Assembly (NCBI GenBank): GCA_963969395.1
Contig: OZ017801.1
Location: 21,767,611 to 21,831,610, forward strand
DNA length: 64,000 nt
Source of the DNA: Pseudoscleropodium purum
Lineage: Eukaryota > Streptophyta > Bryopsida > Hypnales > Brachytheciaceae
Reading direction: 5' to 3'
Shown here: in pieces, positions 1 through 64,000 of the stretch
Layout of the letters: the number at the start of each line of letters is the position of its first letter
Position numbering within the stretch: the first letter of the stretch is position 1
Notes under the pieces: generated by a model
Databases searched by the model: none
Told to the model about the DNA's origin: nothing
Seen by the model: only the letters and a program-made list of their open reading frames with translations
Translations under genes and position numbers: made by a program

Positions 1-569
1 CAACACATAGGGAAAAAATAGTAAGTAGAAAGAAGTAGAAAATGAATCAAAAAACTAAATTGTTAATAATTTAGTTATGGAATTGAAAAATTCCAATTCC
101 AATGGTTGCAATGTTTTAATAAACAAACTTCACCTTAAATTTTTATTTTTTTCCAAAAATATTTAAAATTGAGTTCAATAAAGAACTTCAAAGTTTATTT
201 TGGAGTAGAGAATCATTAATTGCCCACAAACTAAAGCACCTCATAACTTTTGACTCATTAATCAAAATGGAATAATTCAAATCTTTCTTTATATATATAT
301 ATCTAAAAATTTAATTTCAAAATTTAATTTTGAAAAAAATATTTTTTTCAGATCTGCCCGGACTCCCTAAGTTGAGAAACAAACTACATATTAGGCCATA
401 ACTTTTGACTCATATTTCCAAATGTCTTGAAATTTGTGGACGTGAAAGATATTCCTTGTTCACACCTTCTATTAAAATTTGGGCCTAAAATATGGAAATC
501 TCCACCCACATGCACCTGCCCAAAAAAGTTATGTTGCCAAAAAACACACATTGATCCTTTAGGGGTTAA
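1..569 (+). repeat. TTAA-bordered repeat, copy A (5' end cut by window)
   Basis: Positions 1-300 match 33289-33600 in the same orientation, including the shared stretches near 'atagtaagtaga' and 'ggagtagag'. The copy ends at 557-569 with CTTTAGGGGTTAA, the same terminus as the full-length element at 32928-33869. It is AT-rich and non-coding. The start lies outside the window. Confidence 0.7.
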
Positions 570-1256
570 TTAATGAAATGAAAGTTATGAGGAATTTTGA
601 TTTGTGGGTAGTTATGGATTCTCTACTCTAAAATAAATTTGAAGTTATTTATTAAACTCAATCTTCAATATTTGAAAATGAAATAAAATCATACAATGTA
701 GGTTGTTTATTACAATGTTACAACCATTGGGATTGTCATTTTTCAATTCCATAATTAATTCCAAAAAATTTAGTATTTTGAATAATTTACTACTTCTTTC
801 TACTTACTATTTTTTTTCCTATATGTTGTACAATTCCAATTGATTTGAATTTTTTTTCAAGCATGTAGCCAATTTGCTTTGAAGAATAAATCCAAAGAAG
901 CACCACCATTTGGGATATTTTTTCATACAAATGTGACCTTGTGAAGGGTAGTTGCTTTGTTTTTTAGGACCTAAAAAGGATTTTTGTCAATTCAAACACT
1001 AATATCTTGCAAAAAAATTTGCAACTTTTTTTTTGCAACTTCTAAAACTTGTATATAACATCATCCTTTCGATATATGTATCTGAAAATATTTTCTAAGA
1101 AAAAATTTGGAACTTGTACTAAAAATGACATTTTTGGAGCATTTTTGATGAAAACATAGTCAAGTAAGTTTTGGATTTGAGGGCATTGATACATTTGTGT
1201 TGACTCAAAAACTAGAATTGCTATTTTAGAAGACAAATTATTAGCACTTTTAGGGG
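570..1256 (-). repeat. TTAA-bordered repeat, copy B (inverted, abutting copy A)
   Basis: This is the reverse complement of the family seen at 32928-33869. 575-830 is inverted relative to 1-250, and 1090-1165 matches 32945-33010 reversed. A degraded terminus, CTTTTAGGGG without the final TTAA, lies at 1247-1256. Together copies A and B form a large imperfect palindrome. It looks like two family members side by side in opposite orientation, B truncated at its 3' side. The 64-codon minus-strand frame here has no protein character. Confidence 0.65.
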
Positions 1257-1622
1257 AAGACCTATTTGTTTAAAGTAAAAATACATAAAATAACTAGATC
1301 ATATACAATGAAAAAGGAAAAGTGATAACTATTGCAAAATGAGCCAATGCATTTACCCAAAAATGGTGATTCAAAAAATTTTAAGATAAAAAATGATTAG
1401 TTTGTTTTAAAAGATAACCTAAAAAAGAAGTCAAGGCTTGTTTGGATTTGTCTACACTTAGAAACCCTATTCTTCATAATTTTCTCTTCACTGGACATTG
1501 CCATATATAAAATTACTCAAACATATCAATAAAATACCAATTATAAGTAGAGATTTACAAATATCGATTCAACTCATTTGTCTCAAATTCTCTTTGGATC
1601 TATTTTATGGACAAACAAAAAT
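1257..1622. other. Non-coding stretch flanking SABATH copy 1
   Basis: AT-rich. From about 1430 it is alignable with 22860-23090, the sequence downstream of the intact SABATH gene (shared 'cataattttctctt' and 'ggacattgcca'). The duplicated block therefore begins before the coding part. I see no gene. Confidence 0.5.
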
Positions 1623-3576
1623 CTATTTTTGGATCAATATAGCCAATATGCAATCAATAGGTAAGCTAGACACCTTCTTCTCTTGTATAGCCATAGTAGC
1701 ATTTTTATCCAAGCGTGGCACTGCTCCACACCAATATGTTCCACCATGATAGAATCCACAAGGCTCCTTGTAAATTTTTTGGTGAACTACCTATATGCCT
1801 CAAGGTCAATAAAAATCTTCTCCACTTTGTCTAGTAGGAAGTAATTTTGCCGCTTGATCTCACACTATTTGATGTGGAAAGCATTTATTGACTCTATAAC
1901 TACATTCATCTTGTTCACACTATAAAAGTATGTTGGAACATTGAAGATATCTCTTTTTTCTTCTTCTATAATACCTTGCAATATTGAAATCTCTCCAAAG
2001 ATTTGTAAGAAAGTCATTAGAATGAAATGGGCTAGATCACCTTGTTGTGCATGTAACAAAACTTTGTAGGCTTAGAATCTCTTTGTTGAGTATTCCTTAA
2101 GGGCCAAGGAGAGAGGTTAAGTAATTGTTTGAACATGTAGAAAATTTTGGTGCTCAAAGAAAATTTTAAAAAATGTTGAAAGCACTAATAGCATGTTGGT
2201 TATCATCATTCCAAAGAACAAACTTCTCATAGAATCTTAAAATCATAATAATATCAAAATCATACAAATGGAATGAGTTTGGTATTTAAATATTATTACT
2301 CGAATAACTTTAATTTGTTAGTTCTTAGTATCTATTTGCTTTAAGGTTAAGAGTTTGACAATTGTAGAATGTTCAACCTCTAGCCATCTACTATGGAAGA
2401 TTATATGGGAAGAAATATGAGGAAATTACATGTTTCGATTTGAGGTAAAAGATTGGCATTGACATCCCTTGAACCTAAGTAAGATTCACCCTTCACCAAG
2501 CAATAATATATATGACTTAAATGATAACTAAAGTAAGTACTTTGTGATTGGCATCCTTAAATATATACCATACATGAAAAAAAACATACGAAAAGTATTA
2601 ATTTATTCAAATTTGGGGTAGACACAATTGCAATTAGCTATTTTTTTTAAAAATTGACTTGAGAAAACTAAAGAATACCTCAATGACAAGTTCTTCCCAC
2701 ATTGCCTCAAAGACTTTAGTAAAGGGCCCTGCATACTCCCCCTCCCTAGCCCATTGAATCTCTGGATGACACTCATCCGCGTGACCAGGAGTGTAAAAGA
2801 GAACAAGACCACCCGGGATGACTTCATTTGCTCGAGATAGCAAAAAATCATGAAGATCTTGCCTTGCAGTTTGTGTGAAGGCATGCACTGCTGCAACGTT
2901 CTTGTTATCATGTATCCACACTCTTTCCCTTGTTGTAAGCTGACAAAGATTTGTGCAGCACTGCATCAGGCACCTTGATAACAGAGCAATTTTGTCACAA
3001 CTTAATTTTAGTCTGCCCAATGTGTGACAAAACTTAACTCAAGTCCACTGTCATGATTTTGTCCAGCTTGTTATACTACATGCAGTGACCAACAATAATT
3101 TTGACAATCGAACTACATTTCTCAGTTACACTGATAAATTGCATGAAATGTTACATGTGACATCCATTGTATCGAGAAGACAGAGATTGCGACATGAAGA
3201 CTTCCCCTCGGAAAGAGGCGTCCGTAGAATGATCCCACGATTGTCGTGGCATAGAAATCCTCCATGCTCGTTTGCGTCTTCCTCCAATCCTCCAATTGAA
3301 GGAACAAAGCGTTGAAATCATTGGGAGGCAAGTCACAGAAGAAATACTGCAACTCATCAGGAAATGTCCTCCCACTACTCAACCTTGCTCAGCACACACT
3401 TTGGTAACAGATCTCCGCATATCCAAGAGTATTCACTCCCACGGAGCATCCGAAATTAGCCATACGAATTGTGCTCCCGCTGCAGTCCTTGAATAATTCC
3501 AGCTCCTTAATCTCTTGCTCCAAGATCGGCTTCAAGATATTTATGGATTGAGATTGCAATGATGAGTTTCTGGTGT
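1623..3576 (-). pseudogene. SABATH methyltransferase pseudogene (copy 1)
   Basis: This is a paralogue of the intact gene at 23088-25223, colinear through all three exons and both introns. Exon 1 remnants (about 3155-3576) keep the RNSSLQ motif, a glycine-rich SAM motif (NFGCSVGVNTL) and the SFYGRLFP segment. Exon 2 (about 2690-2980) keeps IPGGLVLFY and PFTKVFEAMWEEL. Exon 3 (1623-2012) keeps GIIEEEKRDIFNVP and a C-terminal EKKVS block. It is clearly dead. There is a TGA in exon 1 after the YQSVC segment, and the first donor is CAC|ATGTAA where the paralogue has CAG|GTAATG. A one-base insertion in exon 2 precedes the WIHDN segment, and a TAG follows AFHIK in exon 3. Homology to the paralogue stops at about 3576, so the start codon and first ~45 codons are missing. 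No product is expected. Confidence 0.85.
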
Positions 3577-4180
3577 TTCTGGAGTATTGAAATATCAAAC
3601 GTATTTTGGGAGATAAAAGTGTACTTGATTCCGCAACTTTTCTTGGTTTGAAGTTTTTTGAAAAAATATAGTCCACTATGTCTAAATGAGGTCTAAAATT
3701 TGACATTTATCACAATTCCTACATTTCCACTTAATCATGAGTGGAGGAGCTCTTTTTTGATCCTCATTCACATATCCCACATGGTTTGTTTCACCCACGA
3801 CTACTTCACTAGTATAAAGATCTTTCCTCGACTCCTGCACCAATTTGAGATTGGCTATAGGATTGAGTTGAATGAGTGGCGCAGGAAATGGAATATGTGG
3901 CATGAGACCCACATCATTTTCGCAGTTTTCTTATTGAAAATCTTGTTTACTCTATCATTCTCTTCTACTTTGTTGGAAAAATCAATTTTAAAGCAAAATG
4001 ACAGGCAGGTTGTGGGGTCTTCAGAGGGCTGTGGAGCAGCCCCCAATCTGCCCGCATCCCAGCCCTGCCCCCGAAAGAGGTGCAGTGGGACCTTGTGTGT
4101 AACCAGCCCCCCTGTAGTGACACCAAAGTTTTAATTAACAGCAAGTGCGAACGTACCATTAATCGCTTACAGAAGTTTGA
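3577..4180. other. Unrelated insert replacing the 5' end of SABATH copy 1
   Basis: The sequence has no counterpart between the first exon and upstream region of copy 2. It contains a GC-rich patch at about 3995-4115 in an otherwise AT-rich stretch. The 144- and 105-codon frames here have no recognisable domain and overlap on both strands. I read it as inserted or rearranged DNA that removed the start of copy 1. Confidence 0.5.
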
Positions 4181-4500
4181 TTCACACTCTAGAAGTTCTA
4201 CTGTACAGTACATTGAAGCAACGGTGTCATTCTTGCCCATCTTTCCTACTGCACTTCATGAGGAAATTGTCCTCGCACTTACATATGCGAAATGATGAGA
4301 AGAACCAGAATATGCGGAGTCAATGAGTCAGAGTGTCAATTACAAGAGCAGATACCCAGTTGTTACGTACATCTCATTTAAAGCAGAAAGAACAATGCCT
4401 GCCATAGTTGACAGTAGAGACGGCCCAGGAGAAAATTATGATATCACCAAAAGGGACACCACATCTTGGCCCTTCTGTAAAGCCTCGCTTTGTATGCTAA
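4181..4500. repeat. Upstream region duplicated with SABATH copy 2
   Basis: It aligns with 25845-26130 upstream of the intact SABATH gene. Shared blocks include 'agttctactgta', 'gatgtcattctt'-like, 'agaaccagaatatg' and 'atcaccaaaag'. The original duplication therefore included promoter-distal sequence as well as the gene. Confidence 0.65.
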
Positions 4501-7085
4501 GCAGCGTTTGGGAAGTTTTTTTGAGTTGCCCCGGTAATTTTCCTCCTCTTTGTAAAGGGATTGGTTTTTTTTCTTAGAGGCACCGGTTGCATCCTCTCCT
4601 TATCAAAATCTTTCGGTTTATTTCCTCTAGTATCAAATTCTCACCGGCCAATTTCCTTCAACTTCAAATTTTATAAAGGTTGCAATGCATCCTCCATATA
4701 ATTTGAAAATAATCTATTTTTCATGGCAATTATTGCGATTGTCATTTATGTATGTATTGTTCTCACATGTCTCAAATTTATCAATTCTTCATTGATCAAA
4801 GTATTTGCAACTTGATGTCAATGAGCAAGATTTCGTGGTTGATGCAATAACTTCATTCAACATAGCTTGAATATTGATATGCAAGTTTTGCACGGATTAC
4901 TTGTAAAACTTGCATATCATTAATATTATCTGTCATGGTGCCAAAATCCAACTTTCATGTCAACCTTCAAAGATCATCACTAATTGTAGTGTGGTAAGCA
5001 AGCAACTAGTAATGGTGCCAAACAATCCTAAATACAACTAGATAACTATGACAATTCTAAGTGATAGGCACAAATAAATATCAATTTGTAATACCACAAA
5101 GAATCAATGAAAATCTTCATTTTCAAGAAATTTAGCTCCTACAAAAAACTTGACAACTTCTTCACGCTTACTCCAAAAACCATGTAATACTCTTGCTCTA
5201 CCACCAAGCCACTTTTACAATAAAAAAGATTCAAATACTAGACAAAGCCTCAATCTTTGTATACATCTTGAAAGTTAGTTTAAGAAGAAGTAGTATCCAC
5301 CTTGTCCAAGAAGATACCCACCTCTAGTAACCTGGGTATTAGCCTTGAATTTTAAATTGCAAGCAGCTAAGATCCAACAATTTATGGAAGTGGTGGCTAA
5401 ATAGCCCCCATTTATTTTTGCACACCGGTAGGTTGCTAGTCCTACTAATGTTTTGTCTGGTTTTCCATCCTCCATTTTCACACTCCAACCGGTTATTTTC
5501 CCAAAGACATTGGCTAACAACGAACTAATTGCCAGTTCTTCCTAGACATTGATGCTAAGAGCATCTCCATGTGTCCCGAAAAGCAAACGACTTTCTAATG
5601 GAGGCTTGTAAAACCGCCCCACCTAAATTGCAAAATGGATGATTTAGTAACAGGCTAGCTTGTAAATTACAAGATGATTGGCAAAAGAGTGTAGTTTTGC
5701 CAACCAAAACGAGGCCTGCTCACGGCTTGTATATAATAGAATGCAACAAAATGATTTAAATTTGCTATGGCACTTGCTACAAGCAGACAAACTTGTTGCA
5801 GCATTTTTCTGAACAAGACAAACTCTATGCAATACTTTTTTCAGTGCTTCCTTGACGTGCCTATAGTTCATTCGACATCAAAGCCTTGATTCCGGCACTT
5901 GCTAATTCTAGATCTCCATGTACTGCATTTTCTTGATTCTTTATGTCCACATAATTAGTTACATTGACTTATTAAGAGTGAACCAGTGAGGTGCAACACA
6001 CCACTCAACTTGCAAAGTAGATGGCTCTACTTTTTGGTTGGCCTTGTTCTTTTGTTTGTTTCCTGTCCTTGTTTGTTGTTCGTTATGCTTTGTCTCTCAC
6101 CAGGCCACCTGTATCTCGTGCTTTGTATCATGATGATCACCCATTTTCAATTAGTTAAGCAATTTAGCTTGTTTGTGACATGGAGAAGGTTGAAGAAAAA
6201 ATTATTCCATTTAGAAAAATAGATTGAAGAAGTATTTCATAATTTTTGACAATTTTTTCCTAAATATGTAGGCAAATCAATTTCCAACCATAGACTAGTT
6301 ACAAAACCAATGTAGGTGATCATTGTGATTTTCAATGTACATGTTGTGATCATTATATGATTTCAATATACACCTCCCAAACATTTCTACTATTCTTGTT
6401 GTACATGAGTTGCCACCTGTAGTCTAATTGTAAATTTATTTTTTGCTCAATTGGTAGTTTTGTTGGTAGATTACAGTCTTAATCAATTGGGAGCGTAACA
6501 GTGAGGTTATATTGGATAGTTTACCGATTGGGAATAGTATTATGCATACTATAGATCTAAACATGCATTTAGATTATCAATCGGTGGATTTGGATCAGGG
6601 TGAGTCTGAGAACTTAGGCTCAGTTTCCTTCCAATTCTATTTAGTCTTCATTATAGTGTCACAGGAGCTCCTTTCAATCGCTGGAAGTAAAAAAACAATT
6701 GTTGTGATTTTGTGCTTGTAATTAATATAATAGAAAAAAAAATCAATTATGAATTTGAGTATGAGATTGGAGTGTGTGACAATTGGAGGGGATGAGAACT
6801 ATGTGCATCGTGTTTGAATGAAATGATTGTTGAGAAATTGTGTATATATGATTGAATGATTTGTGAATGGAGTTGAAGGCTGTGAGAACTGATTGGAGTG
6901 GTTAATTAAATGCTAGATTATGTGAATTGTAGAATTGTGGAAATTGTTAAAAATCAATTGTGAATTAACATATGAATTGAATTTGGGATTATTGTGAAGA
7001 GTAGAGAATGTTGAGTGTGTTTAAACAATAGAAAAATGTATGTTAATCTGAACAAGCGATTGGAAGAATGAGTGTATTGAAATTG
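4501..7085. other. Non-coding stretch
   Basis: No convincing gene. It contains a perfect 15-bp inverted repeat (4875-4889 with 4915-4929, 25-nt loop). A plant-MITE-like motif, AGAGCATCTCCA, lies at about 5558. A CAATTGG/ATTGGGA-rich low-complexity stretch runs from about 6480 up to the LTR insertion. Short ORFs at 5275-5520, 5986-6222 and 6512-6721 have no recognisable domain. Confidence 0.5.
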
Positions 7086-8273
7086 GGAGTTGTCGCAGCA
7101 CAGGGCAGGTCAATTCCTCATTATACTCACAAAAATCGCTCTAGAGTATAACTAAGTGACTCTAAAGATCGAACCCACGAGATCCTGTGAAGTATCTAGC
7201 TCTATTAAGCAGTTAAGCTCAGTCAGTATGCCAATCTTACTTTCCGGTCCTAGATCTAGAACCAGAAATACCACCACACCGGGTAACTATAGACCGGATT
7301 ACTCCTTCTTCCGGTCCTACTAACTATCCGGTCCATACAAATACCCAAATCCCAGGATCTCACAATTTCCGATCCTGGAAATCCGTCCTGACCAATCCGG
7401 TCGGGATGGTCATCCTGTATCCGTAATCCTATCCGGTTTAGTTTTGCCTCTGTTTCACCATCAGAGGGGTCGCCGCTTAATTTTGAGAGTGGTAGGCCCA
7501 CCACTCCTTCCGTGACTTATAGTGGCTGAAGACCCACTGTCCTACTTCCTAAACTCCTAAGCTAATCCGGATCCGGTTTGGTCCTTCACAACAACCCAGA
7601 TAGCAATCCGGGTTGTAGGTCACACAAAGACCCCACACTCGACCCTCTCGTACTACAACGACCTTGATGCTACTTCCGATCCGTGCGAAGACAAGTAGTT
7701 ACAAGTGCACCCGTCCGTTCCAACATCAACTAAAGTTCTTCCGTTACCCCTACGGGTGGTGAGACCTCACAGGAGATCGGACACTCGACCGGATTTCCCA
7801 CCCGGGAGTTCTAGCGTAGCTAAGGAATCCCTCCCTACCCGCCTAGCCTAACAACGGCTTTCTCACCCGGAATTTCAAACTCTAGACGTGCTAAGGAACT
7901 AAGTTCACTCCCAACTCTTTGATACCTACTCACATGCACCTTGGATCGGAAAAGAAACACCAAGGGGAGAAATCACTCGCAAACCAACTCGTACTATCCT
8001 AACTCCACATCATACAATGCTGTCGCGCTGGAGAGAGACACACAATGAAGAGAATAGAAAAGTACAAGAAGTTTGCAAAATGAAAAACTCCCAGTTCCCA
8101 TCTCAGGAACCGATTTATATACAAAGGGTAAAAACCCTAAAAGCACAAAAAGGAGCGGAAAACCCGTGGGGGTCCGCCGCCATCCTAATCTAACTTCCGG
8201 TCTAACCTAATACTGTTGAGCCGGATCCGGATCCGGATCCGCTCCTACTTCTAACTGAAATCCAAAATCCTAT

Positions 8274-8819
8274 CTACCCTATAACTCTGGATCCTACAGT
8301 CGGGCTTCCGATCTCCGGGACTAGCTCCTCGAAGACTTCACTCAAATTTCGGACCCGTTCCCCCTCCGCAGGATTCGATCCGGGTGGAGACTCCAGGTCG
8401 ATGGTGATATCCGGTCTCGTGCCCGGAGTCCCAGTCCGTGCAGACTTCTTGGACTCAGGAGTCCAATCCTTCCTATCCTTCTGAATGGTTGCGTCCGGAA
8501 AGAGATCCGGTAGAGAGATGTCCGAAAGATGAATACCTTTGTCGCACGTCGCTCCAGTCAGCTTCCGGCTGCTCTCCTCGATCCGGTCCGCAGCCTTCCG
8601 CCCCTCCACCATTGCCGTCTCCACCTGCTCAGCGAAGTCCGCGAGAATCCGGACCATCCGGGAACCGGACAGTTTCTTCTCTTCGTGGATCTTCTCGTCG
8701 AAGAGCTTCGCTTTGGCAGCGGCCGTTCCGGTCTCTCCCAAGACCGCCTTGATCTGCTCGGCTATCTTCCGAGTCTCCTCCGCCATCTCCCGTTCCTCAC
8801 GTTCTCTCTCCGATCTCAA
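8274..8819 (-). CDS. Hypothetical charged protein inside the LTR-like element
   Basis: An ORF of 181 codons that I do not recognise. Residues 1-25 are Glu/Arg-rich (RSEREREEREMAEE) and 26-90 are Ala/Glu/Lys-rich, consistent with a helical or coiled-coil segment. The C-terminal half is Pro/Ser/Asp-rich and probably disordered. A TATAAAAGG box lies 104 bp upstream (8923-8931, minus strand), with an 18-19-bp tandem repeat directly behind it. The ATG at 8819 is the first after the TATA box. A second Met at codon 12 is an alternative start. It lies wholly inside the element at 7091-9204, so it is probably element-encoded or a chance ORF in GC-richer DNA. Three overlapping plus-strand ORFs in the same stretch weaken the coding case. 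Confidence 0.3.
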   Translation of the reverse strand: MRSEREREEREMAEETRKIAEQIKAVLGETGTAAAKAKLFDEKIHEEKKLSGSRMVRILADFAEQVETAMVEGRKAADRIEESSRKLTGATCDKGIHLSDISLPDLFPDATIQKDRKDWTPESKKSARTGTPGTRPDITIDLESPPGSNPAEGERVRNLSEVFEELVPEIGSPTVGSRVIG

Positions 8820-8922
8820 CCGGAATCAAAACGAACAGAACACAAACGCACAAACGCCAAAAACTCAACCGCGCACGCTCAAGGTCGAGTTTCTAAAAGG
8901 GGGTGCAACAGTGAAAGCTCCT

Positions 8923-8931
8923 CCTTTTATA
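8923..8931 (-). promoter_or_regulatory. TATA box (TATAAAAGG)
   Basis: A perfect TATA element on the minus strand, 104 bp upstream of the ATG at 8819 and directly downstream (in minus-strand sense) of three CCGG-containing tandem units. It could be the LTR promoter if the element is read on the minus strand. Confidence 0.4.
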
Positions 8932-8945
8932 CTCCCTAGACCCTT

Positions 8946-9000
8946 TCCGGTTTGTCATCATAAATCCGGTTTACCATCATAATCCGGTTCATCATCATAA
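8946..9000. repeat. 18-19-bp tandem repeat, three units
   Basis: Units begin TCCGG at 8946, 8965 and 8983 and share the core 'catcataa'. The next TCCGG is at 9001. The array sits immediately upstream of the minus-strand TATA box, where LTR enhancer repeats would be expected. Confidence 0.6.
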
Positions 9001-9209
9001 TCCGGTCCTAGACCTAATCCGTGTTACATTCCGTTTCCGTCGTTAGTTACTCCTGACCGGATTAGATCCAAGAGGCCCACTACTTCACATTCCGTGCTAA
9101 TTTTGAGTTTTCCTTCTCCACCTAATTGGATCCGGTTAGCTAATGACTAGTTTCCATTCCTATTTTGGTGTATACTAAGAAAATCAAAATTTTAAGCTGC
9201 GACAGGAGT

Positions 9210-10739
9210 CAATTGGAGTAAATCAATTGGGGGAAATTGGGGAATTAATATCAATTGGGAAAGATGGTGTTGATCAAATTGAGAAGACCCGTGGATTAAG
9301 ATTAATCAATTGTGATTGTAATGCTGAAATTGTAAATGGAACAATTGGAGAGAATGAATGAGTAGCTAATCGGAATTTATCGAGAGAATTAAATCAGTGA
9401 TGGAAATAACATTAAAAGAAGAACCAATCGGGATTGTCAAAGCATATTGTGGCTAAGCCGCTAAGAAGATCAATCAGGAAAATTTACAGGAAGCTAGTTG
9501 CTGTGGTGTTTTGGTGTGAAGACCAATTGTTATTAAAAGAATAAACTTGGTGATTAAAGATTGGAGTAAGGTAAATTGAAAAAAGAACCATTGGAGAAAA
9601 GTTTGAAGAATTAAAGTATAGGATGCAATTGTGATAAGTAGTTCTACAACTGTAGCATAATGATACATAATAAAAAATTGTACAATTCACAATCTTGCAA
9701 TTGGTAAATCTATAGGATAAACTCTAGAATTTTGAATTGATGTAAACTTACCTCCTAGAGTTTGAATTCAACCCATAGGTGGATTTATTTGAAATAAAAA
9801 TTGATTTAAAAATTTATCTACACCATTTATAGCATAGCTGATCAGAAATTCAATAGTCTAAGTTGTGAAAGTAGGATATTGGTTGGAAATAAGTTGACTC
9901 CTTTAGTCTTTTTTATACAATGAAATCCCGTTTATTTGTGTCAAAAAAAAGGGAGAAGCTTTATGTGACTTTGATGAAATCCCAAAAAATTGTGCAAATG
10001 CTTATTGTGCAAGCAAGTACAGTGAGACCTCTTTAATTTGACTTTTCCTTAAAATATTTTCTAGAATATCCTATAAACTTGTCACACTATCCATAATGTC
10101 TTACTTTTAAGGCTTGAGCACAATTGTCTCATATTCAACCTATTTGACCTTTACCATGTAGCTATTTTTTTTGGCAAAAAGCTAGGCCAAATATAATAAT
10201 TGCCCTTTTTTCCGTTGTCCATGTGGTGGGGGCTAAATTTTTTTCAATGAATCCTATTGGTGATGATCTAACTTTTTGATGATAAACTTGGAAGAAATTG
10301 TTTGAAAGTGGTGACATATTCTAACACTTGGGGGAGTTGTTTTAAGGCTAAATAAATGAAATTCTTTAGAAGTAGTGATATGTTGTGGTACTTTGGGGAT
10401 TTGTTTAAGAGAAAGTAAGGTGAATTTATTGAGTGCTTCGAGTTGGCTTAGGCAACATCCTACATTGTATGCGGCTAAGCAAGGGTCCATCTATTTAGGA
10501 GAAAATCCTAGAACAAGCATGGATATTGAATTTCACTAATACAAATAACCTAAAGACTAAGTGCAAAGCCCATATGGATGATTTTCTCCTACTACTTATA
10601 AGTCATAGGCATCATTTATTTATATGAAAAAGTCTCCATGGTAGAGATCTTCAATAAATACATTAATTCCAACTATACATTCTAGATGGGTGTTTAAAGA
10701 ATCTTGTAATTTTATTTTGAAAAATGCAAAAAATCTAAA
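9210..10739. other. Non-coding stretch
   Basis: 9210-9700 continues the CAATTGG-rich host sequence interrupted by the LTR. Beyond that it is AT-rich with only short random ORFs (for example 10254-10490 minus) lacking any domain. I see nothing else. Confidence 0.5.
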
Positions 10740-11130
10740 GCACCTTTTGTGAGTTCCAATTTTGTCACCCAGGACTCAGGATTTATTTTTTGATTTCTTA
10801 TATGTTTTGAGTGTAGTTTTAGGTATTAAAAGATCTAAAAAAATCCAAACTCACATGACTGTAAATAAGGTAAAGACCCATCTTGTGTACATAGTAAGCC
10901 TATTAGTAGAAATTGCCTAACTATCTACACCTATTTGTATAATGAGACACAAATTGGCTAAAAATGGTCCAAGGAAATCTTGTAAGAACCCTAAGGTAGA
11001 TTTCCCATGATAGATTTTAGTTTCCCCATTTCAATAAAGAAATAGTAGAAACCTTAATTGTTAACCTATAGGTGTGGAAACTTGAATTGGAGCAACAAAG
11101 GGCATCTAGGACAAAAGTATGGTGATTTGG
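10740..11130 (+). repeat. Dispersed repeat, copy 1
   Basis: It aligns with 21610-22060 in the same orientation over about 400 bp with moderate divergence. Shared blocks include 'tttgtcac..aggact', 'tggtccaaggaaatc' against 'tggttcaagaaaaatcc', and 'agattttagttt'. It is non-coding and probably a fragment of an old retroelement. Confidence 0.5.
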
Positions 11131-12309
11131 ATCGAGAGCCGTGCTTGGAGTCTAACGGCGCAATCAATTTGTCAAGATTCTCTTTTTTGTAGAAGATTCC
11201 CTATTCATCGAAAATTAAAAGAAATAGCAAGATTTGTACTCCTTTTATATATGTATAAGGGAAGAATGTAAACTTGCACATCTCTTGAAGAACTCCATGA
11301 GAGGTTTCTTCCAAAGTCTCGGTTTTTTCTGATCATTCTAGATCTTTTTCCAAGCGGTTACCATCAGAATCTGATATGGTAAATTTGTGGAAATTACAAT
11401 GGATGCGGTAAAATCTCACTAAAAATTATTATAGCTTTTTTTATGTTTATGAAGCGCTCTAATAAGTTTTGTGACATTCCGATAGTGGGAGGTGCCAAAA
11501 TTAGCAACATTCTCCAAAATTGGCGAAATTAAAAATCAAGTGAAGAGTTGGCCGGCGTATCGAGAGCACACTACGTCGGAATAAAACAAAGATAGGCTCT
11601 TTTCTTACTTCCTTGAACCTATCTAGAAGCCTAGGCTAATTACTTTTAACTAAAAGTGTAAACTCTAAACCTTGAATTTTTATCCCATTTTCAATTTCTA
11701 GTCATTGCTAGGATTTTTTTTTTGTTGAGGTTGGAAAAGGAGTCAAGGGGTCCTTTGCACTAAAACCGTCCTTTTGAAGCTATTGATGCAATCTGTTTGT
11801 GATTTGGAGCATTTTTCTAAAATTTAGAAATTAGGTTCAACGTAAACAATCAAAATCTTAAGGATTAGGATGAAAATCTTAGATAATTAGATTACCTTGT
11901 AGGAATTGGGGGGGATGAAGCCCTTGGAAAAGTATTTAAGGACTCTCATTTTTCTTCCAAATATCTTCTTAAAGAAGGTTGAAGGGTGGAGCAACAATCC
12001 CTTTTTAGAGTTGGAGTTCCTTCTAAAATTTGGATTTAACCGATCAACAAATCCAAGGAAAGCTTGACCCCAAAGGAGTCACAAATCTAAGTTAGCAAAC
12101 CAAGACCTGGACAAGAGGGGGTCCAAGCAACCACAACCAACCATGTGGACCACGATGTAAACAATTGGAGTGGTTCCAACAAACCACAACTTGTCATGTG
12201 GTAGGCAGCTCTATGTACTGTTGTGGAGTACCTGAAGGATAGCCTGTATACCACAACGGAGTACCTGAGCAGTGCTAGGAGGTGTCTATGGAAAGTCAAG
12301 GAATGCCTT
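11131..12309. other. Non-coding stretch
   Basis: No ORF of note and no clear repeat structure. The Trp/Ser-rich 70-codon frame at 12087-12299 (minus) has no recognisable domain. Confidence 0.45.
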
Positions 12310-12690
12310 GGAATGCTAGGGAATGATGGGGGAGCCTAAAGATGCTAGAGGAGTTGGAAAATGTCGGGGAATGTCTAGGGGACGTTTGGGGAGTGCTAGG
12401 AGAGCCGAAGAACGTTGGGAACACATGGGAGCATCTAGAAAGTGTTTGAGAGTGCTAAGGGAGCCTAAGGGTGCCGAGGGAGTCGAGAAACACCTAGGAA
12501 ATGTCCGAGAGTGCTCAGGGAGTCTAGGAATGCCTAGAGAGTATTGAGAGAGTTTGAGGGTGTCCAAGGAGTGCTCAGGGAGCCTAGGTGGTGTCCAAAA
12601 GTGTTGAGGGAGCTTGGGGGTGTTGGAAAGTGTTGGGGAATTTGAAGAGCACTGTGAATTGAAGATCTTGGGGTGTCTAGGGAGTCCAGA
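12310..12690. repeat. Degenerate 59-bp minisatellite
   Basis: The landmark 'gagtgctmagg' recurs at 12391, 12450, 12509 and 12569, giving a 59-60 bp period, with weaker units on both sides (about 5-6 in all). The strand is strongly purine/G-rich. The repeat explains the overlapping ORFs on both strands, which are artefacts. Confidence 0.7.
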
Positions 12691-13050
12691 GAAGTACTAG
12701 GGAGTCGGGGAGTTTGGTTACCAACTTGACTTTCAAAAATACAAAACCAACTCAAGTTTTCAAAATAAAATAAAACAAAACATAGAAGGGGGTTGGCATA
12801 GGAATCACATAAAATAGGTAGGAAAAAGTAGATAGCTATGAAAGGGTTATATGAATAGAAAGCAATTAGCAATTGCAACAATACTTGAAGTTAGAATAGG
12901 AAGTAGGATTTGAAGATACATTGTGGATTGAAAGAAATTAGGAGAAAATCTTGGGAGGTCAATTGGAACCACTAAATTTTGGGAGGAATAGGATAATAAT
13001 AGATTTAGAGGATAGGAGTCAAAGAGTCAAGAATTGTACAAACATTATTG

Positions 13051-13058
13051 TATATAAA
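13051..13058 (+). promoter_or_regulatory. TATA box (TATATAAA) before candidate exon
   Basis: A consensus TATA element 141 bp upstream of an ATG at 13192 that opens a short exon-like ORF. The purine-rich stretch between them resembles a plant 5' leader. Confidence 0.3.
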
Positions 13059-13191
13059 TTCCAAGTCAACTCTTGGAATACTATAATGGAGTTTGAATAG
13101 TGTGTAAGAGAAAGAAGAAAAAGAAGGAAAGGAAAAGATAAGGTAGCCTTTGGAAGCCTTAAACATTGTAATTTCTATCCTATTTCAAGTC

Positions 13192-13284
13192 ATGGGAAAA
13201 ATTATCAAAAGATCAAGAGGGATGGTAGACAATGAAGAATATGAGGTTGTGTACAATAACCTCAACAATGATCCCAATCTTGAG
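13192..13284 (+). CDS. Candidate first exon (31 codons) ending at a consensus donor
   Basis: An ATG at 13192 opens 31 codons (beginning MGKIIKRSRG, ending NNDPNLE) that run into GAG|GTAAGT, a perfect plant 5' splice site at 13285-13290. The peptide is hydrophilic with a basic start and an acidic end. I do not recognise it and cannot find a matching second exon. It could be the first exon of a gene disrupted by later insertions, the leader of a retroelement, or chance. Confidence 0.25.
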
Positions 13285-13454
13285 GTAAGTCGCTAGTTTT
13301 CCCTTTTTCTTTTGAATTTTCAAATGTAGGTAATTTTACCGCATAGCCAAAGTTCAAGGTCAAGTCAGGGTCTTAAGATTAGTTTTTTTTAATCAAAAGT
13401 CATATAGATCATAGTTTAGGTCTTGTTAAGAGGTTTTCAAAACTCTATTACACT

Positions 13455-13640
13455 CAGGGTTGACATGACGTCCGGACGTGGACGCTGTGTCCGTAGCGTC
13501 CGTTGACATTCGCGGTCCCGGCGGACGCAGCGTCCGCCGGGACCGCCCCATCCGCCTGTCCCCCCGTCCACCTGTCCGCTCGTCCGCCCTGTCCGCCCCA
13601 TTCGCTTTGACGGCCCTCTTTCCCCCGACCGCCCTACCCA
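13455..13640. repeat. GC-rich CGTCCG/CGGACG island with hAT-like terminus
   Basis: An abrupt GC-rich patch begins CAGGGTTGACATGACG at 13455 and continues with many CGTCC/GGACG words. The start resembles the CATGGTTGTCATA terminus plus GGACGTCCGG subterminal sequence of the hAT family at 16975 and 36313. No partner end or target duplication was found, so its status is open. The ORFs on both strands here are composition artefacts. Confidence 0.4.
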
Positions 13641-14063
13641 AACTACCCCGCGGTCACTCCCTTAATCTTTAAACAATTAAATATTAAATGAAGTGCAATG
13701 GTTTGCGATTTGTTATTAAAACAATGTCTCTTATAAGTTGAAAGATTATAAAGTTTGACCATGAGTCCATGATAGTCTTGAAACTATGAAAAAATTCCAA
13801 TTCATTTTCAGAAGGCAAACTAAAAAAGTTTGTGACTTCAAATATATATATATATATACTATTTAAAAAATTGAGATCAACACAAATACAAACATAATCA
13901 ATATGGGCAAAATGTATTCAATTTAATATAGAATACCATACATTGTGCACATTTGGCTAATTGCACATATAATTTTTTTCATTCCAACTCTATATTTCTA
14001 AACTAATTTTTAATGCCTATATAACCTATTCAAGTATTCAACTACTACTTCTGCACTACCAAT
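13641..14063. other. AT-rich spacer downstream of the kinase-like pseudogene
   Basis: AT-rich, with a (TA)n microsatellite at about 13845-13858. No gene is seen. Confidence 0.45.
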
Positions 14064-15557
14064 CTAATATAAATGGCGGAAATGTTCATCTGGCATCGGC
14101 CAACGATATGTATTAGACAATCGCGTAATCACATGGACCAAACTAGTATTTTCATCGTCAGTCTTCGAAGAAATGCGCTTCAAGTAAGCATAAAACACTT
14201 TTGCAAAGTCATGAAAGGTAAATTGTGTCGCACTAGGTGTTTTAAGTAGCACGTTGAAATACGCCTCTGACATGTTGTTTCCATTCATTCGCCGAGCAAT
14301 TTTTCAAACGACATACTCTTCCGACTTACGTGAATACATCGGAATGACTTCCACATCTGCACCTGCTTTATACAAATATGCAATACGTGGATCCAACCAC
14401 CATCTCCTCTGCAAAGTCTATTTCATCTCATCTGCTGATGTGAATGTGTACAAAGACTTCATTGGCTGAGAAGCTAAAGTGGTCATGCCCCAATCGCAAA
14501 CTCCAATGTATACACGTGACTCATCCTCTAGAAAATGCAATAAGATGTTGTTCGGAGAAAGATCATTGTGCAAATGTCCAGCAAGATGCACTGCATACAT
14601 TATATGCATAAACGCCCATGTCAGCTCTGTACGCTTCTTCCGATATCGCCCTAAACAATGAACTTTTACAACCTCCTTTTCGGTTGGATTCGTATACATA
14701 AAACGGATTTGAATGTTGTCTGGATAGTCCTTATCCATATTCAACATTTGTCGAAGAGTTCCACCGTTCCACCAATACACATAACCTTCACGCGGCGTTC
14801 CGTGCACCGCAGCAAACCGTATTACACCCGCGTGTGGAATTCGAACAGCCATTGATTCGTTTTGATGTTCTAACTTTGCAAGATCGGGTTGAGTTTGGTG
14901 GTGAATGGATTTCTTTGCCGCAAACTCCCAATAAGTAAGTATTCTTGGACATCCTTCAATACAAACTTTTCGAATCGTTGCATATCCACCTCTCATCGTT
15001 CTATCATCAACAGCAATCACGCGTGCTATATCTGGAAGTGCTATGAGGTACCGTTTGGTCCTTTCTGCTTCAGCAACTTCATCATTGCTTTTCCACCAAC
15101 CAATCGAACCAACTCGATTGTGCCTTTTGGCGAATGGAGCACATCGCCCCCTAAATAAGTTTGCTTTCAGAATCACTTCTTCAAACTGGGCGTCATTGGG
15201 TCGATATTCCTTGCTATATTTAACCAAAATGACTTTGGAATTCCACAAAGCGTCATGAACCTTGTTCTCCAAACATTTGGTGAAATGCGCTTTATGCATT
15301 TTGTCATGCCACTTTGCCACATTCAATGCATCCAACAACATCTGTGTCATGTGTACTTTGAATTTTGACACGCACTCCTCTTGATATCTGATGTACTTAT
15401 TGTCTAAAGACAATGTTGTTTCTGATTCATAAAATTGAACGATGCGCTCGATCATGAATTTTTTGCATTCTTCCGAAGGACTTTGGCGAGCTACCTCCAA
15501 GTTCGATGGTCCCTCTCCATGTTTAAGCTTCGCAACCTTCTTCTTCTCCTTCGTCAT
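14064..15557 (-). pseudogene. Kinase-like gene, copy 1, broken by two in-frame stops
   Basis: One reading frame of about 498 codons is interrupted by TAG at 14418-14420 and TGA at 14304-14306. The first 379 codons hold a lysine-rich start and an N-terminal domain (about residues 30-140) shared with the copy at 49928-51469. A protein-kinase-like fold follows: glycine loop GGYATIRKV (190-198), candidate lysine in AAKK (213-216), WWNGG (262-266), HNDLSPNNILLHF (330-342, HRD equivalent with Asp kept) and DWG (355-357, DFG equivalent). After the first stop the frame goes on with RRWWLDPRIAYLY, aligning to the APE region of the other copy, and runs to 14064. Substrate and role are unknown. A TATA element and a GC-rich tandem array lie directly upstream (15772-16320), as for the genes in the 36-53 kb transposon. 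It may be a relic of such an element. Confidence 0.75.
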
Positions 15558-15771
15558 CGTGGCAAATGAAATTGATATAGATGAAATTTTCTAATTTAAA
15601 TGTGAATTCCACGCGCAAATGTCAAAAAAATTGGCAACAAGGGGGCCCCAATAAACCACTCTTGCCTTGCCTAGGAAAGGAGCCAATGGAGGATAAACCA
15701 CCAAGCTCTCCGCTCCACCTTGCATTCACAAGGGGCAAAGCAAAAGTGACAATGCGGACGGCCCGACCGCC

Positions 15772-15780
15772 CCTCTTATA
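15772..15780 (-). promoter_or_regulatory. TATA element (TATAAGAGG) at edge of GC-rich array
   Basis: A minus-strand TATA-like box 215 bp upstream of the ATG at 15557, abutting the GC-rich array. The same order (array, TATA, ORF) recurs at 41337 and 49452. Confidence 0.45.
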
Positions 15781-16330
15781 AGGGCGGACGGCCCCAAACC
15801 ATCCGCCTGATCGGACGGGCCGGGGGTGGCGGACGCATCGGCCGTCCACCTCCCCGAAACCCTAGAGTCCCATCCGTCCGATCGGACAGCCATGGGCAGA
15901 CAAATCTGGCGTTCGCCCGATCCGACGGACAGGGCCGGACGGCCCCAAACCGTCCACCCGATCAGATGGGCCGCGGGTGGCGGACGCATCAGCCGTCCGC
16001 CTCCCCGAAACCCTACAGCCCCGTCCACCCGATCGAACGGCCACAGGCGAACAAATCTGGTGTCCGCCCGATCCGACAGGCAGCAGCGGACGGCCCGTCC
16101 GCTCCATCAGACGGCTCCAAACCGACTGCCCGATCAGACGGGCCGCGGGTGGCGGACGCATCGGCCGTCAGCCTTCCCGAAACCCTAGAGCCCCATCCAC
16201 CCGATCGGATGGCCACGGGCGGATAAATCTGGCGTCCGTCCGATCCGATGGGCAGGGGCGGACGGATTAGGTGTCCGCCCGATCCAACGGCCACGGGAGA
16301 ACAAATCTGGTGTAAACTGATTGGACGGCA
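15781..16330. repeat. GC-rich tandem array, ~150-170-bp units of CGGACGG words
   Basis: At least three units carry the series 'gggtggcggacgcatc', 'ctccccgaaacccta', 'acaaatctgg' and 'tccgcccgatccgac'. Unit landmarks ('ggtggcggacgcatc') fall at about 15824, 15975 and 16149. It is strongly GC-rich within AT-rich surroundings. Six overlapping ORFs on both strands are by-products of the repeat and are not genes. Confidence 0.75.
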
Positions 16331-16966
16331 AAGGACGGATTGCTCTAATATATATTTTTTTTATATGAGTTTCGAATTTGATTTTGTTTTCAATTCTTAA
16401 GGCACGTTGGGAGTCTCAAAAATGGTACATCTGAGAGTTGATCCGCTTTTTTCATCTATTTCTTTGGATGGGAATATTTTTTTCTCATTTTTTAGACAAA
16501 GAGAAATTGATGAGGAATTAAAATCAAGTGATTTTGTATTTTTTCAAAGATTTGTAATTTATTTATAAATTTTCAAATGACTTGCATTATAGGTCCCTAT
16601 TGTGACCCTAGGTCTTTCATAAATGGTGCACTTGCAATTTTAAATAAAAATGGAAAAGATAAAGAGAAGGATTAATTCTTGTATTTAATAATGTTTTTTT
16701 TTTCGGTGCATTCCACCAATGTACTTGCCAATTAAAGAACCAGCTATATAGGACAGATAAGCGGTTCCTTAACCAACTAGGCAACACAACCACCTGCATT
16801 CACTAACCGACTTGGCAAGCACACACTATTCATCAATACCATTTGGAATTGAAACTCCAACCATCCAACTTGGAATTACAGCAACTACCTTACACCTACA
16901 TTCCCATTAGGATCAGTCACCCTGACTTGGACATACAACAAAATTCCAAATTGAACACTAACTACC
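16331..16966. other. Non-coding stretch
   Basis: Poly-T-rich, low complexity at 16345-16380 and 16480-16720, then ordinary AT-rich sequence. No gene is seen. Confidence 0.45.
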
Positions 16967-16974
16967 ATTCATCC

Positions 16975-17273
16975 CATGGTTGTCATAGTGGATGGACGTC
17001 CGGTTCGCCCGTCCATTAGAGGTCCTGCCCGTCCAATACAGTCAACACATAGTTGACTTTCTGATAACGGAAAAATAGGCCACGTGGATGCCATGTGGAT
17101 TAAGGAACATGCTGGGCGCAGACGAGATTGTCAGGGTGCAGAAGAGGTGACGTGTCATTCCGCAAAATTGCACAAGTTACAAAATTAAAGCCGTCCGGAC
17201 CGTCCGTCCGTTCGGTCCGGTTTGACCGTCCGTCCCGTTCGATGACCCTAACTCGCCCATTATGACAACCATG
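16975..17273. mobile_element. hAT-type MITE (299 bp) with perfect 8-bp target duplication
   Basis: The termini are CATGGTTGTCATA (16975-16987) and its exact inverse TATGACAACCATG (17261-17273). The 8-bp flank ATTCATCC is identical on both sides (16967-16974 and 17274-17281), the target-duplication length of hAT transposons. The left half (to about 17130) matches the reversed right end of the large element (52640-52836), and the right half (about 17155-17273) matches its reversed left end (36313-36430). It is therefore an internal-deletion derivative of that family. The interior contains CGTCCG and 'gggcgcagacgag' words. Confidence 0.9.
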
Positions 17274-17281
17274 ATTCATCC

Positions 17282-17832
17282 ACTGATTTGACCCAACCAG
17301 AACCCAACAGACCGACTGATCTCTATAAAATCCTATTTGGAAACTGAAATCATGCCATACAAACACCCTTCAAAATCACCAAATTGGTAAACAAATAACA
17401 CAAAAACCTACAAAACACAATCATATGACTGAAAAAGATACATTCAAAAATACAAAAATTACAACCAACTAGGCCATCTACAATTCTTGACAAATTTGGA
17501 ACATTGAAAAATATATAAAACACTTGTCTCTCCTTATATTCCACCATGGAATGGCTAAATGATAAGAACTCGTAGATTGTAGCTAGCTGCATGTTTTTCT
17601 TGGAGTGCATTATGGAAGTCCTAATATTCACTTGTTGTTAGATAGAAGTAGGTTGCCTTGTTGTAAAATTCCTCAAATTAATTTGATGGCAATTGGTCCT
17701 TGAAATATACCATTCACTTGCCTTTACCTTGTATCTTGGCATATTAAATGCAATTTAATTATCCACTCGTTTGAAACCTTTGAGTTTGATCATAGTTGAT
17801 CTTCAATTTTTTTGATGGAGGAATCTATTGGT
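17282..17832. other. Non-coding stretch
   Basis: Ordinary AT-rich sequence. The minus-strand ORF at 17350-17631 is hydrophobic and has no recognisable family. No gene is seen. Confidence 0.45.
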
Positions 17833-18023
17833 CTTACAAGAAAAGGGATATTTTAAGTGAGTTTTTAAGTATATTCCTAAAATCAATTTATAAATAATTA
17901 CCTATTAAGAGATTTTCAATAAAATTTTACTAAAAACTGTCTTAAAGATCATTATTTATAATCTTATGTTTAGGACTATACTTAAGAACTCACTTAAATA
18001 GTAAAAATCCCTTTCTCTTGTAG
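17833..18023. mobile_element. MITE with CTTACAAGAAA-type ends (CACTA-like)
   Basis: The left end CTTACAAGAAAAGGGATA and the right end reversed (CCTACAAGAGAAAGGGAT) pair. The next ~45 bp (AAGTGAGTTTTTAAGTATA against AAGTGAGTTCTTAAGTATA) also pair, giving arms of about 60 bp. TACAAGAAA termini are common in plant CACTA-derived MITEs. I could not settle the target duplication. Confidence 0.6.
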
Positions 18024-21000
18024 GGTAGAAGTCATTGTAAAAAATCTATATGATGTCTTCCTTTAAACTAAAGATAGATTTGTTGAGCTACCTCTAACTA
18101 TAGACATAATCATCCATTGAAGCTACTTCCTTTTTGCAATTAGAAATTAGACTGAGACTCAAGAAGCACTTTCTAGACATAGTGTTTGAGAAAATGGCCT
18201 TAGAAGCAATTTCGAAACTAGTTTACCTTAATTTGATGGCACTAGCAATGAATCACAAACAAAGAGGAAAAGTTGCTCATTACTTACATGAAATATATGA
18301 ACTTGTAAAGAACCTTGCAATTGACGTTGCCTCCCGTGCACTTTGCCAAGCCTTTGAGTCTTCATCACACACAACCTTCCCTCTCAATTCACATAGGTGG
18401 ATAACATCTTTTTTCTTTGCTTTGTGAGTAATCGCACGCTTTACCTTAGCTACAATACCCTTTGAAAGTTGTTTACATATATAGCCTCATGTAGCTCAAT
18501 TTCTTTTGCCTTTGCCTTTGTAGTTGACATGACTCCGTCCAAATCAATGAAGTTCACCTTCAGAGATGTAGGTCTACCATCCACCCATATTTAGAGGAAG
18601 TACACAATTCTTACAAAGAGAAATGAAACAAATCAACAATATGTTTTAGTACATATCAATCCTAGAAGACAACTTCAATGCTTGAATAAATATACTGAAC
18701 TTTCAAAATGAAGAGCTTGTAATATATTTCCCTCTAATTGTGCATTCAATGTAGAAAAATGTTAACTTTCTTAATATATATTTAATTTAATAATGCTAAA
18801 GGAATGAGTAACATTCTCATTCATTCTACTAGAAGAATCCCCCCCCAACAATTCTATATCACATGCTCAATCAATTAAAACATCAATTTCTTTATATTAG
18901 CATAGTAAACCGTCAAGCAATAAAAAAATAGAAAAGATTTAGAGAGCCCGTTGGTGTGTGTGGGTGAAAATCCTAACTTAAGAGTGTACAATGTTTTAAT
19001 GAGATGCAATTAACTTATGAATCTATACAATCTATGAACACTATACACAAGCTAATAATATCAATTTGCTAAATTGGTGGTATTTGAGTACTTTGGCACA
19101 TTTCAAGATGTTGGTTTCAAAAAGGAAATTCTTATTTGATCTAATTTTTAGACTATTAATATGTGATATGCACATATACGTTACAATTTTCAGTGTTGGA
19201 TTAGAATTGGGCTAATTTAATGAATTGAAATTAACTATTAATGACATCAATTAATGTCAAAATGGTGATCACAATACCCCATTTCAATGAAATTGTCCTT
19301 CTGACTTCAATCATATAACATCATGTAGGCCTAAATATTCTATGAATAACATTAACTACTTGACCTCATTGACCGGACATTCCACTTGATTGACAACAAA
19401 ATCCACGACATCTAATGTGTTATCAACATGTCCCTCATATGCATCCAAATTGCACTCAAAAAATAACCTTCAATCTTGCATTGCCTCCATCTTGCAAAGT
19501 AATATGGAATTAGAAGTGTTGGTGTTGGTTGAGGGAAAGAGCAAGACAACTTAGAAGTCTAGAATCTAGTCGCAATAAGGATTCATCACAACAAAAAAAA
19601 TTTAACTCCTTATGATTGGTTTGGAGACTCTGTAGTTTGTTTTTCTCTACTAGCTAGTTTTTCCAGTTTATGTATTTTCCAATGTTCTAATGTCATTGTA
19701 GAGGGTTCTTTAAGGAATTCCTCTATAAAAGAAAACCATGGTTTTTCTTTGCAAGGATTTTCATGAATTCTCTCCAAATTCCTCATGTGCAATTCAAGTT
19801 TGTAGACTTTGTACACATCTTACATTTCAATGTTGTTTCTACCTAATATTTGGTAGATTTTACAAGATGTAATTGTCCCATATCAATTATCAAGGGTATG
19901 ATGAAGTTGGACACATGTGACTTGTAACTTGTCAATCTTTACAACAATGAATTCTATTCATAGAAATCTAGCATTTTTTAAGTTTGCATATTTTAGAAAC
20001 CTAAGAAACTTCATAATATATGAAATTACAAAATATTTAAACAAACAAAATCTACATATTATTGATATTTTGAACTCTTGAAATCTAGAAAGGGTCTAGA
20101 TTTTAAAAATTGAAATGTACAAATCAATGAGATTGAAATTTGAAATCTACATTTCAGTTAGATTTGAGACTCCAAAATCTACAAATAATATTGATTGTGT
20201 GCATTGAAATCTACATGAAAGTTAGATTTTAGAGGTATAAATCTACATTCAAAAATATTGAATTTCAAAAATTGAGTTGATTTGGAGGTGGGGACATCTT
20301 CTAATAACACAGAAAAATGCACAAATTTTCCCTCCATAAGTTCCTTGTCTCACATTATTTTGTGACAGCTACATTTCTTGTAAACATCAATTTGTTACAC
20401 TTTTATGTTTCTTTGGAAGAGATATCCAAGACAATACCAACAAAAAATTCAAAAAACTTTTCTTGTACGTGGACTACAAGAACAATAATAACATCAGTTA
20501 AAGAAACGTCTCATAGTAAGGGAAGCTCATGAATTTGGTAAAAGTGTACTACCAAGGCCATAGCAAGCCTCAATGTAAACTTGTAGATGATCTTAATATC
20601 ATTCTATTAAATTAGGTTGTTTGTTTATTTGTTTGTTACGTTGAGATCTCCCGAATTGTGTGCCTCCCATTTGTATATTTGGTATTGTCGGCAAGCCCTC
20701 GGTGAAGAAAGGTGCACAGGCTTGGTTTTGTGGCATTCAAACCTAGGGTGTGAAAGTTATTGAATTTTGAAGTTTTTATGAATTAAAAAAAATAGAAAAT
20801 TATTTTTTTCTTTTGTTTTGATAGTGGCAACGGCACAGGGCACACTAATCACTATGGAGCTCACATGGATCCAAAGCCAAGTAGTTTGGATATTAGAAAA
20901 GCCCTGTGTTTTAGAAATCCTAACATCAATCAAAATGAGCTCAACTTGGTCCAAAGCAATCCATTTCAATTAAGGTAGTAGGTCCATAAACCAACCATTT

Positions 21001-21149
21001 AAGGGCTGGAACTGATTTTTGGAGAGGTTTAACTTCTTGAAATATGTTTTAGTAAATTTTCCCTCATAGACAAGTAGAATTGATATCTAACCCAAGTCGT
21101 TTTATATTTTTTGGAGCTTTTTAGAATTAGTTATGAAATTTTGAAGTGC
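18024..21149. other. Non-coding stretch
   Basis: Long AT-rich interval. The 97-codon plus-strand ORF at 18134-18427 is unrecognised and unsupported. 20040-20280 is built from repeated 'aaatctacat' and 'gttagattt' words (degenerate simple repeat). No RNA gene is seen. Confidence 0.45.
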
Positions 21150-21300
21150 ATATGGTATAGGGTTCTAAAAGCGTCCACCTTCTAAAATGTACATTATTTG
21201 TACATTGCTGAAGGCTATAAAAAGAAGCATGTACATGCAATGTACATTTGTGGATGGGGATACTTTTAGAGCTTGGGTGCTTTTTGAACTTCCTACCATA
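21150..21300. mobile_element. Possible small MITE (imperfect inverted repeat)
   Basis: The left arm (TATGGTA, then TAAAAGCGTCCACC, then AATGTACATT) pairs with the reversed right arm (TATGGTA, TAAAAGTATCCCC, AATGTACATT), with small gaps. A related half-arm appears near 36880-36930 and 37110-37130. No target duplication is established. Confidence 0.35.
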
Positions 21301-21609
21301 CATCAGATCTAGAAAGATTGGAAAACAACAATCTTAACATATTATTTCATTTTCAATTAGGGAATATGCAACAATATGTTATTTTTATGCTATTGAATAT
21401 TGGATTTGATGAGTAGACAATTGTGCTCTTGATCTTGTGTGCTTTGGTTTGCTTTTGGTAGTTTATTTTTAGTTAATCACGCAATTGATTGGTGTAGTAT
21501 TATAAGAAGAAAGTTGAAATTGGTAGGATTTGTTTTCATGAAACTCTCTCAAAAGTCGTTATGAGGTATCCTATAAAGGTGATCAAATTAAAGGTATCAC
21601 TTGGTGTGA

Positions 21610-22060
21610 GCTTCTAATTTGTCACTTAGGACTTATAATTTTGTTTTGTTTTATATAGTTTAAATTAAATTTTATATATCAAAATGTCCCCAAAGAGTAT
21701 AAAACCAAAATAGGAATGTTATGTGAAAATGTAGTATTTGGTCCAAAATAGAATATGATACCTAAACTAACCCAAAATCCCACGTGTACCTAGGTTAGAA
21801 ACCTGGAAGTAGCAAAAATTATGAATACTTGGTAAATACTATCCAAATGCCTAAACCTATTGTGCATCAAACAAATTGTAGCTAAGATGGTTCAAGAAAA
21901 ATCCAATGAGGTCCCTAAGTCATTTTCCAAAGATAAATTTTAGTTTTGTAGTTGAATTCAAGAAATAGAAGAAATCTCAATTATTAGCATGTAGGTTTCA
22001 CGAGCTCAAGATGAACCAAAGGAGGTCATCTATCAAAGAAGAGAAATGATCTAGGATTGA
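21610..22060 (+). repeat. Dispersed repeat, copy 2
   Basis: The partner of 10740-11130, same orientation. It is non-coding, and the degree of divergence suggests an old insertion. Confidence 0.5.
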
Positions 22061-23087
22061 AATCACACCAAAAAGCCAACATCAACAAACAAACAAGTGC
22101 ATCAAGAGCCTCTCTTAATACATAGTCATACTTATCAAAGTCTTTATCACACCATCTATAGCAATAAGTGAGCCAACAATTACTTCAATAGTGGTGCAAC
22201 CTTGATGTTTTATGATTATTTACAGTACCTAGTGATACGACAAAGGTATTTGCATATATGTCGCTATAGTCTATACCTATATCTCCAACTTTGTTATATT
22301 TTAGGTGACCACGGATGAAAAGTTGTTGAATCAACATTTAGATGGGTGGTGACAAAGTAAGAAATCCTAGTATTCATGGTCAAGGTAATGACTACTAGGG
22401 TGTGATCCAAAATTTAGATTTGGCTTTTTGAACTTTTTTAATCTCCATATTTTCCAAGGACTTGGTACAAAAGATTTTTTTTGTGCTTTTAGTCTTTTTA
22501 TCGCCTAAAATAAATCACTGTTGTGAATGCTTCCATAGTAAATTAGTGGGATTCAAGTTGGAGAAAATTAGATGTTGCACTAATTCTTCATTGGCTAAAT
22601 GATTCTAATGACCAATGGTGTTGTAAAAAGCTTCTTACATACAATCGCAAAGCTCCAACAATGAACCATGAATTATAGTGCAGTTCAAGCCATTTTCTTT
22701 GCATGTAGTAGTCACCTTCGATATGTATTTGCCAATCAATGAGCTAGGTGCAATCTTGTTCTCTACATTGGGAGTGTAAGGGTCTCCTATCAGTCTCTAT
22801 AAAAATGTTGATCCAAACAAAATTAGAGATGAATTGAATAACATTTGAAAAAAAAGAAATATTAGGAGAGTTAGGCCTTGTCAAGATTCACCCAGCCCTT
22901 GAGGGCCTTTCTTTCATAATTTTCTCTTTATTGGACATTGCCAAGTACAAAATCATTGAAGTACATCAATGAAAAACAACTATATTAAGTAGAGAAACAG
23001 GAATATCAATCCATTAGTTTGTCTCAAATCTCTTCAAATCTACTTTTGGATCAAACAAAAAAACTACCTTCAAATCAAACAAAAAAC
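22061..23087. other. Non-coding stretch downstream of the SABATH gene
   Basis: AT-rich with no ORF of note. From about 22860 it is homologous to 1430-1620, the flank of SABATH copy 1, so it belongs to the duplicated block and probably holds the 3' untranslated region. Confidence 0.45.
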
Positions 23088-25223
23088 CTATTTTCGGATC
23101 AAAACGACCAATATGTAATCCATGAATAAGTTGGACACCTTCTTCTCATGTACAACCTTAGCAATATTTTTCTCGAAGCGTTCAAAAAACTTGTGAGTCT
23201 TTTCCTCACCAATATGTTCTTCTATGATTGAATTTACAAGGCTCTTCGTTACATTTTTTATATGCAAGCCAAAAACCTCAGGATTAGCAAGAACTTGCTC
23301 CAGTTCACTTGATGTGAAGTAATTTTGCCTCTTGATCTCACATTGTTTGATGTAGAAAGCGTTTGTGGACTCTACTACTTCTTTCACGTCATCAACGCTG
23401 TGGCAATACATTGGAACGTTGAAGGTATCCCTTCTCTCTTCTTCTATAATACCCTACAACATTGAAACCCCTCCAAAGATTGGTAAGAAAGTCATTGAAT
23501 TGTATTGGCTTAGAAATCTCTTTGTTGAGTCTTCCTTAAGGGAAGAGTGTAAGTACTTGTTAGAACATGTAGAAAGTTTTTGTGTCTAAAGAAAACTAGA
23601 AATGTATTGAAAGCAATGGGAGCATGGTGGCTATCAATTTTCCATCATTCCAAAGAACAAATTTCCTGTAGAATCTTGAAATCATAATAGTATCAAACTC
23701 ACACAAAATTAATAGGATGAGTTTGGTGAACAATATAATTGTAACTTGTTAGTTATTAGTCTTTATTTGCTTGAAGGTTAAGAGTTTGACAATTGTAGAA
23801 TGTTCTATCCCTAGGCATCTACCTATGGAAGATTATATTGCAAGAAATATGAGGAAACTATTTGTTTCAAACTAAGGTAAAAAATTAGCATTGACATTCC
23901 TTTAGCCTAGATAACATTCATTCTTTACTCATCAATAATATAGGGCTTAAAGGATAAGTAAGTTCTTGCAAGGTTGTCACACCAAAAAGACAAATGGCCT
24001 ATCCATCCAAATTGTTCATCTATCTGTCCTATCCAATGACCCTAACCTGCCCAATGTGACAATGATGAGTGCTTGGTCATTGGCATCCTTTATATACCAT
24101 TTATAAAAAGATATAGATGAAAAAATTTCATTTATTTCTATTTGGGATACTAAAAACAATTGCAATTAGTGTTTTTTCTGAGATTGACTTGAGTGAACTA
24201 GAGGATACCTCAACGACTAGTTCTTCCCATGTTGCTTCAAAGACTTTAGTAAAAGGCCCCACATTCTCCACCTCCCTTGGCCATTGAATCTCTGGATGTT
24301 CCCTGTCTGAACGACCAATAATGTAAAAGAGAACAAAACCACCCGGGATGAGTTCATGTGCTCGCGATAGCAAAAAATTACAAAGATCTTGCCTTGCAGC
24401 TTGTTTGTAGGCTTGCACTGTTGCAACATTCTTGTTATCGTGTATCCACACTCTCCCCTTGTTATAAGCTGGTGAAGATTTGTCCAACACCACATCAGGC
24501 ACCTGGATAACAAAGCAATAGCCATGCAATGCATGAGAAAGCTTGACTCAAGTCCACTTTCATGATTTTATTCAGCTTGTTACACTAAATGCAGTGACTG
24601 ACAATAATTTTGACAATGAAACTACACAGTTTCTCAGTTACACAGATAAGCTGCACTGCAAGTAACATTACCTGTGACATCCAATGTCCCGCCAAGGTAG
24701 AGATTGAGACATGAAGACTTCCCTTGGGAAAGAGGCGTCTGTAGAATGATCCCGCGATTGCCGTGGCATAGAAATCCTCCATGCTCGTTTGCGTTCTTCT
24801 CCAATCCTCCAGTTGAAGAAACAAAGTGTTGAAATCATTGGCAGGCAAGTCACAGAAAAAATACTGCACTTCATCAGGAATTTTCCTTCCACTGCTCAAC
24901 CTTGCTCGGCACACACTTTGGTAACAGATCTCCGCATATCCAAGAGTATTCGCTCCCACGGAGCATCCGAAATCAGCAATACGAATTGCGCTCCCACTCC
25001 AGTCCTTGAATTGTTCGAGCTGCATAATCTCTTGCTCCAAGATTGGCTTCAAGATATTTATGGATTGAGATTGCAACGATGAGTTTCTGGTGTAGCTGAA
25101 CTCTCCTGCGCCACCCGCCATCCCAGCTATGGTTCGTGCAACCTTCATCGTTTTCTCTTCGCCTCCACGCCTGGCCCTCGTATCACCATAAACCTCACCT
25201 CCGCCAGCTGCTGCATCATCCAT
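23088..25223 (-). CDS. SABATH-family carboxyl methyltransferase, intact three-exon gene
   Basis: SABATH enzymes transfer methyl from S-adenosylmethionine to carboxyl groups (salicylate, jasmonate, indole-acetate, benzoate) or ring nitrogens in the cytosol. Exons are 25223-24672 (184 codons), 24502-24209 (98) and 23453-23088 (121 plus stop). All joins are phase 0, with CAG|GTAATG...CAG|GTGCCT and GAG|GTATCC...TAG|GGTATT. The 403-residue product has SYTRNSSLQ (43-51, SAM/substrate motif), ADFGCSVGANTL (83-94, SAM motif I), LPANDFNTLF (126-135), SFYRRLFP (159-166) and HW at 180-181, where the family has its substrate-clamping His-Trp. IPGGFVLFY and the second-exon end ELVVE follow, then a typical C-terminal cap ending in LIRK. 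The first Met gives an unusual ~34-residue charged leader. Met35 (MAGGAGEFSY) would give 369 residues, closer to the usual size. The substrate cannot be told from sequence. A 99-bp MITE sits in intron 2. Confidence 0.87.
23969..24067. mobile_element. Short hAT-type MITE in SABATH intron 2
   Basis: The ends CAAGGTTGTCACA and (reversed) CATCATTGTCACAT are diverged forms of the CATGGTTGTCATA terminus. Flanks AGTTCTTG (23961-23968) and AGTGCTTG (24068-24075) form an 8-bp target duplication with one mismatch. The equivalent position in SABATH copy 1 (about 2537) has a single uninterrupted copy, an empty site. The insertion therefore postdates the gene duplication. Confidence 0.75.
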
Positions 25224-25579
25224 AGCTCAAACAGCTCGGGTATTTGCAATTCGATAGAAGTTGCAAACTGCGTAGAGTAGAATTGAACTCATGTTAGTGT
25301 ATCCTCTTTTATTTCATAACTGTCGAGTATGCCGAGAGTAGGTTGGCGAAATTTCAAGCACATGTTCAAAAGGTAATTTTATGCTGTACGTATGGAGAGC
25401 TAACTTTTGACCTCTCCTTGCATACTAGGGGACTACCTAGATATTCTACATTGGGGGGAAAAGAATTCGGCTTCTGTATAAACTAGAACAAGTGTCGTCC
25501 TATTCTGCTTGCCTGTGTGAATGGGGTAACCTTTACCTTGTTTCACAAGAAATTTCTTCATACACTGGCAATCATTTTA
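25224..25579. promoter_or_regulatory. Proximal upstream region of the SABATH gene
   Basis: 356 bp between the ATG at 25223 and the tandem repeat at 25580. No clear TATA box at a fitting distance was found on the minus strand. The region is the natural place for the promoter and 5' leader but contains no motif I can assign with confidence. Confidence 0.35.
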
Positions 25580-25786
25580 GCCGTTGAACTTCATCCTTCG
25601 AGGGCATGATGACAAGTGAGTTGGTCTCACAGTAATATTCCAAACTTGGAATACAAACTCGGAAGACAAGTAGTCCAACGGTTTTTGCCGTTGAACTTCA
25701 TCCTTCGAGGGCATGATGACAAGTCAGTTGGTCTCACAGTAATATTCCAAACTTGGAATACAAACTCGGAAGACAAGTAGTCCAAC
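25580..25786. repeat. Near-perfect 107-bp tandem duplication
   Basis: The unit starting GCCGTTGAACTTCATCC occurs at 25580 and again at 25687, with one obvious mismatch ('aagtgag' against 'aagtcag'). Its near identity, unlike the surrounding old repeats, indicates a recent event. It lies 357-563 bp upstream of the SABATH ATG, within promoter range. Confidence 0.85.
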
Positions 25787-25844
25787 CGACTTAATTGAAC
25801 CTAGTCCTCTCTACATGCACACCTAACCGCCAGTCCAGAGAAGA

Positions 25845-26130
25845 GTTCTACTGTAAATGGAAGTGACGATGTCATTCTTGTTCATCCCTCCCATTAATTA
25901 TCACTCTTGCGGCATGATGACAAGAACCAGAATATGAGGAATCAATGAGAAAGAGTGCCAAAAGACCAGTCATCTGATTGATACGAACAGCTCATTTGAA
26001 GCGAAAAGAATAACGCCCGTCATTGATGTGCAGTACCAGTTACCACCTTTACAGAAGTCACATGAGAAAATTTTGACATCACCAAAAGGAACACCGCATC
26101 TTGCCCCCCTTCCAAAAGCTTCGATTGCAC
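25845..26130. repeat. Upstream block shared with SABATH copy 1
   Basis: Homologous to 4181-4500. It marks the outer part of the SABATH locus duplication. Confidence 0.6.
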
Positions 26131-29100
26131 GTTTTATATAAATTTCTGAAAATGTACATATATATTTCGGATTAACCCATCAATATCCAGAGTCTTCTCC
26201 AGAATTGACTATTTGAGAAAAAAATTATCAATTAGTACTAGTTGGAAGAATATTTTGGAATTGATGTACAAACAAAAGTTGAAGACAAGTTTGAGTTTAG
26301 ATTCTATCCATACAAATACTAGAGAACACATTTGTGTGGAACAAATGGTCAATGAAGTTTGGTTTCTCGAGTTCAAGGTGGCGCTTAATGTTTCCAGTGA
26401 ATTTAAATCTCATCTGGTGCCTTCCATTTTGCTGCATCATCTGAGCTTATCGACGGGTCGAGGCTGTAGTCTCTAATGAATATCCTCTTAATTAGGGAGA
26501 TCCAAATGCAGTAGCTTTTGCCTCAGGGCTTCAGAACTAGAGCTGTACATATTTTGGATACAGAATTTTGCATATACTGGAGCTTTGACGAACCAATGCT
26601 GGAGAAGGCATTAATCTCTTAGCAAGCACGAGGCGGGAACTGCTTACGGCCGATACTTCTGTTTGAAGAGACAGCGAGTTTCTAGTGAAACAATTGCTGT
26701 CCCCACGGTGGTCATTGGAGAGGCGCTGAGCAAGTATACTATCCATTTTGGCTTTGTACATTGAGAACATTTGTAATTATATAAATGCGTTCCATTTGCA
26801 TGGATTATTGCTCTGCACTGGTTTGCATGTTTCATATGTGTTTCAAATGTATGCAGCAGAAAATTTTGTGTGCATTGTATGCGGATTCATTCATTTTGCA
26901 CAGTCAGTAATAACCCATTAAGGTCTGTGGTTGATTTCGAGAGTGGGCGAGGCAAACTGTGGTCGTATGGGCCAAGTCTGACAAATTGAAGCAACACAGT
27001 GCCTAACAAAGATCTGACCGTACCAATGGGAGCAGGTTCAATTGTTTACTAAGTCCCCGTGAATTCTGTGGCAAACTCTAGCGTGGTCTGGTTCATTATA
27101 AGGCATCTGGTTTCCATATCTGTGCTTCACTGTATCTGACAGAGTACCGTAGGGATTGTGCCGTATTTCTTTATGTTGAATTCTTTTCGCAATCAGTTGG
27201 GGCCACGTCTGACCATCTTATACATTGATCATGGCGCGAGTTTCTGAGAGTGCCACGATGGAGTTCCCAATGGCCTACCTCCTCCAGATGCAAGTGCCAC
27301 GGGATGCAGAATCTACTGAAGCAGTTTTCTGCACGAAATTACACCATAATGACGACGACAGAAACAACATCATGTAAACATGAGCGGACTCACTCCTGAG
27401 CACGACGAGGAAAAAAAATGGGGAACTACTTCAAAGCAGGCTTCAAGCCCCAAAACTACCACAAAGTTCAATCCACAAACACATTGACCATGGTCTGCTA
27501 GGATGCGCCTCAGAATGAAGAAATTCCTGCACTGAGATACTTACCACATGCTGGCACATCCAAGTCCAAGCCTGTGAGGGAAAATCCGAACCTTGTCCAC
27601 CAAACTACGAAGGGCAAAAATTGACTGAAGAAATAATCACTGTGGTTTTCCATAGTGTCTCTGGACTCACTCAGATCATGGTTAGCATGGGTCTCTGAAT
27701 TCCTTAGTAACTGCATGGTCAGATTTCAGTATGCGAGAAGGCCTCGTAGTGTAGGACACATTCCGATCTGCCAATCATGGCGCCATGCATTGCAACATAA
27801 AAAACAAGGGAGGGTGAAAAAGTCTATTCCCATTTGGCATGTCCACACCAACAATAAAGAGTTCAAAACAAGAGAGTTCATAATGGATACAACAAGACCC
27901 TCTCAAACCAACTACAGACCTACCCTCATTCACACAAGGTCACTGAAACATAAAACTTGTGCAATTGGAGGATGTGACAAGCTTTCAATGCAAAAGCCAT
28001 ACCCCTACAACATTCGATTCTTGAGAGCCCTGATTGTCACTCACAACTCCAGGGAGTCGCCCAAGTTACCAACTCTTCACAGTTCCAATGCCACGAGCCT
28101 GCAACCATTGTCCATGCAACACGTCATTGCACAACTTACACTTTTGACATGCATCACCGAACCTCAACCAACTAAAACAACCAAGCTCGAATGTGTAACC
28201 GCTACTACTGAAATACATTGACAACACTTATCCTACAGACAAGGGTCGCCACCAACACACCTACACAATACTTTTTCGAGTGTGAAAAATTCAATCACAT
28301 CCCTAGCAGCTTGCACCTTGGTCGTGCTAGGGCCTTTGTGGAACTTGAAGGAGAAGCTCGCGGATCTGTGTCTCCCCCCTTCTACATCATGAAGAATCCA
28401 ATGACACGTTAGCACTCCTCAACAGAAACAATGGCATTCCCACACCTCCGTTCTCAGTTCCCACGAAGTTGTCCTGTGCAGAGTTACTGCCTCACTAGTG
28501 CGTACAAGGTACCATCTTTTGCACAGTGGTGGTCATCGTTTTGCATTGAATGTCGTATTTTTAGCCAAGACATTGCCAATAATTTCAATCCTGACCCCAC
28601 ATGAAGTATCCAATTGGGTGGATTTTTTTTGCCATGGATACATTTCAAAATTCCCCACATCCGTTTCCTTTGACCCTTCCTCCAATTTACAACCAATTTG
28701 GCCCTACAAACGTAAATGTGACCATTTCGACCCAAAAGTGGTTGACTAGTCCTTAATGGGTTAAACTTGAAGTAATTAAATTGTAGCAGTCACCAACATG
28801 GTTTCTATTACGATCTTTGAGCATCATCAACCCTCCTTGCCAAGCAACTCACTACAGGCTTTGAGCAGCTTTGCATTGCAACTTGAATTCAATCACCATC
28901 TGCTCCAAATGCAATCTCTAGGTTGGTAGGATACAAGAACACATATACTCACTTAACTCCCTAGTATCTTGGTCATGGATTGAGTCTCCTTATCTTCTTG
29001 TCAAACTTGGACAAAAAAATGAAAATTTTCCCAAGAGGAAGACTAATCATGATCTCTTTGATCTCTTTGACTTGATCATGGGCAGGAAATATGTTGTGGT

Positions 29101-29292
29101 TAGCACATGATTGAGAACTTTAGCCTCTGTGAAAGGAAAGATGATGAGGTGGATTGGTGATGAACTTAATCCTAGAAGGAAATAGCCCCAAATACCCAAT
29201 AATGACCAAGGTAGTTACCAAATTCTTCCAATTATTGAATCAAGAGGTGGGTGAATGCATGAAAGGCTAATGATTTTGAATAGTATTTTCCA
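26131..29292. other. Non-coding stretch, no recognisable gene
   Basis: Base composition is somewhat more balanced at 26500-28750. ORFs of 188 codons (27655-28221, plus) and 60-87 codons on both strands have no recognisable domain, overlap one another and lack promoter signals. I see no RNA gene and no clear element termini. Confidence 0.4.
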
Positions 29293-29422
29293 TAATACTC
29301 ATGATTTTTTTGGGAGTATTGTATAAATTAAAAAATGCGAAAAATATGTTTAATGTACTTACCTTTAAGAAGAAGGTACCTTAAGAAGAAAGAGCATAGA
29401 AAATTTTTCTAGGTAGAAGAAT

Positions 29423-30849
29423 AGGGTTGCTATTATGTGAGCATGTGAGCATGTGAGCATATAATTTTCTAGAGATTCGATCTAAAAATTGTAATCAAAA
29501 TTTATTATTTTTGGTAAATTTTAGCACCTATTTTCATGGACCTATTACTATGGTCCCTTAAACAACCTTGATGTTCTTCTTATTAGACTTTTGCCAGATT
29601 TTAAGAAGAAAAAAATTGGTGATTAATTTAGATTTGTTTGAAATTGATTGAAAATGTTCCATTCAGATTTTGATTTTTTTAATCACTCCCTTCTTGTTGT
29701 TGGGGTACCTCTTGGTGTTGAGAGGTACCCAACAACAAGAGGGGAGTGATTATGAAAATCAAAATTTTAATGGAACATTTTCAATTGATTTCAAACAAAT
29801 CCAAATTGATCACCAATTTTTTTCTTCTTAAAATTTAGCAAAGTCCAATGAGAAGCACATTAAGATGGCAAGTGCTCGATCCTCCTCTTGGCGCAGAGAG
29901 GTCTCAAGCAACAAGAAATGATTAATCATCTGATCAAAGATGGAAGAATTGAATTTCCAAAAGGGCACACAAGAAGACAATGATCAACTAATCAACACTT
30001 TGGTGTAATCAAGCTCATTTCTTATAAAAATAATCCATACCAACCAAATATTTTCTTCCAAAATCTTAACAATTAAGTCTAATTACCAACATATCAAGAC
30101 AAAAGTATAAGTATCCCCCATTCGCCTCAAGGGGATCCATGCTATTATAAGATAGTGATCAACAAAAATGAAATTCAATGTGGCTAAGCTCTTTCCGTAG
30201 GTAATGAATTCCTATGAACAAATTTTTGTTTCTAAAATCTAAACAAATCCACCAACTTGCAAATAAAAAAAAATGTGTTGATACCCTTCTATTGACTCTA
30301 AGAAGATCTATGATACTAAAAAACAATGATTAGCCAAAATAAAATTCACTATCACAAAGATCATTATATATAAAAATAATTCTTATCAACAATTTTTTTA
30401 AAATCTAAGTAAATTTGACAACAATGCATCAAAAGAAAATTATTGGTAGCCTCCTATTAGCCTCAAGAAGATCCATATTGCTATATGATAGTAATCAATA
30501 AATATTTTATGAAAACTTATTTCCATCTCCATTCATTTTTCACATCAATTGAATTCATCATTTTCACAATATATACTTTTAATATTTTAAGCACAACATT
30601 GAAAATTTTAGGTTTCATCTAAATTCTAAATAACTACAGTAATAGGTTCACAATAATAGGTCTATAGTAATAAGTACAAAAATTTACTAAAAATAGTAAA
30701 TTTTGACCAAAATTTTAAGATGGAATGTAATTTAGAAATATTATTAAATTCTTTAGAGTTTCTTCAAATTTCTGAGCTATACACTTACATAATCCCTACT
30801 CACCGCTCACAAGCTCATGCTTGCATACTCACAAAATAGCACCGCTCGA
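29423..30849. mobile_element. Mutator-like (MULE) non-autonomous element with 9-bp target duplication
   Basis: The insertion into the repeat at 29293-31500 is shown by the uninterrupted paralogous site near 52962-52980. The flanks TAGAAGAAT (29414-29422) and TAGAAGAAC (30850-30858) form a 9-bp duplication with one mismatch, as in Mutator-like elements. The ends pair as long inverted repeats. The left GGGTTGCTATTATGTGAGCATG matches the reversed right GCGGTGCTATTTTGTGAGTATG, and pairing continues intermittently for over 100 bp ('gtaaattttgaccaaaatttt' region). No transposase ORF is present. Confidence 0.6.
29567..29864. repeat. 298-bp foldback hairpin inside the MULE-like element
   Basis: Arms of about 135-140 bp pair almost throughout. 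Its apex is GGGTACCTCT-(8 nt)-AGAGGTACCC at about 29703-29730, and the base pairs CTTGATG (29567) with CATTAAG (29858-29864). A transcript would form one long near-perfect duplex. Confidence 0.8.
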
Positions 30850-31559
30850 TAGAAGAACTAGAATAGTGCAAAATCTTATAAAAATAGATACTTTGATGTT
30901 TTAATCTATAAAAAATAGGGAATTTTTTTTATAAAAAACTAAAATTTGGCTATTTGGGAATACTTCATGGTGAAGAGATTTCACCATAAAAATCATCTTA
31001 AAACCATTTTCAATGTTTAGAATTGTGTGCGCAAAGAACCCCTATTTGCATGAATGTAGAGAACATAAAATAATATTCATTTAAATTATTTTTGGTGGAC
31101 ATATGCTTTTCTAATTTAAATATAGTCCACATTAAGTTTAGCTTTAGATCATTAATTTTGGATAGTCCTAATGCTAAAAAATCCTAAACCGCAAAGTGTA
31201 ACAAATTAACTAAATTTAAATATAAAATAATTTTTTTGAATTTTTTTGAAAAATAAGTTATCTAATAAATATCTAATTACTGATCTTCAAAAGAAATTTC
31301 AAGTACATCGGCTTCAATCTACAAAAGTTATGGCCAATGAGAACTCAAAAACTTCAATTGTGACACAAAATAGGACCGATCTTTCTTGCATTCACCCAAG
31401 TGCATTCTTTGTTTTTACATTTAACAATGAATTCATCCATTAGACTATTCAGGTTTGTAGTATCCTCATAGGGGTAATGCTAATGTAGACACTAAGTGTT
31501 TGTTTGGATGACTTCACCTAAAATTGCAAGATGGGAAAAAATGTATTTTACATCTAATT

Positions 31560-32060
31560 TTGTTTTTTAAGTTGCTTGAGTATATTCTTAGTGAGTAGTA
31601 AGTATTGTAAACTCTCTTAGTATGGTATTATTGATTTTTCTAAAGAAAAAGATGCTTAATCCATGGATCACCCTTGTAGAGAATTTTGGCCATTTCTTGC
31701 TATTTATTTTTGATAATATTTTAGCGATAAAAATTATAATTTTGAATTTGAGTTCAACTAATGAAATAAAGCTTATCAAATTTAGTCTCTATTCCAATTA
31801 GAAATTCTGGAAAACACTCAAATTTAAGAATTTAAAAAGAATATAATGTGCCTATACTTAAGGTTTGTTGATTTTCTAATTTTAAAATGACATAGTAAAC
31901 TTGGCTTATACCATGATATTATACACTATAATATAAATCTATTCTAAAGAAATTCAAAAATTTTGAACATATTTTGTTATTGACATCAATTTTTTTCACT
32001 TTTTTCTTTAATAGAAACTATATTAATTTCAAATTTTCTCCAAAATAATTGAAAAAATTA
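31560..32060 (+). repeat. Diverged direct duplication, unit 1
   Basis: It aligns with 32335-32790. Shared blocks are 'ttctaaagaaaaagat', 'ttgaatttgag', 'tctattccaatt', 'ggtttgttgat', 'atgacatag' and 'tatacactataat'. It is non-coding. Confidence 0.6.
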
Positions 32061-32334
32061 TGACTTGTAGTTAACATACGACCTTATATACAACTTTATA
32101 TTTTTAAAAGAAATTAAGAAATTTTCATTCATATCTAGTTGCAAAATGGTAGTAAACCAAGTTATTAGGTAGTAAGGTTTGAAATCAATGGTCATGGGCT
32201 CATCCTTTCAAGAGGTTAAGGTAGGCTCTTCTAAATTGTATTGCGCCTTTAATCTCTAAAAGAATGTTATAAACATTACTTGTCTTTTGAATTACTTTAG
32301 TTGGGACTTCATATTTTTTTTCATCCAATGTTTT

Positions 32335-32790
32335 TGAAGGGAGTTGTTTGAATGTATTTTTAGTGAATTGTATATTGCATATCCATTCACTATGATATTA
32401 TTGATATTTCTAAAGAAAAAGATTCTTAATCATCCTTGTAGTGTGTTTTAGCAAATTCTTCCTTTTTAATTTTCAAGAGGTGAATTTTTGCCATAAAAAT
32501 GATATTTTTTGAATTTGAGGCCGACTAATGAGATGAATTCTATCAATTTTAGTTTCTATTCCAATTGGAATTTTTGAAAAGATCTAAATATTATGTATTT
32601 TATTGCAATTTGAACTTTAGGCTTATAACTATGGTTTGTTGATTTCTTAATTTTAGAATGACATAGAGATTTTGTTTAAAACCATGACGTTATACACTAT
32701 AATTACACCTATGCTAAAATTTTCAGATTTTTTAGCATATTTTGTGTTAGATATCAATTTTCTTCACTTTTTCCTTACAAAATATACAAT
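32335..32790 (+). repeat. Diverged direct duplication, unit 2
   Basis: Second unit of the pair beginning at 31560, offset about 770 bp. Heavy divergence shows the duplication is old. It ends shortly before the TTAA-bordered element at 32928. Confidence 0.6.
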
Positions 32791-32927
32791 AATTTCAAAA
32801 TTTCCCCCATAATCTGAAATTTTAGCACTTGTAAAAGTACTAGGATTTTTTCTTTGGAAAATTTAAAAGAAAATATTCATTTGTAATTAGATGCAAAATA
32901 GTACCAAAGAAAAAGAAAGATTGAAAC

Positions 32928-33869
32928 TTAACCCCTAAAGGTTTTCGACTATGTTTTCACCAAAAACGCTCTAAAATTGCCATTTCTAGTGCAAGTACCA
33001 AATTTAAAAAAACAAAAACATTTTTGGACACAACCATAGGATCTTGTAGTAAAATATTTTAAAAAGATGTGGTAAAAATTTCAAAAAGTTTTACCATGTC
33101 AATTGCAAGATATTAGCATTTGAATACACAAAAATGCTTTTTTTTCCCTACAAAAATCCAGGCAGCTGCACTTCACAAAGTCACATTTGCATGAAAAAAT
33201 GTCCAAATGGTGGTAACTTTTTGAATTCATTCTTCAAAGCAAGTTGGCTACATGCTTGAAAATTTTTAGATCATTTGGAACTGTACAACATATAGGAAAA
33301 AAATAGTAAGTAGAATGAAGTAGAGAATGATTCAAAATACTAAGTTAATAATTTCTTTATAGAATTGAAAAATGCAAATCCCAATGGCCGCAATGTTGTA
33401 ATAAACAATGTACGCCTAAATTTTTTATTTTTTTTCAAAAATATTTAAAATTGAGTAAAATAAAGAGCTTCAAAGTTTATTTTAGAGTAGAGATTCCATA
33501 ACTATCCACAAACTACCCCAAACCAAAACTCCTCATAACTTTTGATTCATCCATCCAAATTGAATGATTCAAAGCTTTCCATGTAGATATAAATCTAAAA
33601 AATCAATTTCAAATTTTAATTTTTGAAAAAAATGATTTTTGAAGAATTTTTTTTGTTGCTTGGGCTGCCTGCCAAACATTGAAAATTACATTTCTTACAA
33701 TAACTTTTTAGCCATGTAGTGAAAAGTTATAAAAATTGTTGGGCATTAAAGCTACTCAGAAAAATGTTGTGTGAAAATATCAAAGAAAAAAAATAAAAAC
33801 TCCATCCATAGTGAGCTACCCAAAATTGCTATATTGCCAAAAAATGGGGTTCAGGGCTTTAGGGGTTAA
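32928..33869 (+). mobile_element. Full-length TTAA-bordered MITE-like element (942 bp)
   Basis: It begins TTAACCCCTAAAG (32928-32940) and ends with the exact inverse CTTTAGGGGTTAA (33857-33869). If TTAA is the target duplication, the terminus is CCCCTAAAG. That combination (TTAA target, C-rich terminus) recalls piggyBac elements, but no transposase is present and the assignment is inference. Relatives in the window are 1-569, 570-1256, about 42830-43082 and a degraded end at 52586-52598. Confidence 0.65.
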
Positions 33870-36304
33870 AGTCTACTTTATACTATAGCAGTCTTAGGAC
33901 AGGATGGAAGGCCAATCTAATTGACATGAGTTTGGATTCTCAATTTGCCTTTAATTGATGTAAAGTGATGGGGTCCAATTTTCAATCACATGCTCTTGAA
34001 TTTTTCAATGCATAATTTCAAAAAATATAAAATATTATCCTTTTATTTTTTCTTCTTATTTTTCTATTTCAAAAATAATACAAAGGTTTTTTTACTTTCT
34101 ATGAACCCCCCCCCCCCCCCCCTTTTTTTCCTATTTTTCCTACTTTTTGTACTTTTCAGAAGTGTAATTAAATGCAATTTGACTTCATTTATCATTATAT
34201 ATTTTTTGGTTATTTTTTAATCAATACACATTTAGTCTTTTTTCCTATTGTTGCTTTAATTTTTTGCAAACAAAAAAATGATGCTTTAGAGCATCACATG
34301 TGACCAAATAGAACTTGAAAATGACAATGTATTGAAAAGAGGTAGGTAGTCTTGTGCATGCCACCCCCTACAACCTAAACCATTGATTATTTTAAGAAAA
34401 AATTAAAACCCCTTAAGCTGCAGTTGATCTGATTTTACGAATATATCATGAATGATGGTGAATGTGGTTTGTCGATTGGTCTGAAAACAACTGTCAATGG
34501 AGTGCCAAATGTCATTGACCTGGATCACAATCCAGATGTAGATCCAGATCTAGATACGGGATACGGTTATGGAATATGGGTACATATATGGGTAAATATA
34601 CAAATATTGTATGGGATATAGATATTGTATGGGATACTATATGGAGATTTATCCCATATCAAATGCCACCCCTACCTTCACCTCAAAATTACAAAGTAGA
34701 AGGATGGGGGTGGGTTCCAATAAAAAATTAAATTGATTTTTAATTAACTTCATACTCAAGGGATTAATAATCAAAAATTGGAGTTTGAGCTCATTGTAAT
34801 AGTTTTATCACAATGACAATGAGTTCAAAAGAGGTAGAGCTACCTCACATTGTTTGGTGTTGTCTCACTAATGTTGCATGTAAAATTTCAAATTAGTTTC
34901 TCAATACATTCTTCAACATCCATGCAACCTCTAATGCCTCTATCATTGCACCCAAAAATTGTGCAACATGTGTAAAAAATAGAAAAATAGAAAAAAAATT
35001 ATATTGCATGTAAACATGCATGTCTCTATAGTAAAACCCATGATCCATAAACAAAAGATTGACTCAAACTAAGAACAAATCCATCTTTGAATCCCTACAA
35101 ACAACAAAATCCTAGGAAAAGTTTGACATTGCAAGTTCAAAAATTGGTTATTGGTATATTTGTAATTACCCACCAATACTCAATCCAAAATTCAAAGATT
35201 GGAGAAAACTAATCAATTGAGGAGCTAAAATTTGCTTTTCTAAATCAATTATGAGCTAAATTAACTATAAAAAATCAACTCACCTTAAAAATTAGCTATA
35301 AAAATTAATTGAAGAGCTACATTAACTATGAAATTAATTCACTATAAAAATTAACTCAGGAGCTAAATTAACTGTAAAATTAACTCATTGTAAAAATTAA
35401 CTCAAGAGCTAAATCAATTGAAAAAATTGATAGAAGACCAAAATTAACTATTAAAATTGATACACTACTAAAATGTACTCTTTTGAATCCAAATGTTATG
35501 AAATCTACGTGAATATTGTCACTTTTTGCTACTATGCCTATTTACTATTACTAATTTGGTTAAATCTTCAATTTTTCTTGTTGGCAAGTGAAAAAAAGTT
35601 CAAATGCACCAAAGAATACAACATTTAGATACCATATGCAAAAATAATAAAAGGTCAAAGTTTCAAATGAAGACTTTTGTTGCTTGATGCTAGAGATGTT
35701 TGTGATCCAACGAAGGAGCCCAATCAAGCCCAAGATGGAAGTTAGGCCACCCAAACTTCATCCTCATTTCATCACTAGAAGAAGCCTATGTTTTTTTTTA
35801 AGTTTCAAGCAAATGAGCATGTTTAAAAAACATGAGATCAAAGATGCAGTAGTGGTCATGGGAAGCTGAATTTAGTTGGATGTTTCTAAGAACATGTGTA
35901 TGTCACATGTATAACAAGTTTAGGTTTTTTTGTGATGGAAATATTTAATGAGACATTGAGAAAAACATATGCGAGTTGTTTTGAACATCCAAAAAAACAC
36001 GGACCTACCATGTTGGCAATGATGATTTGTTTTGTTGTGGGTAGCTTAGGGAAAGTTACTGTGAGGTCAAATCAAACAATGTTCCATTGTAGAAAGCAGA
36101 AAAGAGGGACATCTCCTTCCTACCTTCCAAAAAGACTTGCATGGATGGATGCAACACTTGAGATTCTTCGACATTTCTATTATTACTTCCAATATAGTAC
36201 AAATAGCATAAATAAGAGCTAAAGAACTAGTTTAATGTATTAGACCTTATTCTCTCCATTAATAGGTGAATGTAAGAAACACTGTCCGTTTTTGTTGCAT
36301 TGGC
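33870..36304. other. Non-coding stretch with simple repeats
   Basis: A 17-base C run lies at 34106-34122 followed by a T run. A GGGATA-rich patch is at 34550-34650. 35222-35480 is built from 'gagctaaattaact' and 'taaaattaactca' words (starts near 35222, 35253, 35314, 35360, 35406). The 108-codon ORF at 35896-36222 (plus) is unrecognised. No gene is supported. Confidence 0.45.
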
Positions 36305-36435
36305 CATAGTACCATGGTTGTCATAACGGGCAAGTTAGGGTCATCGGACGGGCAAACCGGACTGGATGGATGGACGGTCCGGACGGCTTTAATTTTGTAA
36401 CTTGTGCAATTTTGCGGAATGACACGTCACCTCGG

Positions 36436-36660
36436 AATGCAAAATCCAGGGCGCGGACGCCTTTAGGGTTTAGGTCAAGGCGTGGACTTCACTGTCAACG
36501 TCAGGGCACGGACTTGTGCAGGTCAGGCGCGGACTTCATCGTCAGCGTCAGGGTGCGGACTCGTACAGGTCGGGCGCAGACTTCATCGTGGAGTACTAGG
36601 GCGCGGACTCGTATAGGTTGGGCGTGGACCTCAACATTAGGGGCGGGTAGGACGCGGATT
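36436..36660. repeat. GGCGCGGAC array near the left end of the hAT element
   Basis: Repeated 'gggcgcggac' and 'ggtcgggcgcagacttc' words spaced roughly 30-45 bp. It starts about 120 bp inside the left terminus. The same words occur at the right end (52650-52690, reversed) and in the MITE at about 17113, so they belong to the subterminal part of this family. Confidence 0.7.
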
Positions 36661-37536
36661 TTATTTTATGGATTCCATAAGGTAGAAGGTCCGTAACCCC
36701 TTAAGGACTTTGTCCATTGCGAAATGGTCAAACTCCTTATTTGAACTAATTTCAGCCTTTTGAATACTGTTCAAACAACAATCTCAAATTTTCAGTACAC
36801 TTTCTTTGAAAGACAAAAAAATTTGGCACCTAGCCTAAGTTGTTTTAATTTGGTTGGATCATTCTTGAATTAGTTTTGAATTTCCAAACAAGATATGCGA
36901 TAGGTTCCTATCTGTGATCCCCAATTGTCCATAAATTGTTCATTTCAATTTCTAGAGAAAAATGATAAAAAACAAACAAACAAGAAGAATGATTTGCTCT
37001 TGCATTCATGAATAGTTTTTTTTTTCAATTTATTCAATGACATAGGAGGTCAATTCAAGAACCACTTCCAATCCATTCCAATGCCATTTACTGTAGCGGT
37101 TTAGATGCCTAAATAGTTTTTGAGCTTCCTACCTTAGAGGGGATTTAAAGAGCAAACATATGAAATTGATATATTTTCATTTAAAATAATGCCCAATTTG
37201 TCATTCAGGTCAATGTGCTTCTTATATTAAATAGGATTAGTATATAATATATTCCACATGATTGTACTCAACAGTGTCCAATGTTTCCAACATGCATGTC
37301 AAATACAAAAATATTACAGACATATTAGTAGGCTTCAATGTTTGTAATAACCAAAACTGTTTATATAATTTATGCATTGCAAAGTACAATAACAATAAAA
37401 TGAATCTATACTTCCAAATTACACCCACTTCCTCATAGGTTATCTAAGACATTCCTCTAGCTTCTCGTCCATCTTTCTTCCAATTGCTACAATTCTCTTC
37501 AACTCTTAAAGACACGAGATCTACCATCAATGCAAC
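36661..37536. other. Spacer between left array and transposase
   Basis: AT-rich with no ORF of note. 36880-36930 resembles an arm of the small MITE at 21150-21300. Confidence 0.4.
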
Positions 37537-40500
37537 TCAATTATTGAAACGACTTGACCTACGAACTCTTTGGGCACATGGATCTGCTACATTAGCATCT
37601 CGAACGACAACATCATCATCCTTTGGTGCCTCATCACAGTTTGGGTCATCCTTGTCATTGGCATCTTCGTTGCTTTCATATTCATCTTTTGCTTCACCAC
37701 TGTCTGTGGTCCAATGTCCTTCAACTTCTGAGTTTTCATTTCGAAGTTCTACAATAGTTTGACCTTGACTACGTTTGCGCTTGAACCTCTTATGACGTTG
37801 TGCATTGGAATCTTCTGCATCAGAATTTATAGTGGGCCCACTTGGAACTTGAGGAACAACAAATGCCGAGGTTGACCTACTAGATCCTGGTACGTATGTA
37901 TTCAAGAACAGTTCTATCACCCTATTCGGGTCTCTTGCCCCTATTCCGAGGGGTGGATGGTTAGTAGGCCTTGACGATGACGCTTCTCCAATATGTTGAG
38001 CTTCTGTTCCTCCACGGCCTCTAATCACTCCAAGACTCTAGTCACTCCACGGCCTCCAATCACTCCACAACCTCCAGCCCTTCCATGGCCTTGTTGATAT
38101 TGACCCACTTCATGATGAATAGGTGGCCGAGGGGCCGTAGGTGGTCTACCACCATCAAGACCATGGAAAATGCTTAGAGGAGTCATATCAACATTTTGCA
38201 TTGAGCCTAACCCTTTTTGAGAAGGTCTTTGGATGGCAGTGGAAGTTGCTGGTGAAGATGGGTTTAGTGAATTTGCCGTTTGGGTAGTTTGTTCAGAACC
38301 AGCAGCACGGCCCGCAACTAGAGCGGGTATACGGGCAAGGTCTTCCGGTGGTTCAGTAAATGCAAAAACATCATCTGGGTCTACATGCTCTGGATCAAAA
38401 CACCTTCTCACATTACCAGTTGATTGACTTCTTGCAATAGGGCGTGCCATTCTTGCATTTCTAACGTTTCTGTCGTGGTGTCCTTCAACAACTCTATTGC
38501 TGCGAGCTGATGCCCCCATTCCCGTATGCCCTGTATTGCCATTTCGACTGTGAGAAGATCCTTCACGATTTGGATTTACAGTCCTCCCTATGTTTCTACC
38601 GCCATTTCCATTTTCGCCGCCATTTCCATTTTCGCCGCCATTTCCTAGAGGGAGGTTGTCATCATTGTCGTTGTTGTTATGGGAGATACCATCATCAATG
38701 TCATCGTCATTTTGATTGGCAGTCTCTAAAGAAGACGACAAAGCTTGGACTTCAGCGACCCCTTCATTTTGAGGGAGAGGAGGTGAAGGACTGCGACGAG
38801 GATTGGGTACCCAAGGATCCCAACGACCACCAAGGAGTTCCTCCTCTCCATCATCAGCAGTTCCATAGTAGTTTCGCGCTTCCTCGAGGTGATCGACACC
38901 TCGCCTCCAAAGATCTAGGTTCGTCGGATACTCTTGAGGTGCCGATTGGCTTCCACATCAACCTCTTCTTCTTCCTCTGCTTGCATTGCGTCAAATTCCC
39001 AATTGCGTTCATTCACCGGGATCGGACCAAGGGCATCTGGATCAGAATCCTTTGAATAGATATTTGCATCATACCAACAAACTGGATCAGCTCCTGGTCT
39101 TTGATGAAGTACACGGCTATTGGTATAAATATATACCAATGACTCTGCCTTTGCAGGGGCCAATTGATTTCGGACCTTATTATGAACAAAGGAATGTATA
39201 CTCCAATTCCTTTTACAAGAGCTGGCAGAACAAGTGAGGATAAAATACGCACGGCAATTTTAGAAAGAGACTGATCTCCAACCCTGTGCCACCACTGGTG
39301 GGGAAGCATTTGGGTCACAAGGATGTTGGGTGTCTCAACTGCACTGTACGGTCTACTACCCTCCTCAAATTCTGTTAATTCCGCCAGCACATCATCAAAA
39401 TTCACACCCACTACATCTGCCATGTTGCGGATGACTCTATACAATGCACGTAGGGCAGTGCCGTCTACTCTGAGCGCCACGTTATCCAAGAGATATGGAT
39501 TCAAAAGGGCCGCGGCGTAGTAGGTATCTTCAAAAACCATGTCCCATCTTTCATTGAAAGACTTCTCCAAAGTGACTGCTATGTCATCTCATAAGCTGAA
39601 AGGTGGTTCTCTTAAAGAATACACATGTGCTTGCAAATTGTGCATTACAAGCCACGCCCAACCCATGGCTGGTTCTCGTCCATCAAACACACGTAAAGCC
39701 TTCAATACATCTTTAGTCATATACACGTAATTCACACATCATTGCTAGAAGGCCACATCTTCAATTGTTTTTTTGACATTATGTGAAGCAATAACTGCCT
39801 ACAGTCCATTTTGTTCGTTTCGTAGGGTATCATAGTAATTTAGAACACGTGGGTGGTTATTCAACCGCTCCAAGACTCCTCTGAGTCTCACCAGATGCTG
39901 CAACATGAGGAAATTACAAACAAAGCAAGTTTTGCTAGGCACTACGAGTTGTAGGTTTGGACTGAATTCACGAAAAACTGACATGGTCGCATGATGGTTT
40001 CGAATGTATTGGCACAATCTTTTTGCCCTATCAATTAAATCAGAAAACTCCTGGATTTTGGCCCAATCTTCCAACAGGAGATCCAATGCATGTGCCATGC
40101 AGCCTTGTGCAAAAATGTGCGGATACGTTCGAGTAATGTTTTTCAATGCCCCAAGCATGTTTGCTGCATTATCTGTGCAAACTTGTGTCACATATTTGGA
40201 ACCCACCTTCTCAATGTAAACTTTCATTTGGTCCGCTATGTAGCGCATGGTTTTCTTTTGGGAGGTAGTGTCAATTGACCCCAAAAGACATCACCTCCGG
40301 GGCATGACATCATCACATTCATGAAGGGCCTCTGATTGACATCATCCCAACCATCAGTGCATATCGTCACCCCGTAGTGCTTGACAGCAAAACTAACCTT
40401 CTCTTCAATCCGCTTCTTGATTTGCAACCTCCTTGGTTCAATTAAATTAGTCCTGAATTGATGGTAAGAAGGTGGACTATATTCAAACCTTGCCATTGAG

Positions 40501-41093
40501 GTTGCCTTCGCAGCCTCAATGAAGGCTGGATGCCTTGCCACATTAAATGGCACATTTGCTTCATAGAAAAAACTTGCCCACTTCTCATCCAACTCCTTCC
40601 TCTTTGCAATGTTGAATGCGTCCGCCATGCGCTGCTGACGTAATGATCCGGATCTTGTAGAATTCAATGCAGCAAGACTATTGGATGTATGTAGAATATC
40701 ATTTCCTTCAAAAACGTTTGCCCCTTCTTCCGCTCTCCTACCAGTGACCCCACCCGTCACCTCATTTTCAGTGGCTTTGCTTGAACTTGCAAGTGGAGTT
40801 GCTCTAGATGGCCCACTTTGAATTGGTTCTCCTTTATACATGTCCCCGGCATCCATTCGTAGCGGGACAGAACTTGCACAATTTGCAAATCTATGTCGCA
40901 CTGGACGAGGCATACTTTGACAAATTGACCTCTCCGATTTGGAGCCATATCCAAAATGTGCAAAAGCACGCTCCCGTTTGTAACTGAAGGTCCCAGTATA
41001 GAAAATACAAGTTACTTTATTCCCATTCTCCGTAAAGTGTAGCCATGGTTCCCATTCTTTGGTTTGCTTCCGTTGACTTGCCATTGCGTTCAT
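37537..41093 (-). pseudogene. hAT transposase (BED / DUF659 type), multiply broken
   Basis: Reading from 41093, a BED-type zinc-finger region comes first. It has W16-F20, one Cys of the first pair replaced by Tyr, and SMPRPVRHRF. A linker and a DUF659 segment (WASFFYEANVPFNVARHPAF ... CTDGWDD) follow. After a frameshift near 40270 come CTDNAANM and CMAHALDLLLEDW, the second catalytic Asp and the C..H motif of hAT transposases. Then there are stops at 39799 and about 39745 and 39588, the PHQWWHRVG block, a frameshift near 39240, and SASSCKRNWSIHSFVHNK of the C-terminal dimerisation domain. The protein then has a long acidic and Gly/Asn-rich tail with frameshifts near 38930 and 38028, ending at 37537. 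Coding character continues across every break, so these are lesions and not introns. It would have catalysed cut-and-paste of its own element. A TATA box and a GC-rich array lie upstream (41337-41640). Confidence 0.85.
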
Positions 41094-41336
41094 TGATTAT
41101 TTGAAATGCCTTCCTCCTTTTTCGTATAGATTTTAAGAAGATAGTAGATCTACCGGACAAAGTATCAATAACGTTAGTTAGCACTAATCCACTGCTTGAA
41201 CTGATTTTGACATCACCTCAGCAGCAAACCAGGGCCATCTGCCACCCAAGTGACTCACAAGGAGCTCAAAATGAATTGAAGTTCAAGAGATAGAGGCCAA
41301 GGTGACAAATGTGGGGAATATTGGGTTTAGGGTTTT

Positions 41337-41345
41337 CCTTATATA
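41337..41345 (-). promoter_or_regulatory. TATA box (TATATAAGG) of the transposase gene
   Basis: A minus-strand TATATAAGG, 244 bp upstream of the ATG at 41093, with the GGCGCGGAC array immediately behind it. The identical 9-mer serves the RING-like gene at 49452-49460. Confidence 0.6.
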
Positions 41346-41354
41346 CTTCCGGAA

Positions 41355-41640
41355 TGTAGGGGCGTGGACTTCACCGTTGTGTGTAGCAACAAGGCGTGTA
41401 CGTCTTCAATTCCAAAGTATAGGACATGGACGTACAGTCTGAGAATTTCTGAAAGAGGTCGACGTTCACAATGTACACTTGAATCCCTGGCATCTAGGCG
41501 GGGACGGGAAGTCAGGGCGCGGACGTCAAGGCGGGGACTTCATGTCAGGGCATGGACTTCAGGGCGCGGACTTCATGTCAAGGCGCGAACGTCGGGGCGC
41601 GGACTACAAGGCACGGACGTGCTCGTCCAAGACATCAGGA
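41355..41640. repeat. GGCGCGGAC array upstream of the transposase
   Basis: Repeated 'gggcgcggacttca', 'ggcggggac' and 'gcgtggactt' words, densest at 41510-41620. The plus-strand ORFs over it (41364-41747) are repeat translations. Confidence 0.75.
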
Positions 41641-42829
41641 GGGACTTTGAAATGCACTTGGAGATGAGATCCTTGAATCCTTCTTTTCCTTGGAGCGGGG
41701 GAAACATTAATTTTAGCAAAAACAACTTGTTTCAGATTCTGACATGACCATGAATGCAAGATGCCAAAATAAAGAGCTCAAGGGACTAAGATTTGGAATG
41801 AACTTCATGGAAGAGCATGTCCCCTTTGTTGTTGTTGTTCCTTACTTCTTTTAACACTTCAAACTACTTTGAAGCAAAAAATATTTTGTGTTGTAAAAAA
41901 TTAACTCTAAATTCTTCGATTTAGGAAATGTTTAGGATATTTTGAGGATGTATTTAGGACATATTTAGAAGATGTAGTCTACTAGATAAAAGGGTAAAAC
42001 TTAATTTGTTTAGAATGAAAGAAATAGTAGGGATTTAAAAGAATAAATTCTAAGCCTTCAATACAATACTTGAATTTTTTATTCCATCATTCTCTTTCCA
42101 ATTTTTTCCCACATCATAAGCAAAACTATCCCATCCAAAGTCAATGCCATTTGTTTATTTCTTAATTCGTTTCCTTTTCCATTATTCTTGCTTCATTAAT
42201 GAGTAGAACTCTTCAATTTTTTTCCTCCAATGCTTAAATTCTTTTATGCCAAGTCATTGTCATTCCTTAGTTGTTGAATCATTTTATTTACTTTTTCTTT
42301 GGCTTCATTCCTAAAACTCTTGCATCCAAATCGAATGCCAATTTTTTGGTTCAATCATTATGTTTCCTATTTTTTTCCCATAATTAGCAAAATTCTCGAA
42401 CCCAACTCTATCACTCTATGCCATTCTATTTTTGTTGCATCATTCTCTCTCTTATTTTTTTTGGCTTCATACCCTAAACCCTCCCATCCCAACTTATAGT
42501 TTGTTTGTTTTTTCGGTTGATTTATTTTTTTCTCTACTTTTATTAACTTGAATAATTAGTTACAATTTTTTTTGAGGTTATGAAGGAAAATTAAATACTT
42601 GGATTTACCATTTGAATTGCATTTTCACATTAGCATGTGGTGGAAAATTAGCTCAAAAAAATGGCTATTGTATTGTCAACTTCCACTACATCTTCCTATT
42701 GCAAGCTTTTTTGGCATGTCTTCTAAGTATATTTTACTATGCCAATTTGTGGAGATATGCCTAACAAAATTTAAAGTACGAAATTTTTTTTAATTCAAAA
42801 TCCATAGTGCAAAATTTTTCCACAAATGG
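41641..42829. other. AT-rich spacer inside the hAT element
   Basis: T-rich on the plus strand. Short hydrophobic ORFs (42299-42499, 42599-42793) are composition artefacts. No gene is seen. Confidence 0.4.
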
Positions 42830-43082
42830 CGGTCAAAGTCATCTGAAATTGTAGGGCAGTGTTCAAAAAAACTTTTTGTTCAACTTTGAATGCTTGTATC
42901 TTTCAATCTATAAAGTCAAACTTAATGAAATTTTTACCATGAAATCTTAGGAAAGTTAATTACAAGATCCCATAGTTAGATTTTTTTATAAATATTTCCT
43001 TAAAGCCTTGGTCGAACACAGCAGAACTAGCAATTTTGAGTGGTTTTTGATAGTGAAATGGCCTTGGGACTTTAGGGGTTAA
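42830..43082 (-). repeat. Truncated TTAA-bordered repeat
   Basis: It ends CTTTAGGGGTTAA at 43070-43082. Reversed, it matches the first ~230 bp of the element at 32928 ('gggatcttgtaattaa' against 'aggatcttgtagtaaa', 'ggtaaaaatttca'). No opposite end is found. It lies inside the giant hAT element. Confidence 0.6.
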
Positions 43083-43789
43083 GAGATAATTATTTATAAC
43101 ATTGTTTTTTTTTAATTTATCTTTTGTTGTTTCATTTTAGTATTTTTCTTTGAGTATATTATGCTATCTATTAATATTTTTTTCCATTTATTATTTATGC
43201 TCTTTTCTAGATTTTTTTTTCACATTTGTGGCCTACAACTATTTATTTTTTTAATTTTTTTTTCAAAATATTTTTAATGTATTTGATGTTTGGTTGTGCA
43301 TTGCATTTAAATGTATAAAATGTAGGAGTTTATGTTCTTTGAAAGAATTGGAGCTTTAAATTTCTGGATCAAAAATATTTAGATTCTATTCCAAATGGTT
43401 ATTTTTGTATTTTTCATGAATCATGATATAATGACAATCAAAGTTTAAGTACCAAAGACATAATATGTATCATTGAATGTCTATTTTTTGATGAAATGGA
43501 AGAGTATGAATTCAAAGAGTACAAAAATATTATGAGTACCGTTACAAGCATAAAAGAATGTGCTAACCATGTAACATCTAATGCTCATTTAAAAATAGGG
43601 CTTATGTACGCACTTGACAAAAAAATCTAAACTTTTTGTGTTGAAATTGTAATTTCAATGCTATTGTGTTTTTTTATATATTTTTTTGTTTTAACTAATT
43701 TTTTGATTTTTTAGATGTTAACAAAATTTACTTTAAACTATTTTTTGTAAAAATAGGTACAAATAAGGATAATATAGGGATATTAAAAT

Positions 43790-44059
43790 CTACCCAAACT
43801 TTATAATTTTGATACCCACTTTTTGATACCCACTTAAAATTTTGTTTTTTTGCTTGCTTCCAACATCCCTCTTTCTACCTTCTAAATTTTTTTTGACACC
43901 AATGAAGTCATCTTGTGTTAGAAAAGAAGAATCTTCTTTTTTGTCCTTTAGTTGCAGAGTATTGGGAGCATTTAGGGGACACTCGGAGGCACGTTGACCA
44001 AATTCATGGCAACAATAATATTGTTTTGATTTTTTAAAATAGCTCACAATTTGAATCAA
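43790..44059 (-). pseudogene. Possible Gag zinc-knuckle remnant
   Basis: An 89-codon ORF with YYCCHEFGQRASECPL, resembling a CCHC zinc knuckle (C-x2-C-x4-H-x4-C) in which the first Cys and the His are substituted. A Lys-rich tail follows. Knuckles of this style occur in plant retrotransposon Gag proteins. No protease, integrase or reverse transcriptase is visible nearby. The assignment is tentative. Confidence 0.3.
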
Positions 44060-47017
44060 ATAGGTAATATGCTATAAATTTTATATTTAAATAGGGATTC
44101 AAATAATCTAGAAAAGCTCAAAAATACCTAAAACCTCTAGGTTCATAATTGAACCAATTGGATGCTTACAATTTTTACAAGGCTATTCTACTAATTGTAC
44201 TTTGCCTATTAAAAAAAGATTTCCAAGCTAGCTCATGGTTTAAAGGACTAAATCCAAGTTCAAAAAGAGACCCTTAATTAAGGTTTTAAGTTGCATTTTC
44301 AATAAAGGTGATTTTGCAAAATATCAATTTTCTAAATAAAAAAATTAATGGTTTCTTCACCCTATTTTTGTATATCTAACTATAAACATCTACCTGCTAC
44401 ATTTGCAAATTTGAATTTTAACCTCCAAAACTCTTGGCTACGAGCCTACGAGCTATATTGATTAGAAATTAGTTCAAAATTTTTACAAAGAAATTTAGAC
44501 AAAATGAAAAAACTTAAAGAAAGACCATAAATTTTATTAAGTGTAATATATACTTCAACAATCCCTCATATTTTCATCTATCTCTTTCAGATGCAAGAAG
44601 GCAAATGTAATCACTAAACATAACAAACTAGAGCCAATTCAAATGAAGGAAGCAAAAGTCTCCTGGAAACCAATACCAGAGTATCTTTAGCTGAAAAAAT
44701 TGCCATACAACCTTGAGTGCAAGCACACAAAACAATTCACTTACCTTAAGCAATGGATTGAACTTCAGGATTGGACTTCTGGAGGATCGTGACTACTAAG
44801 CTTTAGACGATTCCCCTTCACTTGCGCAGAATTGAACTTTAGGCGGATCGACCATTTGAGGAGATACTAACTAAACTAAAGAGCATCCCCACCGGGGGCC
44901 TTTCCTATCCCTATCCGGATGATTTTCATCCGGATTGGGAAGAATAGCTCAGTCCCCACCAATGTATTGTATCTCCAAAAATTAGGGGAGGAGGGGTTTG
45001 AATCAAGGCTTTTTTTTTGGACAAGTGTCCCCCCCTGTTGGCCTTCTTGGCTTCTTATAGTGGCCAGTTTTTTGGACTTCTTTAACAAAAATATTGAGTA
45101 CAAATTTTGAGAAAAATGCAAGTATTGTCATCTTCATTACAAAAAAATACACTACATTTATTTAGGGTCAATACATTTTCCTATTGAAAATTTGAAATGG
45201 GAAATGGTTGAAGTGATTGCTATAATTAGAAAATATAGATTACAACTTCATCACATATCAAGCAATTCTCCAACAATGACATGTGAAAATTTATGAGCTT
45301 TATTTCAGTTGTATCCACCATAAATTTTTATTTAACTACCCTCTACTACTAATGTGGTGGGAAAAGTGTATCATATATATCTTGCAAATTCAAACTAGAT
45401 GCTAAATGGACGCTAAATTGCTTGAAAAACAACATTGTCCATAACTTTTTCATTAGTAAACCAAATAGAATGAATCAAAGATTCATAAGTAGACAAAAAT
45501 GTATCATTTGAAGAAAAAAATTCAAAATTTTAATTGTCTTTTTTCACAAAAAATTTGTTGCCCACCAAGTTTAGTTTTAGAGACCAAAATATTGAAGGGG
45601 CATATTGTGGAAAATTATAGATGTTTGAAATATGATTTAGTACCTCCAAACACTTCAATGACTATTGATGTACAACAAAAGTAGATATTTATATAGTATG
45701 GAATGTCAATTAACATGAGTCTCTTCATAACCCCTATTTAGTGCATATGTTACTACTACTAACACCAAATAGTGAAATTAATTGGCTTAAATAATTAGGT
45801 TGCCTTAGGCCTTATATAAAAAAGTTATTTTTCAAGTCATCCAAAATTCTAAGTCAAGACCCAAGAGATATTTCTACATATATTTCCATTTGAGGTTTAT
45901 GAATCTAGATTATAGCAATACCTAATTTAAAAGTAGTGTTGATTCTTGAATAGTGATAGTAAATGTTTGTAATATAGTGTCAAATGTCAAGAAATTAGTG
46001 TGAAGCAAGCCAATTTCACTATTTAGAGTATATAAGAATAGTTATATGATATATCCTCATTTAGTCATTTAGTTTCTATTCAACAAATATAGTTGATAGT
46101 TAATGGTAGGTTTTATTGCAAAATGAATGTGGTGTGTACATGGATGATTGGACAAAACATTTGTTTTATCTACTATAGTTTGTAACATTACTCATGAATT
46201 TTTTTAGAGTACTTAAAATTAGGATATCAATTTTCAAAATTATGTATATGGCCAACCTAAACACCTTTAACATGAAGGTAATTAGTAAAGGAAATTCTTA
46301 AAAAATTCTCTAAAAAGGAGAATTGAAGAAGTGTCAAACTTCCTAAAAATAGACACTTTGTAGTAATTAATGTTTTAAATTTAATTAATAAAGAATAGAT
46401 AAATGAAATAAAAATTGGCCATTTATAGTAATAGCTCTAAAGGGATGTTCATTTATCAAAAAAATTGATTGCAAGAAATATATGTACTATTTTATATCAC
46501 ACCTAATGTATCGATTGGTTTTTTGGCTATAATTTTTGCATTTTGGCTCCAAATGACTCAAAATGCCACTTTTTTTTTTCTTTCATTAACAACATTTGAA
46601 ATGCGTTTTCTTCCAATATAATGACATTTGTTGTCCATCCCTAATTTTATTCATTGATTGAAAAATGGAAATGAATCCTAGTCCAATTCAATGACATTTC
46701 ATTTCATGATATAAATATTCTTATATGTATGAAGTTGTTTGAAATGAATATGTGCAAAAAATAAATGAAGTGATTTTGGGCAAAACAATTCAAAACAAAA
46801 TTATATATATTTCATATGCGTCATGTAATACAGAGTTGAAAAAGTAGATGACAAAGTTACCATGACCATGACACCATCCAAAAATGCATGTGCCAATGTG
46901 TAATATAGTTAACAATTTATATTGCTGAGATCAAAATTCTATAAGCCTATACAATGCTATGAAAATAAGTCTTCTATGAAAACATAAATTCAGTACCTAA
47001 AACCCTCAAAACTGTAC
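44060..47017. other. AT-rich spacer inside the hAT element
   Basis: Mostly featureless. 44881-45060 is a more GC-balanced patch beginning GAGCATCCCCACC, a style of terminus seen in plant MITEs, with a local palindrome TCCGGATGATTTTCATCCGGA-like near 44915. No gene is seen. Confidence 0.4.
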
Positions 47018-49322
47018 TTAATCAATGTTCATTGGACTGCTTGCACTGCCACTTGGGCCAACCTCGTTGTCATGTGTCCCTACAATGATGGGAAGGTCTT
47101 CGTCCGAGCCTAAACGAAGTCTATGAATTGTAGATCGAGTTGTCCGCATTGGTCCGTCTTCTTCCAATACAGCCCTTAAGATTTGTGATTGTCTGAGGCT
47201 CTCAAGATATTGGTGAGTTTTTGGGCTATGCCGTTCAAGTAAGAAGTCCATCCCTTCATTCCTAAAGGTTTCTCGCCACTCTGACTCCAATAATTGTGCG
47301 AGTTCAGCAAGGTCAGGCATGTCAATGTTGTTCACCATACGAATTCCATCGTTGTTAGTAAAACGAACTCCATCAACACCCCACAACCATTGTCGAGGAT
47401 GAGGTCCAAATTGGAAGTTTTGTCCACCCTCGTTCCAATGCGCATTGAAGCATTGGTAGAAGAAATTCCGTTGTCCTTGGCTGAACTTGTCCTTCATTCG
47501 AATCAAGTGGTGACACACCTCCACAATTTGAGCCGGATCTCTTTCCCAACCCCATTTTGCACCAAGGTGTTGTTTGTCCAACGAATGAATGTTCAATTTC
47601 CAACTCCACATCAAGTCGGTTCCCCACTTCTATGAATGATCAGGGGCATTTTGAGCATTGAATTCCCTATGTGGTGGCATGTAGGGAACTAATCCAAACA
47701 ACTCATACAAGCGCTCACGGAAAGGAGCCTTGCACAATGAACACCGTCGACGAACAATCATCAAGCTAATTAGATAGAATGGATGGTAGACGTGTTCGCA
47801 CGTGCCTAGGTGCATTCCACCTTCAGGGCCAAATGGATTTAGACAAATGGGACATGTAGTACCATCATACACAAAGGTTGAAGGATTTGGCCATAGCAGT
47901 AGTGGATTGCCATTATGGTCGAGGGAAGAGCCAACTTCGTTCTTGAAATCCCAACCATTTTTGGACCAATCGATGACTGTTGTTATACCACCAATGTCTT
48001 TGGTCGCCATTTCATCCATGTTGAAAAGATCATCCACAAGGGCCCACAATGTCAAACCAAAAACCCTCTCTTGATTGTATGCGCCATAATAGTTGTCAAT
48101 TTTTTTGAATTCCAACACCATTTGCCGAGTCTGATCAACAATGAAGACGCATGCCATCTTCCATTGGTAATATTGCTCCATCAATGCTTGCAATTGATTT
48201 TTAAAATCTCAAATTGTTTGCAAGCGTGTCCGTCAATTGGGTGCTTTGGAATACTGGCATTGCTGCAACTGCATTCGTGGGTAATTCTTCAAAGGAAAGT
48301 CAATCATCTTGAGTACCCAGTGGTGCACTGACTTCAACATGTCGCATTGGAATTTCAGAATTGTTTGAAGGCCCTTGCGCTTCCCTTCCTCGATGCTAAC
48401 CATCATTGGCCAATGTGGCTGCCTGAAGAGCTTGCCGAAGTACCTCCATCTCATGTTGTTGTTCACTTATAATATTGTTCTTTTCTTGGAGTTCGTCCCT
48501 CAATTTGTTAACATCTTCATACAAAGAATGCAATTCTGCATTTCTGTCTTCCACTTCAATTCTCAAGCTCTGGATTCGGTTTGCAGCAGCTGTAACATCA
48601 ACAACTCCTATTGTTGGTTCATTAGTAGTCGGCACTTGTTCCTCCACAACATTTTCTGGTAAAACCTCATCATCTATACGCTCAATCCTCCTCTTTTTAG
48701 CACGTTGTTGTGCTCTATGCCTCAAAACAATTGGCACATGAGATCCATCGGAGTCACTATGCGTGGATGAGTCCTTAGTGTCACGTGCGGGTGGTACCCT
48801 AACCTGTGTGGTTCTTTTCCCTAGTCCACTGTCCGAGTACCTTTTTACCCCCATTGGAATGAATCCATTTGCCGGGGTAGGAATTTGGACTTTGTCCCCC
48901 ATTGTCTTCAAAGTTGACCAATCCATTCTCTTGTTCAACTTCAACTCTGCATAGACCCCTCGTGCAATGAAGAGATGCACTTCATTGCGTTTGACGTCGG
49001 GGACATCATACAACACCTGGTACATTTCAATGCATCGGTTTGTGAACTCCTCGTCAAGGCAATGTTTTAAATTTGCCTTGTGGAAGTGTCGGTGATGGTT
49101 GTGGCGCTCTTCCGGGAAGACCTTGTCAATGTGGCACCACTCGATGTAGTTGGCGCAGTCTTCATAAGTCCATGGGTCAAGGACGTCCTCCCACCCCTTG
49201 AATGCAAATTTTGTGGGGTTATATAGAACATGTAGGCGCTTGCAATGTTTGTTTCTTGGTCGTAGTCGGGTTTTGTCTCGTTCTTCCTTGGTCCTTCTTG
49301 TCGGTGTCGTCGGTGTCGCCAT
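47018..49322 (-). pseudogene. Coiled-coil / RING-like gene, broken cargo of the hAT element
   Basis: From ATG 49322 the frame encodes a basic N-terminus (TRRTKEERDKTR), a domain of about 150 residues I do not recognise (WEDVLDPWTYEDC ... MDWSTLK), a basic nuclear-signal-like RAQQRAKKRR and a C-terminal heptad-type coiled coil. It stops at 48396. Coding character continues across stops and a frameshift to a second segment (48193-47630) with CPICLNPF ... CEHVYH ... CSLC, a RING-type zinc finger whose sixth ligand (usually Cys) is Tyr. After an in-frame TAG (47630-47632) the same frame runs on for 198 codons (47614-47018) with tryptophan-rich blocks. RING proteins are usually E3 ubiquitin ligases, but the missing ligand and the stops argue against function. 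It is divergent from the kinase-like gene, with a shared GC-rich promoter region. Confidence 0.65.
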
Positions 49323-49927
49323 TTTCGCGAAAAACCCGCAAAAACCTCCCATGTAGCAATCAAGAGGACCCCGCACAACGCTCACAACCAACTCAATGAA
49401 GAGGTGGAAGGCTGAGAGTATGCAGGGCGGGGACGAATGGGGAGGGGATGGCCTTATATAGTGGCCGGTGGAGGACGCCAGGGCGTGGATGCCATCGATG
49501 CTGGGGCGCGGACGCCTTTTGGTCGGGGCGCGGACTCCATCGTGGTTGGGGCGCGGACCTCTAGGCGGGGACGCGAACGAGCCGGGTGGGAACGCCATGA
49601 GGACGGGCGAGGACGTGAAAAGACGGGGCGGGAACGCCATGATGGTAGGGCAGGGACGCGAAGTGACGGGGAGGGGCAGGGACTATATAAAGTGAGTCCC
49701 CGCCCTCATTCTCTTGCCAAGTCCGCGCCCTATGCCTCACACGCTAGTTCGTCCCCACGGCCTATGTGAGTGAGTTTGGTGGGTGGTGGGCTTGGCCCAA
49801 ATATATGGGGTGGACTTTTTGAAATTTTTTAAAACTTTCGTGCTATAGGATTGATACGGAGGCCCATCAACCAATTTTTCCAACCATTATGACAGGGGAA
49901 GGGAGTGGAACGGCATAGAAACGTCCT
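49323..49927. promoter_or_regulatory. Divergent promoter region built on a GGCGCGGAC array
   Basis: A GC-rich array (about 49430-49720) of 'gggcgcggac', 'ggcggggacgcgaacg' and 'gggcgaggacg' words separates two outward-facing TATA boxes: TATATAAGG on the minus strand at 49452-49460 and TATATAAAG on the plus strand at 49684-49692. The first is 130 bp from the RING-like ATG (49322), the second 236 bp from the kinase-like ATG (49928). In-frame upstream codons to 49640 of the minus-strand gene are array translation and are excluded from it. Confidence 0.65.
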
Positions 49928-51469
49928 ATGTTTGCAGATTTGGATGATGTCGGTGAGATGGTAATTCCATCTATGAACACGTTGATGGTCTCAGGTTCAT
50001 TGAATCCTTCTTCATCAAGCCAGAAGAAGCGCAAGAAAGTACAAAATCCCCATATGCCTCCACATGAATTTCTAGTGGAAGGGAGAGCAATAGCTGTGGT
50101 GTTCTACACTCGGCGAAGTACATCTATGTTGTCGAGGGAGTACGTGGCGTTAAACGAAGAAGGGTACCACAAATTGACATGGGACGTGCGAAGGGAGCTG
50201 GAGTCAAAGTTTGAAGCATCTGAGAAATTCAACAATTTCTTAGATTATTGGTTGCACCAAGAGTGGTTGGATAAACAAGTGGTTGCCTTCACAATCAATA
50301 TAGTGTCAAATTGGTGTTAGCACATGGGTAAGAAAGAGGATGGCAACGATTGGGACATGCAAAACAAAGAGGTGGTTTCAAAATTGAGCCTCATTCAAAA
50401 GTTTGCTCAACAATATTCTTCTTCACGCAAGAAAAAGCAAGCACAGTGGAGAGTGACAATTGAAGACTCGATAACAGTTCATTGTGTGAGTAGAACATTC
50501 AAGTGGCTTGAAAGTTCCATGAAAGTCATCCCCATGCTGGAACAAATTGCAATTGGATCATATGGGACCGTGAGGAAGGTGATGCTTACGAAATTGGAGA
50601 GCATTCCTAGTTGGATACTTTTTGTTGGGAAAAGCTTGAAGACTACAAATGAAAAGGAGAAGTGCCAAGCAATCATCAATGAGGCAGGAGGGTGTCCAGT
50701 GAAGCATCCTGGCATCATTCAAATTGTATACCTCCACCCCAAAACGATGGAAGGCTACACACTATGGTGGAATGGAGGATCTCTAATTTCTTTCTTGTCC
50801 AAATACAATTCGAAAGTGAGCGAATTAGTGGATGTGGATGAGATTGAGCGTCAACAAGGTACGGGGTTGACGAAAGAGGAACTTGCATGGGTTGCAACTT
50901 ATCGCCGAAATCGAGTGACCTTGGCACTCTCATTGCTTGTGATTGTGGGGAAATGCCACGATGTGCAATACATACACAACAACATATCTCCATCAAATGT
51001 TTTGCTCCATTTTGATAATTGGAAAGAAAATAGAGTGTGTATAGGGATATGTGATTGGGGACTTTCTAGTCGAGTTGTAGAGAAGGAGCCATCAAAGTAT
51101 GGCTATCCCAACATGGAGATCCTTGCAAAGGAGAAAAAAATGCGAAGGTTTGTAGCCCCAGAATTGTTTTATGTATACGGAGAACAAGGTTCGGCAAATT
51201 CAATCGAAGCCATGCAAAAAACGCATTTGTACTCCATGGCTGTTGATGCATATGCGGCGGGATGGATAGCTGCTGCAATTTGGAATGAGGAGTGGGACCC
51301 CAAATACTTTACAATGAAGAATCTAGAGCAATATCAAAATCTCATGATCAAATTGGGAAGCCTTGTAAGAGAAGATGTGAATGAAAGGGTGTCAGTGTCA
51401 GATGTTCTAGATACATTGAAGAAGGCCCCCCACTCTTGGACCATACCAGATATTTGTTATGGTACATAG
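49928..51469 (+). pseudogene. Kinase-like gene, copy 2, with one in-frame stop and degenerate catalytic loop
   Basis: One frame from 49928 to 51469 is split by a single TAG at 50318-50320. The first 130 codons match the N-terminal domain of the copy at 14064-15557 (FYTRRSTSMLSREY against FYESETTLSLDNKY). The following 381 codons are kinase-like: glycine loop IGSYGTV (77-83 after Met 50324), lysine in FVGKSLK (K103), WWNGG (148-152), HNNISPSNVLLHF (218-230), DWG (244-246), APE (278-280) and VDAYAAGW (307-314, subdomain IX). The catalytic-loop Asp is Asn here, while copy 1 keeps it. This is either a pseudokinase or decay. The TAG may be a recent nonsense mutation or separate two ORFs. It lies inside the giant hAT element and diverges from the RING-like gene. 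Confidence 0.75.
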
Positions 51470-52639
51470 TTTTTTGTTTTTCTAATTTTTTGGTAGTTTA
51501 GTATATAGTTCAGGTGTAGAAGGTAAATCATCCTCATAGGGGACCATGTGTACCTACTTGGCAATTGCCAAACACCACAAATATATATAAAATTGAAAGT
51601 ACAACATACTCAAAATCCCATTCTCTATGAATGTGCCATTTCATTGTTCTTTCCTCATGGCAATTTTTATGACTTCAATGAATAGACGATATTGTAGTAA
51701 ACAAAAACTATAAATGCAATAGCTTTCAATAAAAATACTTAATCTTTGAACGTCTTGATCCATTGTGAAATGGTCAAACTTCATACCTAAGCACAACATT
51801 GTCATCTAAATTGCATTCAAAAAACAATCTTATATTTTTATCATTTGAAACTGAGAATTGTATATCACTACAAGAAATTTGAATTTTTTTTGTGAAAAAT
51901 TGTAATTGTTATCATTTTTGTAGCAAAAAATAAACATAAATAAGTAAAAATAGAAAAATAGTCCAAATTATTTGAAATTTTATCAAGAGGTATAAGTAGC
52001 TATGGAGATTAGTGTGGAAATTTTTTGATTGGTTATTTTATTTTTTACAACCAAAACAAGCACAACAAAGACCTTGAAGTCAAATTCAACTATCAAACCA
52101 AATTTATCCTTTTGTTTAATTGACATATAAAATTTTGATATTTTTTTCTAGTGAAAAAATGAATTTTCTATTCATGCTGATTTTTCCAATTATTTTGATG
52201 TAAAAATCAAATTATAGTGATTTTTTAAAGCTAAACGTGAAAATAAAATGATATCAATTATAATTCATATTAGAATAGTCTGTATTTTTTTTCATAAATG
52301 AGGGATAGAATGGGAATTCTAATTTTATAGTTCAAATTTAAAATCCGTTTTAAAAAGAAAATACAAATGAAAAATACACAATACTGAGTTATTTGGATTT
52401 TAACACATTGAACTTTTTATTGCAATAACTTTTCCTATTTTTGACATTTTTCAAAATTTCAAAATGGAATAGAAAGAAAACTTGGCAAGCTTCATTTTTT
52501 TAGTTTACTTCAAATTCCAAACATACTTATTTTGAAAGTTACAATTGGGGTTGACCAAGGCGCATCCACTTTTGGACGCTTGGACCTTTAAGGGTTAAGC
52601 ATCTTTTTCCCACTATGCATATGTCTTTTTTCATTCCAA
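51470..52639. other. AT-rich spacer before the right end of the hAT element
   Basis: CACTACAAGAAATTTG at about 51867 looks like a CACTA-type MITE start without a visible partner. A degraded TTAA-family terminus (CTTTAAGGGTTAA) lies at 52586-52598. No gene is seen. Confidence 0.45.
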
Positions 52640-52844
52640 AAAAGAATCTCATCCGCGCCCTGACGATCTCGTCCGCACTGAGCATGTTCCTTAATCCACA
52701 TGGCATCCACGTGGCCTATTTTTCCGTTATCAGAAAGTCAACTATGTGTTGACTATATCGGACAGGCGGGACCTCTAACGGATGGGCGAATCAGATGGAC
52801 AGGCGAACCGGATGTCCACCCACTATGACAACCATGCATAGTAC

Positions 52845-53600
52845 TCATGATTTTTCCAACAATACTATAAAATTAGAAAAAAAGTTGAAAAATATGTTTA
52901 ATGTATAAGCCTTTAAGGAGAAGGTATCCTAGGAAGGAAAAGCATGGAAATGTTATTTAAGTAGGAGAACTAGAAAAGTGCAAAATCTCATGAAAATAGG
53001 TACTTTGACATTTTAATTTGTAATAAATAGGAATTTTTTTTAATGAAACTAAAAATTGGAAATTTGAGAGGACTTCATAATGAATAGATTTCACTAAATA
53101 AATGATCTTGAAACCATATTCAATGTTTAGAATTCCGTGTGCAAGGGAGTCATGTTTGTATGAATGTAGAAGACATAAAATAATATTTTTTAAAGTTTTT
53201 TTTGGTGGGCACATGCTTTTTTAGTGTGAAAATAGATCTCACAAATTATAGCTCTAGATCATTAATTTTGGGTAGTCTCCAGTACTAAAAATCCCTAAAT
53301 CAAAAAGTGTGACAAATTAGCTAAATTGAAATTTAAACATAAAATGATTTTTGAAAATTTCTGAAAAATAAAGTCCCTGATTATTGTCTAAATGCTAATC
53401 TTCACAAAAAAAATTCAAATACATTGGCTTCAATTTGCAAAAAGTATGACCAATTACAACTTAGAAAGTGCAAGTGTGACACAAAATAGTATTAGTGTTT
53501 CTTGCATTCACCTTGATACATGTTTTTTTGGTCCCTTGTATATGAAAGAAAATTCTACAAATTTTGTGCTTATTTGTTGCATATTCCTTTTCCAACTACA
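52845..53600 (+). repeat. Host repeat, uninterrupted copy
   Basis: It aligns with 29293-29422 joined to 30859-31450. It abuts the right target duplication of the giant hAT element. The paralogous empty site reads 'ccataatactcatg' at about 29294, against 'catagtactcatg' here. It provides the empty-site control for the insertion at 29423-30849. Confidence 0.7.
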
Positions 53601-54529
53601 TTTTTAATTGAATTTGGTAATTGTTGTACATACTTATATTTTAATTGTCTTCTTAAATAACAAGTAAAATTCATAAAATGGTCATAAATTAGTTTTTCAT
53701 TTCAAAATGCACATTTCCAAATTTCACATGTGAAAATATATATGAATGACAAAATAATAGTAGAAGACATGCCTAAGAATATATAGTCCCAAATGATTGG
53801 ACATTGTAATTTATGAGTAGTTGAATGCAATTCATGACATGTCTTTAAAGGAGGATGTGCACCATACATACATAATTCATTGTTAACCAATGACAAAAAG
53901 AATATTTCATACATATGCATGTGTGTTCAACAAATGATTGCTCTAAAGGTGTTTGTGAGTGTTTTTAACTCTATCCCTAGAGTAAAAACTTGCACACAGG
54001 TCCTAGCGGCAATGTTAGTAACTTTTGATGGGGTTTTGTAAACTTAGTGTTCTTTGGCCTTTCAAGCAATGGACACTTTTTTTTCATGTGTTTCCTAATC
54101 TAATTTGGATACTTCCAAACTCACTAATTATAAAAGTTAAAACTTGGTGGTTAAATCAAACTATAAAGGAAAAAACTAAATCTAATCTAATTTTTATAGA
54201 ATATAAACTTACTAAGTCATTCTAACTAATGGGTTGGAGGTTGGAAATATAGTCTAAACTAACTAACAAATCAATTAAAATAAAGCAAAACTAACTAGCT
54301 AATGTTTTTGGGTTGTTTTAGGGATATTTTTTCTATCTAACCTAATGAATAGATTCTAATCTAAGGTTCCTAGCAAATTCTAAGACAAAGGTTTTGAAAA
54401 GAGAGGGATATCAAGAGAGAGTTCAAAGAAGAAAATGAAGGAATTTAGTGGTATTTGAGATTAGATAGTTTCTAACAAGTCAAAATTTGTTAGGTACTAC
54501 TTTTCTCAAGGTTTAGAGAATAAAGTCAA
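53601..54529. other. Non-coding stretch
   Basis: AT-rich. ORFs at 53702-53920 and 54025-54225 are unrecognised. 'tctatccctagagtaaaaacttg' at about 53970 resembles the start of some plant LTRs, but no matching end was found. Confidence 0.4.
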
Positions 54530-54960
54530 AGCTTTGCTGTGCGAGGGCAACCTTAGGCTAACTTCGACAAAGATCTTGACTTAAAATATTTCTTTTAGAA
54601 CAATGGCTTTGCCGTTTTGTTTCACCGTAATTCTTAAAGATTCAAGGCCAAAGCTTTGCTGTGCGGGAACGACCTCAGGCTAATTCGGTTAAGAGTTGGT
54701 TTGGGTTTTTAATTTCTGAAGGAGGTATGCATGAAAGCATTTAAATTGAACTTTAGAATTAAAATCAAACCAGTTTTTAATATCTAAGTGTTTAATACCT
54801 ATAGGAGGTACACATGACAACATTTAAACCAAACTTTAGGATTAAAATCAAACCAATTCTAGTATTCAAGTTTTCACTTCTCAAAAGAAATACGTATGAC
54901 AACGTTTAAACCAAAATTTTAGAATTGAAATCAAACCAACTCCATTGTACAATGCGAATT
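54530..54960 (+). repeat. Short tandem repeats (about 122 bp x2, about 85 bp x3)
   Basis: 'aaagctttgctgtgcg' occurs near 54528 and 54650. A unit with 'acatgacaacatttaaacc' and 'aaaatcaaacca' recurs three times between 54720 and 54960. A later pair (55255, 55300) shares 'ttcgacaacgtgtcgg'-type words. This may be part of an LTR. A TATATAC-type box lies near 55392. Confidence 0.5.
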
Positions 54961-57869
54961 GATCAAAAGTTTTAATTAAAAACCTTTTGGCAAAGACTAG
55001 CCTCGCCGCCTTAAGAGTTTTCAATCAAAGTACCTATTTCAATGCCACAACTAATGAATTTAGAAATCCAACTCTTAATACTCTAAAAAAACCCAATCAA
55101 ACAAACTTAACAACTTCAGCAACTTGTTAGCAAGGATTGTTAATTTTTAATAGAACCCAAAGTCCTTAAAAACTTCCTCCACTAATACAAGAACAAGAAT
55201 TGAGTAGAAATATGGTCACCCCAACAATAGTGGTGTACCAAGAATAAATTTGTGTTCGACAACGTGTCGGTACACAAGAGCAAGTTTGTCCGACAGAATG
55301 TCAGTATAAGAAAACATGTGCTAAAAGCCTTGGCACCAAAGAAAATGAATTGCAAGAATGGATTGCAAGAAACAAGGAGGGAGGGCCCTTATATACTTGT
55401 AAGAAAGGGCCCACCTCCTCGCTTACCATGAGATATTTTGTTTTTTCCTATCTAAGTAGCTCCCTAACTAACCTAAACTACCCTAAGATATTTGTCCCAT
55501 TGAGCTTTCTTTAGTCAACGAGAAGGTTCTCAAGCAAGTTCCTTAAAAGTCTCAATTAGCCTTAGGAATATTGCCTAAATAAAATCCGTTGACTTTTGAA
55601 AGATTTTGGGAATCAAATCCTAACTTACTCTAGATATTTTGTGTTTAATCTAAGATCAACTCTTAAATAAATCTTAAAAAGTCAAAATTGACTTCTTAAG
55701 GCAAAATTTGAAGATCTAATCAAGTCAAACCTTTGCTTCTTCTCCAAGCCATCTAGGAATCTACCTTAACTTACCACAATTTACACTAAAAAAGTCAAGC
55801 TATGAGTTGACCCATGCTATCTTTTAGGGAACAACTCCAAACACAAAATGGATTGTGTCATCGTGTTCAAAAGACCTAAATTAATCACAAGGACCCCCTT
55901 TTCCCTTTTGCTAAGCCATTCTTCACTGGAAAAACCACTTATGGTAATTCCAAAGAAAAGTGAAAACTCTAACTTTTGGAATTCGTGGTTTTTGAAGAAT
56001 CTTAGTAGCTGGGGTTATTTAAAAAGTTGAAGAAAGTAAGGAAGGACCCCTTGTTCGTGCAAATCAAATATCGTGAGCTCCTGGTTCATTGGTCAACTCG
56101 CCACCATGTTGTAAATTCTTGTAAAATTCAATGTCGTTGCCGATTCTAGTATTTTTGCCTATCAAAAAGTCTTCAAACTTCATAGGGCGCTTATTCAACA
56201 TACAAAATACTAATCTAATGTTTAGTGGGATTTTATCGCACTTTAGATAATTTCTATGAATTTACTAGCAACTTCAAATGCGGTTGACTTCCCATGGAGT
56301 CATCATGGAAGCTTGCAAAATCCTGAAACTTTTCGGGGCAACCTTTAGAAAATTTTCAAAACCTTAAAGCAAAACCAAACTTTCAATTGCACTGTTCATG
56401 GAGTTGCTAAAATTAGTAATTCTTTAATAATTCCTACCTAAGGGGGGGAAATTATTCCGGTACCGAGGTTTGTTGTGGATGACTAACTTCTTTGTTGACC
56501 TCTTGGCATGCTTTTATTTTAAAAGCACCTCTCTATAAGCTCCAATCTTCGCTTTCACCATCTACTCTTGATTTTGGGTGATATTTAGCAATATTGTAAG
56601 ACCAACACAAAGAATCCAAATTCTCTACAAATTGCATTCTCCAGACCTTAGACTCTTTAGACCTAAAATTAGACTACTATGCTTAGCTAGATTGTCACAT
56701 TAGCACCTTAATGGTCATGAACAAGACAATAGGTTTGACTAACTCTTATATCCTTATTTTTCACTATAACATACTATTTTAGCCTTGCAATCTTTCTATT
56801 GATACTTAGAAATGTAGAAACATATTGAAAAGCATATTTCTAGTTTCTAAATAGACTTCTAACTCCATTGGTAGGGATTGCTATCAATTTCACTCAAACA
56901 CTATAATTTATGCATATTTGCATAAATATTCGCTAAATGTTGCAAAACATTTGCGAAAAATATATCCAAAGTTCTAAGTGCCAACTTGAGGGCTCACATA
57001 TGGTGGCCATGTGCGGTACAATTGGAAATCGTGCGAATCCTAGTTTCTTGCTAAGTTTAATCTTGGGCATACGATCAATCTTCTCTAATGTAAATGATTA
57101 TCCAAAGCTAACCAAGTTGCTACCAACATGTGAATGTATGTAACCCATAATTGGTACCCAAAACCTAGAAAACGCACCTTTATAAGGTTCTAGATTTGAG
57201 AAAAAATGCACCAAATATGTGTTTGTCGGGTATGATAAATCTTGTGGAAGATTCACCCAAATCTATCAATGTTAGTTTTCAACCAACTTAGGTGTAATGG
57301 CAATCCATCATGATTCCAAATCTTTGAATATTGTCAATTTATATTTCCACATGAGGGGAAAATTATTTGATACATCAAAATTTTTAGTATTTCCACTTGA
57401 GAGGGAAATCATTTTGGATACATAGTGGCACCAAAGTGAGTAGAGAAATATCCAAAAATTTGAGTAGATCATACCTATCATGAATATGGACACCAAAATA
57501 GTAGATACTATCTTAGTTGGTGTACATCGTGCAATATGTATCATTGTAAAGGTTCTAAAAAAAAACCTTAGATACATGGTCATGGAGTTTAAGAAAATCT
57601 AAAGTCCCATTTTCCCAAGGACTTTGATGTTAATCTAGAAGATTACATCAGACTCTATGACTCTAAGAATGGTTCATTAATTTATCTTTTATAATTTTTT
57701 TTTTATATCCGCTCCAATCAAAGTTGATTTGGAAAGAGAGGAGAAGAAATTAAAACAAAAAACAAAAATCAAAATAAAGCAAAAGAAAGACAAGTGGTCT
57801 AATTATCAATAGTCAGGAGCTCACTTGAAAAATACCTCTAGTCTGTGATAGCAATGATTTCTTGCCACT
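54961..57869. other. Non-coding stretch
   Basis: AT-rich. A purine run 'aagggggggaaa' lies at about 56439, superficially like a polypurine tract, but no LTR starts after it. ORFs at 55848-56030, 56937-57143 and 57308-57583 are unrecognised and unsupported. Confidence 0.4.
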
Positions 57870-58300
57870 CTCACTAGCTCACGGACAGTGCCACAACGAC
57901 GGTGTCAGAGTTCGAACCGTCGTCTGCTAAAATCTAACAAAGGGACTTGGTAACAGTAACCACCACTACGTACCGCCAGATTGGAGATGTCCGGTTGGCC
58001 TAATTTATGGTATAAATACCGCTACCCATTATAACTGTGACCACCTTGTACTACCATACTGTATGTATCTGGTTGGTCTGTAGCTCCCTACTGCTAGCTA
58101 TTTGATAGTTTTAGTTTTTAATAATAATAATTTTTTTGAACGGAAAAACACGTCACAATAATTGTTACTACATACCACCAGACTTTATAAGCCCAGTTGG
58201 CCTAATTGTGGTATTGTTACTACTACCCATTATAACAATAACTGTCATGTGATCCACTAGATTTGAGATGTCCAATTGGTCACCAAAACTATGGACTGTA
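57870..58300 (+). repeat. Possible tRNA-derived SINE head plus internal repeats
   Basis: TAGCTCACGG (57875-57884) resembles a tRNA A box and GAGTTCGAACC (57908-57918) a B box. A 7-bp hairpin CGACGGT/ACCGTCG surrounds the B box. Downstream, two related blocks (about 57945-58075 and 58160-58280) share 'gttggcctaat', 'tacccattataac' and 'gagatgtcc'. The A-to-B spacing is shorter than in real tRNAs, so a degenerate SINE is likelier than a tRNA gene. Confidence 0.35.
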
Positions 58301-61046
58301 GGTAACCATTGTCCCTACAATAGGTCAAAGAAAGTGGTGAGCTAGTTTATTACTTCTAAGACATAAAGTGACCAACGTTCCCAAGGAAGAATTTGTATCG
58401 AGCCTTGTACTATGAGTACATAGCTTCCTTCCATAGGTTGGTGTGTGATGTTGATGACTTCATCTAGATTTGCAAACTGTCCTTCAACCATGACACTAAT
58501 GCCAGGTTGAAGCATTTTTACGATCTCTAGATAAATCACCAATGCTCTAGTTCATGGTGGCTAGGGCCCTAGAAATTCTTGAATAGGTGAAATTCGCTCC
58601 AACGGTATTTTACGTCCTGGCTACTCCTCCTTGTATGGTCTTTGGCGTATGTTCGGTAATTGAAAAACTTGCTTTGTTTCATCAGGTTGCTGTAACATTT
58701 CTTGTGCATTAGGGTCTTCTATGGGTTGTTGATTCTCCTCTAGGGACTGGATAGTTGGTATTGCAACGTTGCTAGCATGTAAGCGGCAAGCGGCAAGCAG
58801 TGAGTAGGGAGCATGGATTAGTGAGCGGGGAGTAGGAATCTAGGGTGAAAAATGAAAATATCAAATTAAAGTGGGAAAAAAATGGATGAAATTTCATCTA
58901 GAATTGGACTAAAAAGTTAGAAATTTTTATTAACGTTTCAAAAAAAGAACTGAAAATTGGAATTACAATGAACAAAAAATGGTAAAGATAGGGTTCACAG
59001 ACTTAGAGGAATGTAGAAAAAAATTATTGTGAAAATAGATGGAAAAATGATGAAAATATATTAAAAAATAGATGAATGTAGAAATCATATTGGATGAAAT
59101 AACATAGACAAATGGATGAATGTAGATGTAAAATTGAGTGACTCTAGATGAAAGATAGGATGAAAGTAGATTAAAATACATGAAAAATTGGATGATTGTA
59201 CTTGAAGGCTACATGAAAAGATTTGCAAGAAGTTGAGGAAATTGTTTCCAACATGGGTATAGGTATTGGCAATAGAATTTCAAGAATGGATTTAAAGTGA
59301 AGGGTCATGCAATTGATGCATCGAGATTATGGAGTATGTGTACATGGACCTATGCCCAACAAAAATAGAGTGTCCTATAATTGTGTTAGATGGACCCAGA
59401 CACCTCCAAAAAAGAGTGTCCTATGACTATGGTAGATGAGGAGGCTACATTCATCAGTAATTTTGAACGTGCGATTTGAACTGAACCTATTACCTTGGAG
59501 TTTAGGGTTTAGAGGGCGGTTTGGGGTCATTTTGCTTGTACAGTGATGTACATAGGGAATTTGATAAGTTTTAGGGTTATTTTAAATGTAATCACCAAAA
59601 AATATATTCAAGGCTTATGCAAAGCAACTACAAAGAAAAGCATCTACTATTTTAGAGTTCAAGAGAAGCACAGTTTTGCATGGAGTTACAATGAGAAAAA
59701 TGCAATGAAATTAGTGGCCCTTGTAGTCTCACTACATTTTCATTGATGTAAATAGTAAACACAAAAAGTGACCCTTGTTTCTTGAAAAAAACATACTACT
59801 TCATTTTAAATGATGTAGTATGCCTCTAAGTAGAACAAGCTTCACTTCATTAAAACTAAAAGTTGAAGCATGAATGAAGTTGTCTGTCATGCATTCTAAG
59901 TTGCAAATGACAATGAAGAGAAAATAAAGGTGCTTGCAATTCGCCCAAGTTCTATGCTTACCCAAACATGAGAGCTTCATCTCCTTAAAATTAGGGTAGT
60001 TGCAGTCCAGAAAAGATGAAACAATTAACAAATATAGTTCCGCATTGGGCTCTACACTAGACTTCAATGACACTATGCATCCAAATCCGGGATGAGGAAC
60101 CTGATCACTTTTTGAATTTGTGCAATAAGTGTTAGAGCTAAAGCACAATTATTTTGGTGCTTAGTCATTGGTACCTTCTACTACAAGAGGAAGTAGTGAA
60201 TTAAGTGAGATTTTGAGTCTAGAAATGCATGCTGGAAGTCCACATCCTATCAATATATTTTCTTAAAATTCTTGTGTCTAGGACATACCTTAAAGTACTA
60301 TACTGAATCCCTTGCAACTGTCCTTTGAAGCCATTCTTGTGCAACCCAAAAATTCATTTTTAGGAAGAAGAGTGATTTGCTTTTTACATCTTCCATGTGA
60401 CTCATGCGACTAGCAATAGTCAAAATATGACCGAATGTGGAGGTTCAACATCATTATTACAGCTGTTTGTACAAGATTGGTTTATGTGCGGTCATTTTTT
60501 CTTGCCAGATGTGAACTTGTGAGTCATCAAAACCAAATTAAATTTTATTGGAAACATTTGTTTCCGCTTATAGATTTTGTGTTGATGCCTTTTTTTTAAT
60601 TTTCAGGTTTTTGTTTGTTTGTTCCCTGCATTGTAATTTACCAATAACATGCGCAATCACAATGCATAGCAAAAAATCTTTATTTCATACAAAACTTTAG
60701 AAATACATATAAAAAATCCACAATATCGTTAAAACTTGTGCTTTCCTTTCCTTCCGTCATTGCTACTATACAATTAGGATGTCTAATACTTCATGCCTTG
60801 CCTTGTTGTTGGCATTGGAGAGAAAGAACTCTCATTTCCTTAAAAACAAACTAAGTTGTCTATATTGTAAAAACAACTATATTGTGTGAGCTCTAATTCA
60901 TACCTTCTTCACGCTCTATTTGTGGAAATTCAAAACCAGTGACAAGACTTGTACCGCAACTAGAAAAGAACACTATAACTATTGACACTAGCATACTTTG
61001 TACATATTCTACACATACTTTGTCCCTAGATTGACACTTACTAATG
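58301..61046. other. Non-coding stretch
   Basis: A short GCGGCAAGC/TGAGTAGGGAGC repeat lies near 58780-58840, with 'gatgaatgtaga'-type simple repeats at 58860-59210. ORFs up to 115 codons (59801-60148, minus) have no recognisable domain. No gene is supported. Confidence 0.4.
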
Positions 61047-61048
61047 TA

Positions 61049-62624
61049 CAATGGGGTACCAATCAAAATGTCGTTTTCGAATTCGCATTGAGAAAAATTT
61101 CAGTACTGCCAACTTTGAAAGCCTCCCAAGAGCTCGAAAATTGGTATTTTACCACAAAATTTTTACTAAAAAATTATCTTTAACTTAATTATATTTATGA
61201 CAAATTTCAAGGTCAAAAGATTCACCGAAAAAAAGTTATTCAAAATCTACCAACATTGGTAGCTGTGGAAATTTTTTCACTACTGCCAACTTTGACAGCC
61301 TCCCAAAGATTGGATTATTTTTTTTTTGCCATGAAATTCTTGGAACAAAACCCTATTTATGTTAATAAAATATGATAAAAATTTCAAGACCAAAAAATTA
61401 ATACAAAAAAAGATATTAACAATCTACCAACATGTGTCGTTTTGAGAAACAATTGTGAAAACCGTTTCACTACTTCAATTTTGACACCCTCCCAAGGACT
61501 GAAAAATTGCTTATTTACCATGAAATTTTTGGCACAACATGATCTTTATAATAAAAAAATTCATGCCAAATTTCAAGGTCAAAAAATTTATACAAAAAAA
61601 AATTTACAATCTACCAACATGTATGTCCTCCATTTGCCTCAATCACCGCTTTTAACCTAGAGGGCATAGAATGACATAGTTGAAGGAGCTTTGTACCATT
61701 AATTAACCTCCACTCTCTTTCAATAACTACCTTCAAGTCATCTAAATTTTTTGGACATATTGGGCCATGTTGCACAACATCTTTCAAAATCTTCCAAAGG
61801 TTCTCAATTGGATTGAGATTGGGAGAATTTGCAAGCCAATCGAGCTTCTCCAAAAGGTGTGTTTGTCTCCATTCTTCACATACTTTGAGATGTGACAAGT
61901 GCACACAACTAAATTTGTCTATCTTTGATTTTTTTGAGAAGCATTTATAATTAGAGATTGCATCATCTGGAGAATTTCAATCTAGAAGCATGATTGTCTA
62001 ATATACTTCAACAATTTCAATGTCTTTAATGAAAGGTATCTCACAACTACACACATTGGTAGATTGTAAATATTTTTTTTTGTATAAATTTTTTGACCTT
62101 GAAATTTGGCATGAATGTTGTTATTATAAAGATCATGTTGTGCCAAAAATTTCATGGTAAATAAGCAATTTTTCAGTCCTTAGGAGGGTGTCAAAATTGA
62201 AGTAGTGAAACGGTTTTCACAATTGTTTCTCAAAACGACACATGTTGGTAGATTGTTAATATCTTTTTTTGTATTAATATTTTGGTCTTGAAAGTTTTAT
62301 CATATTTTATTAACATAAATAGGGTTTTTTTCCAAGAATTTTATGGCAAAAAAAATAATCCAATCTTTGGGAGGCTGTCAAAGTTGGCAGCAATGAAAAA
62401 ATTTCCACAGCTACCAATGTTGGTAGATTTTGAATAACTTTTTTTTGGTGAATCTTTTGACCTTGAAATTTGTCATAAATATAATTAAGTTAAAGATAAT
62501 TTTTTAGTAAAAATTTTGTGGTAAAATACCAATTTTTGAGCTCTTGGGAGGCTTTCAAAGTTGGCAATACTAAAATTTTTTTCACTGCGAATTCGAAAAC
62601 GACATTTTGATTGGTACCCCACTA
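61049..62624 (-). mobile_element. Tc1-like element with 574-bp terminal inverted repeats
   Basis: The ends CAATGGGGTACCAATC (61049) and, reversed, TAGTGGGGTACCAATC (62624) are flanked by TA on both sides (61047-61048 and 62625-62626), the Tc1/mariner target duplication. Left arm 61049-61622 and right arm 62051-62624 pair over their whole 574 bp. Each arm is built of three related ~180-bp units carrying 'cttttgacagcctccca'-like and 'atttcaaggtcaaaa' words. The ~430-bp centre holds the C-terminal part of a transposase (61611-61904, minus). This is an internally deleted copy. Confidence 0.88.
61611..61904 (-). pseudogene. Tc1-like transposase, C-terminal fragment
   Basis: 98 codons contain LDWLANSPNLNPIENLWKIL, the block around the last catalytic Glu of DD(E/D) transposases of Tc1 type. 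The typical end follows (SMPSRLKAVIEANGG), with the stop lying inside the left inverted repeat. Just upstream the frame reads DKFSCVHLSH, a plausible decayed form of the second catalytic Asp region. The helix-turn-helix DNA-binding part and first Asp are missing, so it cannot work as a transposase. The SPNLNPIENLW form is of the animal/fungal Tc1 kind. Plant mariner-like transposases usually show a DD39D signature instead. Confidence 0.85.
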
Positions 62625-62626
62625 TA

Positions 62627-64000
62627 CAATATTGGCCTACAAATATTGACTTGGACTAGCTTGTGAATGCAAGTTGCTATATTCATGCAAACAAGTGCAT
62701 AGCTATTCTTTCAACATTGTAGAAGGCTTTCGGGCTAAAGTGTAATTTCACCTTCTCTATCTTTGATGGTCTTCTCTTGGACTTGATCTTTCCAACCCGC
62801 CGAAAAAGGACATATCTTGCAATCTTCACTATTTGTGCATGAAATGATATTCACATTGCACCACCCTTTGGGAATAACTTTACGAGAAAATTTTGAACCT
62901 GATAACCCCATCAAAATGGCTTTTCCAATCTCTTTTGTTCTACCTTGTTTAATTGCAAGCATAGCTACAACATCATTGCACTCCATCTACATTTGCCAAG
63001 TTGCACACTAATTTCCTTATCATGAGTAAATCAATAGCTAGTTTTTAATGTCTTATATTATTTACATTGATTCAATACCACATCATAACTACTTCAACCA
63101 CATTGGACACTTCCATAACCTCCTTATGTAGTTCACTTCTTTGAATTCTTGTAGTAGGACGTGAAGTGTCCTCATAAAAAAAATGAAAGACATTGTCGAA
63201 ATGAAAAAAAATTGCATTGAATACTTTTTTCAAACATGGCAAATAAAATTCCAATGAGTGTATTTTGAAACTATTCACTGAATAAAAACCCTTAGTGTTC
63301 GCAATTAAAACTTCCCACTTGCCATTCATGTGACCAATTTTGAAAACAAATAAAATTAAATATTTGTACATGCATTATTGGCATTCTCACCTGTGTTTCG
63401 TTTCTTTTTCCTCCTATTCCATGGATATTTTTCTTCATTCCTTCTACTATCATTGGCATTGACCTGTATGTTCCACTTCACAGTAATGACTTAGCTTGCA
63501 ATAATTTCTCATTCATTTGAGTCATGGTTCCAAAGCAAATTCAAGGTTGCAATTCGTGATTCACACTCCTTGACACGACATTCTCTTTAAACCTAGCCAA
63601 AACAATGTACACTCACATTGGCACATTTGAATCCATGAAATTCAAATTTTTTTAAAAAGTTATATAGACTCAATGTTTGCAACAACCTACTACAACGAAT
63701 AAGAGCATGAAACATACCTGTATCAAAGCCTACCCTTTTGCCATATTTGCCACTGTAGGTCCAACCAAACTCATTCACTTTTTCTCATTCACTTTTTCTC
63801 CCTCACTAAGATGTGACTGCATAGTAACAAAAAAATTTGTCAGTTGGTCACCATGTCTCTGGAGTCTTATTATTCTAAACAAGCACAACACATTAAACTC
63901 AATATGTCCGCTATTGTGACCTTCTCTGGTAAAAAAATTAGTAGAGCATCGACTTCCTTGTTGAATCGATCCGTAACATAATGTCAAGTGAGGAACAACC
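62627..64000. other. Non-coding stretch to the window end
   Basis: Short ORFs on both strands (62735-62986, 62817-63011, 63072-63371, 63593-63778, 63677-63919, 63775-63987) are unrecognised and overlap each other. The minus-strand 62735-62986 frame has a small Cys cluster (CTNSEDCKICPF), but no family is evident. No gene is supported. Confidence 0.4.

What the first reader, a model, noticed from the sequence alone, without database searches (positions are those of the whole stretch)
36305..52844. A 16.5-kb hAT transposon carrying a kinase-like and a RING-like gene
Perfect 13-bp inverted termini (CATGGTTGTCATA) and an identical 8-bp flank (CATAGTAC at 36305-36312 and 52837-52844) bound 16,524 bp. 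That interval holds a hAT transposase pseudogene plus two unrelated gene families. A chance match of the 8-bp flank at positions already fixed by the termini is about 1 in 65,000. hAT elements normally encode little beyond the transposase. One this large with gene cargo and repeated GC-rich promoters would be an unusual class.
Basis: partly seen in the sequence, partly recalled or inferred. Interest (0 to 1): 0.93.

Follow-up and report, generated by a model that had tools for sequence, protein, structure and literature searches.

The report
Three-gene hAT transposon in a plant
This stretch is a decayed copy of a 16-kilobase jumping gene whose family usually carries, besides its own transposase, a protein kinase gene and a RING-finger gene, so these "cargo" genes look like working parts of the transposon and not accidental passengers.

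Summary
In detail: perfect 13-bp inverted ends and a perfect 8-bp duplication bound 36313-52836 (16,524 bp). The joined flanks match 38 other genomic places across the junction (empty sites). In a sister family (B) 10 of 11 copies examined, 16-18 kb long, have perfect, mutually different 8-bp duplications around the whole unit. Genome-wide, 46 of 67 related transposase hits have both a kinase and a RING hit within 20 kb, in 46 of 46 in the order transposase-RING-kinase with the kinase divergent (shuffles: mean 0.1). Another kinase in this window belongs to a distant third family, some copies of which pair at fixed spacing with distant transposase or RING genes. Kinase A versus B suggests purifying selection (dN about 0.33, dS about 3, saturated). 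A 10-bp GC motif lies near ends and before the genes, with none in the flanking sequence examined. The window copy is dead. Best reading: a hAT lineage with resident accessory genes; that kinase and RING protein protect or regulate transposition is inferred. The papers searched gave no description of it that I recognised.

The parts
36313..52836 (.). whole hAT element, 16,524 bp (family A copy, decayed)
   Evidence: TIRs and TSD; empty-site matches
36305..36312 (+). target-site duplication CATAGTAC, left
52837..52844 (+). target-site duplication CATAGTAC, right
36313..36325 (+). 13-bp terminal inverted repeat, transposase side
   Evidence: 23 of the 42 rows begin at query 62-64, i.e. 36311-36313
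52824..52836 (-). 13-bp terminal inverted repeat, kinase side
   Evidence: same terminus at the same place in two relatives
37546..41087 (-). hAT transposase pseudogene (DUF659), frame broken in several places
47021..49289 (-). RING-H2-like gene, broken; one zinc-ligand Cys lost in this copy
49874..51460 (+). protein kinase-like gene, broken by an in-frame TAG at 50318-50320; catalytic Asp replaced (HNN)
36449..36608 (+). GGGCG(C/G)GGAC motifs, left subterminal (36449, 36599)
41515..41604 (+). GGGCG(C/G)GGAC motifs upstream of transposase (41515, 41562, 41595)
49425..49730 (.). GGGCG(C/G)GGAC motifs between RING and kinase genes (six sites)
41650..47010 (.). A+T-rich spacer; 97% identical to two relatives from 43772 and from 44107 onward
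16975..17273 (.). 299-bp MITE of the same family (left end + right end), TSD ATTCATCC
14256..15590 (-). kinase-like gene of the distant family C (26% identical to the element kinase)

Best explanation
Shown: the 36313-52836 interval is a single hAT insertion, a dead member of a plant hAT lineage in which transposase, a RING-H2-like protein and a protein kinase travel together as a ~16-kb unit. Inferred: the three genes are a co-regulated set. A factor made by the element (transposase or the N-terminal domain of the RING protein) binds GGGCG(C/G)GGAC near the ends, to assemble transposition, and at the gene promoters, to keep them expressed. The kinase and the RING protein (a presumed ubiquitin ligase) act in trans to protect or regulate transposition, by removing host silencing factors or by controlling the transposase. 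Broken copies and MITEs are moved in trans by intact copies. Confidence is for the structural part (about 0.95) together with 'resident accessory genes, not passengers' (about 0.85); for the anti-silencing role alone about 0.3.
For: Empty site: joined flanks give 40 matches (40 of 408 candidates scored), 2 being the window's own halves and 38 running across the junction; a B copy at C47:18187819-18205817 sits in a MITE end, joined flanks 46/48 to the window MITE with one copy of CCCATTAT. Mobility as a unit: 10 of 11 B copies examined have perfect, different 8-bp TSDs, spans of the ten 16,073-17,999 bp. Linkage: 46 of 67 transposase hits (at least 43% identity) with both genes within 20 kb, 46/46 the same order, 46/46 divergent kinase, within-chromosome shuffles mean 0.1, max 2. 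One B copy read in full has open frames (stop to stop) of 1169 aa transposase (DUF659 + Dimer_Tnp_hAT), 760 aa RING and 731 aa kinase. Selection: kinase A vs three stop-free B copies dN 0.33-0.34, dS 2.9-3.2, saturated. Seven of eight RING ligands invariant in 21 relatives; kinase H, N and N invariant and K, D, D conserved in at least 90% of 35; HNDLSP in 24 of 25 B kinases, search string not found in the 25th. The kinase model matched PDB kinases (probability 1.00, TM 0.33-0.39 by query length). Motif: 11 in A and 0 in 47,476 bp outside; 20 in B and 0 in 9,939 bp outside; about 0.05 expected even in the GC-rich pieces. Family C: 17 of 66 distant transposases 4.5-6.7 kb from a C kinase, all divergent; 6 of 47 distant RING hits 8.2-9.2 kb from one, all opposite strand.
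Against: 21 of 67 transposase hits lack one or both partners within 20 kb. 16 of 25 B kinases of full hit length carry stops, against 4 of 21 transposases (places differ), so the kinase is not needed in every copy, and within B dN/dS is near neutral (kinase 0.67 in 9 stop-free copies, transposase 0.85 in 17). One B copy (C49:5080114-5096075) has no matching TSD. The motif's centre base is not a clean family mark: B is G-type (19 of 20 in the copy read in full; no C-type in 25 kinase loci), but A is mixed (window 9 C: 2 G; relatives L040 2: 1, L041 2: 5), and the window's right end holds only a partial site. In family C no listed locus shows all three genes, and one kinase-RING locus has no transposase in the 1 kb read at the usual place. 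RING matches stay below Pfam cut-offs; the RING model is poor (pLDDT 59) and found no PDB match. Nothing tests binding, expression or enzyme activity.
Confidence: 0.85

Rival explanations
1. The kinase and RING genes are captured host genes carried as passengers (a Pack-TIR-like capture), amplified by chance.
For: Many B kinases are broken (16 of 25); near-neutral dN/dS within B; MITEs show that the ends alone suffice. The origin of the genes was not tested.
Against: The same gene set in the same order recurs in A and B, whose kinases are about 57% identical with dN/dS about 0.11 (dS saturated), and pairwise in C; the motif stands before the genes in both families.
Confidence: 0.07
2. Accessory genes act on the transposase itself: the kinase phosphorylates it and the RING protein degrades it, limiting copy-number damage, rather than fighting host silencing.
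For: Trans-acting genes tolerate broken copies; B keeps a 304-aa RING-less version of the RING protein beside the kinase, open over the part read in 16 of 24 B loci, as expected of a regulatory truncation.
Against: No direct evidence for a target; equally compatible with a host target.
Confidence: 0.3
3. The interval is a chance or composite: two unrelated element ends or nested insertions around ordinary host genes.
For: The termini are abundant in the genome, and two relatives lack a transposase hit.
Against: Left and right ends are of one family, perfect TSD, 38 empty-site matches, 10 of 11 sister units with TSDs, 46 of 46 constant gene order.
Confidence: 0.01
4. The element descends from an integrated DNA virus whose kinase and RING genes were kept.
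For: Kinase and RING genes are common in large DNA viruses (recalled, no call).
Against: In the Pfam scans of the element's ORFs only DUF659, hAT dimerisation and kinase families reached their cut-offs; hAT ends and TSDs. No viral library was searched.
Confidence: 0.03

Closest known systems
hAT superfamily DNA transposons (Ac/Ds type) and their MITEs
   Same: 8-bp TSD, short TIRs, DUF659/Dimer_Tnp_hAT transposase, MITEs from internal deletion
   Different: 16-18 kb instead of a few kb (typical size recalled); two or more conserved non-transposase genes; motif clusters at genes and ends
VANDAL elements of Arabidopsis with the VANC anti-silencing protein (PMC5735166; abstract and one results section read)
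   Same: Multi-gene plant DNA transposon; short motifs in tandem clusters in non-coding regions and upstream of genes, with variants that differ between subgroups
   Different: Not a hAT; VANC carries DUF1985/DUF287 and is not a kinase or RING protein; motif binding was shown experimentally there, only inferred here
ToxhAT/ToxTA (14 kb, wheat-pathogen fungi; PMC12506042, 12 passages read)
   Same: Cargo-bearing class II element of similar size, originally called hAT
   Different: Reclassified there as probably Tc1/Mariner (TA TSD, 74-bp TIRs), single copy, non-autonomous; here 8-bp TSD, own hAT transposase, 29 B-type trios in the lists
Starships (giant fungal transposons; listings of PMC11623301 and PMC12153272, one passage of PMC12506042)
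   Same: Large cargo-carrying elements
   Different: Tyrosine-recombinase captain (DUF3435); here a hAT transposase and a constant gene set

Membership tests
hAT superfamily | 8-bp target-site duplication | tested here: met
   window element and MITE; 10 of 11 B copies examined
hAT superfamily | TIR of about 5-27 bp (range as given in PMC12506042) | tested here: met
   13 bp perfect in the window; 13/13 at both ends in 9 of 10 B copies and 12/13 at one end in the tenth
hAT superfamily | transposase with hAT C-terminal dimerisation region | tested here: met
   B transposase Dimer_Tnp_hAT 7.5e-8 and DUF659 2.2e-36; the broken window pieces gave DUF659 only
hAT superfamily | catalytic transposition by this transposase | not testable with these tools
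   no assay
Starship | tyrosine recombinase captain (DUF3435) | tested here: not met
   absent in Pfam scans of the ORFs given
VANDAL/Mutator-like | MULE transposase and VANC (DUF1985) protein | tested here: not met
   absent in Pfam scans of the ORFs given; TSD is 8 bp
VANDAL-like motif system (works like) | short motif array recognised by an element protein | tested here: inconclusive
   array shown; recognition not tested
Pack-TIR gene capture | cargo differs between copies | tested here: not met
   constant gene set and order in 46 of 46 trios
Pack-TIR gene capture | cargo copied from host genes | not tested
   no search for host single-copy relatives was made

The most novel reading that the evidence does not exclude
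An old plant hAT lineage has evolved its own regulon: a transposase, a RING-H2 ubiquitin ligase and a protein kinase under one element-specific GC-rich motif that also marks the ends. Motif and reader co-evolve (B almost purely G-type, A mixed and mainly C-type in the window copy), and kinase plus ligase disarm host silencing post-translationally, a mode of transposon counter-defence that I did not find described.
Probability: 0.25. Interest if true: 0.9.

Novelty: new variant of a known kind. Interest (0 to 1): 0.78.

Why it matters
hAT elements are usually thought of as a transposase plus ends (recalled). A lineage that has kept a kinase and a RING gene through deep divergence, with a shared cis motif, would show that a cut-and-paste transposon can carry accessory genes that act on signalling or protein stability. 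One B copy with all three frames open was read in full, and eight rows list a transposase frame of 1169-1181 aa without a stop in the hit, so its function is testable in the living plant.

Tried and rejected
Chance or composite ends: rejected by the empty-site search. 'Cargo-free distant family as negative control': only 2 of 66 distant (at most 35%) transposases had both genes nearby, which I first took as a control; one search showed that this family has its own, too distant kinase, so the control is void.

Family C as a full trio: not shown; no listed transposase and RING hit of C share a locus, and at one kinase-RING locus the 1 kb where a transposase would start gave no match to the B proteins or to the fetched homologues and no frame of 90 aa.

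TSD by blind search in the first B copy failed; the right terminus was then found by its TIR, without matching flanks. Far ends of the two nearest relatives: only 401 bp of one could be read, which resembles other repeats of the window. A fold search with the RING model gave nothing.

Literature: the listed papers (10-20 per search, of up to 766 that held the terms) include none that I recognised as describing such an element, judged by title and start of abstract; one search found no paper. I read the abstract and one section of PMC5735166 and 12 passages of PMC12506042; the rest only as listings.

Dropped before counts: 4 of 30 kinase loci had no WWNG match and were left out; one search used 106 of the 151 RING matches (the rest of those printed, mostly 28-32% identical, went into, one weak row into neither); one search used only hits of one length, 25 of 30 kinase and 21 of 30 transposase loci, and compared A with only 3 of the 9 stop-free B kinases. 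The 10 B copies were chosen because both ends could be predicted. The copy counts rest on capped lists and are lower bounds.

Full report
Setting. The window lies in an unnamed 313-Mb genome, 11 contigs of which sum to 312 Mb. A SABATH-type methyltransferase domain (PF03492) at 24585-25226 says plant (family knowledge, recalled); a bryophyte is my guess only. The only named transposase relatives among 30 whose name gives an organism are in Closterium, weakly (24-31%).

The observation. Inverted 13-bp ends and 8-bp direct flanks are exactly as reported. The 13-mer occurs 968+980 times in the genome against 1+7 for its reversed control; 76 of the first 100 sites listed pair inward at 88-332 bp. 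A 299-bp MITE at 16975-17273, with its own duplication, is made of the left and right ends of the same element. Joining the flanks of the 16.5-kb interval at one CATAGTAC and searching the genome gave 40 scored matches (of 408 candidates); apart from the window's own two halves, the other 38 run through the junction. So 36312 and 52845 were neighbours before insertion, and the interval came in as one piece.

The genes. A sister copy (family B, C49:5080114-5096075, 15,962 bp) gives the intact plan, frames counted stop to stop: a 1169-aa transposase with DUF659 and hAT dimerisation domains, a 760-aa RING frame, a 731-aa kinase frame and a further RING-less copy of the RING protein's N-terminal half beside the kinase (328 aa, 304 from its Met). 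That fourth frame is open over the part read in 16 of 24 B loci. In the window the corresponding genes are broken: transposase 37546-41087, RING 47021-49289, kinase 49874-51460 with a TAG at 50318-50320. The window kinase reads HNN where at least 90% of 35 relatives have HND, and its RING lacks a cysteine that is invariant in 21 relatives. It is a dead copy.

The genes belong to the element. After merging, 67 transposase hits have at least 43% identity; 46 have a kinase and a RING hit within 20 kb, each time in the order transposase-RING-kinase with the kinase divergent (46 of 46); 21 lack one or both. Placing kinase and RING hits at random within their chromosomes gives 0.1 on average and at most 2. 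Of the 46, 17 have the RING in the window's orientation and 29 (family B) have it inverted. Ten further B copies, picked because both end positions could be predicted, show perfect 8-bp duplications, all different, around 16,073-17,999 bp; the first B copy does not. One of the ten sits in the end of a MITE of the window family, and the joined flanks read as that MITE with a single target site. In one search, 27 of the 30 rows that reach the kinase-side terminus of B begin at query 1112-1115 (the others at 1094, 1109 and 1120). The two nearest relatives of the window element (kinase 91% identical) have CATGGTTGTCATA at the same kinase-side place.

Age and selection. Kinase A versus three stop-free B copies: dN 0.33-0.34, dS 2.9-3.2, about 0.11; dS is saturated, so the ratio is rough, but it says that the kinase was under purifying selection while the families diverged. 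Within B (21 kinase loci 97.2-98.9% identical to L048) ratios are near neutral and 16 of 25 kinases carry stops, at many different codons, as expected of copies that can be served in trans. The ORF 14418-15590 in this window is a kinase of a third family, C (26% identical), with 106 scored matches, itself included, the others 88-92% identical to it. Seventeen of 66 distant transposases lie 4.5-6.7 kb from a C kinase, all divergent; six of 47 distant RING hits lie 8.2-9.2 kb from one, all on the opposite strand. The association is therefore probably older than the A/B split, although no C locus in the lists shows all three genes.

An element-wide motif. GGGCG(C/G)GGAC occurs 11 times in the window element and not in the other 47,476 bp; 20 times in the B copy and not in the 9,939 bp fetched around it (a looser form occurs once there). 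In B the sites lie near both ends and upstream of transposase, RING and kinase; in the window near the left end, upstream of the transposase and between RING and kinase, with only a partial site (GCGCGGA, 52658) at the right end. A first-order model of just the GC-rich pieces expects 0.05. The centre base is almost purely G in B (19 of 20; no C form in 25 B kinase loci) and mixed in A (window 9 C to 2 G, relatives 2 to 1 and 2 to 5). On checking, this mixture made me lower the odds of the co-evolution reading from 0.30 to 0.25. VANDAL elements of Arabidopsis show similar logic, with an element protein that binds the motif and removes methylation (PMC5735166). I infer, but did not test, that an element protein reads this motif.

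Mechanism. Shown: a transposing unit with resident kinase and RING-like genes. Inferred: one motif serves transposition at the ends and expression at the promoters; the kinase and the presumed ligase act in trans. Whether they act on host silencing or on the transposase is open (about 0.3 each). The kinase model has a kinase fold (pLDDT 82; PDB kinases); the RING model is weak and without PDB match.

Relation to the known. By TSD, TIR and transposase it is a hAT element. It differs in size and in conserved accessory genes. ToxhAT, a 'cargo hAT' of fungi, has been reclassified as probably Tc1/Mariner (PMC12506042). I therefore rate it a new variant of a known kind.

Noticed in passing
window 14256-15590 (-): Kinase-like gene of a distant, abundant family C (106 scored matches, about 90% identical), some of which pair at constant spacing with a distant hAT transposase or a distant RING gene elsewhere.
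   Followed up: partly
L069 (C49:5083809-5084792): Family B carries a second, RING-less copy of the RING protein's N-terminal half, divergent from the kinase, open over the part read in 16 of 24 loci.
   Followed up: partly
L070/L071 (C49:5098524-5101928): About 2.4 kb from the B element lie two neighbouring frames (206 and 928 aa) that look by eye like another hAT transposase with a zinc-finger-like start; not scanned against Pfam.
   Followed up: no
window 24128-25226 (-) and 2634-3038 (-): SABATH-type methyltransferase gene piece (PF03492) and, by eye, a similar piece about 20 kb away: probably broken duplicates.
   Followed up: no
window 61611-61976 (-): Weak DDE_3 transposase remnant, below the Pfam cut-off.
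   Followed up: no
window flanks at 36213-36312 and 52845-52944: The insertion site lies in a dispersed repeat with at least 38 other copies at 82-91% identity.
   Followed up: partly
window 41650-47010: The spacer contains pieces (about 42781-43082 and 45415-45580) of a dispersed repeat found in dozens of places.
   Followed up: no
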